NCBI GenBank assembly: GCA_949289455.1
Contig: CASEOA010000005.1
Coordinates: 1-39,175 of the forward strand
Origin: an uncultured Eubacteriales bacterium
Lineage (GTDB): Bacteria > Bacillota > Clostridia > Oscillospirales > Oscillospiraceae
Reading direction: 5' to 3'
Length of the DNA stretch: 39,175 bases
Positions within the stretch are counted from its first letter, which is position 1. Each line of letters starts with the position of its first letter. Of this stretch, positions 1 through 39,175 are shown in pieces. The position numbers and the translations under genes are program-made. The notes under the pieces are model-generated. The model was not told the DNA's origin and made no database searches. It saw only the letters and a program-made list of their open reading frames with translations.

Positions 1-1
1 C

Positions 2-667
2 GCCCCCCAGTCCGCCTGCCCCTCCCCCGCCCAGTATATGGAGGCTTTCGACTGCGGCGCGGAGGACATCTACGTGGTCACCCTGTCGGCCATGCTCTCC
101 GGCTCTCACAACGCCGCCGCCCAGGGCCGGGAACTGTTCCTGGAGGACCACCCCGACGCCCATATCCACATTTTCAACTCCTGCTCCGCCTCCTCCGGGG
201 AGGTACTGGTGGCCCTGAAGATCCAGGAGCTGGCCCAGGCGGGCAAGGATTTTAACACGGTTGTCAAGGAGACTTCCCAGTATATCAGCCAGATGAACAC
301 TCTCTTTGTCCTGGAGAACCTGGACAATCTGCGGAAAAACGGTCGGCTCACCCGGACCCAGGCCCTGGTCACCAGCACCCTTCGCATCAAGCTGCTCATG
401 GGCTCCACCCCCGAAGGGGAGATCTGCAAGCGGGGCCAGGCCATGTCCATCAAGCATGCCCTGGTAAAAATGGCCGACCTGATGGCCCAAGACCCACGGC
501 ACGTGGGCAAGCGGCTGTGCGTGGTCCACTGCAACTGCCTGGACCGGGCCTTCCTGCTGAAAGAGCTGGTCCGCAAAAAGTGCAAATTTGCCGAAGTCCT
601 CTTTGGAGAGACCGGCGGCATCTCCACCGTCTACGCCAATGACGGCGGAGTCATTGCGGCCTACTGA
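2..667 (+). CDS. DegV family fatty-acid-binding protein, 5' truncated by window edge
   Basis: Reading in frame from base 2 continues upstream of the first internal ATG (38) with a segment (QSACPSPAQYMEAF) that matches the DegV-family loop 'TSQPSP..(F/Y)', so the gene starts outside the window and 221 residues are visible. DegV/FakB proteins bind a fatty acid and present it to the kinase FakA for membrane lipid synthesis; they are cytosolic. The visible part has the 'LSAMLSGSHNAA' segment typical after the first lipid-contact loop and a conserved 'NLRKNGRLT' segment near the middle (family form LxxLxxGGRI). It is followed directly by a strong terminator. The family call is firm; whether this copy serves FakA cannot be told here. 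Confidence 0.88.
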   Translation, partial: APQSACPSPAQYMEAFDCGAEDIYVVTLSAMLSGSHNAAAQGRELFLEDHPDAHIHIFNSCSASSGEVLVALKIQELAQAGKDFNTVVKETSQYISQMNTLFVLENLDNLRKNGRLTRTQALVTSTLRIKLLMGSTPEGEICKRGQAMSIKHALVKMADLMAQDPRHVGKRLCVVHCNCLDRAFLLKELVRKKCKFAEVLFGETGGISTVYANDGGVIAAY

Positions 668-674
668 AGCCTTC

Positions 675-703
675 CGCCCGGAGCTATGCTCCGGGCGTTT
701 TTT
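675..703 (+). terminator. Rho-independent terminator after the degV-like gene
   Basis: Perfect 10-bp stem (675-684 with 688-697), three-base loop, then six T residues. It lies 8 bases after the stop codon. Confidence 0.92.
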
Positions 704-714
704 CTTGTTTCGCT

Positions 715-744
715 CTGGCACATTCCTGTGAAATTTGATACAAT
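715..744 (+). promoter_or_regulatory. Possible sigma-A promoter
   Basis: CTGGCA at 715-720 and TACAAT at 739-744 with an 18-base spacer. The 11-mer TTGATACAATA at 735-745 recurs at 1016-1026 in the promoter of the next gene. It could drive the small reading frame at 806. The -35 match is weak. Confidence 0.4.
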
Positions 745-805
745 ACAGCTGACACAAACTGAATATTCATCCCTCTCCCTTCGGCCGCAGAAAGGAAGGA
801 TTTGT

Positions 806-969
806 ATGAAACGGAGAACGCTGTCCGGTCTGGAGAGTCCCTACCTGCCCTCTGCCGGCTGCATCGTGGCAGCAGCCTGCTCACCGACCAGGGGATCACG
901 CTGATCAGCGCCATCCCTCAGAGCGAGGCCTACGGCAAACGGTGGAGCATTCAGACTTTGAACCCCTGA
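806..969 (+). pseudogene. Short, probably frameshifted or decayed reading frame
   Basis: An ATG at 806 follows a good ribosome site (AGGAAGG, 793-799) but its frame closes at 904 after 32 codons (MKRRTLSGLESPYLPS...). A different frame that is open across the same stretch runs on to a stop at 967-969 and reads more like protein (TDQGITLISAIPQSEAYGKRW). A single frame change near 840-890 would join them into about 54 residues. No family is recognised. It may be the relic of a gene, or a real micro-ORF with a chance overlap. Apart from this, two promoter-like sites and the terminator, nothing is seen between 668 and 1048. Confidence 0.3.
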
Positions 970-996
970 AATCCCGGAATTTTTCGGGAGAAACCG

Positions 997-1025
997 TTGC
1001 TTTTATCACGGCAAATTGATACAAT
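997..1025 (+). promoter_or_regulatory. Sigma-A promoter of the c-di-GMP operon
   Basis: TTGCTT (997-1002), 17-base spacer, TACAAT (1020-1025). A start site near 1032 would leave a leader of about 17 bases before the ATG at 1049. Confidence 0.65.
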
Positions 1026-1048
1026 AATTTTGTTCTTTTTGGATAGAA

Positions 1049-2305
1049 ATGGCTTCCCCGCGATCCCTGGCAAAAAGAGGTGGTCTCCCCTTGCCGAACC
1101 CCGTTGCTGTATCTGGCGCCATCAATTTACCGGCTATTTTGGTGGCAAACGGCGTGGGCATCTCGCTCATGGTGATTCTCATGTTCAGCGGCCGCAAACG
1201 CATCCGGGCAGTATCCCTGGACAGCAAAATCTTCCACTGGATGTGCCGACTGTGTCTGCTGCTGTGCCTGTTGGAAAGTATTTCCTTCCTGATTGACGGA
1301 AAGCTGTTTCCTGGCGCCAGGTTGTGCATCATCCTGTCCAACGTGGCGATCTATCTTCTGGACACCCTGTTCGTATACCTGTGGCTGTGCTATGTGGACT
1401 ATAAACTCTTTGAGGCGCCCAAGCGGGTGAAGAAGTATTACGCCGTGTGGGCCATCCCCGCCATGGCTGCCTGCCTGATGAGTCTGGCCAATCTGTGCAC
1501 CCCTGTATTCTTTGGCGTCAACGAACAAAACGTCTACTATCGGGCGCCCTACTACCTGCTGGCCTACGCGATCACCTACAGCTATCTTGTCTTTGGAGCA
1601 GTGCTGGCTCTGCGCTACCGGAAACGGGTGGAAAAATACCTGTTCATGCCTGTGATGGTCTTTCTTCTCCCAGTCTTTGTGGGTAGTATGCTCCAGTTTT
1701 TCTTCTATGGCATCGCCCTGGTATGGGTATCCTGCGCTCTGGGCCTCACCTCCCTGTATGTCAGCCTGCAAAATGAGGAATCCTTCCTGGACAGCCTGAC
1801 CAACCTCTACAACCACAGCTATCTGTTCCATTATATGGACTACCTGGCCAAGCAGGCGGAAAAGGGCAAGGTCTGTATGGGGATCATGATGGATGTCAAC
1901 GACTTTAAGGACATCAACGACACCTACGGCCACGCCGAGGGCGACCGGGTGCTCCGTGGGGTAGGCAAGCTGCTGCTGCGGGCGGTGAACCACCGGGGCA
2001 TTGTGGCCCGCTACGGCGGAGATGAGTTTGTTGTCCTTCTGGTGGACACCGACGAACATACCTTCCAGTCCATCCTGTCCGATATCCAGGCCGGCGTGGA
2101 CCAGTACAATGCCGCCCCCCGGCTGGCCATCCACCTGTCCATGGCTGTGGGCTACACCCGTTTTACCTCCGCCGATGTGGACGGCTTCTTCCGGGCCATG
2201 GATCAGAATATGTATGAGAAGAAGCGGCTCTTTTATCAGCAAAAGACGCTGGCAGGCGACAAAGCCGCCTGCTTCCCTGGATCAGAATTGTCCTCCGATT
2301 GTTAA
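1049..2305 (+). CDS. Membrane-bound diguanylate cyclase (GGDEF)
   Basis: 418 residues. The N-terminal half (about 26-235) holds roughly six or seven hydrophobic spans, a multi-pass sensory domain with no family name I can give. The C-terminal GGDEF domain begins at the typical 'DSLTNLYNHSYL' and has an intact YGGDEF at 322-327, so it should condense two GTP to c-di-GMP. The position where an RxxD inhibitory site usually lies (five residues before GGDEF) does not hold one, suggesting no product inhibition. The start at 1049 is chosen because a promoter lies just upstream and no other ATG precedes the first membrane span; its ribosome site (GGAT) is weak. It is the first gene of an operon with a c-di-GMP phosphodiesterase three genes later; the next gene starts 17 bases after its stop. 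Confidence 0.85.
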   Translation: MASPRSLAKRGGLPLPNPVAVSGAINLPAILVANGVGISLMVILMFSGRKRIRAVSLDSKIFHWMCRLCLLLCLLESISFLIDGKLFPGARLCIILSNVAIYLLDTLFVYLWLCYVDYKLFEAPKRVKKYYAVWAIPAMAACLMSLANLCTPVFFGVNEQNVYYRAPYYLLAYAITYSYLVFGAVLALRYRKRVEKYLFMPVMVFLLPVFVGSMLQFFFYGIALVWVSCALGLTSLYVSLQNEESFLDSLTNLYNHSYLFHYMDYLAKQAEKGKVCMGIMMDVNDFKDINDTYGHAEGDRVLRGVGKLLLRAVNHRGIVARYGGDEFVVLLVDTDEHTFQSILSDIQAGVDQYNAAPRLAIHLSMAVGYTRFTSADVDGFFRAMDQNMYEKKRLFYQQKTLAGDKAACFPGSELSSDC

Positions 2306-2322
2306 CAGATTGGAAGCGCATA

Positions 2323-4860
2323 ATGATGAAACAAAAAAAACTGCTCCACGCCCGCGGTACCGCCGGTACCGTTATTAGCATTCTTATGATGGTGTTCGTA
2401 GCAGCACTGCTCCTCTTCAGCGTCATATTGGTACGCACGAAAATGCTGCAAAACGCGCAAAACTTGGGCGATGCCCTGGTGCGGAGCTACGCGGTGGAGG
2501 AGGAACTCAACCTGGAGCACCTCACCAACAACGCCATCCTGGCCAGCCAGTACGTCAGCGAGATCGCCCAGAATGGCGGAGGCACCGATGAAATCCAGGC
2601 GTGGCTCAGCGGCTATTTCCGCAAGCTGAGCAGCACCATCGGAAACGGGGTGGTATACCCCTACGCGGCCATCGGCGGGGAGATTGTGGCGGCCAACCCC
2701 TGGGAGGGGGACGATGACTACCATTACGAAGAAACACAGTGGTATCAGCAGGCCCTGGCGGCCGGCGGCAGCGCCGTCCGGGGCGACGTATACCAGGACG
2801 CCATTACGGGAAATCTGGTCTATACGATCTCCATCGCTCTGGAGCGGCCAGGGGAAGTATTTGCCATGGATGTGTATATCCAGAACAAGAATCTGGAGAA
2901 CATCCGGCGCATTCTGCCGGAAAACTGCTTTTACTACCTGTGCGACAGCGACGGCACCCTGCTCACCTCCATCACGCCCTGGGAAGCTGAGCCTGAGGTA
3001 TTGCAGGACTATGCCAACTACTTGACGGAAAATCTCCGCAACGGTACTCTCACCGCCTATGACGCCACCTTTACCGGGGCGTCCGGCGACCGGCGGGGCG
3101 CTTATGCCCAGGAGCTGAGCAACGGCTGGATGGTCATCCTCACCATCCCCATCAACTCCATCCTCTTAGGCGACCAAAATGTGGTATTCTACCTTATCAG
3201 CGCCATATCCATCTTCCTGTTTGTCACCCTCACCATTCTTATCCTCCGGGATTGGCTGAAAAACCGCCGGATGAAGCGGGCGGACGACACCGCCCACATG
3301 CTGGGCGACTCCTTCTATGCCATCTTCCGGGTCAACTTCCAGGACGGGCAATACGAGGGCATCAAGATCAGTGAAGATCTGGAGGACAGCCTCCCCCCCG
3401 CCGGGGACTATACCCTGGTAATTGACGCCATCTGCGCCATGGTGAAGTCCTCCACCTATCAGGAATTCCAGCAGACCTTCTCCCTGGAAGCCATCCGCCA
3501 GCGGGTGGAACTGGGGGTGGCCGACTTCGGCGGCGATTTCCAGCGAAAATTCGACGGGGTATACCGCTGGGTAAATATCCGCACGCTCTATGACCCGGAG
3601 GTTGCTCCCAACGAGGTGATTCTGTGCTTCCGGGACGTGGACGCCGAGAAGCGGCAGGAGCTGCAGCACACCATCATCCTCCAGGAGGCCCTGGACGCCG
3701 CCAAAAAGGGCACCCGGGCCAAATCCGAATTCTTCAGCCGCATGTCCCACGACATGCGCACTCCCCTCAATGCCATCATCGGCTGCTGCCAGCTGGCCAA
3801 AAAGAGCTACGATCAGAAGGACATGCCCAGTGTGGGCAGCAGCCTGAAAAAGATTGAGTTTGCCGCCGACCAGCTGCTGGAACTCATTAACGACATCCTG
3901 GAACTCTCCCGGTCGGAGGCCGGCCGGAACACTGTAGAGGAACGGCCCTTTGATCTGCGCCAGCTGCTGGACAACACCGTCGCCCTCTTCCAGGTCCGGG
4001 CGTCGGAGGAGAACAAGGTCTTCCAGGCCAATCTGGATCTGGATCAGACCCAGGTAAAGGGCGATCAGAAAAAACTGGGCCAGATCCTGAACAATCTGCT
4101 GTCCAACGCCATCAAATATACCATCCCCGGCGACACCATCCGGCTGGAGGTCAAGCAGTTCTCCTTCCAGAAGTTTAATAAATACCAGATCATTGTGGAG
4201 GATACCGGGGTAGGCATGTCCGAGACCTTCCTGGAGCACCTGTTCGAGCCCTACTCCCGGGAGACTATCTTCTCCCCCCACTCCACCGTGGGCACAGGCT
4301 TGGGCATGTCCATCGTGAAAAGCCTGGTGCAGCAGCTCAGCGGCGAGATCTCGGTTGAGAGCGCCTTGGGCGTGGGCAGCAAGTTCACCGTCACCATCCC
4401 CTTGCTGTCAAACCAGGAGGAGCAGCCTCAGCAGACCACTGCGGACCAGATCCCCTTTGACTGGAACGGCCTGCAAATCCTGGTGGCCGAGGACAATGAT
4501 CTGAACCGGGAGATCATCACCGCGCTGCTGGAGGAATTGGGCGTCCGGGTACTGACCGCCACCGACGGCGTGGATGCGGTGCGGGTATTTGCCGCCACCA
4601 AGCCCTATTCGGTGGACGTAATCCTGATGGATATGCAGATGCCCGAGATGGACGGCTGCCAGGCGGCCACCGCCATCCGGGGCCTGGACCGGGAGGATGC
4701 GGGCTGGGTTCCCATCATCGCCGTCACCGCCAACGCCTTTGCCGAGGATATCGACAGGACCACCAAGGCGGGCATGAACGCCCACGTATCCAAGCCCATC
4801 GACTTTACCGTCCTGGCCCAAACCATCCAGAAATGCGTGGCGGATCGGAACACCCATTGA
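2323..4860 (+). CDS. Hybrid sensor histidine kinase (dCache-like sensor, PAS-like, HisKA, HATPase, REC)
   Basis: 845 residues from the ATG at 2323, which has GGAAG at 2312-2316; a TTG at 2299 overlapping the upstream gene is less likely. Order: membrane span about 15-37, extracellular sensor about 38-285, second span about 287-309, a PAS-like region to about 460, HisKA with the phospho-acceptor His476 in 'MSHDMRTPLNAIIG', HATPase_c with 'NNLLSNAIKYT', 'DTGVGM' and 'GTGLGMSIV', and a C-terminal receiver with acceptor Asp770 in 'LMDMQMPEMDG'. The receiver implies a His-Asp-His-Asp relay, and a free Hpt protein is encoded two genes downstream, followed logically by the HD-GYP regulator as final acceptor. 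The ligand is unknown. Confidence 0.92.
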   Translation: MMKQKKLLHARGTAGTVISILMMVFVAALLLFSVILVRTKMLQNAQNLGDALVRSYAVEEELNLEHLTNNAILASQYVSEIAQNGGGTDEIQAWLSGYFRKLSSTIGNGVVYPYAAIGGEIVAANPWEGDDDYHYEETQWYQQALAAGGSAVRGDVYQDAITGNLVYTISIALERPGEVFAMDVYIQNKNLENIRRILPENCFYYLCDSDGTLLTSITPWEAEPEVLQDYANYLTENLRNGTLTAYDATFTGASGDRRGAYAQELSNGWMVILTIPINSILLGDQNVVFYLISAISIFLFVTLTILILRDWLKNRRMKRADDTAHMLGDSFYAIFRVNFQDGQYEGIKISEDLEDSLPPAGDYTLVIDAICAMVKSSTYQEFQQTFSLEAIRQRVELGVADFGGDFQRKFDGVYRWVNIRTLYDPEVAPNEVILCFRDVDAEKRQELQHTIILQEALDAAKKGTRAKSEFFSRMSHDMRTPLNAIIGCCQLAKKSYDQKDMPSVGSSLKKIEFAADQLLELINDILELSRSEAGRNTVEERPFDLRQLLDNTVALFQVRASEENKVFQANLDLDQTQVKGDQKKLGQILNNLLSNAIKYTIPGDTIRLEVKQFSFQKFNKYQIIVEDTGVGMSETFLEHLFEPYSRETIFSPHSTVGTGLGMSIVKSLVQQLSGEISVESALGVGSKFTVTIPLLSNQEEQPQQTTADQIPFDWNGLQILVAEDNDLNREIITALLEELGVRVLTATDGVDAVRVFAATKPYSVDVILMDMQMPEMDGCQAATAIRGLDREDAGWVPIIAVTANAFAEDIDRTTKAGMNAHVSKPIDFTVLAQTIQKCVADRNTH

Positions 4861-4876
4861 CGCCGGCCTGCCGGCG
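4861..4876 (+). other. Small intercistronic hairpin
   Basis: Six-base GC stem (4861-4866 with 4871-4876) directly after the kinase stop codon, without a T tract. It may tune message stability between kinase and regulator; it is not a terminator. Confidence 0.35.
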
Positions 4877-4899
4877 GTACCATAGAGGGAGGCTTTACA

Positions 4900-5976
4900 T
4901 TGAATGATCCTGCGTGCGAGTCCATCCTTATTGTAGACGACGATGAGATCAACCGTGCCATCCTGTCCAACATCTTTGAGTCGGACTACAAAATCTTGGA
5001 GGCGGAGAACGGTCGTGTTGGACTGGATCTCGTGATCCGCCATCGTGACCGGATCTGTGCCCTGCTGCTGGACGTGGTCATGCCGGAGATGGACGGCATG
5101 GAGGTGCTGCGGCAGATGCACCAGCAGGGCCTGACCCAGGAGATCCCCGTGTTCATGGTCACCGCCGACCCGGGGGCCACCACCATCCGGGACGCCTACC
5201 AGCACGGGGTCATGGATGTCATCAGCAAGCCGGTGGTGCCCTATGTGGTTCGCCGGCGGGTGGAGTCGGTGGTGGAGCTCTTCCGGGCCCGGCGGATGCT
5301 GGGCGCTGAGGTGGAGCGTCAGCGGGACCAGCTCATCCTTCAGACCCAGCAGCTGGCCGAGATGGGGGTAGGCATGGTGGAGGCCCTGGCCACCGCCATC
5401 GAATTCCGCAGCGACGAATCCGGGGAGCACGTGCGGCGCATCCGAGACATCACCACCTACCTGCTGAGCAATTCCCCTCTGGGGGAGGGCCTCACCGAGG
5501 ACGAAATCCAGCTCATCGGGGTGGCCGCCATCACCCACGACGTAGGCAAAATCTCCATCCCCGACGCCATTCTGAATAAAAAGGGCAGACTTACTCCGGA
5601 GGAGTTTGAGATCATGAAAAGCCACACCGTCAAGGGGGCCCAGCTCCTGTCCAGCATCCCCCAGATGCGGGGCCACTCCGCCTACCACTACGCCTACGAT
5701 GTGGCTCTCCACCACCACGAGCGGTGGGACGGCCGAGGCTACCCCGACGGGCTGGTGGGAGATCAGACCCCGATCTGGACTCAGATCGTCTCCCTGGCTG
5801 ACGTATACGACGCACTCATCAGCAAGCGCTGCTACAAGGACCCCTTCCCCACCCATGTGGCCATGGAAATGATCCTGGGCGGCCAATGCGGCGCCTTCAA
5901 CCCCCGGCTGCTGGAGGCTTTTGTCCAGGCCGAGCCAGTGCTGGCCCAACTCTATCAACCCTCACGAGGTGCATGA
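4900..5976 (+). CDS. Response regulator with HD-GYP c-di-GMP phosphodiesterase
   Basis: 358 residues from a TTG start, supported by an ideal ribosome site (AGAGGGAGG) seven bases upstream. Receiver domain about 7-125 with phospho-acceptor Asp58 in 'LLLDVVMPEMDG'; then a coiled linker and an HD-GYP domain with His213-Asp214 in 'THDVGK', the 'HHHERWDG' metal motif, and Gly280-Tyr281-Pro282. All key residues expected for hydrolysis of c-di-GMP to pGpG/GMP are present. Placed between the hybrid kinase and the Hpt gene, it is the likely output of that relay, opposing the cyclase at the head of the operon. The following gene starts three bases after its stop. Confidence 0.93.
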   Translation: MNDPACESILIVDDDEINRAILSNIFESDYKILEAENGRVGLDLVIRHRDRICALLLDVVMPEMDGMEVLRQMHQQGLTQEIPVFMVTADPGATTIRDAYQHGVMDVISKPVVPYVVRRRVESVVELFRARRMLGAEVERQRDQLILQTQQLAEMGVGMVEALATAIEFRSDESGEHVRRIRDITTYLLSNSPLGEGLTEDEIQLIGVAAITHDVGKISIPDAILNKKGRLTPEEFEIMKSHTVKGAQLLSSIPQMRGHSAYHYAYDVALHHHERWDGRGYPDGLVGDQTPIWTQIVSLADVYDALISKRCYKDPFPTHVAMEMILGGQCGAFNPRLLEAFVQAEPVLAQLYQPSRGA

Positions 5977-5979
5977 ACG

Positions 5980-6345
5980 ATGGATGAACGGAAACGGACT
6001 TGCTTGGAAGCGGCCGGCGTCAACGTAGAGGACGTTCTGGCCCGGTTTATGAATAACGAGGCCCTGATGCTGAAATTTCTCCTTCGCTTTCCCCAGGACC
6101 CCAATTTTCAGCTGCTCCAGGAGGCCATGGCCCGGCAGGATCTCCAGGGAGCCTATAACGCCGCCCACACGCTGAAGGGCGTGGCGGGCAACCTGTCCAT
6201 GACCGGCCTGATGGCCGCCGTCAGCACCGTAGTGGAGGACCTGCGGGGAGGCGATATGGCCGCCGCAGCGGACAAGCTGCCCCACCTGGCCCAACAGTAC
6301 CGCCAGACGGTGGAGGCCGTGGAGGCCGCCGCCCAACTCTCCTGA
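5980..6345 (+). CDS. Histidine phosphotransfer (Hpt) protein
   Basis: 121 residues, soluble, mostly helical. The phospho-acceptor is His63 in 'AAHTLKGVAGNL', the classic Hpt signature. Ribosome site GAGGTG lies at the end of the preceding gene, implying translational coupling. Stand-alone Hpt proteins shuttle phosphate from the receiver of a hybrid kinase to the receiver of a response regulator; both partners are the two genes immediately upstream, so the circuit is self-contained. Followed by a strong terminator. Confidence 0.9.
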   Translation: MDERKRTCLEAAGVNVEDVLARFMNNEALMLKFLLRFPQDPNFQLLQEAMARQDLQGAYNAAHTLKGVAGNLSMTGLMAAVSTVVEDLRGGDMAAAADKLPHLAQQYRQTVEAVEAAAQLS

Positions 6346-6381
6346 CCCGCCCAAACCGCCGGAACGATTCCTTCCAATATG

Positions 6382-6420
6382 ATATGTGCCCGCCGTGGAA
6401 TATTCCCGGCGGGCACATAT
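6382..6420. terminator. Bidirectional terminator between convergent operons
   Basis: Perfect 14-bp stem (6382-6395 with 6407-6420), 11-base loop, T-rich run on the plus side (6419-6428). It serves the c-di-GMP operon on the plus strand and probably the phloretin-hydrolase operon on the minus strand. Confidence 0.88.
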
Positions 6421-6427
6421 TTCTTCT

Positions 6428-7231
6428 TTACCAGTTGTCCTTGTTCTCGGCATAGACCTGGGGCAGGATGGCGGCCAGGTGTCCAAACTCCTTCAGGTTG
6501 TGGGCAAACAGCCCCTGGACCACCTCCAGCGGCACCCTCACCCCGTCCGGCACCAGCTTTACCAGCTTGCCGTCCATGAGGCCGTAGCCGATCCAGAACC
6601 GGGAGCGGAGCACAATGCCCCCCTCCCCCTGCCGGACAAAGTGGGTCATGATGGCGGCCACCCCCTGGCCAGGGACGGGACCGTGGCCGTTAGCGCACAT
6701 CATGGTAGCGCAGGCCTCGGTACCCACCTTGGACTCGTCATAGCCCAGCTCATGGGGATAGCGGAAGTTGAGGATTACCTCATCGGGGCCCCCTCCCACA
6801 TCTTCCAGTACATGGTGGGCAGTGCCCCAGGTGCGCTCCCGCATAGGCAGGGACTGGTCCAGGGCTTTGGCCCGGTTCTGCTGCCGGGCGTAGAAGTGGT
6901 CCTCCGGGTCCCAGATCCGGTAGCGCAGATCCTCCAGGCCGTGCCAGGCAAACCACCACTCGAACATTTCGGGGGTGACCCCGGGCATAAAGGTGCGGTT
7001 AGCCAGATAACCGGCGCCGTTGGGCAGGACGCAATAGCCGATCTCACAGGGCAGGTCGCCGGGCAGAAACAGATCGTTGCGGTCCTCAATGTTCAGGGCC
7101 AGGGCGGGGTCCATGGGCCCGCCGGCCAACACCGCCAGCTTCTCCGCCGGGATGGGGGTAATGGGCAGATCATAAAACTTGGCATAGGGCAGAGCCCGCT
7201 CTTCGGCGGTCAGGGGCTTGCGTTCAGGCAT
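6428..7231 (-). CDS. phy: Phloretin hydrolase / 2,4-diacetylphloroglucinol hydrolase (PhlG) family
   Basis: 267 residues. It shows the PhlG/phloretin-hydrolase pattern: 'MPGVTPEMFEWWFAWHG' (about 82-98), 'AHHVLEDVG' (His139/His140), 'YPHELGYD' (Glu161) and a C-terminal His244-x3-Glu248. In P. fluorescens PhlG the zinc is held by two His and two Glu in an equivalent order, so metal binding is expected. The family cleaves a C-C bond between an acyl group and a phloroglucinol ring; phloretin hydrolase gives phloroglucinol plus 3-(4-hydroxyphenyl)propionate. It is the last gene after a flavodoxin-type reductase and an OYE-type reductase, and a chalcone isomerase is encoded 7 kb away, which favours a flavonoid substrate over an antibiotic. 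Ribosome site AAGGAAGGAA. Exact substrate is inferred. Confidence 0.85.
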   Translation of the reverse strand: MPERKPLTAEERALPYAKFYDLPITPIPAEKLAVLAGGPMDPALALNIEDRNDLFLPGDLPCEIGYCVLPNGAGYLANRTFMPGVTPEMFEWWFAWHGLEDLRYRIWDPEDHFYARQQNRAKALDQSLPMRERTWGTAHHVLEDVGGGPDEVILNFRYPHELGYDESKVGTEACATMMCANGHGPVPGQGVAAIMTHFVRQGEGGIVLRSRFWIGYGLMDGKLVKLVPDGVRVPLEVVQGLFAHNLKEFGHLAAILPQVYAENKDNW

Positions 7232-7277
7232 GACGATTCCTTCCTTCCGTTGGGATGAATAAGATTAGAATATGGCT

Positions 7278-7311
7278 TTATCCCTTAAAAGGCAAGCCTT
7301 CCAAGGGATAA
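7278..7311 (-). other. Intercistronic hairpin between fcr-like and phy genes
   Basis: Nine-base arms (7278-7286 with 7303-7311) enclosing a second five-base stem (7289-7293 with 7296-7300). There is only a weak T-rich run after it on the minus strand, so partial termination or mRNA processing that lowers phy relative to the reductase is more likely than full termination. Confidence 0.5.
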
Positions 7312-7325
7312 TGCACACAGGTTCT

Positions 7326-9317
7326 TTACTTGCCGATCTCGATGGCGGCCAGATAGGCGCTGCGGGTGGCCTGGTCCACCTTGCCGGGCTGGATGGCGTC
7401 GCCGATGACCCAGGTTTTCAGACCCTTGGCCTCGGCAGCCTGCTTCAGGGCGGTGATGTCCACGCTCTTCATACCCAGGGCGTAGAGAACGGTGTCGGCT
7501 TCCAGGGTCTGGACGCCGTCGTCATTCTCCACCTTCACGCTGGAGGGGGTGATCTCCAGGCAGCGGGTCTTGGGCAGCATTCCCACGCCGCACTTCTCCA
7601 TCTCCCAGATCAGGGCCTCCCGGTACATACCGAAGGACTCGTTGGCCAACCGGGGCAGCATCTCTACCACGGTGACCTCATGACCGGTCTTTTGGAGGAA
7701 GAGACCGGCTTCGCAGCCCACCAGTCCGCCGCCCACCATGACAATCTTGTGGCCGGGCTTCACCTTGCCGTCATACATATCCATAGCCTGATGGGCGTGC
7801 TCGATGCCGGGCACCGGGGGGCAGGTGGGCAGGGAGCCGGTGGCAAAGATGACACCGTCGGCGCCAAAGGAGCCGATGTTCTCCGGGGTGACAACGGTGT
7901 TGAGCCGCACGTCCACGTCCCGGCGCTCCACCTCCCGCACCAGCAGGTTCTTGAAGTTCATCAGGTCGGGCTTGTCGGTATCCACGTCGGTGAACCGCAG
8001 CAGGCCGCCCAGATAGGAGGACTGCTCAGCCAGGATCACCTTCTGCCCCCGGTCAGCGGCGGTGATGGCAGCCTGGAGACCGGCGGCGCCGCCGCCCACG
8101 ATGAGGACAGTCTCACACTTGGAGGCAGGGGCCAGGGTGTCGGGGTCAAAAGGCAGGTGGGCCAGGGGGTTGATGGTACAGTGGCCCACATAGAGGGCCA
8201 GCTCCTCGCTGGTAAAGGGCAGGTCGTCGTACCCCTCCTCCGGGGAGCCGGGGAAGCACTTGTAGCAGCGCAGGCAGCGGCGGATCTGATCCTCTCTCCC
8301 CTCCCGGGCCTTGTTGGCAAACTCGGGGTCGGCCAGCATCTGGCGGCCCAGGATGGCAAAGTCGATCTTGCCCTCGGCGATGGCCTGATCACACAGCTCG
8401 GGGGAATTGATGCCGCCCACAGCGCCCACGGGCAGCTTGGTATATTTCTTGATAATGGCAGCGCTGTCGATATTCAGGCCGTGGGCGTGGAACATGGAGC
8501 TCTCGGTACCCGACTTGACAGACGCCTCATAGATGCCGCAGGTCACATGGACGGAGGTGATGTAGGGCTCCGCCATGGCAATGAACTCGCCGGTCTCCTG
8601 GGGGGTGATGCCGCCGGGCTGATGGTCGGTGCCGTCGATTCGCAGCTCCACCAGGAAGTCGGGACCCACCGCCTCTCGGACAGCCTTCAGGATCATCAGG
8701 GGGAACCGGGCCCGGTTCTCCAGGGAACCGCCGTAGCTGTCGGTGCGGGTGTTCATCAGGGGGGAGAGGAACTGCGTGAAGATAAAGCCGTGGCCGCCGT
8801 GGATGAGCACGCCGTCAAAGCCGGCCTTCTGCATATAGGTGGCGGCTACGGCGAACTCCTTGGCCACCCGGATCATGTCGTCCTCATTCATGGGCCGCAC
8901 CTTCACGCCGGCCAGGTTCGTGGTCTCCACGGGGCCGATGGCCTCCTGACCGGGGCCGAAGGGCACCTTCTCCTTGCCGCAGTGAACCAGCTCGGCCAGA
9001 GCTACAGCGCCATGGCGCTTGATGCGGCGGGCATACTCCCCCACAGCGTCAAAGGTCTCCGGGTCCTCCTCGGGCTTGGCAAAATCGAAGGGCCGGAAGC
9101 CGGGGATGCGGACGGCGTCGGTAAAGTTGACGTCGGTCTCACCCACGATCACGCAGCCGTTGCCGCCTTTGGCGCTGCTCTCCAGCTTGCGGTAAGTAAA
9201 ATCCCGGGCAGCGGGGTTCTGGACGATGAGGCCGAAGGCCATGGGGGCGCTGACGATACGGTTGCGGTAGGTCACCTTGCCGACCTGCATGGGAGAAAAC
9301 AGATGGGAAAATTTCAT
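7326..9317 (-). CDS. fcr: OYE-type two-domain ene-reductase, probable flavanone-cleaving reductase
   Basis: 663 residues, the usual length for the enoate reductase/2,4-dienoyl-CoA reductase/BaiCD family. Residues 1-370 form an FMN TIM barrel ('HGGHGFIF' 173-180, 'SYGGSLENRARF'), followed by the iron-sulphur motif Cys348-x2-Cys351-x2-Cys354-x25-Cys380, an FAD Rossmann motif (GGGAAG, about 408-413) and a second nucleotide site (GGGLVG, about 529-534). Electrons from NAD(P)H would pass FAD, [4Fe-4S] and FMN to an activated C=C. Next to phloretin hydrolase and near chalcone isomerase, the best match by role is the flavanone/flavanonol-cleaving reductase of E. ramulus, which makes dihydrochalcone directly. 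Ribosome site AAAGGAG. The position usually occupied by Tyr in 'HGAHGY' is Phe178. The family is certain, the substrate inferred. Confidence 0.72.
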   Translation of the reverse strand: MKFSHLFSPMQVGKVTYRNRIVSAPMAFGLIVQNPAARDFTYRKLESSAKGGNGCVIVGETDVNFTDAVRIPGFRPFDFAKPEEDPETFDAVGEYARRIKRHGAVALAELVHCGKEKVPFGPGQEAIGPVETTNLAGVKVRPMNEDDMIRVAKEFAVAATYMQKAGFDGVLIHGGHGFIFTQFLSPLMNTRTDSYGGSLENRARFPLMILKAVREAVGPDFLVELRIDGTDHQPGGITPQETGEFIAMAEPYITSVHVTCGIYEASVKSGTESSMFHAHGLNIDSAAIIKKYTKLPVGAVGGINSPELCDQAIAEGKIDFAILGRQMLADPEFANKAREGREDQIRRCLRCYKCFPGSPEEGYDDLPFTSEELALYVGHCTINPLAHLPFDPDTLAPASKCETVLIVGGGAAGLQAAITAADRGQKVILAEQSSYLGGLLRFTDVDTDKPDLMNFKNLLVREVERRDVDVRLNTVVTPENIGSFGADGVIFATGSLPTCPPVPGIEHAHQAMDMYDGKVKPGHKIVMVGGGLVGCEAGLFLQKTGHEVTVVEMLPRLANESFGMYREALIWEMEKCGVGMLPKTRCLEITPSSVKVENDDGVQTLEADTVLYALGMKSVDITALKQAAEAKGLKTWVIGDAIQPGKVDQATRSAYLAAIEIGK

Positions 9318-9349
9318 TTGCTGCGTGCTCCTTTCAGAATTGTTGGGGC

Positions 9350-10294
9350 TTAAATACCGGGGAACTGGATATTTTTATACTTGGGCAACCGCTCGGCAAC
9401 GGTCTGACGCTTAACAGGGTCCATGAAGAAGCCCCCCTGAGTCTCGGCGATCTCATCGCAGTGGACGCCCCGGCCTTCCTCGGTGGTGCGGTCCCGCTCC
9501 AGGCCGTTCTCTGCGATGACAAATTTCCAGCGGCCGTCCTCCGTCTGCTCCAGGGTACCGCCGGCCCCGCACACCACACACTCAATGGGATAGTGCAGCC
9601 CCTTCCACTGGGGTTCCCCCAGGCACAGAGCGTTGGAGTGACAGTTGGGGCACCAGCCATAGTCCGGATCCCCCAACCATTTGCGCTCAGAGACCGGGGT
9701 GTTCAGCGCCTTCATGATGTTTTCACCCATCTCTCTGGCCCGGGCCAGCTTCTCCTCATAGAGCAGCACCTGGGCGGGGGCGGGCACCTGGGTGGCCAGA
9801 TACATGTCCACGATTTTAAAGCTGTTGGTAAAGGTGGTGGCCTGCATACACTCCAGAGCCATGGATTGCCAGGAGCGGGTGGAACCGCCCACGGCGATCA
9901 GTCCGCCAACCCGGTCCCGGGGTGCGATGGCGCCGATTTTGGTAAGGAATGCCGACTCGTAGGCCAGGTTGCGGTGCATGAACTTCAGAAAGAGGGAGGA
10001 AGGCATGAGGTCGTAGGTGGGCGCGGAGAAGATAACGGCGTCCTGGTCCAGCATCACGTCCATAATCTTCTTCTTGTCATCCTTTTTGTCCAAGGGACAG
10101 CCCACATTTTTGCCCATGGACATACCGATGGTACAGGAGGTACAGCCGTCGCAGTCCAACAGCTCATAATCCTTCAGATTGATCATGCGGACCTCGGCCC
10201 CCTGTTCCCGGCAAACCAGCAGAGCCTCCTTCAGCAGGATCTCACAGTTGCTGTCTTTCCGGCCCGCAGTGACGCCCATCACATGAAAGCCCAT
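9350..10294 (-). CDS. Flavodoxin-fold NADPH-dependent FMN reductase with C-terminal zinc ribbon (copy 1)
   Basis: 314 residues from the ATG at 10294, chosen because AAAAGGAG lies upstream and the start then matches its paralogue at 14401; an ATG at 10330 (12 residues longer) is the alternative. Residues 1-200 are a flavodoxin-like FMN domain of the multimeric WrbA/NADPH-FMN-reductase type with the 'DCDGCTSC' cysteine segment. The C-terminal 100 residues hold two CxxC pairs ('WCPNC', 'CVVC') of a zinc-ribbon or rubredoxin-like module. It is the first gene of an operon with the OYE-type reductase and phloretin hydrolase, so a role in flavonoid reduction, either as electron donor or as an ene-reductase itself, is inferred. 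A similar protein sits in the neighbouring chi operon. Confidence 0.8.
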   Translation of the reverse strand: MGFHVMGVTAGRKDSNCEILLKEALLVCREQGAEVRMINLKDYELLDCDGCTSCTIGMSMGKNVGCPLDKKDDKKKIMDVMLDQDAVIFSAPTYDLMPSSLFLKFMHRNLAYESAFLTKIGAIAPRDRVGGLIAVGGSTRSWQSMALECMQATTFTNSFKIVDMYLATQVPAPAQVLLYEEKLARAREMGENIMKALNTPVSERKWLGDPDYGWCPNCHSNALCLGEPQWKGLHYPIECVVCGAGGTLEQTEDGRWKFVIAENGLERDRTTEEGRGVHCDEIAETQGGFFMDPVKRQTVAERLPKYKNIQFPGI

Positions 10295-10378
10295 ATACTC
10301 TAGCTCCTTTTCATAAGTTTTTGCAGTCATATGGTAACACCTTTGGGCAAAAAAGAGAAATTAAGCTTTTTTGCGGGA

Positions 10379-10407
10379 TTGATTAAAACTGCTTATGAAT
10401 TTATAAT
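10379..10407 (+). promoter_or_regulatory. Sigma-A promoter of the first LysR gene
   Basis: TTGATT (10379-10384), exactly 17 bases, TATAAT (10402-10407). It lies in the 110-base divergent region shared with the reductase operon. Arms TAAGC (10362-10366) and GCTTA (10391-10395) could be part of a LysR site overlapping it. Confidence 0.75.
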
Positions 10408-10440
10408 ATGGGAAACCAGTGCAAAAGGAGGCCCCGTCCC

Positions 10441-11346
10441 ATGAACCTAGACCAGCTGCGCTATTTTCTCTCGGCAGCCCGGCACCGGAACTTCACCGAG
10501 GCGGCCAAGGAATTCTACATCACCCAGCCCGCCATCACCCACCAGATTTCCGCCCTGGAGGGGGAACTGGGCACCAGGCTTTTCCGCCGCACCACCCGCA
10601 GCGTAAGCCTGACCCGGGCCGGGGAACTTTTCCTGGAGGACGCCAAACGGATGCTGGACCTGGAGGAGCGAGCCAGAGAGCGTATTCGGCAGGCTGAGCG
10701 GATGGAAAACCTGACCCTCAAGGTGGGCTATCTGAACAGCCCCAGCCGCCACTTTCTGCCCCAGGTCATGCGGGAATACCGGAGCCGGTATCCCCAGGTT
10801 CGGGTGGAGCTCACCCGGCGGGACGCCGAACACCTGCGGGACGACTGTGAGCAGAGCACCTTTGACGCGGCCTTTTCGGTGCTCACCGATCTGCAGGACC
10901 TCAACCAGTACCACTGCCGGAAGCTGGCCACCGACCACTACTGCCTGGTCTGTCCCAAGGACCACCCCTGTCTGGAAAATGCGGCCATCCACTACGACCG
11001 CCTGGCCACCGAGTCTTTCGCCTGCCTGTCCCAGACCGGCGGAAGCTATATGTACAAGCAGTTCCGCCAGATCTGTAAAAACTATGGCTTTCTTCCCCGG
11101 ATTTTGGCGGAGTATCCCGCCATGGAGGATGTGATTTTTGCCGTGGAGTGCGGGCAGGCGCTGGCGATCCTGCCTTACCGCGTCCGGGCCTATATGCACA
11201 CCGACCTGGCCTTTCTCCCGCTGGACGGAGACAATCCAGCCATCGACCTGGGCATGGTATGGCGGCGGGAATCGGGCAACCCTGCCCTGCAATGGTTTGT
11301 GGAGCTGGTGAACCACTTCCTGGTGGAGCAGCCTGAGCTGTTCTGA
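10441..11346 (+). CDS. LysR family transcriptional regulator (copy 1)
   Basis: 301 residues. The start at 10441 has AAAGGAGG at 10425-10432, better than the in-frame ATG at 10408. The N-terminal winged helix (1-60; 'MNLDQLRYFLSAARHRNFTEA', 'ITQPAITHQISALEGELG') is classic LysR; residues about 90-295 form the periplasmic-binding-like effector domain. It is transcribed away from the flavodoxin reductase-OYE reductase-phloretin hydrolase operon, the normal layout for a LysR activator of that operon responding to a substrate or intermediate, here plausibly a flavonoid. It is followed by a strong terminator. Confidence 0.92.
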   Translation: MNLDQLRYFLSAARHRNFTEAAKEFYITQPAITHQISALEGELGTRLFRRTTRSVSLTRAGELFLEDAKRMLDLEERARERIRQAERMENLTLKVGYLNSPSRHFLPQVMREYRSRYPQVRVELTRRDAEHLRDDCEQSTFDAAFSVLTDLQDLNQYHCRKLATDHYCLVCPKDHPCLENAAIHYDRLATESFACLSQTGGSYMYKQFRQICKNYGFLPRILAEYPAMEDVIFAVECGQALAILPYRVRAYMHTDLAFLPLDGDNPAIDLGMVWRRESGNPALQWFVELVNHFLVEQPELF

Positions 11347-11370
11347 GAAAGTCCTGACTTTTATAAACTC

Positions 11371-11409
11371 GAGGCCCCCGATCCGAAAAACGGATCGGGG
11401 GCCTCTTTT
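11371..11409 (+). terminator. Terminator of the first LysR gene
   Basis: Perfect 15-bp stem (11371-11385 with 11391-11405), AAAAA loop, TTTT tail. It separates the LysR gene from the convergent membrane-protein gene and may act both ways. Confidence 0.92.
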
Positions 11410-11423
11410 GTCAAAGATGGGAT

Positions 11424-11930
11424 TCAGGGGTGATGGGGCACGCCCTTGGGGGGCTTCTGGCACAGGGCCATGGTGATGGGCATCCCGATGGCGAAGGTGA
11501 CGAAGGCCACCACCAGGGCTACCACATAGGTCAGGGGGAAACTCATGAGGAAGGCCATGAAGAAGGCCCCGGCGGGCATCGTATAGCCCATGGCAATGAA
11601 CATCATGATGAGGCTCATGAGGAAGGTCATCACGAAGGTGATGGAGGCCACCCGCAGGATATGGAACAGCAGACCGTTCTCATTCTTCACGCCGCAGAGG
11701 CGGGCAAAGCCGTCCCCCATGGCCTTCAGGTCGATGTAGGTGCCGATGGCGAAGGTCACGGAAAAGGCGGGAATGAAGTCCAGGGTGAGCTGCTGGAACA
11801 GGGGGCCCCACAGCACCATGCCCATCTCCCGGTACATGTTGCTGCCGGTAATGTACATGGGCAGGAATATGGCGAACATAATGGCGAAAATGGTGTTGAA
11901 TACAATGCCGAACTGGTCTTTACGGAACAT
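11424..11930 (-). CDS. Small four-span membrane protein, DUF2798-like
   Basis: 168 residues from the ATG at 11930 with GGAGGG eight bases upstream; longer in-frame extensions lack a ribosome site. Four hydrophobic spans are visible (about 10-28, 45-63, 88-113, 120-150), arranged as two similar halves in which 'F..F' and 'P' spacing repeats, as in DUF2798-type proteins. No catalytic residues or transporter signature are recognised. It is the last gene of the chalcone isomerase operon, separated from the LVIVD gene by 120 bases containing a hairpin. A role in uptake or efflux of phenolics or in membrane anchoring is possible but unproven. Confidence 0.6.
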   Translation of the reverse strand: MFRKDQFGIVFNTIFAIMFAIFLPMYITGSNMYREMGMVLWGPLFQQLTLDFIPAFSVTFAIGTYIDLKAMGDGFARLCGVKNENGLLFHILRVASITFVMTFLMSLIMMFIAMGYTMPAGAFFMAFLMSFPLTYVVALVVAFVTFAIGMPITMALCQKPPKGVPHHP

Positions 11931-11957
11931 CGAGGATCCCTCCACAGTGATAAAATA

Positions 11958-11985
11958 CCCCCGGTTCCCGGCGGGGAACCGGGGG
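11958..11985 (-). terminator. Hairpin, possible attenuating terminator between LVIVD gene and membrane-protein gene
   Basis: Perfect 12-bp GC-rich stem (11958-11969 with 11974-11985), four-base loop; on the minus strand it is followed by TATTTTAT. The tail is short, so read-through to the membrane-protein gene is likely. Confidence 0.55.
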
Positions 11986-12049
11986 GTGCGGCATAGCCGC
12001 ATGCAACAAGGAACGGAATCGCTGAAGTAATCGGAAGAGAGGGGACGGA

Positions 12050-13420
12050 TCAAATGCCATCCTTCAGGCGGAGGATATACATGCCGTCGTGCCAGGTGTC
12101 CATGTAGATGTAGCCACGGTCATCCACCACGCAGTCCTCAGTGGTGGCGATCATGGGCCCGGGCACCGGCACGTCAAAGAGCAGTTTTTCCGGGTTAGGC
12201 GGAATGAAGTAGGCCAGCTCCTTGATGTAGTAGGGGTCAGACACGTCGAACACCCGCATGCCGGCGTGGAAGTAGCAGCAGTACACCTTGTTGGGGTCGT
12301 CCTGGAGCCAGCTCTTGCCCATGGGCTCGTGGATGTTGTGGGGCCCGAAGGGGCCGTTGGCCCCGATACCACAGTCATTGAAGTTGGGATACGGGAAGTC
12401 GGCAGGCACCTCGGGATAGGGGAACTCGGCCACCAGGGTGGGATCGGCGGGGTCGGACACGTCGATCATGTGCAGGTTGTTCATGGGCTGGGCCCCCTTG
12501 TGGACCCCGTTGAGGATCTTGTCCTTGGTAAAGAAGGGGAACCGCTCCCCCTCGTTGGTGAGCACGGCATAGTTCCGGCCGGTGAGGCGCATGTAGGTGT
12601 GGCACTGGGCGCCGTCAAACTTGCCGGCAAAGGGGGGCTGTACCATGAGTTGGGAGATCAGCTTGGGCCGGGTGGGGTCGGAAATGTTCAGGATGATGCC
12701 GCCGCCGCCGAAGTAACCCATGTACAGCTGGTCGGGATGATCGGGGCAGATGTTGCAGGCGTGGCACATGCCCCAGAACTTCTCGGCGTCGTGGCCCACG
12801 GCGTAGGTGCCTTCCACCATGCCGTCCTTGAACTGCTTGGGCAGCCACCACCGGCCGGCCTCCACGGGATTGCGGGGGTCGGAGATGTCCAGGATGCGGA
12901 CGATGAAGCCCACAAAGCCGGGGCACTCGGCGGGCATGTACACATACTTGCCGCCGTTGTAGGCAAACCGGTGAACCCCCATGCCGTTGGGCACTCCGGT
13001 GTCCCAGTGGGACAGCAGCTCGGGGTGCAGCGGGTCTTTTTTCAGGTCATAGATCTGGAGCCCGCCCAGGGCGGGGTCGCCAGGCTTGATGCCGTGGAGG
13101 AAGGGCACGCCGCCCCCCAGGGCCACGATGAGCAGGCCGTCGGCCACCTGAACCTTGGGGGTGGACTGGGCAAAGTAGATGTTGGGGTCGCTGACGTACA
13201 CGATGCCGGCCACCACAGGGTTGGCGGGATCAGTTACGTCCACGATGTTGACCCCGTTGCCCTTGAAGGAGCCGCAGTACATGTAATACTTGCCCTCGTC
13301 GGTCTTGTACAGGGCCATCTGGAAGGCGTTGATCCCGTTCAGATCGGAAAAGCCCACCACTTCCATGTTTTTGATGTAACCCTGATTGTGTTCACTTTTT
13401 GCGTAGAAAGGGACAGACAT
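12050..13420 (-). CDS. LVIVD-repeat beta-propeller protein of unknown function
   Basis: 456 residues from the ATG at 13420 with GAGGTGA just upstream; a GTG at 13429 is the alternative. The chain is built of repeated segments of the type '(V/I)xIVDVTDPANPVVAG', '(R)ILDISDPRNPVEAG', 'ILNISDPTRPKLI', 'HMIDVSDPADPTLV', 'RVFDVSDPYYIKEL', the LVIVD repeat, which folds as a beta-propeller. No signal peptide is seen, so it is probably cytosolic. His- and Cys-rich stretches ('HDAEKFWGMCHACNICPDH', 'GPHNIHEP') suggest a metal site in the funnel. It lies between the second flavodoxin reductase and the membrane protein in the chalcone isomerase operon. Function is not known; an enzyme acting on flavonoid or phenolic intermediates is inferred from context only. 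Confidence 0.78.
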   Translation of the reverse strand: MSVPFYAKSEHNQGYIKNMEVVGFSDLNGINAFQMALYKTDEGKYYMYCGSFKGNGVNIVDVTDPANPVVAGIVYVSDPNIYFAQSTPKVQVADGLLIVALGGGVPFLHGIKPGDPALGGLQIYDLKKDPLHPELLSHWDTGVPNGMGVHRFAYNGGKYVYMPAECPGFVGFIVRILDISDPRNPVEAGRWWLPKQFKDGMVEGTYAVGHDAEKFWGMCHACNICPDHPDQLYMGYFGGGGIILNISDPTRPKLISQLMVQPPFAGKFDGAQCHTYMRLTGRNYAVLTNEGERFPFFTKDKILNGVHKGAQPMNNLHMIDVSDPADPTLVAEFPYPEVPADFPYPNFNDCGIGANGPFGPHNIHEPMGKSWLQDDPNKVYCCYFHAGMRVFDVSDPYYIKELAYFIPPNPEKLLFDVPVPGPMIATTEDCVVDDRGYIYMDTWHDGMYILRLKDGI

Positions 13421-13435
13421 TTCGCTCACCTCGGA

Positions 13436-14401
13436 TCAGCAGGGCTTGGAGGACTGGATGAAGTCCTTGTACTTGGCCTTGCGGGCCTTGGCCTCGTCGG
13501 ACTGCATCATCTCCCGGGCGGCAGCCTCGTTGCGCTGAATGTCGTCGCCGTGGATGAACTTGCCGGAGATGGAGTCGTGGGCGTGGGGAATCCACTTGTC
13601 GGCGTCAAACTCAAAGACATACTTGCCGTCCACATTCTTCATGACGCCCTCGGTGCCGCACAGGCAGCAGATGGCGGTACCATCCTCCTGGAGGTAGAAG
13701 TTGTTGCTGTGGCAGTAGGGGCACACGCCGGCAGGACCCTTGTAGTCCTCGTTGTACACGCCGTGGCCGGGCACAAAGGTGCCGTCGGCCACCTTCTTGG
13801 CGGCAGCGGCCAGGTCAGCGCCCATCTGGTGGGCCTTGGCAATGGCCTCGTCGTTCATCAGGATACTCAGGGACCAGGGGAAGCACTGGTTGTCGATGAT
13901 GGTCCACTTGGAGGTGAGGGCGTGGGTGGCGAAGTCGCACTGGATACGGGTGGCCCAGTCGGAGCCGCCGATGCCCAGGAAGGTGACCACCTTCTCCTTC
14001 AGGTACTTGGGGTCGATGGGCTTGCCGCCGTGCTCCTCGGCGATCTTGGTGGCGATCATCAGGTTGCCCCGATCCATACGGGGGCCAAAGCGGTCCATGA
14101 TGGTGTGGAAGATGCCGGGGGCGCACTTCTCAAAGATGGGGGCGGCCCAGATGATGCCGTCGGCGTCAAACATCTTGTCGATGAGCCACTGCAAATCGTC
14201 CTTGATGACGCAGCCGTTGCCCCGGCCGGAGAACAGGCTGGCCACGCAGGCCTTACAGCCGGTGCAGTGCTTGATGTTCAGCTGGTGGACGTTGACAAAC
14301 TCGATCTCCGCACCCATCTCCTGGGCGGCCATCAGGGCCTCCTTGCACAGAGAGTCGTTGGCTCCGTTGAGGGTGCCGGCGGACAGTCCCAAAACTTTCA
14401 T
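13436..14401 (-). CDS. Flavodoxin-fold NADPH-dependent FMN reductase with C-terminal zinc ribbon (copy 2)
   Basis: 321 residues. N-terminal flavodoxin-like FMN domain ('MKVLGLSAGTLNGANDSLC', 'HCTGCKAC' near 46-53, 'GIIWAAPIFEKCAPG'), then a C-terminal ribbon with 'VCPYC' and 'CCLC' pairs, the same architecture as the protein at 9350-10294. The two share an aligned start, the C-x-GC-x2-C segment and the ribbon, so they are diverged paralogues. It follows chalcone isomerase in the operon by 35 bases. The reported flavone reductase of Flavonifractor plautii was described as a new ene-reductase class acting on the C2-C3 bond; whether this protein or its paralogue corresponds to it needs sequence comparison. 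The reaction is otherwise unassigned. Confidence 0.8.
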   Translation of the reverse strand: MKVLGLSAGTLNGANDSLCKEALMAAQEMGAEIEFVNVHQLNIKHCTGCKACVASLFSGRGNGCVIKDDLQWLIDKMFDADGIIWAAPIFEKCAPGIFHTIMDRFGPRMDRGNLMIATKIAEEHGGKPIDPKYLKEKVVTFLGIGGSDWATRIQCDFATHALTSKWTIIDNQCFPWSLSILMNDEAIAKAHQMGADLAAAAKKVADGTFVPGHGVYNEDYKGPAGVCPYCHSNNFYLQEDGTAICCLCGTEGVMKNVDGKYVFEFDADKWIPHAHDSISGKFIHGDDIQRNEAAAREMMQSDEAKARKAKYKDFIQSSKPC

Positions 14402-14436
14402 ACTCTTCTCAACCTTTCTGTTTATGTAAATTTTAT

Positions 14437-15270
14437 TTATCGCATGGTGATGTAGCCGCGGTACTGGGTCAGATTGTCGCTGGCGGCCATATCGGAGAGG
14501 AACATGGACACAATGTTATAGTTGGACTTCAGGAAGGGGAACTGCTCTTGCTGGGCCCACTCGGGCTTCTCCATCTGCCGGGTACCCTCCACGGCGGCCT
14601 GGTACCACTCCTCGGGACCGTCAAACCACAGCTCCACCAGGCGGTGGAACTGGCAGCCCACCACGTCGTGGTAGACCCTGCTGGATACCAGCCGGTTGAC
14701 CTCGGGCCGGGCCTGGAAGTAGGGGACAAAGACCTCCTGGAACCACTTCTCGCCGGTCTTTTCACAGGGCCAGCGCAGTACAAACTGCCAGCGGTAGTTG
14801 GGCCCGTCGGCAATGGTGCGGCCCCTGCCCTTGTAGTCCTCCTCCCAGTTGATGGGCACATGGGCAAAGACGAAGGGCGGGCAGCCGTTGTCGCCGCCGG
14901 AGGCCCGGTGGTCGTCCCCGTCCATGTTGGCGGCGTGGGACAGGTCGGTGCCGTCATCGGGGATCATGCCCTGCCAGCGCAGTACCTCCACCGGCATCCG
15001 CTCGGTAAAGGCGTTGACGCTCATCTCCGGGGTCATCTCGTTGACCATCCAGTAGTGCTCGGTCATCTGCATCCGCCGGGCGCCGAAGCGTTCCCCCTCC
15101 GGCGGGGTGGGCAGGGCGTTGTAAAAGGCGTACTTGGTGCAATAGGGGGTGAATTTGCTGATGCTGTCGGGAACGTGGACGGAATAGAGCCAGTGCTGCA
15201 GCTTGTGGCGGTATTCCTCCCTGACGCAGTCCACGTAAATGACGCTGCGCATGGGGTGGTAATCAAACAT
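14437..15270 (-). CDS. chi: Bacterial chalcone isomerase
   Basis: 277 residues from the ATG at 15270 with AAAGGAGGA upstream; the frame extends further but without a ribosome site. The sequence closely resembles the Eubacterium ramulus chalcone isomerase as I remember it, with shared segments 'MRS(V/L)IYVDCV', 'VH(V/I)PDSIS', 'TKYAFY', 'KG(R/K)GRTI', 'EKP(E/S)WAQQ' and a C-terminal 'YRGYITMR', and nearly the same length (about 282). That enzyme is built of two ferredoxin-like halves related to EthD/chlorite dismutase and uses a catalytic His near residue 33; His32 here aligns with it. It interconverts flavanone and chalcone and rearranges flavanonols such as taxifolin to alphitonin. First gene of its operon, divergent from a LysR gene. 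Confidence 0.9.
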   Translation of the reverse strand: MFDYHPMRSVIYVDCVREEYRHKLQHWLYSVHVPDSISKFTPYCTKYAFYNALPTPPEGERFGARRMQMTEHYWMVNEMTPEMSVNAFTERMPVEVLRWQGMIPDDGTDLSHAANMDGDDHRASGGDNGCPPFVFAHVPINWEEDYKGRGRTIADGPNYRWQFVLRWPCEKTGEKWFQEVFVPYFQARPEVNRLVSSRVYHDVVGCQFHRLVELWFDGPEEWYQAAVEGTRQMEKPEWAQQEQFPFLKSNYNIVSMFLSDMAASDNLTQYRGYITMR

Positions 15271-15352
15271 TACTGCATCCTCCTTTGGGTCCGCGCCGGC
15301 CCCGATGCCGCTGTCCGCGGCAGGCGGCGCCTGGAACCTTGCCGGAATTTCT

Positions 15353-15365
15353 GTACATAGTGTAC
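15353..15365. promoter_or_regulatory. Palindrome, possible LysR operator for the chi operon
   Basis: GTACA-TAG-TGTAC is a perfect 5-3-5 palindrome in the chi/LysR divergent region. On the minus strand it overlaps TACACT, a possible -10 of the chi operon. No convincing -35 is seen there, as expected for an activated promoter. Confidence 0.4.
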
Positions 15366-15443
15366 CAAAGATTCCGAAAATCAGAAGCATCCTTTGGCGA
15401 CATGCCTGCAACAGATCGGTGCAGCGAGATGGGCGAAATGGGA

Positions 15444-15472
15444 TTGGCAGCCGAGTTGATTTTTGTTATGAT
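15444..15472 (+). promoter_or_regulatory. Extended -10 promoter of the second LysR gene
   Basis: TTGGCA (15444-15449), 17-base spacer, TATGAT (15467-15472) with a TG one base before the -10. Start site would be near 15479, some 30 bases before the ATG. Confidence 0.75.
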
Positions 15473-15509
15473 GCAATTACTGAAACAGATTTGGAAAGGA
15501 TGTACGGCC

Positions 15510-16403
15510 ATGGACGTGCGGCGGATCGAATATTTTGTGGGCGTGGCAGAGACGCTGAATTTCAGCAAAGCCGCCGAACAGATGCATATTTCCCACCAGG
15601 CCCTGTCCAAGCAGGTGCAGCTGCTGGAGCAGGAGCTGGGTGCCCGCCTGCTGGACCGTTCCACCACCCGGGTCGCCCTGACGGAGGTAGGCGCCAAGGT
15701 GTACGATGTGTTCAAGCCCCTTCTGCGGGAGCTGAACTACGGCTACACCGAGGTGCTCAACTTCATTGACCAGAAGCGCAGCGTATTGCGGGTGGGCTAC
15801 TTCAGCGGCCTGTCCTACAGCCGCATGATCGCCCCCATCCTGCGACATCTGGAGCGGCAGGCCCCCGACCTGAAAATCCACATCCTGGCCACCAACGTGG
15901 ATATGGTGCAGGAGCTGCTGGAGCGGGACAGCATTGACCTGGGCATCCTCCCCATGTTCGCTGAGATCGGCCTGGCCAACACCGTCAACTTCTCCGTCTA
16001 CTCCAGTCCCCTGTACATCATCGTCTCGGAACGCCACCCCTGGTATCAGAAGGAGTCCATCACCGAGGAGGATCTGGCCTCCGGCAATCTACTGGCCTAC
16101 GCCAACCGCCCCACCGAGGGGGATCTGGCCATGATGCCCGACCTGAAGGTGGCCAGCCGCCGGATCGTCAACAACTACGACACCTACATGGGCATGCTGC
16201 GCCAGGGGGACGTGTTCGGCCTCATCGGCGACACCCACAGCCGCCGGGAAGGCAATTTCAAGCACTTTCCCCTGCCGGAGAGCTGCCCCTCCCAGTCCTT
16301 CATCATCGCAGCCTACAAGCGGCTACACCCTCTGCGCCACCTTCTGAAAACATTGAAGGATCTCCATCTGGACGGGGTGATGCCCAATGAGCCCCAGGAT
16401 TAG
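15510..16403 (+). CDS. LysR family transcriptional regulator (copy 2)
   Basis: 297 residues; the ATG at 15510 has GGAAAGGA nine bases upstream, whereas in-frame upstream codons lie before the promoter. N-terminal winged helix ('MDVRRIEYFVGVAETLNFSKAAEQMHIS' region, residues 1-60) and a substrate-binding-like domain from about 90. Divergent from the chalcone isomerase operon, which it probably activates. It is not a close copy of the first LysR protein, so the two halves of the flavonoid locus may answer to different inducers. Confidence 0.92.
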   Translation: MDVRRIEYFVGVAETLNFSKAAEQMHISHQALSKQVQLLEQELGARLLDRSTTRVALTEVGAKVYDVFKPLLRELNYGYTEVLNFIDQKRSVLRVGYFSGLSYSRMIAPILRHLERQAPDLKIHILATNVDMVQELLERDSIDLGILPMFAEIGLANTVNFSVYSSPLYIIVSERHPWYQKESITEEDLASGNLLAYANRPTEGDLAMMPDLKVASRRIVNNYDTYMGMLRQGDVFGLIGDTHSRREGNFKHFPLPESCPSQSFIIAAYKRLHPLRHLLKTLKDLHLDGVMPNEPQD

Positions 16404-16475
16404 GCCCCCAGGCGGGCGGGCGTCCTTCCGCGTCCGTCAGCGGCGGAGCCCCGGCGCAAAGGCCTGAAAACGGCA

Positions 16476-16523
16476 AAACGGGGCCCGCCGCGGAACTGTA
16501 CTGTCCCACGGCGGGCCCCGTTT
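16476..16523. terminator. Bidirectional terminator between LysR and GntR genes
   Basis: Perfect 15-bp stem (16476-16490 with 16509-16523) with an 18-base loop; the arms end in AAA/TTT so each strand has a short T run. It lies between convergent genes. The rest of 16404-16527 shows nothing else. Confidence 0.8.
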
Positions 16524-16527
16524 CATG

Positions 16528-17178
16528 TTAATCTTTTGGTTTTACATACTCCATCAGCACCGGGATCTGCCGGTCGGTATTGGCTTGCAGGGCGGCGCAC
16601 ACGGCCTCCCCGTCCCCCAACCTGGCCCCCTCCAGCATGGCCTCAAAATCTTCCGGATGGCTCCCCCGCTCCTCCAGGCAGTTGGCGTAGATATACCGCA
16701 GCAGCAGCTGCTGGCCCTGGATGGAGATCATGCTGGCGTCCAACCGGCGGTTGCCGCAGTTGGCGTAAAAAACGCCCACAAACCGATTCACCGCCGTCAC
16801 CTCGCTCTGGACGGACCCCGCCCGCCGGTATTCCTCCAGATACTTCTCCAGCCCGGCCACAATGGTTTCCCGCTCCCCGTGCTCCATGGCCAGACGGATG
16901 GCCGCACAGTGGAGGGTCATGGCCAGCTGCTCAATCTCGATGATGTCGTGGGGCCCCAGGTCCAGGATATGGGCCCCCACATTGTTCTCATACACCACCA
17001 TCCCCTCCTGCTGGAGCCGGTTGATGGCCTCCCGGATGGGGGTGCAGCTCACCCCCAGCTTCTCCTGGAGCTCATTGACGTTCAGCTTGCTGCCCAAGGG
17101 GCGGCGCAGGGTGATAATCTCCCCCCGGAGGGTTTCATACACCTGATCCACCAGGGACTTCTTCTTGATCGCCGCCAT
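16528..17178 (-). CDS. GntR family regulator, FCD subfamily
   Basis: 216 residues from the ATG at 17178, preceded by GGAGGTG at six bases; an ATG ten codons earlier has no such site. The N-terminal winged helix (about 8-70) has 'SKLNVNELQEKLGVSCTPIREAINRLQQEGMV', the GntR signature; the rest is an all-helical FCD domain that usually binds a carboxylate through metal-held His residues. It faces away from the 2-oxoacid oxidoreductase operon across 221 bases that hold several CTTGCAAG-type palindromes, so it probably represses that operon and itself until a 2-oxoacid, amino-acid or acyl ligand appears. Confidence 0.9.
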   Translation of the reverse strand: MAAIKKKSLVDQVYETLRGEIITLRRPLGSKLNVNELQEKLGVSCTPIREAINRLQQEGMVVYENNVGAHILDLGPHDIIEIEQLAMTLHCAAIRLAMEHGERETIVAGLEKYLEEYRRAGSVQSEVTAVNRFVGVFYANCGNRRLDASMISIQGQQLLLRYIYANCLEERGSHPEDFEAMLEGARLGDGEAVCAALQANTDRQIPVLMEYVKPKD

Positions 17179-17200
17179 AGCGGGCACCTCCGACTTCATT

Positions 17201-17210
17201 TCTTGCAAGA
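17201..17210. promoter_or_regulatory. GntR-type palindrome 1
   Basis: TCTTGCAAGA, a perfect 10-bp palindrome 22 bases before the GntR start codon, well placed for autoregulation. It shares the core CTTGCAAG with the site at 17355-17366. Confidence 0.6.
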
Positions 17211-17306
17211 TATTATATCAGCTTCCCTCTCTAAATGCAAGGCCGCAGGGCATCATGCAATTCTCCCAAAGAATGCAGAAGCAATTTGACAAAACTGCTG
17301 AATTTT

Positions 17307-17332
17307 ATTTTGCATCTTGCATTTTGCAAAAT
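17307..17332. promoter_or_regulatory. GntR-type inverted repeats in the operon promoter region
   Basis: ATTTTGCA (17307-17314) faces TGCAAAAT (17325-17332), and ATTTTGCAAAAT at 17321-17332 is itself a 12-bp palindrome. The 17 bases at 17314-17330 recur exactly, inverted, at 18138-18154. A TTGACA lies at 17286-17291 and an extended -10-like TGGTATGCT at 17336-17344, so bound protein here would block transcription. Confidence 0.55.
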
Positions 17333-17354
17333 CTGTGGTATGCTTGAACTATAA

Positions 17355-17366
17355 ATCTTGCAAGAT
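17355..17366. promoter_or_regulatory. GntR-type palindrome 2
   Basis: ATCTTGCAAGAT, a perfect 12-bp palindrome 33 bases before the start codon of the P-loop gene, with an extra ACAAGAT directly after it. Likely operator just downstream of the promoter. Confidence 0.65.
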
Positions 17367-17399
17367 ACAAGATAAGCCATCTGACAGGAGGCGCGGATC

Positions 17400-18110
17400 A
17401 TGGCACAGCTCACTCCCCTCTCCACCCTGCTGGCCGCCGGAACCCAGACCAACTTCGCCTTTCTGGGCGAGGCCGGCGGCGGCAAAAGCGAGATTGCCCT
17501 CAATTTCGCCCTGGCCCTGGCCCGGATGGGCGGCAAGCCGGTGCACTTCTTCGACCTGGATATGACCAAGCCCCTCTTCCGGTCCCGGGACGCCCGGGAG
17601 CTGCTGGAGGCGGCCGGGGTCACGGTCCACTTTCAGGAGCAGTTCATGGACGCCCCCACCCTCACCGGCGGCGTGCGGCGGCTACTCAACGACCAGAACT
17701 GCTACACCGTGCTGGACGTGGGGGGCGACTACATCGGCGCCCGGTCCATCGGGGGCTACGCCCCCCTGCTCAACCGGGACGAGACCACCGTGTACTACGT
17801 TATCAACCCCTTCCGACCCTGGTCGGCCACCCTGGAGCACATCGACAGGGTGCTGGGCGAGACCCTGGGGGTCTCTCACGTGGAGCTTTCCCGGCTGCGG
17901 CTCATCGGAAACCCCAACCTGGGGCCGGGCACCACAGCGGAGGACGTGGACCACGGGGCCCGGCAGCTGGTGGAGATGGTGGGGCCCTACAAGCCGGTGG
18001 ACTTCTTCTGCGTGGAGGAGGGGTTGATTCCCCGCCTGCCGGAGCTGCCCGCCCCGGCGGTTCCCATCCGGCTCTATCTCACCTATCCCTGGGCGGAGCA
18101 GAGCGTTTGA
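17400..18110 (+). CDS. P-loop NTPase of unknown role heading the 2-oxoacid oxidoreductase operon
   Basis: 236 residues, AGGAGG eight bases upstream. It has a Walker A of the SIMIBI/MinD kind, 'GEAGGGKSE' (23-31), followed by 'HFFDLDMTKPLFRSR' (switch-like Asp), 'YTVLDVGGDYIGAR' (Walker B-like, 'DVGGD') and a C-terminal 'IGNPNLGPGTT'. No membrane span and no partner domain. The family is not one I can name; related proteins act in partitioning, cofactor insertion or enzyme activation. Being first in an operon that encodes TPP- and iron-sulphur-dependent oxidoreductase subunits, a maturation or ATP-dependent activation role is a reasonable guess, not a demonstrated one. Confidence 0.7.
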   Translation: MAQLTPLSTLLAAGTQTNFAFLGEAGGGKSEIALNFALALARMGGKPVHFFDLDMTKPLFRSRDARELLEAAGVTVHFQEQFMDAPTLTGGVRRLLNDQNCYTVLDVGGDYIGARSIGGYAPLLNRDETTVYYVINPFRPWSATLEHIDRVLGETLGVSHVELSRLRLIGNPNLGPGTTAEDVDHGARQLVEMVGPYKPVDFFCVEEGLIPRLPELPAPAVPIRLYLTYPWAEQSV

Positions 18111-18123
18111 TCTATGGCATACC

Positions 18124-18154
18124 CTTGCAATTCCAAGTTTGCAAAATGCAAGAT
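18124..18154. promoter_or_regulatory. Third cluster of GntR-type half-sites inside the operon
   Basis: CTTGCAA (18124-18130) and TTTGCAAAATGCAAGAT (18138-18154) lie in the 63-base gap between the P-loop gene and the ferredoxin gene. The second is an exact inverted copy of 17314-17330, pointing to a second controlled start or roadblock within the operon. Confidence 0.55.
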
Positions 18155-18173
18155 TCAAAAAGGAGATGTTACT

Positions 18174-18377
18174 ATGGCAAAGGTCCAAATCGTGGCGGAA
18201 CGGTGCAAGAGCTGCGGCTACTGCATCAAGTTCTGTCCCAAGCAGGTGTTGGCCATTGGCGACAAGGTCAACTCCAAGGGGTACGAGTACGTGGTGCCCG
18301 TCCATCCGGAGGATTGCATCGGCTGCGCCATCTGCGGCCGGATGTGTCCCGACGGCGCCATCGAGGTCTACAAGTAA
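18174..18377 (+). CDS. 2-Oxoacid:ferredoxin oxidoreductase delta subunit (2x[4Fe-4S])
   Basis: 67 residues from the ATG at 18174 with AAGGAGATG upstream. Two clostridial-type cluster motifs, 'CKSCGYCIKFCP' (11-22) and 'CIGCAICGRMCP' (about 46-57), each giving the CxxCxxCxxxCP pattern, so it carries two [4Fe-4S] clusters that take electrons from the TPP subunit to free ferredoxin. It precedes the alpha, beta and gamma subunits, giving the order delta-alpha-beta-gamma seen in Kor/Vor operons. Confidence 0.93.
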   Translation: MAKVQIVAERCKSCGYCIKFCPKQVLAIGDKVNSKGYEYVVPVHPEDCIGCAICGRMCPDGAIEVYK

Positions 18378-18392
18378 GGGGAGGTAAAGAAC

Positions 18393-19475
18393 ATGGCTAG
18401 AGTATTCATGAAGGGCTGCGAGGCCATTGCCGAGGCGGCCGTGCGGGCCGGGTGCCGGTTTTTTGCCGGCTATCCCATCACCCCGCAGAACGAGATCCCG
18501 GAGTATTTCTCCCGCCGTCTGCCCGAGGTGGGCGGCACCTTTGTCCAGGGCGAGTCTGAGGTGGCTTCCGTGAACATGGTCTACGGCGCCGCCTCCGCCG
18601 GCACCCGGTCCATGACCTCCTCCTCCTCTCCCGGCATCGCCCTGAAGAGCGAGGGCATCTCCTACTGTGCCGCCGCCCGCATCCCCATGGTGTACGCCAA
18701 CATCTCCCGGGGCGGCCCCGGCGTGGGCTCCATCCAGCCCGCCCAGATGGACTACTTCCAGGCCACCAAGGCCTCCGGCAACGGCGGCTTCCAGATGATG
18801 GTCTTTGCCCCCTCCACCGTGCAGGAGGCTGTGGACATGACCTACGCCGCCTTCGACTATGCCGACCGGGACCGTAACCCTGTCCTCATCCTGGCCGACG
18901 GCGTCATCGGCACCATGATGGAGCCGGTGGTCCTGCCTGAGATGAAGAGCGACGAGGAGGTGGCCGCCATCAAGGCATCCAAGCAGAGCTGGGCCTGCAT
19001 CGGCCACCAGCTGGACTACGCCCACCGGGCCTGGATTCAGCCCGGCCAGTGGCAGACTACCGTCATGCAGCAGGTCAACGAGGACGCCGCCGCCCTGTAC
19101 GCTTCCTGGGAGAAGGACGTGCAGGTGGAGGAGTACCAGGTGGCCGACGCCGAGATCGTCCTCACCGCCTATGGCATCTCCGCCCGCATCTGCAAGTCCG
19201 CCGTGGACCTGCTTCGGGCCCAGGGAATCAAGGCCGGCCTGATCCGGCCCATCACCGTCCACCCCTTCCCCTACGCCGCCTATGACCACATCGACTATGG
19301 CAAGTGCAAGGCCGTGCTGGACGTTGAGATGTCCATCCCCGCCCAGTTCGTGGAGGACGTGAAGGTGGCCGTCAAGGACCGCTGCCCCATTGAGACCTGC
19401 CTGTGCTCCGGCGGCAACATCATGAGCCGCGACAAAGTGATGGCCGCGGTGAAGAAGATCATGGAGGGGAAGTAA
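18393..19475 (+). CDS. vorB: 2-Oxoacid:ferredoxin oxidoreductase alpha subunit (VorB type)
   Basis: 360 residues, GGAGGT upstream. The pyrimidine-binding half of the TPP enzyme: 'GCRFFAGYPITPQNEIPEYF' (about 21-40), 'GESEVASVNMVYGAASAGTRSMTSSSSPG' region, and the C-terminal transketolase-like domain about 245-355. Length and the 'MKGCEAIAEAAVRAG' opening fit the 3-methyl-2-oxobutanoate dehydrogenase subunit VorB rather than pyruvate synthase. With beta, gamma and delta it oxidatively decarboxylates a 2-oxoacid to acyl-CoA, reducing ferredoxin. Substrate (branched-chain versus 2-oxoglutarate or aryl) cannot be proved from sequence, but the downstream Ptb-Buk favours a branched or short-chain acyl-CoA. 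Confidence 0.9.
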   Translation: MARVFMKGCEAIAEAAVRAGCRFFAGYPITPQNEIPEYFSRRLPEVGGTFVQGESEVASVNMVYGAASAGTRSMTSSSSPGIALKSEGISYCAAARIPMVYANISRGGPGVGSIQPAQMDYFQATKASGNGGFQMMVFAPSTVQEAVDMTYAAFDYADRDRNPVLILADGVIGTMMEPVVLPEMKSDEEVAAIKASKQSWACIGHQLDYAHRAWIQPGQWQTTVMQQVNEDAAALYASWEKDVQVEEYQVADAEIVLTAYGISARICKSAVDLLRAQGIKAGLIRPITVHPFPYAAYDHIDYGKCKAVLDVEMSIPAQFVEDVKVAVKDRCPIETCLCSGGNIMSRDKVMAAVKKIMEGK

Positions 19476-19476
19476 G

Positions 19477-20214
19477 ATGGAAAAGATCTACGCAAGAACA
19501 AAAACCATCCAGGAAGATAAAGTCTCCGGCTTCTGCCCCGGCTGTATGCACTCCACCGTCATCAAGCTCATCGGTGAGGTGCTGGAGGAGATGAACCTGG
19601 TGGAGAAGGCCGCCTGCGTGCTGGGCATCGGCTGCTGCGGTCTGCACATGGACTACATCGCCTACGACAACACCACCGCCCCCCACGGCCGGGCCTGCGC
19701 CGTGGCCACCGGCATGAAGCGCTCCAACCCCGATTCCCTGGTGTTCACCTACCAGGGGGACGGCGACTTCGCCTCCATCGGCCTGGCCGAATCCATTTCC
19801 GCCGCCAACCGCGGGGAGAACATCACCGTCATTTTCATCAATAACGGCATCTATGGCATGACCGGCGGCCAGATGGCCCCCACCACCCTGGTGGGCATGA
19901 AGGCCACCACCGCCCCCAAGGGCCGGGACCCCAAGGAGCACGGCTATCCCATGCACATGTGCGAGATCCTCAACCAGCTCACCGCCCCCGCCTACCTGGT
20001 GCGCACCAGCTGCAACAATCCCGCCAACGTGAACAAGACCAAGCAGGCCATCCGCAAGGCCTTCCAGAACCAGCTGGACGGAAAGGGCTTCTCCATGGTA
20101 GAGATCGTCACCAGCTGCCCCACCAACTGGGGCCTCGACCCCATGAAGTCCCTGGACTACATTGAAGAGAAGATGCTGCCCGAGTTCCCGCTGGGCGTTA
20201 TTCGGGATCGGTAA
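19477..20214 (+). CDS. 2-Oxoacid:ferredoxin oxidoreductase beta subunit (TPP-binding)
   Basis: 245 residues, starting one base after the alpha stop (tight coupling). The TPP signature is complete: 'GDGDFASIG' (about 94-102) and 'INNGIYGMTGGQ' (about 124-135), and the N-terminal 'FCPGCMHS' Cys pair plus 'GIGCCG' are those that hold a cluster in related subunits. It forms the catalytic interface with the alpha subunit. Confidence 0.92.
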   Translation: MEKIYARTKTIQEDKVSGFCPGCMHSTVIKLIGEVLEEMNLVEKAACVLGIGCCGLHMDYIAYDNTTAPHGRACAVATGMKRSNPDSLVFTYQGDGDFASIGLAESISAANRGENITVIFINNGIYGMTGGQMAPTTLVGMKATTAPKGRDPKEHGYPMHMCEILNQLTAPAYLVRTSCNNPANVNKTKQAIRKAFQNQLDGKGFSMVEIVTSCPTNWGLDPMKSLDYIEEKMLPEFPLGVIRDR

Positions 20215-20229
20215 AGGAGGTACGAGACT

Positions 20230-20778
20230 ATGGAAACCAATCTGTGCGTGGCCGGCTTCGGCGGCCAGGGCGTTATGACGCTGGGCAAGTTCCTGGCCGA
20301 CGCCACCTGCAACTCCACCGACAAGAACGTCACCTTCTTCCCCTCCTACGGCGCAGAGCAGCGGGGCGGCACCGCCAACTGCTTTGTGGTGATCTCCGAC
20401 GAGACCATCGGCGCCCCTCTGGGGGACGTGATGGACGACCTGATCGTCATGAACGGCCCCTCCCTGAAGAAGTTTATCGGCACCCTGAAGAGCGGCGGCA
20501 CCTTGTTCATCAACAGCTCCATCGTCTCCGACGACATTGGCCGGGACGACGTGAAGCTGGTAAAGGCCCCCGTCACCGAGCTGGCCCTGGAGATGGGCAA
20601 CGCCAAGGTGCTCAACGTCATCATGCTGGGCGTTTATGTTGGCTACACCCAGGTTATCGACCCCGCCATTGTGTGGGAGACCATTGAGCACAAGCTCTCC
20701 TCCAAGCCCAAACTGCTCCCCCTGAACAAGCAGGCCTTTGAGAAGGGCCTGGAGCTGGGCCGGGCCCAGAAGCAGTAA
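20230..20778 (+). CDS. 2-Oxoacid:ferredoxin oxidoreductase gamma subunit
   Basis: 182 residues, AAAGGAGG upstream at the end of the beta gene. Shows the POR/KOR gamma pattern: 'AGFGGQGVMTLGKFLADA' (about 8-25), 'FFPSYGAEQRGGTANCFVVIS' region and 'GVYVGYTQ'. This subunit binds CoA or shapes its channel in the family. Completes the four-subunit enzyme. Confidence 0.92.
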   Translation: METNLCVAGFGGQGVMTLGKFLADATCNSTDKNVTFFPSYGAEQRGGTANCFVVISDETIGAPLGDVMDDLIVMNGPSLKKFIGTLKSGGTLFINSSIVSDDIGRDDVKLVKAPVTELALEMGNAKVLNVIMLGVYVGYTQVIDPAIVWETIEHKLSSKPKLLPLNKQAFEKGLELGRAQKQ

Positions 20779-20790
20779 GGAGGGTCAGAC

Positions 20791-21702
20791 ATGGTATTTC
20801 ACAATTTTGACGAGCTGATCGCCCACGTGAAGGGCAAGCCCAACCAGGCCCGGATGGCGGTGGCCGCCGCAGGCGACGAGCACACCCTCCAGGCCGTCCT
20901 CCGTGCCCGGGCCGAGGGCATCGTCACCCCCGTACTGGTGGGCGACAAGGCGGTCATCGACCAGGTGCTGGCTGAGCTGGGAGAGACCGTCCCCGCCGAG
21001 GACATCTACGACGAGCCCGACCCGGCCGAGGCCGCCCGCAAGGCGGTGGCCCTGGTGAAGGAGGGCAAGGCCGACTTCCTGATGAAGGGCAGGCTGGACA
21101 CCTCCGTGCTGCTCAAGGCTGTGGTCAACAAGGAGCACGGCCTGGGCAAGGGGGGCGTCATGAGCCACTTTACCGCCTTCGAGGTACCCACCTACCACAA
21201 GCTGCTGGTACCCGTGGACGGCGGCATGGTGACCTATCCCACCCTGGAGCAGAAGAAGGCCATCATCGAGAACACCGTGGGCGCCCTGCGGGCCATGGGC
21301 TACGACAATCCCAAGGTGGGCGTGCTGGCCTGCGTGGAGAAGCTCAACCCCAAGATGCCCGAGACCGTAGAGGGCGACGCCCTGAAGCAGATGAACCAGC
21401 GGGGCGAGATCACCGGCTGCGTGGTGGAGGGCCCCATCTCCTACGACTGCGCCGTCAGCAAGGAGATCGCCGACTTCAAGGGCTTCCAGAGCCCCTGCGC
21501 CGGGGACTGCGACGTGCTGGTGGCCCCCAACATCCATGCCGGCAACTTCATGGGCAAAATGCTCACCGTCACCTGCAAGGCCAAGATGGCCGGCTTCGTG
21601 GTGGGCGCCCAGTGCCCCATCGTCATGACCAGCCGGGGCTCCTCCGCCGAGGAGAAGTACCTGTCCATCGTCATCTCCGCCGCTGCGGCCCAGAATCTGT
21701 AA
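20791..21702 (+). CDS. ptb: Phosphate butyryltransferase (phosphotransbutyrylase)
   Basis: 303 residues, AAGGAGGG upstream, 12 bases after the gamma gene. PTA/PTB family: N-terminal 'DELIAHVKGKP', 'ADFLMKGRLDTSVLLKAV' (about 90-107), and 'NIHAGNFMGKML' (about 249-260), the segment that contacts phosphate and acyl-CoA. It swaps CoA of butyryl-, isobutyryl- or isovaleryl-CoA for phosphate. Its place between the 2-oxoacid oxidoreductase and butyrate kinase shows that the acyl-CoA made upstream feeds substrate-level phosphorylation. Confidence 0.93.
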   Translation: MVFHNFDELIAHVKGKPNQARMAVAAAGDEHTLQAVLRARAEGIVTPVLVGDKAVIDQVLAELGETVPAEDIYDEPDPAEAARKAVALVKEGKADFLMKGRLDTSVLLKAVVNKEHGLGKGGVMSHFTAFEVPTYHKLLVPVDGGMVTYPTLEQKKAIIENTVGALRAMGYDNPKVGVLACVEKLNPKMPETVEGDALKQMNQRGEITGCVVEGPISYDCAVSKEIADFKGFQSPCAGDCDVLVAPNIHAGNFMGKMLTVTCKAKMAGFVVGAQCPIVMTSRGSSAEEKYLSIVISAAAAQNL

Positions 21703-21715
21703 GGAGGTACACCCC

Positions 21716-22789
21716 ATGGAACGGCTTTTGATCCTGAATCCCGGCTCCACTTCCACCAAGCTGGCCGTGTATGACGGCGAGGAATCCCTGTTCGTGGAGT
21801 CCATCGTCCACACCGCCGAAGAGCTGGCCCCCTTCGACCACGTGGCCGACCAGTACGAGTTCCGCAAGGAGCTGGTCCTGCGCTGCCTGGAGCGGCACCA
21901 GATTCCCCTGGACTCCCTCACCGCCATCGTCTCCCGGGGCGGCCTGCTCACCCCCATCGACGCCGGCGCCTATGAGGTCAACGACGACATGGTGTGGCAG
22001 CTCAAGAACAAGCCCCAGAACGAGCACGCCTCCAACACCGGCGCCATGATCGCCCGGGCCATCAGCAAGCAGCTGAACATCCCCGCCTACATCTACGACG
22101 GCGTCACCGTGGACGAGCTGCTGCCCATCAACAAGATCACCGGCCTGCCCGGCATGCGCCGGAAGGGCATGGGCCACAACCTGAACACCCGTGCCGCCGC
22201 CCTCCACTACGCCGAGGCCACCGGCACGCCCTACCAGGACGTCACCGTCATCGTGGCCCACCTGGGCGGCGGGATCACCGTCAACCTCCACCACAACGGC
22301 CGGGTGGAGGACTCCATCAACGACGAGGAGGGCCCCTTCTCCCCCGAGCGCTCCGGCGGCCTGCCCATGTTTGACGTCATCGAGCAGTGCTTCAGCGGCA
22401 AGTACAGCTATCACACCATGATGAACCAGGTCAAGCGCCAGGGCGGCCTGCTGGCCCACCTGGGCACCACCGACAGCCGCGAGGTGGAGAAGATGATCCA
22501 GAACGGCGACGAGCACGCCAAGCTGATCTATGACGCCATGGCCCTCAACGTGGCCAAATTCATCGCCAAGGTGGCCCCCAACGTGTGCGGCAAGGTGGAC
22601 GCCATCATCCTCACCGGCGGCATCGCCTACTCCAAGTATTTCACCGACTACATCCGCAAGCGGGTGGAGTTCATCGCCCCTGTGGTGGTCTACCCCGGCG
22701 AGGACGAGATGCGCTCCCTGGCCATGGGCGGCCTGCGGGTGCTGCGGGGCGAGGAGCAGGCCAAGACCTTTGTCAAATCGGAGGGCTGA
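21716..22789 (+). CDS. buk: Butyrate kinase (branched-chain fatty acid kinase)
   Basis: 357 residues, AAGGAGGT upstream, 13 bases after ptb. ASKHA fold: 'LILNPGSTSTKLAVYD' (4-19), 'VAHLGGGITVNLHHNG' (about 180-195) and 'ILTGGIAYSK' near 300. It transfers phosphate from acyl phosphate to ADP, releasing butyrate or isobutyrate/isovalerate. Last gene of the operon; strong terminator follows. Confidence 0.94.
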   Translation: MERLLILNPGSTSTKLAVYDGEESLFVESIVHTAEELAPFDHVADQYEFRKELVLRCLERHQIPLDSLTAIVSRGGLLTPIDAGAYEVNDDMVWQLKNKPQNEHASNTGAMIARAISKQLNIPAYIYDGVTVDELLPINKITGLPGMRRKGMGHNLNTRAAALHYAEATGTPYQDVTVIVAHLGGGITVNLHHNGRVEDSINDEEGPFSPERSGGLPMFDVIEQCFSGKYSYHTMMNQVKRQGGLLAHLGTTDSREVEKMIQNGDEHAKLIYDAMALNVAKFIAKVAPNVCGKVDAIILTGGIAYSKYFTDYIRKRVEFIAPVVVYPGEDEMRSLAMGGLRVLRGEEQAKTFVKSEG

Positions 22790-22822
22790 GACCCGAACTC
22801 CAAATTGATCCCAACTTTGTGC

Positions 22823-22860
22823 CGAGGGGCTGCCGCAATACGCGGCAGCCCCTCGTTCGT
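22823..22860 (+). terminator. Terminator of the oxidoreductase-ptb-buk operon
   Basis: 14-bp stem (22823-22836 with 22842-22855), five-base loop, T-rich tail. Confidence 0.85.
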
Positions 22861-22873
22861 CTTTCACTTTCTC

Positions 22874-22904
22874 TTGACACCCCCACGGGCATCCGGTTTA
22901 TAAT
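22874..22904 (+). promoter_or_regulatory. Promoter of the MATE gene
   Basis: Consensus TTGACA (22874-22879) and TATAAT (22899-22904) with a 19-base spacer; TTTATA at 22897 would give 17. Likely strong and constitutive. Confidence 0.75.
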
Positions 22905-22944
22905 AAACAGGTAGCGCACATTCCCAAGAAAGGTGCTGTTTTCC

Positions 22945-24297
22945 ATGGAAAAAAATCTGACCACCGGCAGCGTGCTGGGACGGGTGATCTCCTTCTCCCT
23001 GCCCTACCTGCTGGCCTATTTTTTACAGACCCTCTACGGCATGGCCGACCTGTTCATCATCGGCCAGTTCGAGGGGGTGGCCAGTACCACCGCCGTCTCC
23101 GTAGGCTCCCAGGTCATGCACATGATTACCGTCATGATCGTGGGGCTGGCCATGGGCTCCACCGTCACCATCGGACAGGCCGTGGGCGCCGGTGATCTGC
23201 CCCGGGCGGGGCGCAACATCGGCAACACCGTCACCTTGTTCCTCTCCCTGTCTGTGGTGCTCACGGCGGCGCTGGTGGCCCTGGTCCGGCCCATTGTGGG
23301 ACTGATGTCCACGCCGGAGGCGGCGGTGGCCGGGACCGTCCAATATCTGACCATCTGCTTCCTGGGCATTCCCTTCATCACCGCCTACAACATCATCAGC
23401 TCCATTTTCCGGGGGCTGGGGGACTCCAAAAGCCCCATGTACTTCATCGCCGTGGCCTGCGTGGCCAACATTGCCCTGGACTACCTTTTCATGGGCGCTC
23501 TTTCCATGGGCCCCGCCGGGGCCGCTCTGGGCACCACCCTCTCCCAGACCATCAGCGTGGTCATCTCCATGGCGGTGATCCTCCGGCGGAAGAGCGGCAT
23601 TTCCCTGCGAAAAGCCGACCTGCGGCCCGCCCGGCCGGTCATGGGGCAGATCCTGAGCATCGGCGTCCCGGTGGCCCTCCAGGACGGGTTCATCCAGATC
23701 TCCTTCATTGTCATCACCATCATTGCCAACCGCCGGGGGCTCAACGACGCCGCGGCGGTTGGCATTGTGGAAAAGATCATCAGCTTCCTGTTCCTGGTCC
23801 CCTCCGCCATGCTGTCCACCGTGTCCGCCCTGGGGGCCCAGAACATCGGGGCGGGCCGGGAGGACCGGGCCCGGCTCACCCTCCGCTACGCCATCACCAT
23901 CGCCGTCTGCTTCGGGCTGTGCGCCGCGGCGGTGATCCAGTTTTGGGCAGAGCCTCTGGTGGGGCTGTTCACCGATCCCTCCACCGGGGACGGGGCCCAG
24001 GTGATCCGGCTGGGGGGACAGTATTTCCGGGGCTATGTGTGGGACTGCGTGTTCGCCGGCATCCACTTCAGCTTCAGCGGCTATTTCTGCGCCCGGGGCA
24101 AGTCCATCCTGTCCTTCCTCCACAACGTGATCTCCATTCTGCTGGTGCGGGTGCCCGGAGCCTATCTCACCTCCACCCTCTTCCCCACCACCCTGCTGCC
24201 CATGGGCCTGGCCACGGCAGCGGGCTCCCTCCTGTCGGTGCTGGTCTGCGCCGTGGCCTTCTTCCGCCTCACCCGGAAGGACACCCCCGCCCTGTAA
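22945..24297 (+). CDS. MATE family multidrug efflux protein
   Basis: 450 residues from the ATG at 22945 (AAAGGTG upstream); a GTG at 22933 lies inside that ribosome site. Twelve hydrophobic spans in two six-span halves, with family segments 'PYLLAYFLQTLYGMADLFIIGQF' near the start, 'GLGDSKSPMYF' after span five and 'VPVALQDGFIQISF' at the second half. MATE proteins export cationic or phenolic drugs with Na+ or H+. It is a single-gene unit between the 2-oxoacid operon and the p-cresol operon; export of toxic aromatic products is an attractive but unproved idea. Confidence 0.93.
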   Translation: MEKNLTTGSVLGRVISFSLPYLLAYFLQTLYGMADLFIIGQFEGVASTTAVSVGSQVMHMITVMIVGLAMGSTVTIGQAVGAGDLPRAGRNIGNTVTLFLSLSVVLTAALVALVRPIVGLMSTPEAAVAGTVQYLTICFLGIPFITAYNIISSIFRGLGDSKSPMYFIAVACVANIALDYLFMGALSMGPAGAALGTTLSQTISVVISMAVILRRKSGISLRKADLRPARPVMGQILSIGVPVALQDGFIQISFIVITIIANRRGLNDAAAVGIVEKIISFLFLVPSAMLSTVSALGAQNIGAGREDRARLTLRYAITIAVCFGLCAAAVIQFWAEPLVGLFTDPSTGDGAQVIRLGGQYFRGYVWDCVFAGIHFSFSGYFCARGKSILSFLHNVISILLVRVPGAYLTSTLFPTTLLPMGLATAAGSLLSVLVCAVAFFRLTRKDTPAL

Positions 24298-24326
24298 CAC
24301 CCCACCGGGATATCCCCACAAATACA

Positions 24327-24363
24327 TTGAGCGCCCTGCCGGAATGCCCGGCAGGGCGCTCAA
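24327..24363. terminator. Bidirectional terminator between MATE gene and hpd operon
   Basis: Perfect 16-bp stem (24327-24342 with 24348-24363), five-base loop, between convergent genes. Confidence 0.88.
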
Positions 24364-24377
24364 TCATCATTTGTTTC

Positions 24378-25316
24378 TTAAAATGCGGTCTGGTGGCCCA
24401 CATAGCAGGCGATGCCTGCGTCCAGGTACAGGGCCTGGAGGGCGGCCATGGCCTCGTCGGTCATCTCGCCGCCGGCGGCGTAGGCGTAGCGCTTGCCCAG
24501 CTGCTCCCACTTGGTCTGACCCAGGCGGTGGAACTTGAGCAGGTTGATCTCATAGAGCCCAACCTCCTCCATAAAGGCGATGAGGGCCTTGGCGTTCTCC
24601 ACGCTGTCGTTGTAGCCGTGGATAGTGGGCTGCCGAAGCACCAGCCGGCCGGACCAGCCGCTCTCCTTCAGCGCCCTGATGTTGCCCAGAATCCCCTCGT
24701 TGCCCACGCCGGTGCCCGCCTTGTGGGCGGCGCTGTCCATGTGCTTCACGTCGATGAAGGCAAAGTCGATGTACTCCATCACGTCCAGGAAGGTCTGGGT
24801 GGGAAAGCAGGCGCTGGTCTCGATGGCGGTATGGATGCCCAGCTTCCGGCAGCCCTCCAGCACCTCCAGCAGAAAGTCGTGCTGGGTGATGGGGTCGCCG
24901 CCGCTGAAGGTGACCCCGCCGTTGCTGCCCCAGCTGCTGAAATCCCGGCGGAGGATGTCCAGAAGCTGTCCGCTGGTGTATACCTTGACGCACTGTTTCA
25001 GAGCCCGGTTGGGGCAGATGGTAGTGCAGGGGAAGTCGGTACACCCCCGGCATTTGTCCCAGTCCACCTGGGGCGGCTGCCCCGGAGCCATGGTGATGGC
25101 ACCGGAAGGGCAGACGCTCAGGCAGACATCGCAGCCCTTGTCCCACTTGCAGGAGGTCTGGGCAAACATCAAGTGCTTGCCGTACACCCAGCTCTCCGGG
25201 TTGGCGCACCAGCGGCACTGGAGCGGGCAGCCGGTGAGAAACACCGTGGTACGGCAGCCGGGACCGTCATGGACCGAGAAGGACTGGATGTCAAAAATAT
25301 GTCCGATGGCGGCCAT
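24378..25316 (-). CDS. hpdA: 4-Hydroxyphenylacetate decarboxylase activating enzyme (radical SAM)
   Basis: 312 residues. Radical SAM motif Cys30-x3-Cys34-x2-Cys37 ('CPLQCRWC') for the [4Fe-4S]/SAM site, followed by an inserted ferredoxin-like region with two Cys-rich motifs ('CDVCLSVCP', 'CRGCTDFPCTTICP') as in glycyl radical activases that carry extra clusters, and 'GGVTFSGGDP', the SAM-contact segment. It abstracts hydrogen from the glycine of HpdB to make the glycyl radical. Third gene of hpdB-hpdC-hpdA, three bases after hpdC, so made together with its target. Confidence 0.93.
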   Translation of the reverse strand: MAAIGHIFDIQSFSVHDGPGCRTTVFLTGCPLQCRWCANPESWVYGKHLMFAQTSCKWDKGCDVCLSVCPSGAITMAPGQPPQVDWDKCRGCTDFPCTTICPNRALKQCVKVYTSGQLLDILRRDFSSWGSNGGVTFSGGDPITQHDFLLEVLEGCRKLGIHTAIETSACFPTQTFLDVMEYIDFAFIDVKHMDSAAHKAGTGVGNEGILGNIRALKESGWSGRLVLRQPTIHGYNDSVENAKALIAFMEEVGLYEINLLKFHRLGQTKWEQLGKRYAYAAGGEMTDEAMAALQALYLDAGIACYVGHQTAF

Positions 25317-25319
25317 GGC

Positions 25320-25586
25320 TCACCCCTGGGCGGGCTTGTAGCGCTCACAGGAGAAGGCGCCACAGTTGGCATAGCACCAGTTTTCCTTCTCAAACCCGGT
25401 GCAGGTGCCGATGCCGTGGTCGTCAGCCCCGGAGAAGCAGGCGCAGTTGCCGCAGAAGGGAGCTTCCTTAAAATTGGGGCAGGCCTCGCTGCCGGCCCCG
25501 TCGATAGGTACAATCTGCTTGGACAGGGCACACATGCCCTTCTCACAGTCCAGATTGATATAGTTTACACACGATACGTGTTTCAT
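25320..25586 (-). CDS. hpdC: 4-Hydroxyphenylacetate decarboxylase small subunit
   Basis: 88 residues from the ATG at 25586 (GGGAGG upstream); a TTG at 25604 lies in that site. Eleven Cys. With this start His3, Cys6, Cys19, Cys36 and Cys45, Cys48, Cys62, Cys80 fall on the positions that hold the two [4Fe-4S] clusters in the Clostridium scatologenes protein as I remember them. The small subunit stabilises the HPAD hetero-octamer and is not part of generic glycyl radical decarboxylases, so its presence marks true 4-hydroxyphenylacetate decarboxylase. Lies between hpdB and hpdA. Confidence 0.92.
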   Translation of the reverse strand: MKHVSCVNYINLDCEKGMCALSKQIVPIDGAGSEACPNFKEAPFCGNCACFSGADDHGIGTCTGFEKENWCYANCGAFSCERYKPAQG

Positions 25587-25605
25587 AACTGTAACGCCTC
25601 CCAAA

Positions 25606-28302
25606 TCAAGCTTCTTCGTATTCGGTGCGGAAGATGACCTCGTCCTGGATGGGCTTGCCGATCTCGCACCAGTATTGGGTAAATCCGGCCACCCGCACCA
25701 TCAGATCCCGGTACTTGTCGGGCTCCTTCTGGGCGTCCCGGAGGGTGTCGGAGCTGACCACGTTGAACTGGACGTGGAAACCGCCCTTGCGCATGTAGGT
25801 GCGCACCAGCTCCAGCAGCTTGCGGGTGCCCTGGACGCCCTGGACGGCGGAGGGGTGGAGCTTCAGGTTCATCTGGGCGTTCTGGTTCTGGGAGTGGTCA
25901 TAGACGGTGGCAGACTCAAACAGGGCGTACACGCCGTTCTTGTCGGTACCGGCGGCGGCGGAGACAGATCCGTCGGAGTAGGTGGTGCCGGCCAGGCGGC
26001 CGTCGGCGGTGGCCAGGGTGATGAAGCCCTGGGGCCCGTGGGTGGATACGGAGATCTGGCACAGGTACTCCGGTTTCCCGAAGAAGGACTCGATGGTGGG
26101 CAGGTAGTGGAGCAGGTACATGTGGTACTCCCGCAGCAGGGAGTCGGCATAGGGGTCGGCGTTGCCGTACTTGGGGGCGTTGACGCAGTCGGCAAAGATC
26201 TGGGCGTACTGGGCGGCCTGATCGGTGCTCTCCCGGTAGTCGGGGGAGAACACGCCGGTGTCGTAAGCGGTGCGGAAGCCGAAGTTGTGGAGCATGGCGT
26301 CGGTCATCTGCTCCAGGGTGTACTTCTTGTCGTCGTACACGTTCTTCTTGATAGAGGCCAGGGAGTTGATGAAGGTGATGGTACCGCAGGACTCGAAGTT
26401 GATGCAGCCGTTATACCGGGAGCCGCAGTTGCCGATGTGCTGGCCCTTCTTGAAGCAGTCGGGCTTGAGCAGGGAGTTGACGGCAGGCATGTTGTACTTG
26501 CGCCACACGTCCATCTGGATGTTGTTGACCTTGTTGACAATGCGGTTGCTGATGTCCAGGTACTTCTTCCACTGGTCCAGCAGCTCGTCAAAAGTGTCCA
26601 GCTTCCGGTTGTGGGGCGGGAACACCACCTTGCCGGTGCGCTGGTCCACGCCGTTGGTGAGGACCAGCTCCAGCACCTTGGGCAGGCCGGTGAAGTGGAT
26701 ACCGGTACCGCAGGTGGGAGAGGCGCCGCCGGGGATCATGGTGATCTTGCCGTTGTACTCCAGGGGCAGGAAGCAGCCGGGGGCGGACTCCAGGCAGCCC
26801 CCCAGGCACCAGGCCCGGGCGTCGTACAGGTCCATGCCCTCGGGGCCGTACTGGCGGAGCATGAAGTTCATGCCCACCTGGTTGTTCATCCAGGCGGGGT
26901 AGCCCATGCCCAGCTTGGTGCAGGCGGCGGCTTTCATGAGAAAGTCCTCGGGCAGCTTCTCGTCGTATAGGATGGAGAGGGTTGGCTGGGGAGTCTGGGC
27001 CCGCATACCGGCCTCGATGATGAGGTACTCCAGGGGGGTGACAGCGGAGAGGCCGTCGTAGTTCTGGCCGCCCAGGGACAGGTTGTTGAAGGTGTTGCCC
27101 GAGAGCACGCCGCCGGACACACCGGCGGAGGCGAAACACTCAATGCAGGTGATCTTGATGCGGTAGAGCTCCAGCAGCTCCACCACCTCTTCCTCGGTGG
27201 TAACGCCCTCGGCGATGTCCTTCTCGTAGAAGGGCTGAAGCACTTGGCCCAGACGGCCAATGGACTGGCCGGACTGGGGGTCCTCGTTGACCACGCCCAG
27301 GTGGAGACAGAGAGTGAGCTGGAGGGCCTCCCGGAAGGTGGAGGGCCGCTTGTGGGCGATGTTGTGCATGACCTGGGCGATCTCCAGGTAGTTCTTCTTG
27401 TACGCCTCGTCAGGCTCACGGGAGGCCAGATCCTCCGCCTTGCGGGCGTAGTTTTCGCACCAGCGGCTCAGGCCCTTGACGATCTCCTTCATGGCCACAT
27501 AGTAGTAGCCCCGGCTCATGCCAAGCACGCCGTCCCCGCCGGCCTCGCCCATGGTCTCGGCAATCTTTTGGTCGCACAGCTCCAGGATGCCGTCAAAGCC
27601 GTATTGCAGGGGCATGTAGTAGTTCATGACCTCCCGGCCCTGTGGGATAGCAAAGGAGTCGAACATGACCAGTACGCTGTCCATGATGTTCTGGAACTGC
27701 TCATAGTCGGGCAGGGTCTTGGCGTATTTGGTGGAGATATCCTCCACGGAGATGCCGTCCCAGTACTTGGACACCTTCACCAGCACGGGGATGTCCTCTT
27801 TCCGCATACCGAACTTCTTGGCAATGGAGATGATTTCGCCGTAGCTCTCGGTGACGTTGCCGCCGCCGGCGCCCACCACGGAGACCGAGTCGGCCTCGTT
27901 CTCGGCGGGAGCGTCCACCTCCTCCATCAGGGACTCCGCCAGGGAGTTGAAGAAGCTGGCGCACACCCAGGGGAAAGGAAACGCGCCCCGGAGATGCTTG
28001 GTCTTGTTCATGACCAGCTTTTCATAGGGGAGAATGGTGGGGGTGCTGTGGGCCAGAGAGGCGGCCACGGCCTTGGCCCGGCGCACCTCCAGCAGGTCGC
28101 CGTCGTTCTCCCACCACACACGGTTGTACCAATAGGCACTCTCCATGTCGGCGGTGACCTTCAGCAGATAGTAGATGTCCATGATCCGCTGAAAACTCTC
28201 CGCGGCGGCGGGGATCTCCCGGCTCTGCTCCTCCTTGAGCCGCTCCTCGGTGATGCCCCGGGCCTTAAGGATTTCTTGCAGCTTTACTTCGTTGCGCTCC
28301 AA
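25606..28302 (-). CDS. hpdB: 4-Hydroxyphenylacetate decarboxylase large (glycyl radical) subunit
   Basis: 898 residues from a TTG at 28302 with a weak ribosome site; the start is supported because numbering then matches the known enzyme. Catalytic Cys503 and Glu505 are in 'GGCLES', the radical Gly873 in 'VRVAGFTQYW', and Ser344, His536 and Glu637 fall at the positions reported for substrate binding in the C. scatologenes enzyme. It decarboxylates 4-hydroxyphenylacetate, a tyrosine fermentation product, to p-cresol under strict anaerobiosis. First gene of the operon with its small subunit and activase; a Crp/Fnr gene is divergent. Indoleacetate and phenylacetate decarboxylases are relatives, but the hpdC partner and these residues argue for HPAD. 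Confidence 0.95.
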   Translation of the reverse strand: MERNEVKLQEILKARGITEERLKEEQSREIPAAAESFQRIMDIYYLLKVTADMESAYWYNRVWWENDGDLLEVRRAKAVAASLAHSTPTILPYEKLVMNKTKHLRGAFPFPWVCASFFNSLAESLMEEVDAPAENEADSVSVVGAGGGNVTESYGEIISIAKKFGMRKEDIPVLVKVSKYWDGISVEDISTKYAKTLPDYEQFQNIMDSVLVMFDSFAIPQGREVMNYYMPLQYGFDGILELCDQKIAETMGEAGGDGVLGMSRGYYYVAMKEIVKGLSRWCENYARKAEDLASREPDEAYKKNYLEIAQVMHNIAHKRPSTFREALQLTLCLHLGVVNEDPQSGQSIGRLGQVLQPFYEKDIAEGVTTEEEVVELLELYRIKITCIECFASAGVSGGVLSGNTFNNLSLGGQNYDGLSAVTPLEYLIIEAGMRAQTPQPTLSILYDEKLPEDFLMKAAACTKLGMGYPAWMNNQVGMNFMLRQYGPEGMDLYDARAWCLGGCLESAPGCFLPLEYNGKITMIPGGASPTCGTGIHFTGLPKVLELVLTNGVDQRTGKVVFPPHNRKLDTFDELLDQWKKYLDISNRIVNKVNNIQMDVWRKYNMPAVNSLLKPDCFKKGQHIGNCGSRYNGCINFESCGTITFINSLASIKKNVYDDKKYTLEQMTDAMLHNFGFRTAYDTGVFSPDYRESTDQAAQYAQIFADCVNAPKYGNADPYADSLLREYHMYLLHYLPTIESFFGKPEYLCQISVSTHGPQGFITLATADGRLAGTTYSDGSVSAAAGTDKNGVYALFESATVYDHSQNQNAQMNLKLHPSAVQGVQGTRKLLELVRTYMRKGGFHVQFNVVSSDTLRDAQKEPDKYRDLMVRVAGFTQYWCEIGKPIQDEVIFRTEYEEA

Positions 28303-28370
28303 AATAATCAGCCTGCCTTTCCTGGGCGCACCCGTACCGGCGGGTTTGCCCTTGATTCAATCGCAGGCTC

Positions 28371-28376
28371 ATTATA
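28371..28376 (-). promoter_or_regulatory. -10 element of the hpd operon promoter
   Basis: Perfect TATAAT on the minus strand, with no good -35 at 17 bases (TTATGC, 28394-28399). The likely start is near 28364, leaving a leader of about 60 bases. A poor -35 with an upstream palindrome is the layout of an activator-dependent promoter. Confidence 0.6.
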
Positions 28377-28398
28377 AAAAAAGGGGGCTCCAAGCATA

Positions 28399-28413
28399 AG
28401 TGCAAATTGCACT
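28399..28413. promoter_or_regulatory. Perfect palindrome, likely Crp/Fnr-family operator
   Basis: AGTGCAA-A-TTGCACT, a 7-1-7 perfect palindrome centred at 28406. It is about 42 bases upstream of the predicted hpd start and covers the -35 hexamer of the divergent regulator gene, fitting activation of hpd and repression of the regulator. Confidence 0.65.
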
Positions 28414-28435
28414 CCTCGAAAAAATCTGATAAAAT
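28407..28435 (+). promoter_or_regulatory. Promoter of the Crp/Fnr-family gene
   Basis: TTGCAC (28407-28412), 17 bases, TAAAAT (28430-28435). The -35 lies inside the palindrome at 28399-28413. Confidence 0.65.
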
Positions 28436-28475
28436 AGACAAAACACATGGCCTGTACCAGCAGAGGTGAAACGAT

Positions 28476-29183
28476 ATGAACAATCCGGACAAGCACAGTT
28501 GGGCGCATGAAGTGTCCGCCCTGGAGCTCTACCCCCTGATCCGGCCCTGTTTTGAACAGGGGCTGCTGCCCATCCGCAGCTGTCCCGCCGGCGCCTGCAT
28601 CAGCGACGCGGCCGACGAGGGCTACCGCATCCTGTACCTGCTCCAGGGTTCCATCCAGGTGTTCAGCCTGTCCTACCGGGGGCGGCGCATCCTGCTGGAT
28701 GAGGTGAGCGCCCCTTCCTTCTCCGGGCACATCAGCCGGCTGCGGGGGCACAGTTTCGACGCCAGTCTGACGGCCCAGACCGACTGCGTCTACCTGGAAT
28801 TCCCCGACCGGCTCTTTTTGGAACTGATGCAGGACCCTTCGTTTGCCCTGGAGTTTTACCGGAGCACCAGCCGCCGGACCTACTACATGTACCACAAATT
28901 TCTGGGGCTCAGCCTCTTCACCGCCGAGGAGAACACTGCCATGTACTACCTGCTCCACGGGGACCGGTTCCGCACCGGCACCCTGGACTCCATGAGCGAG
29001 GAGATCGGCATCAGCCGCCGCAGCCTGTGTTATATCCTCAAGCGCTGGCAGGCCAGAGGCATCCTCTCCCGGCGGAACGGGCGGTATCAGGTGGCGGACC
29101 CGCCAGCCCTGTTCAAGCTAACCGAGCAGATCCGCCTGTTTTACAACCAGCTCTCCCTGGAGACCAACCCACCTCACAGCTAA
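28476..29183 (+). CDS. Crp/Fnr family transcriptional regulator
   Basis: 235 residues, GAGGTG ribosome site. Residues about 20-150 form the cyclic-nucleotide-binding-like barrel ('GYRILYLLQGSIQVFSLSYRGRRILLDE' region), then a dimer helix and a winged helix at about 165-215 ('SEEIGISRRSLCYILKRWQARGIL'). It lacks the N-terminal four-Cys set of Fnr, so direct oxygen sensing is unlikely; a small aromatic effector is possible. Divergent from hpdB, with a shared palindrome in the 173-base gap, so it is the probable local regulator of p-cresol formation. Confidence 0.9.
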   Translation: MNNPDKHSWAHEVSALELYPLIRPCFEQGLLPIRSCPAGACISDAADEGYRILYLLQGSIQVFSLSYRGRRILLDEVSAPSFSGHISRLRGHSFDASLTAQTDCVYLEFPDRLFLELMQDPSFALEFYRSTSRRTYYMYHKFLGLSLFTAEENTAMYYLLHGDRFRTGTLDSMSEEIGISRRSLCYILKRWQARGILSRRNGRYQVADPPALFKLTEQIRLFYNQLSLETNPPHS

Positions 29184-29291
29184 AACAGGTATTGATAATT
29201 GCTTAAATATATAAACTCCTGGCTGTTATGCACACGTTTTATCCGGAATATCAGAAAAGGAACCGCGTGCCTCCAGCTCAGGGATACAAGA

Positions 29292-29337
29292 CGGGGCTGT
29301 TGCGTGATTTTGCAACAGCCCCGATGTCTCGCTTTTA
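29292..29337 (+). terminator. Terminator of the Crp/Fnr-family gene
   Basis: Perfect 12-bp stem (29292-29303 with 29312-29323), eight-base loop, further pairing of GAC/GTC outside it, TTTT at 29333-29336. Sits between convergent genes; the rest of 29184-29377 shows no gene. Confidence 0.8.
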
Positions 29338-29377
29338 TTGATCTGAATTCCAAGGGTTCGCCGGATTCCCCAGCGCT

Positions 29378-30766
29378 CTAACCGTCCAACACAATGGCGT
29401 TCACCGCCTCCACCAGATCCACCACGGCGCTGCGGGCCACCAGGGCGGTGGGCTGGCCGTCCACCACCGCCAGGCAGCTGCTGCCGTCATAGCGGTATAG
29501 GGCGATGGACACCGTGGGCTGGTCCTCCAGGTCCAGGTGAACCGTCAGAGCAACCTCTTCCACCCCGGTGGGCTCCTCGTCGGTGAAGCTGTCTGCGGCC
29601 AGGGTCTCCAGGGCAGTCTGGAGGTCGGTGGTCTCCACCGCCTGGTCCTGGTAGGAGAGCTCCACGCCCTCCTCCCCCTCCGCCAGGGTGAAGGTGTAAT
29701 TCGCCCCGTCCAAGGTCACGTCCACCTGAGACAGGTCCTCCAGCGAGGCGGGTAGGAGCTCCGTGTGGCGCAGGTCATCATAGCCCGCCGCCATCAGGGC
29801 CTGATAGTCGGCCCCGGAGATCTGATAGATGAGCTTGGACTCCCCTACCCGGGCGTAGGCGGTGATATCCTCCGCCTCCTCGTCGGCGGCGGGCTCCTGA
29901 GCCGGGTCCCGGCTCACCGCCAGGGTGAAGGTCTGGGCGGTCTCATTGCCCTCCTCGTCGGTCTCAGTATAGTCCACCGTCACCCGCAGCTCCGGGTGGT
30001 CCAGGCCGTAGGCCGCCAGATCCCCCTCGTCGGCGGTGTAGGTGAGGTAGTCGGTGAGCCCCAGGTACTCCAGGTCGGCCAGGTAGTTGTCCACCCGGTC
30101 GGTGTCCAGGGGAGCCTGGGCCCCATCCACCTGGGCGTAATACACGTCCTCCGCCCGGTAGGAGCCTCCCCCCTCGGCCACATAGTCCACCTGCAGGGTC
30201 TCCTCCCCCTCCAGGGTGAGCTGGGTCACCTGCTGGAAATAGGGCACGGTGTCGTGGTCGATCAGGTCGCTGAGGGCCACGTCAAAGGTGTCCAGGGGAT
30301 CTGTCTCCACCAGGTAGACATTGCCGTCCCCGATGGACAGATAGCGCTGGGAATCCATGGTGCTGTAGTCTCCCAGGGTCACAGTGTAAATCGCGTCTCC
30401 CGAGGTGAGCTCAATGGTACAGACCGGGTCGTCCAGGCCGTACTGGGACACATCTTCCGGGGACTCAATGACAAAGGCGGCGGTAAGGTTTTCAAACAGG
30501 GAGAGCATACTGTCCATCCTGTCCCCGTCCACCGGGAACGCCTGGTCCCCGTCGTAGCTCCAGCCGTCGGCGTTGGTGAAGGCCAGGCTTTCGCCGTCGT
30601 AATCCCAGGACAGGGTCTGTACGTCCTCCACGGACAGGGCCAGAATGACCTCCCCGCTGTTTTTGATGTCCTCCTGCCAGGTCTGGTACCGGCTGACCCC
30701 AAAGGTCACCACAATGGCCGCCACCAGCAGCCCTGCCAGCAGGCCCAGGCGTTTAGACCGGTTCAT
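29378..30766 (-). CDS. DUF4340 domain lipoprotein-like/anchored protein of the ABC cluster
   Basis: 462 residues: a membrane anchor at about 8-25 ('LGLLAGLLVAAIVVTFGVS') with no lipobox Cys, then an acidic extracellular region with two or three repeats of the DUF4340 type ('YGLDDPVCTIELT', 'YGLDHPELRVTVDY'). It overlaps the 3' end of the GldG-like gene by 14 bases. DUF4340 proteins regularly accompany GldG-type proteins and an ABC-2 exporter; their function is unknown. Last gene of its operon. Confidence 0.85.
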   Translation of the reverse strand: MNRSKRLGLLAGLLVAAIVVTFGVSRYQTWQEDIKNSGEVILALSVEDVQTLSWDYDGESLAFTNADGWSYDGDQAFPVDGDRMDSMLSLFENLTAAFVIESPEDVSQYGLDDPVCTIELTSGDAIYTVTLGDYSTMDSQRYLSIGDGNVYLVETDPLDTFDVALSDLIDHDTVPYFQQVTQLTLEGEETLQVDYVAEGGGSYRAEDVYYAQVDGAQAPLDTDRVDNYLADLEYLGLTDYLTYTADEGDLAAYGLDHPELRVTVDYTETDEEGNETAQTFTLAVSRDPAQEPAADEEAEDITAYARVGESKLIYQISGADYQALMAAGYDDLRHTELLPASLEDLSQVDVTLDGANYTFTLAEGEEGVELSYQDQAVETTDLQTALETLAADSFTDEEPTGVEEVALTVHLDLEDQPTVSIALYRYDGSSCLAVVDGQPTALVARSAVVDLVEAVNAIVLDG

Positions 30767-32210
30767 GCTGTACCCTCCTTCTTCTCACCACCACGAAAAT
30801 GCCCGTCCCCAGGAAGAGCAGGGGGAAGAGACCGATCATGGTCACCTGCAGCAGGGACGCGGTGGAGTCGCTGATGGTCAGATAGTTGTATCCCAGGGAC
30901 TTGCTGCGGATGGCCATGGCCTCCCGCTCCCCCACCAGGGAGGACAGGGCGTTCATGGCCAGGTTCACGTTGGCCCCGGAGGAGTAGGCGTTGTAGCCGT
31001 CGTCCAGGAAGGTGCCCGAGGTGAACCACACAAGCTGCCCGCCGCCGTCGCTGGCAATGGACACCCCCAGGACAAAGGGCCCGGCAATGTCCCCCTCCTC
31101 CTGGTCGTAGCTGGTCATCTCATAGCCCGCCGCCTTGCTGAAGGCGGCGTCCGAGGTGGTGAGCAGGGTGGTCACGGTACCCTCCCCGGTGTCCTCCCCC
31201 ACGGTGAGGCCGTTTGCGATGGTGAGGATGGGATAGTACCGCTCCTCAATGAGGGGATCGGTGATGTCGTTGGAGCTCATATCGGGCATGAGGGCCAGGG
31301 GGGACTGGGAGGCGTAGTGCTCCCGATCCCCTTCCACCACGATGCCCTCATTCACCGTCACGCCGTAGTCGGACAGCAGGCTGTTCAGGTTGTCCAGGCT
31401 GGCGTCCTCCACCGGCCCGGCCATCACCAGCAGCTTGCCCCCCGTTGCCACGTAGTCGGCCAGCATATCCCGCTCCTCGGTGGAGATGTCGCTGGCGGGG
31501 GCGTAGATCAGCAGGCAGGCGGCGTCCTCGGGGATCTGGTCCACCGTCAGCAGGGACAGGCTCTGGAGCTCCACGTTGCCCTTTTCCAACTGCTCCTGGA
31601 AGGTGGAGGGCAGGTCGGCCTCCCCGTGGCCTTCCAGCTGGTAGACCTGGGGCAGGTCCTCGGTGACCACGTAGTCGATAGCCGAGGTGATGGCCCCCTC
31701 CCCGTCAAAGGAGTCCAGATAGGAGGTGTAGGTGTACATATCCACCTCGTAGAGGTAGATGTCGTCGATGGGAATATAACGGCTGCGGTCGCCGCACACC
31801 ACGATGAGACTGTTGTTCTCCACCGTCTCGTCGGTGTACTGCTGGGCAAAGGTGGGGTACACGTCGGGGTTCTTCTTCTCCACCTTCACGTGGTCGGACA
31901 GGCTCTCGTACTTGCTCAGCAGGGTCTCCAGCACCACGTCCTCCTGGTCGGCCTGGACAATCCAGTAGATGGTCACATCCTCCTCCAGGGCATTGAGCAC
32001 CACCTTGGTGTTGCTGGTCACCGAGTAGAGCTGGGAGGCGCTGATGTCGTATTTGGTCCAGGCGGCGGGGAGCACCCCGGCCAGCACGTTCACCACCACC
32101 AGCAGAGCCAGCACAATGGCGGAGATGGCCAGGGAGTAGGCGCCGCCCCGGAAGGCCAGCTTTCCCTTTCCCCCGCCCGTCTTTGGGGCGGATCGCTCAG
32201 GTTGTTTCAT
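30753..32210 (-). CDS. GldG family ABC-transporter accessory protein
   Basis: 485 residues: short basic N-terminus, membrane span about 26-48, a long extracellular part of the ABC_transp_aux (GldG/IFT52-like) family with 'YDISASQLYSVTSNT' (about 54-68) and 'LEGHGEADLPS' as the family's 'GHGE' segment, then a C-terminal span about 457-478 ending in basic residues. Its start codon overlaps the permease stop by one base. In Bacteroidetes GldG pairs with GldF/GldA in gliding; in Firmicutes this set occurs without gliding and its cargo is unknown. Confidence 0.88.
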   Translation of the reverse strand: MKQPERSAPKTGGGKGKLAFRGGAYSLAISAIVLALLVVVNVLAGVLPAAWTKYDISASQLYSVTSNTKVVLNALEEDVTIYWIVQADQEDVVLETLLSKYESLSDHVKVEKKNPDVYPTFAQQYTDETVENNSLIVVCGDRSRYIPIDDIYLYEVDMYTYTSYLDSFDGEGAITSAIDYVVTEDLPQVYQLEGHGEADLPSTFQEQLEKGNVELQSLSLLTVDQIPEDAACLLIYAPASDISTEERDMLADYVATGGKLLVMAGPVEDASLDNLNSLLSDYGVTVNEGIVVEGDREHYASQSPLALMPDMSSNDITDPLIEERYYPILTIANGLTVGEDTGEGTVTTLLTTSDAAFSKAAGYEMTSYDQEEGDIAGPFVLGVSIASDGGGQLVWFTSGTFLDDGYNAYSSGANVNLAMNALSSLVGEREAMAIRSKSLGYNYLTISDSTASLLQVTMIGLFPLLFLGTGIFVVVRRRRVQHEPV

Positions 32211-33073
32211 CAGTTATACCTCCGCTTCTCCAGGGACTGGACGGACAGGAACAAAAAGAAGGCGATGACGCTGCCGTAGTACACCACGGCGGTGAGGTCA
32301 AACATGCCGTTGACAAAGGCGTTGAACCGCTCAAAGAGGGACAGGGCGGACATGACCTTGGGCAGCAGGCCCTCGAAGGCGGCGCTGTCCGTCAGATAGC
32401 ACACCGCCACCGCCGCCATCAGCACAAGGCAGACAACGAAGGCCAGGTTTTCATTTCCGGTGAGGTGGCGGATCAGCACCCCCACCAGCAGGGCAATCAC
32501 CAGCAGGGCGATCATGGAGCCCATGGCGGTGGCGGACACATACTCGGACAGGCTGACGCTGTAGTAGTTGAACAGGATGACAGCGATGCCGATGCCGGCG
32601 GCAAAGCCCTGGTTCTCCGTCAAAGAGGAAATGAACATCCCCAAGGCCAGGAAGGCGGCCCCCATGAGGAAGAAGGCCAGGATGGAGCCGTAGGCGGTGA
32701 GCAGATAGACCTCCCCGAACTGGGCGAAGATGAAGGGATAAACGCACACCACCGCCAGGGGGATGAGGTACACCGTCAGCAGGGCCAGGTATTTGCCCAT
32801 AATTACCTGGGTGGTGGTGATGGGCAGGGCGTAGAGCAGCTGGTCGGTTTTCTGCTTGCGCTCCTCGGCGATGACCCGCATGGTGAGGATGGGCACAATG
32901 ACCACGAAGATCAGGGAACCGGAGGAAAGCACATACTCAAAGTTGCTCACCGCCGCCTGGATGTTGTAGATCATGGCCCAGATGCCGATGAAGGCCAGCA
33001 GGAAGGCCCCGAACACATAGGCGGTGAGGGAGTGGAAATAGCTTCTCAGCTCATGCTTGAAAATAGCGGTCAT
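32210..33073 (-). CDS. ABC-2 type permease (GldF-like)
   Basis: 287 residues, about six membrane spans, with the ABC-2 opening 'AIFKHELRSYFHSLTAYVFGAF' region and 'ERKQKTDQLLYALPITTTQVIMGK' (about 71-94), the coupling segment of this family. It overlaps the ATPase gene by four bases and the GldG-like gene by one, so the three are translated together as one exporter. Confidence 0.92.
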   Translation of the reverse strand: MTAIFKHELRSYFHSLTAYVFGAFLLAFIGIWAMIYNIQAAVSNFEYVLSSGSLIFVVIVPILTMRVIAEERKQKTDQLLYALPITTTQVIMGKYLALLTVYLIPLAVVCVYPFIFAQFGEVYLLTAYGSILAFFLMGAAFLALGMFISSLTENQGFAAGIGIAVILFNYYSVSLSEYVSATAMGSMIALLVIALLVGVLIRHLTGNENLAFVVCLVLMAAVAVCYLTDSAAFEGLLPKVMSALSLFERFNAFVNGMFDLTAVVYYGSVIAFFLFLSVQSLEKRRYN

Positions 33074-34053
33074 GTCTCATCCACCTCCTTCTGCGCCTCC
33101 GGGGCCGGGGCGGCCTCCGTCCCCTCGGTGAGCTCCAGGAAGATATCCTCCAGGTTGGCCTTCTTCAGGGAAATCTCCAGCAGGGCCTGGTTTCGCCTGG
33201 CAAAGGCGAAGAAAATGGCCCGGGACACATCATAGATGCTGTCCCCGTCGGTCTTGACCTTGACGGCCACCGTGCCGTCGGCCTGGGGGGTGAGCTGGGT
33301 GTCCACAATGTGGTCGATCTCCCCCAGCACCTGCTCCACCTGGTTCGCCGGGGCCTCGGCGGTGAGGGCGATCTCACTGGGGGCCAGCAGGGCCCGCTCC
33401 AGCCCCTCCGGGGTGTCGAAGGCCACCAGCTTCCCCCGGGCGATGATGAGAATCTGGTCGCACATGGTCTGGATCTCCGAGAGGATGTGGGAGCTGAGGA
33501 TCACCGTCCGATCCCGGCCCAGCTGGCGGATCAGCTCCCGGATCTCGATGATCTGGAGGGGGTCCAGGCCCACGGTGGGCTCATCCAGGATGACCACCTT
33601 GGGGTCTCCCAGCAGGGCCTGGGCGATGCCCACCCGCTGCTTATAGCCCTTGGACAGGGCGGAGATGGGCTTGCGGTACACCTCCCGGAGCCTGGTCTGC
33701 TCCACCACCGCCTGGATCTGCTCCGCCAGGCCGGCCCCCCGCAGCCCCTTGGCCTCTCCCACGAAGCGCAGGTACTCCTCCGGGGTCTCGTTCAGGTAGA
33801 GGGGGGGCTGCTCGGGCAGATAGCCCATCAGCCGCTTGGCTTGGTTGGGCTCCTGAAAAATGTCGTGGCCGTAGATGCGCACGCTCCCCTCCGTGGGGGA
33901 GAGGCAACCGGTCATAATGTTCATGGTGGTGGATTTTCCCGCCCCGTTGGGGCCCAGGAAGCCGTAGACGTGGCCCTCCTGGATCTCAAAGGAGAGATCG
34001 TCCACCGCCGTGAAGTCGCCGTACCGCTTTGTCAAGTGCTCCACTGTGATCAT
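33070..34053 (-). CDS. ABC transporter ATP-binding protein (GldA/CcmA-like)
   Basis: 327 residues. Walker A 'GPNGAGKST' (about 35-43), signature 'LSKGYKQRV' (about 133-141, LSGGQ variant usual in this subfamily), Walker B 'VVILDEPTVGLDP' and an H-loop His in 'SSHILSE'. The C-terminal 90 residues are an extra domain usual in ABC-2 exporters. First gene of a four-gene operon; AAGGAGG upstream. Confidence 0.95.
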   Translation of the reverse strand: MITVEHLTKRYGDFTAVDDLSFEIQEGHVYGFLGPNGAGKSTTMNIMTGCLSPTEGSVRIYGHDIFQEPNQAKRLMGYLPEQPPLYLNETPEEYLRFVGEAKGLRGAGLAEQIQAVVEQTRLREVYRKPISALSKGYKQRVGIAQALLGDPKVVILDEPTVGLDPLQIIEIRELIRQLGRDRTVILSSHILSEIQTMCDQILIIARGKLVAFDTPEGLERALLAPSEIALTAEAPANQVEQVLGEIDHIVDTQLTPQADGTVAVKVKTDGDSIYDVSRAIFFAFARRNQALLEISLKKANLEDIFLELTEGTEAAPAPEAQKEVDET

Positions 34054-34094
34054 GGTTGACCTCCTTACCCGGGCCCGCGGCCCGTTTCGGAGCC

Positions 34095-34127
34095 ATTATA
34101 GACCGGGGTACTGAAACCATTCTGAAA
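34095..34127 (-). promoter_or_regulatory. ABC operon promoter with OmpR-type direct repeats
   Basis: On the minus strand TATAAT (34100-34095) is preceded at ten bases by two copies of TTTCAG with five bases between (34127-34122 and 34116-34111), an 11-base period in place of a -35. The same spacing occurs before the response regulator gene at 36134-36166. This is the layout of a promoter activated by an OmpR/PhoB-type regulator. Confidence 0.65.
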
Positions 34128-34133
34128 GGGACG

Positions 34134-34176
34134 CAAAAAAATAGGGCCCCGTCTTGGGGCAAACAGACGGGAGCCC
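34134..34176 (-). terminator. Terminator of the two-component operon
   Basis: On the minus strand an 11-bp stem with a one-base bulge (34176-34165 with 34154-34144) is followed by a run of seven T residues (34141-34135). It closes the regulator-kinase operon before the ABC promoter. Confidence 0.82.
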
Positions 34177-34203
34177 CCTCATCCGGCCCTCTGGGCCGCC
34201 GCT

Positions 34204-35433
34204 TCACTCACTCTTCTCTGCTACGCCCGTGGTACGCAGCTCCACCAGGAACCGGTTGACGCCCCCCTGGCTCTCCGCCCAGATCCTGCCCCGGTGCTGG
34301 GCCACAATAGTCTGGGCAATGGACAGGCCCAGGCCAAAGCTGCCCGTCCGGCTGCGGGCCGGGTCGGCCCGGTAGAACCGCTCGAACAGATGCCCCAGGG
34401 CCTCCTGGGGGATGGGCTCCCCCTGGTCGGCCACCGTCAACAGGCAGCGGCCCCTCCCCTTCCGCTCTAAGGTCACCCAGGTCATGCCCCCGGGCCGGGC
34501 GTATTTTCGGGCGTTGTCCAGCAGGATATCCACCACCTGCCCCAGCTGCTCCGCCCCGCCCTGGACGGCAATCCCCTTGTCCACATGGGTCTCCAGCCCC
34601 AGGCCCGCCTCGAAAAACACCGGCTCAAAGGGGAGCACCGCCTGCTCCACCAGCCGGCTCAGCTCCACCCGGGCAAAGACCGCCCTCTGCTCCACGCTGT
34701 CCGCCCGGGCCAGCTCCAGCATCTGCCGGATGAGGGCCCCCATCTGCCTGGACATGGTCTGGATACTGGAGAGGAACCGCTCCTTCTGCTCCGGCCCATA
34801 GTCCGGCTCCCGCAGAAGCTGGGCGTTGGTGGTAATCACCGTCAGGGGGGTCTTGAGCTCATGGGAGGCGGCGGCCACAAACTGCCGCTGCTGCTGCCAG
34901 GCCCGCTCCACCGGCCGCACCGCCCACTTGGACAGCATCACGCTCACCCACAAAAAGGCCCCGAACCCCGCCAGCCCGATGAGCAGGCAGGTGTGGAACA
35001 GCCCCTCCAGGGTGGCCTGCTCGCTGGAGATGTCGGCAAAAACCAGGCAGGGGGTGACGGGGTTGTCCGAGCGGTAGTACCGCAGGCCGTACTCCTCCAG
35101 CACCCCCAGCCGCTTGGAGGAACCTGCTGTCCTGCGGATCAGGCCGTCCAGAAATTCGTCGTCGGACAGGTCGTAATACCCCCCTCCGGTCGCCATCAGC
35201 TCCCCGTCCGGCCCAAGCTGGAGGGTGAAGAAGGGCAGGCGCACCTCCTCCCCCCGCTGGTCGGGCGCGCCCAGCTGAAAAGGTTGGGCGGCGATGCTCT
35301 GCATCATGCCGATGCTCTTGCTCTCCAGGTCGGCCCGGGTGAAGTGGAGCACCAGCCCCAGGATCACGCACAGCAGGATGGTGACAATGGTCATGTTGAT
35401 GAGGACAAACTTCAGCCGCAGCCGTTTAAGCAT
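34204..35433 (-). CDS. Sensor histidine kinase
   Basis: 409 residues. Membrane spans about 10-31 and 146-168 frame an extracellular sensor of about 115 residues; no clear HAMP. HisKA with phospho-acceptor His191 in 'ASHELKTPLTVI', HATPase_c with 'DILLDNARKYA', 'ADQGEPIP' and 'FGLGLSIAQTIVAQH'. It overlaps the response regulator gene by eight bases. The operon lies directly upstream of the ABC exporter operon, whose promoter shares repeat elements with its own, so it may sense the cargo or the stress that exporter relieves. Confidence 0.93.
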   Translation of the reverse strand: MLKRLRLKFVLINMTIVTILLCVILGLVLHFTRADLESKSIGMMQSIAAQPFQLGAPDQRGEEVRLPFFTLQLGPDGELMATGGGYYDLSDDEFLDGLIRRTAGSSKRLGVLEEYGLRYYRSDNPVTPCLVFADISSEQATLEGLFHTCLLIGLAGFGAFLWVSVMLSKWAVRPVERAWQQQRQFVAAASHELKTPLTVITTNAQLLREPDYGPEQKERFLSSIQTMSRQMGALIRQMLELARADSVEQRAVFARVELSRLVEQAVLPFEPVFFEAGLGLETHVDKGIAVQGGAEQLGQVVDILLDNARKYARPGGMTWVTLERKGRGRCLLTVADQGEPIPQEALGHLFERFYRADPARSRTGSFGLGLSIAQTIVAQHRGRIWAESQGGVNRFLVELRTTGVAEKSE

Positions 35434-36103
35434 TCTCCTCCACCTCCAGATGGTAGCCCAGCCGGCGGATCACCCGGATACGCACGTTGGAGCCGATGCT
35501 GGCCAGTTTTTTTCGCAGAAAGCCGATGTACACCTCCACATGGTTCTCCACCGCGTTGGAGTCGTAGCCCCACACCCGGGCAAGGATCATCTCCTTGGAC
35601 AGGTTGCGTCCCCCGGCCTGGAGGAGAAAGCGCATCACGTCGAACTCCTTGGCGGACAGCCGCACCCGCTCCGCCCCGCACAGGAGCATGGCGGAGGACA
35701 GATCCAGGGCGGTGTTGCCGAAGGTGAGCTGATCCACCTGGCTACCCTGCCGCCGGAGCAGGGCGTTGATGCAGGCCAGCAGCTCCCGGGTATCGAAGGG
35801 CTTGGTCAGGTAGTAGTCCGCCCCGCTGTTGAGCCCGGCGATCCGGTCCTCCAGGTCGGCCTTGGCGGTGAGCATGAGGATGGGCACCCCCAGCCGCTTG
35901 GAGCGCACCTGCCGGGCCACCTGATAGCCGTCCAGCCCCGGCATCATCACGTCCAGAATGAGCAGGTCGTACACCCCCAGCTCGGCGTACTGGGCGCCGG
36001 TCTCCCCGTCGTACACCATCTCCACCTCAAAGCCCTTGCCCTCCAGCAGCGCCCCGATGGAATCGGCCAGCAGCTTTTCATCCTCAATGATCAGAATCTT
36101 CAA
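35426..36103 (-). CDS. OmpR family response regulator
   Basis: 225 residues. Receiver domain 1-115 with phospho-acceptor Asp51 in 'LLILDVMMPGLDG', conserved Lys in 'TKPFDTRELLA'; winged-helix Trans_reg_C domain about 128-221 with 'VRLSAKEFDVMRFLLQ' and 'NAVENHVEVYIGFLRKKL'. First gene of its operon, partner of the overlapping kinase. Confidence 0.95.
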   Translation of the reverse strand: MKILIIEDEKLLADSIGALLEGKGFEVEMVYDGETGAQYAELGVYDLLILDVMMPGLDGYQVARQVRSKRLGVPILMLTAKADLEDRIAGLNSGADYYLTKPFDTRELLACINALLRRQGSQVDQLTFGNTALDLSSAMLLCGAERVRLSAKEFDVMRFLLQAGGRNLSKEMILARVWGYDSNAVENHVEVYIGFLRKKLASIGSNVRIRVIRRLGYHLEVEENA

Positions 36104-36133
36104 AACAGGTCACCCCCATATCATTTCGCCCCT

Positions 36134-36166
36134 ATCCTATCAGCCCAACTTTAATTCAAGCTGAAA
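36134..36166 (-). promoter_or_regulatory. Response regulator promoter with OmpR-type repeat
   Basis: On the minus strand TTTCAG (36166-36161), five bases, ATTAAA (36155-36150), ten bases, TAGGAT (36139-36134). Spacing is identical to the ABC operon promoter at 34095-34127, although the second repeat has diverged. Suggests autoregulation. Confidence 0.5.
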
Positions 36167-36211
36167 TTCCATCTTTCTCCTGGGTACCTACTTTTTTTTG
36201 CCGCCGGTTCG

Positions 36212-36220
36212 TGCTACAAT
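36212..36220 (+). promoter_or_regulatory. Extended -10 promoter of the malic enzyme gene
   Basis: TGCTACAAT (36212-36220), an extended -10; only a T run, not a clear -35, lies 17 bases before it. Confidence 0.5.
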
Positions 36221-36269
36221 GCTGTGGTGAATCAGGCTGAACGACAGCACGAGAAAGAAGGCTTTTCCA

Positions 36270-37439
<1,170 letters not shown>

Positions 37440-37514
37440 GGGATTTTTCCTGTTTTTTGGCGATCTTGCCCTTTCTGCTTTTATTTTCAACTTTGTTTTT
37501 GGAAAAATCTACAG

Positions 37515-37543
37515 TTGCTTTTGCGTGGAAAAGTGCTTATACT
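37515..37543 (+). promoter_or_regulatory. Promoter of the T-box/AspRS unit
   Basis: TTGCTT (37515-37520), exactly 17 bases, TATACT (37538-37543). Transcription would start near 37550, just before stem I of the T-box. Confidence 0.75.
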
Positions 37544-37549
37544 ACAACC

Positions 37550-37807
37550 CATAAAAGCAATGAGAACGACCGCCCCCGTGAGAGCCGCCAGAGAATCCGG
37601 GTCACCGACTGAGAGCCCGGTCCGGCAGGATGGGATGGCGCAACACGTTTGAGCTGGTGTACCGAGTCCCTGCAAGGAGGTAGGTCTGCCCGTCCGCTCG
37701 CGTTAAGAGCCGCAAGTGGCTCCCATCAAGGGCGATGGGGCAACAACGGGTGGTACCGCGGAGTTTTTTCCGTCCCGAAACCAATCTATGGTTTCGGGAC
37801 TTTTTTT
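37550..37807 (+). ncRNA. T-box riboswitch upstream of AspRS, AAC (Asn) specifier
   Basis: Leader of about 260 bases with stem I landmarks (AGAGAA near 37591, then CTGAGAG near 37610), a specifier loop reading CAACACG followed by TTTGAGC (37641-37654), the T-box core TGGTACCGCG (37751-37760), and a terminator stem (37772-37783 with 37789-37800) with seven T residues. The codon before ACG-TTTGAGC is AAC (37642-37644), Asn. Uncharged tRNA-Asn would pair with AAC and with the T-box bulge and so let transcription into the synthetase gene. This fills the gap 37440-37835; the first 70 bases of that gap show only T-rich sequence. Confidence 0.9.
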
Positions 37808-37835
37808 ATTTTTTTGCTGAAAGGTTGTGAACGGA

Positions 37836-39134
37836 ATGATGTTCCTGGCTCAGAAAATTGATACGATGGTGGAGGGCCGGAACAATCAGGCCGATTCCAT
37901 CCACGGCGCGGTCCATGCCCTGCGGGACATGGGCGGCATCACCTTCGTCACCCTCCGCACCCGGCACGGCCTGGTGCAGTGCGTGTGCGCCGGCAAGGAG
38001 GCCCTGGACGGGGCCACCGAGGAGTGCGCCGTCACCGCCGCCGGCACCTGGCGGCTGGAGCCCCGGGCCCCCGGAGGCAAGGAGCTGGCCGACGCCAAGC
38101 TCACCGTCCTCTCCCGGCCCGCCGCCCCCCTGCCGGTGCCTCTGTCCAAGAAAAAGCTGGAGCTCAACCTGGACACTGAGCTGGCCCTGCGGCCGGTGGT
38201 CCTCCGCACCCCCCGGGAGCAGGCGGTATTCCGCATCCAGGCTGCCATCTGCCGGGCCTTCCGGGACTTCCTCCAGAGCAGGGAGTTCACCGAAATCCAC
38301 ACCCCCAAGGTGGTCCACGCCGGGGCTGAGGGAGGCGCCAACATCTTCCGTCTGGACTATTTTGGCAAAAAGGCTTTCCTGGCCCAGTCCCCCCAGTTCT
38401 ACAAGCAGACCATGGTGGGAGTTTTTGAGCGGGTGTACGAGGTGGCCCCGGTGTTCCGGGCGGAAAAGCACGCCACCCAGCGCCACCTGAACGAGTACAC
38501 CTCCCTGGACTTTGAGATGGGCTATATCCAGTCCTTCACCGAAGTGATGGAGATGGAGCAGGGCTTTTTGAAGCACCTGATGGCCCTGCTGGGCCGGGAA
38601 TACGCCGCCGATCTGGCCCTGCTGGGGGTGGAACTGCCCCAGGTGGAGCAGATCCCCGCCGTCCGGTTTGACGAGATCAAGCGGCTGGCCGCCGAGCGAT
38701 ACGGCTACCAGATCCGGGACCCCTACGACCTGGAGCCCGAGGAGGAACACGCCATCGGCCGGTACGCCAAGGAGATGTGGGGCAGCGACTTCGTGTTCGT
38801 CACCCATTACCCCAGCAAAAAGCGGCCCTTCTACGCCATGGACGACCCGGAGGACCCCAAGTTCACCCTGTCCTTCGACCTGCTCTTCCGGGGGCTGGAG
38901 GTGACCACCGGCGGCCAGCGGGTCCACGACTACGCCCAGCAGGTGGCCAAAATGGAGGCCCGGGGCATGGACCCGGCGGAATTTGAGAGCTATCTCATGA
39001 TCCACAAGCACGGAATGCCCCCCCACGGCGGCCTGGGCATCGGCCTGGAGCGGCTCACTATGCAGCTGTGCGGCCTGGACAACGTACGCAAGGCCTGCCT
39101 CTTCCCCCGGGACCGCACCCGGCTGGAACCCTAA
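37836..39134 (+). CDS. aspS: Archaeal-type aspartyl-tRNA synthetase, probably non-discriminating (AspRS2)
   Basis: 432 residues from the ATG at 37836; a GTG at 37827 is possible, the AAAGG site fits either. OB-fold anticodon domain about 10-105, then the class II core with motif 2 'VFRAEKHATQRHLNEYTS' (about 206-224) and motif 3 'GLGIGLERLTMQL' near the end. It lacks the large GAD insertion of normal bacterial AspRS (about 590 residues), so it is the archaeal/AsnRS-like form, which in Clostridia charges Asp onto tRNA-Asn for later amidation by GatCAB. The Asn specifier in its T-box supports this. It could instead be annotated as AsnRS-like, but sequence favours AspRS. Confidence 0.85.
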   Translation: MMFLAQKIDTMVEGRNNQADSIHGAVHALRDMGGITFVTLRTRHGLVQCVCAGKEALDGATEECAVTAAGTWRLEPRAPGGKELADAKLTVLSRPAAPLPVPLSKKKLELNLDTELALRPVVLRTPREQAVFRIQAAICRAFRDFLQSREFTEIHTPKVVHAGAEGGANIFRLDYFGKKAFLAQSPQFYKQTMVGVFERVYEVAPVFRAEKHATQRHLNEYTSLDFEMGYIQSFTEVMEMEQGFLKHLMALLGREYAADLALLGVELPQVEQIPAVRFDEIKRLAAERYGYQIRDPYDLEPEEEHAIGRYAKEMWGSDFVFVTHYPSKKRPFYAMDDPEDPKFTLSFDLLFRGLEVTTGGQRVHDYAQQVAKMEARGMDPAEFESYLMIHKHGMPPHGGLGIGLERLTMQLCGLDNVRKACLFPRDRTRLEP

Positions 39135-39154
39135 GGCGCATCGTTTCCAAAGAG

Positions 39155-39175
39155 CTTCCCCCCTCAGGGGGGAAG
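39155..39175 (+). terminator. Probable terminator of the AspRS gene, cut by window end
   Basis: Perfect 9-bp stem (39155-39163 with 39167-39175), three-base loop, 21 bases after the stop. Whether a T tract follows lies outside the window. Confidence 0.6.

Follow-up and report, generated by a model that had tools for sequence, protein, structure and literature searches.

The window, a contig of 39,175 nucleotides from a Flavonifractor sp. MAG (83.9% complete, 111 contigs), contains a flavonoid-degradation locus that spans positions 6428–22789 (Table 1). Its genes more likely serve two branches than one: an FLR-type reductase, an Fcr-like reductase and Phy would act on flavones and flavanones, and FLR, CHI and an LVIVD protein would act on flavonols. 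The preliminary description had recognized a locus of two regulated halves ending at 16403. The halves stand; each of its seven structural genes, like the two LysR genes, is an open frame at the position it gave, LysR1 is divergent from FMN1 and LysR2 from CHI, and the gene orders are FMN1-OYE (Fcr-like)-Phy in the first half and CHI-FLR-LVIVD-membrane protein in the second. The proposed extent does not stand, because the locus continues for ~6.4 kb more, to 22,789, with a GntR gene and then genes for ferredoxin, 2-oxoacid:ferredoxin oxidoreductase, phosphate butyryltransferase and butyrate kinase. Nor are the four remaining structural genes all new, as had been supposed, since two encode FLR-type flavodoxin ene-reductases (one close and one distant match to 7D38). 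The proposed line from flavanone through chalcone to dihydrochalcone was right in pointing to flavonoids, but a single linear route through chalcone is doubtful.

A terminator-like hairpin sits between the convergent ends of the two halves. Around the second hairpin in Table 1, terminator-like sites are no commoner than in shuffled sequence. The last position of a −10-like box is 10407 and the family alignments begin at residue 12; to judge from the sequence, LysR1 therefore probably starts at 10441 and not at 10408.

Table 1. Features of the flavonoid-degradation locus (positions in the window)
Feature	Position	Strand	Basis
Phy, phloretin hydrolase/DAPG-hydrolase family	6428..7231	-	PF18089 264.6 bits (cut-off 22.7); 5xe5, solved phloretin hydrolase, E 3.5e-34
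Fcr-like OYE/FAD reductase, candidate flavanone/flavanonol-cleaving reductase	7326..9317	-	Oxidored_FMN + Pyr_redox_2
FMN1, flavodoxin-like reductase, the second and more distant FLR-type protein; pairs with Fcr	9350..10330	-	7D38 E 1.7e-26
LysR1, divergent regulator of FMN1-Fcr-Phy	10441..11346	+	HTH_1 + LysR_substrate; listed ORF starts 10408
Terminator-like hairpin	11371..11405	listed on +	15-bp stem, -35.2 kcal/mol, z -6.7
Small multi-pass membrane protein, distant DUF2798-like	11424..11930	-	DUF2798 E 0.011 (under cut-off); hydrophobic segments
LVIVD protein, beta-propeller; proposed C-C hydrolase of auronol (alphitonin)	12050..13429	-	LVIVD repeats
FLR (FMN2), flavone/flavonol reductase	13436..14401	-	7D38 E 5.5e-123; active-site residues kept
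CHI, bacterial chalcone isomerase	14437..15270	-	4D06 E 7e-92; catalytic residues kept
LysR2, divergent regulator of CHI operon	15510..16403	+	58% to CHI-adjoining LysR of Pseudoflavonifractor sp. An85
GntR/FCD regulator, separating the CHI half from the oxidoreductase operon	16528..17208	-	Domain search
P-loop ATPase-like gene, heads oxidoreductase operon	17400..18110	+	CbiA E 5.8e-4 (under cut-off)
Ferredoxin-like gene, two 4-Cys motifs (oxidoreductase delta subunit)	18174..18377	+	Sequence
2-Oxoacid:ferredoxin oxidoreductase alpha, VorB type	18393..19475	+	NF005507 440.5 bits (cut-off 399)
2-Oxoacid:ferredoxin oxidoreductase beta	19477..20214	+	TPP_enzyme_C
2-Oxoacid:ferredoxin oxidoreductase gamma	20230..20778	+	PF01558 POR
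Ptb, phosphate butyryl(acyl)transferase	20791..21702	+	PF01515 over cut-off; NF004472 327 bits (under cut-off 399)
Buk, butyrate (acyl) kinase	21716..22789	+	TIGR02707 459 bits (cut-off 289)
Terminator-like hairpin, weak T tail	22823..22855	+	3' of Buk

The early calls on individual enzymes were borne out. Phy belongs to the PhlG/phloretin hydrolase group by both profile and structure, but it is not PhlG itself, scoring 114.4 against a cut-off of 600 for the NCBIfam PhlG equivalog NF047887. It carries H112, E143, H244 and E248, which we take to be the PhlG metal ligands. The OYE-type architecture of the Fcr-like reductase is also confirmed, with an OYE domain plus an FAD/NAD domain; the protein matches F. 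plautii at 92% and two proteins of E. ramulus ATCC 29099 at 75 and 42%, either of which may be the characterized Fcr. FMN1 is 85% identical to an E. ramulus gene within an equal LysR-FMN1-OYE order. Although homologous overall to 7D38, it reads D/L at the E91/K92 positions and is therefore kept apart from FLR proper; by sequence, it is probably of the kind of the second F. plautii Flr, described as being without apigenin activity (PMC8398226). The order FMN1-Fcr-Phy equals that of flr-fcr-phy in Clostridium butyricum, which, unlike the window, lacks CHI and converts taxifolin to a hydroxydihydrochalcone, with no contraction to alphitonin (PMC11868195). In the flavone branch, an FLR-type reductase would act first, the Fcr-like reductase would then open the C ring, and Phy would yield phloroglucinol and a phenylpropionate.

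In the second half, CHI is the close match to the E. ramulus enzyme that had been claimed (49% identity, Pfam Chalcone_N, PDB 4D06), and His33/Asp36/His73 of that enzyme correspond to H32/D35/H72, which are invariant in an eight-row alignment. CHI thus fits the E. ramulus type by domain, homology and catalytic residues. Enzymes of this type isomerize (2S)-flavanone and also convert flavanonol to auronol. FMN2 is, at the sequence level, a close relative of the characterized and solved F. plautii FLR (7D38; PMC7862272), which consists of a flavodoxin domain and a C-terminal domain and in which mutations of G106, W149, H271 and I275 abolish or strongly reduce activity; FMN2 keeps all four residues and extends to the C-terminal tail. 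The electron chain of FLR is stated to remain unexplored (PMC7862272). As in the window, CHI adjoins FLR in F. plautii (A4U99_05920/05915, consecutive locus tags; PMC7862272), and a locus of F. plautii ATCC 29863 (L038) has CHI and FLR next to genes for the membrane protein and LVIVD. The draft F. plautii genome, unlike the window, has Phy as well as the FMN1-Fcr pair on other contigs.

Quercetin, a common flavonol of the human diet, is converted by gut bacteria to 3,4-dihydroxyphenylacetate (3,4-DPA). In our proposal, FLR would reduce quercetin to taxifolin, and CHI would contract the ring of taxifolin to give the auronol alphitonin. The LVIVD propeller would be a metal-dependent hydrolase acting on the open diketone form of alphitonin and cutting the acyl-phloroglucinol C-C bond to yield phloroglucinol and 3,4-dihydroxyphenylpyruvate. 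The 2-oxoacid:ferredoxin oxidoreductase could then convert this arylpyruvate to arylacetyl-CoA and CO2, from which Ptb and then Buk would form 3,4-DPA and one ATP. Reduced ferredoxin would pay for FLR, and may be its electron donor; therefore, the balance would be quercetin + 2 H2O -> phloroglucinol + 3,4-DPA + CO2, with net redox zero. We consider the chances of this whole two-branch explanation, in which LVIVD is the alphitonin C-C hydrolase feeding the oxidoreductase, Ptb and Buk, to be about even. Gene families, conserved neighbourhoods, co-occurrence and a predicted fold form its observed basis, and the FLR and CHI reactions and 3,4-DPA as the end product come from the literature; what we infer is the split into two branches, the reaction and the metal of LVIVD, that the window oxidoreductase uses arylpyruvate, and the role of ferredoxin as FLR donor.

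The available part of PMC11170127 reports that Eubacterium ramulus and Catenibacillus decagia convert quercetin, taxifolin and alphitonin to 3,4-DPA, credits E. ramulus with the quercetin-alphitonin route and names 3,4-dihydroxyphenylpyruvate as a hypothetical intermediate; unlike our proposal, that part puts forward no gene for alphitonin cleavage or later steps. It was the only article found with both alphitonin and phenylpyruvate wording. The literature searched assigned no gene to alphitonin cleavage or the steps onward to the acid, no article was found uniting most of quercetin, CHI, alphitonin, phenylpyruvate, Ptb and Buk, or naming LVIVD together with quercetin, and a quercetin article on E. 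ramulus yielded no transcript information. The term 'LVIVD' is absent from the main text of the F. plautii FLR paper (PMC7862272). The downstream fate of phloroglucinol is illustrated by the degradation cluster of C. scatologenes, which starts from this compound (PMC10470551); genes like those in the cluster are not among the genes identified in 6428–22789.

The beta-propeller phosphotriesterase of Sphingobium sp. TCM1 has a two-metal centre. This enzyme (5hrm, 5ioj) is the top fold and profile match to LVIVD, whose AF2 model is a confident beta-propeller (pLDDT 89.4; nearest fold 5hrm, E 1.8e-16, TM 0.63; best profile match E 3.6e-10), but its substrate class is wholly different and the identity in the fold alignment is 17–18%. 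K92, H153, H277, E293, H364 and E431 of LVIVD are invariant in all 39 rows of one alignment (A3), whereas H223 is kept in 25 of these rows and in 60 of 60 rows of another. H153 aligns with a His of the phosphotriesterase. The comparison with the two-metal centre of 5hrm, made at the level of sequence, finds invariant His, Glu and Lys residues in LVIVD, which we do not class with the phosphotriesterase.

LVIVD also follows CHI across genomes, as judged by raw genome counts that ignore shared ancestry. Among 199 relatives, it occurs in nine of nine CHI genomes and in one of the 190 others, the exception being a 39% paralogue. In the class sample, it was found in four of 391 genomes, all four among the six with CHI. 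It is present in 69 of the 76 genomes (tallied by record names) behind the best 80 of 162 CHI matches and lies inside 45 of these 80 loci. The E. ramulus LVIVD gene sits elsewhere in the genome than CHI, with neither CHI nor oxidoreductase genes within ~8–9 kb. That LVIVD tracks Phy instead of CHI was rejected, as Phy homologues occur in all nine CHI genomes and also in 26 CHI-less relatives, and LVIVD in only one of the 190 relatives without CHI.

The third part of the locus encodes a complete 2-oxoacid:ferredoxin oxidoreductase (alpha, beta, gamma and ferredoxin). The alpha subunit fails the indolepyruvate oxidoreductase model TIGR03336 (IOR_alpha) and is of the VorB type, whose name suggests branched-chain 2-oxoacids; IorA of a C. 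nigeriense locus (L051) passes TIGR03336 (680.5 versus 650.9), and its IorB also passes the NCBIfam cut-off. The clade of the alpha subunit (at least 82% identity) is present in seven of the nine CHI genomes among the relatives, compared with three of the 190 others; the two CHI genomes without it (G083 and G091) are MAGs that are 84–87% complete. The operon was rejected as a housekeeping neighbour because only 17 of the 199 relatives match (E ≤ 1e-120), ten of them at 82% identity or above. A 2-oxoacid or IorAB-type oxidoreductase accompanies Ptb and Buk in 22 of the best 80 CHI loci (of 162 matches); the full set was not seen in 58, and 30 of the 80 are shorter than 15 kb. Among the 50 longer loci, 17 show the full set. 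The P-loop ATPase-like gene recurs upstream of oxidoreductase genes in other loci, and three loci (L040–L042) combine LVIVD with GntR, IorAB, Ptb and Buk.

It is rather unlikely, in our view, that the locus performs only the published FLR, CHI, Fcr and Phy steps, with LVIVD as an accessory (for example, in flavonoid binding), a Phy-family paralogue or a spontaneous reaction cleaving alphitonin, and the oxidoreductase, Ptb and Buk as chance neighbours from amino-acid fermentation. Phy-family proteins do perform such chemistry on acyl-phloroglucinols and a Phy homologue accompanies CHI in every CHI genome among the relatives; the VorB assignment of the oxidoreductase suits this reading as well, and, among the literature matches listed, there was no biochemistry on this LVIVD family and no LVIVD activity in flavonoid breakdown. 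However, LVIVD and the oxidoreductase clade track CHI and not Phy, the CHI association recurs with differing gene orders in distant bacteria (Butyrivibrio-type bacteria, Clostridium, an Enterococcaceae MAG and Leptolinea), and His and Glu residues would not be expected to be invariant in such number if the role were non-catalytic.

The seven of the 76 CHI genomes that lack LVIVD all carry c29, a gene for a short DAPG-hydrolase-like (phloretin-hydrolase-like) protein. The c29 protein falls just below the Pfam cut-off (PF18089, 21.1 versus 22.7 bits), and five of six c29 rows have Gln at the position of Phy Glu143. Its best fold match is phloretin hydrolase (E 7e-4), which is only supportive because the model is poor (pLDDT 63.9). 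The gene lies in a c29-IorAB-Ptb-Buk order in Aminicella and next to GntR homologues in two Clostridium genomes; such homologues also adjoin LVIVD and Ior genes in L040–L042. Phloroglucinol-degradation gene families occur in some c29-type CHI loci. In the class sample, G472 has CHI and c29 without LVIVD and is the sole new case of this kind, since G412 and G596 duplicate Alkalibacter and Mogibacterium, respectively. The two genes are not strict alternatives, because they are adjacent in C. puniceum and occur together in five of 38 LVIVD genomes. Their complementarity is weaker than it looks, as five of the genomes searched, four of them LVIVD-less, had supplied the sequences for the c29 profile; when these five are left out, c29 is found in three of three LVIVD-less genomes versus four of 37 LVIVD genomes (p 0.0035, kinship ignored). 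The search matched 17 of 45 genomes, of which five, with only weak matches (E about 1e-23 to 1e-30) to longer Phy-like frames, were not counted as c29. Some c29-less LVIVD genomes have longer Phy-like proteins.

These distributions bear on whether LVIVD might catalyse another step of the CHI branch, such as the opening or tautomerization of alphitonin or of the flavanonol chalcone, with C-C cleavage left to another hydrolase and C. puniceum as the complete form. The adjacency in C. puniceum and the five genomes with both genes fit this idea, which we nevertheless judge unlikely: 33 of the 38 LVIVD genomes lack c29, so that another partner for LVIVD would be required in them, and c29 is present in all seven LVIVD-less CHI genomes and in G472.

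It is very improbable that the 10-kb join of the two halves is an assembly artefact linking two real but separate operons: the MAG is incomplete and fragmented, the halves are joined in this MAG only within the relatives sample (the eight other CHI genomes have no Phy match on any CHI-bearing contig), and the join coincides with the convergent hairpin, but GC is alike on both sides (0.58–0.68, 19 genes computed), the CHI operon order equals that of Pseudoflavonifractor sp. An85, and Phy and CHI lie within 10 kb of each other in a Deltaproteobacteria MAG and Clostridium sp. CF012 (two of 80 loci).

Returning to the two-branch explanation, the locus offers candidates at once for alphitonin cleavage, for the steps to the acid and for the electron supply of FLR, and the proposed route would give the bacteria a motive in the form of one ATP and redox balance. 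CHI together with LVIVD or c29 may serve as genetic markers that tell auronol-route degraders from CHI-less ones, such as C. butyricum. More tentatively, and with somewhat less than even confidence, LVIVD may found a new class of metal-dependent auronol C-C hydrolases, with the unrelated, Phy-like c29 protein doing the same job elsewhere, and flavonol breakdown would then be a self-contained, redox-neutral and ATP-yielding fermentation.

The window corresponds to contig C5 of a metagenome-assembled genome (MAG) of 2.25 Mb (83.9% complete). Judged by chalcone isomerase (CHI), Flavonifractor sp. AGMB03687 and An82 are its closest named relatives; F. plautii belongs to the same genus sample. Every gene listed in the preliminary description was found in the window, organized in two halves, each divergent from its own LysR gene. 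The locus extends past the end that it assigned, with further genes on the far side of the GntR gene. Among 199 sampled relatives (genus, family and order), only this MAG has the phloretin hydrolase (Phy) and CHI halves joined; in all eight remaining CHI genomes, Phy sits on contigs other than that of CHI. In the best 80 of 162 CHI loci, Phy was located ≤10 kb from CHI in a Deltaproteobacteria MAG and in Clostridium sp. CF012.

Features of the two-half locus and its extension
Feature	Position	Strand	Placement
Phy	6428-7231	-	half one, third gene
Fcr-like OYE	7326-9317	-	half one, second gene
FMN1	9350-10330	-	half one, first gene
LysR1	10441 (probable start)-11346	+	divergent from half one
Single strong hairpin	11371-11405		separates the two halves
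Membrane protein	11424-11930	-	half two, fourth gene
GC-rich hairpin, T-rich tail	11958-11985	-	between LVIVD and membrane-protein genes
LVIVD	12050-13429	-	half two, third gene
FLR	13436-14401	-	half two, second gene
CHI	14437-15270	-	half two, first gene
LysR2	15510-16403	+	divergent from half two
GntR	16528-17208		
P-loop ATPase-like, ferredoxin, 2-oxoacid:ferredoxin oxidoreductase alpha/beta/gamma, Ptb, Buk	to 22,789		beyond GntR

The hairpin within half two could reduce expression of the last gene. That gene encodes a small multi-pass membrane protein of a kind frequent in CHI/FLR loci, the families of which differ: across the window and four other CHI loci (L034, L039, L062 and L077), two are DUF1097 proteins and the others weakly resemble DUF2798 or DUF3566. 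These proteins are candidates for a transport or membrane-linked function. The LysR position beside CHI is occupied by a different LysR in close Flavonifractor relatives (L012-L014) and by a 58% relative of LysR2 in Pseudoflavonifractor sp. An85, a pattern that may reflect regulator swapping.

CHI shows 49% identity to the E. ramulus enzyme and retains the catalytic His, Asp and second His. The gene after it encodes a flavone reductase (FLR) that matches the solved F. plautii enzyme (7D38, E 5.5e-123) and conserves its G106, W149, H271 and I275. CHI and FLR genes are also adjacent in F. plautii (L038), where the published FLR gene, in the available text of that study, is the locus tag adjoining chi (PMC7862272). 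FMN1 is more remotely related to FLR (E 1.7e-26 to 7D38; 26% to the FLR encoded in its own locus). The FMN1-OYE pair recurs, each time with a LysR, in F. plautii (FMN1 90%, OYE 92%) and E. ramulus (FMN1 85%, OYE 75%). The order FLR, Fcr, Phy, described for C. butyricum in the accessible part of PMC11868195, is common to the FMN1-Fcr-Phy half. Given this homology and these published gene orders, two of the four genes previously regarded as unknown are members of the described FLR family; that view held for the LVIVD and membrane-protein genes.

The LVIVD gene tracks CHI. In the 199 relatives, CHI is present in 9 and LVIVD in 10, namely the same 9 and one genome whose copy is a 39% paralogue (p 9e-15 in a Fisher test that treats the genomes as unrelated); Phy is present in 35, 26 of which have no CHI. 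In a class-wide draw of 391 genomes, six had CHI, and four of these six were the sole LVIVD carriers. A collection scan yielded 162 CHI relatives; of the 80 top-ranking loci, which represent 76 genomes as counted from record names, 45 include LVIVD. Anywhere in the genome, it was found in 69 of the 76 CHI genomes, with partial matches in three (G203, G207 and G214); in E. ramulus, it is distant from CHI. Flavonifractor sp. AGMB03687 has two more tandem LVIVD genes (L183:9670-12495; 98% and 66% to that of the window) away from CHI, and the other genes of the window locus gave no match in the surrounding 19.9 kb.

The seven CHI genomes in which a genome-wide search found no LVIVD are C. caldaquaticum, C. 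nigeriense, a Clostridiales MAG, a Deltaproteobacteria MAG, Alkalibacter mobilis, Clostridium sp. CF012 and a Ruminococcaceae bacterium. c29 is present in each of them; this protein of ~210 residues has a weak match, slightly below the cut-off, to the family of DAPG and phloretin hydrolases (PF18089, E 2.5e-4). Residues E39, H50 and H163xxxE167 are common to c29 and Phy, but at the position of Phy E143 five of six c29 rows have Gln. Phloretin hydrolases are the top matches of its low-confidence model. c29 also occurs in 5 of 38 LVIVD genomes. The c29 profile was built from five of the searched genomes; when these were excluded, c29 was present in 3/3 LVIVD-less versus 4/37 LVIVD genomes (p 0.0035). 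In a further LVIVD-less genome, from the class sample (G472), c29 directly follows a divergent CHI. FLR (59%), this CHI (34%) and c29 (77%) stand there in one row (L233:8436-10976), and the CHI appears to be a variant remote from the E. ramulus type. A strict exchange of LVIVD for c29 is opposed by C. puniceum, in which the two are adjacent.

In an AlphaFold prediction from 39 family rows, LVIVD is a confident propeller (pLDDT 89.4, pTM 0.91), seven-bladed according to the strand list of the model. Among solved structures, fold and profile comparisons both rank the Sphingobium beta-propeller phosphotriesterase 5hrm first, at only 17-18% identity, and many other propellers match at lower scores. 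Q37, K92, H153, H277, H364 and E431, invariant in all 39 rows, lie at or beside the starts of inner strands; for H223, on the one other blade, the number of rows in which it is aligned is 25 of 39 here but 60/60 in a second alignment. This placement suggests a metal site on the modelled propeller axis.

Three more Flavonifractor genomes (L012-L014) have the oxidoreductase/Ptb/Buk block next to CHI, and it is found near CHI, rearranged, in Butyrivibrio, Pseudobutyrivibrio, Oribacterium, C. drakei, an Enterococcaceae MAG and C. muellerianum, the last without Buk in the stretch examined. Among the best 80 of the 162 CHI loci, 20 contain oxidoreductase alpha and beta and 8 IorAB; either of these together with Ptb and Buk occurs in 22. 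The order LVIVD, GntR, IorAB, Ptb, Buk is seen in L040-L042, which come from two Leptolinea MAGs and a Clostridia MAG, and in Aminicella c29, IorAB, Ptb and Buk are consecutive. The C. nigeriense IorA scores above the indolepyruvate oxidoreductase cut-off. In the 199 relatives, the clade at least 82% identical to the alpha subunit of the window is present in 7 of 9 CHI genomes versus 3 of 190 others (p 1.9e-9).

We infer that the Fcr half serves a flavone branch and the CHI half a flavonol branch. According to the available text of PMC7862272, the study of FLR from F. plautii, 14 possible partners of chi and phy were expressed in E. coli and assayed on apigenin, a substrate with which a flavonol-branch hydrolase would have stayed invisible. 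C. decagia converts quercetin, taxifolin and the auronol alphitonin to 3,4-dihydroxyphenylacetate (3,4-DPA) along the pathway known from E. ramulus; the same work names 3,4-dihydroxyphenylpyruvate as a hypothetical product of alphitonin cleavage alongside phloroglucinol (PMC11170127, in the portion accessible). The literature searched, with most subscription journals and all preprints outside its scope, yielded no gene for this cleavage in the text available.

We propose that LVIVD would perform this C-C cleavage by hydrolysing the acyl-phloroglucinol bond of open-form alphitonin to phloroglucinol and 3,4-dihydroxyphenylpyruvate, the same chemistry as that of the Phy family, which c29 resembles. 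The oxidoreductase, acting on the arylpyruvate as its presumed substrate, would then yield 3,4-DPA and ATP together with Ptb and Buk; the equation quercetin + 2 H2O -> phloroglucinol + 3,4-DPA + CO2 balances. NAD(P)H is not a direct electron donor of FLR, whose electron chain is described as unexplored (PMC7862272, available text); ferredoxin reduced by the oxidoreductase would be an obvious candidate donor.

Two Clostridioides difficile records (L056 and L059) have CHI, FLR and LVIVD together, from which flavonol use is predicted there. In the c29-type loci L051, L048, L066 and L210, genes of anaerobic phloroglucinol pathway families (SDR reductase, cyclase-family hydrolase, 3-hydroxyacyl-CoA dehydrogenase and BKACE lyase; family membership checked in L051 alone) lie near CHI or c29. 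Several c29-type genomes possibly encode a near-complete flavonol-to-acetyl route.
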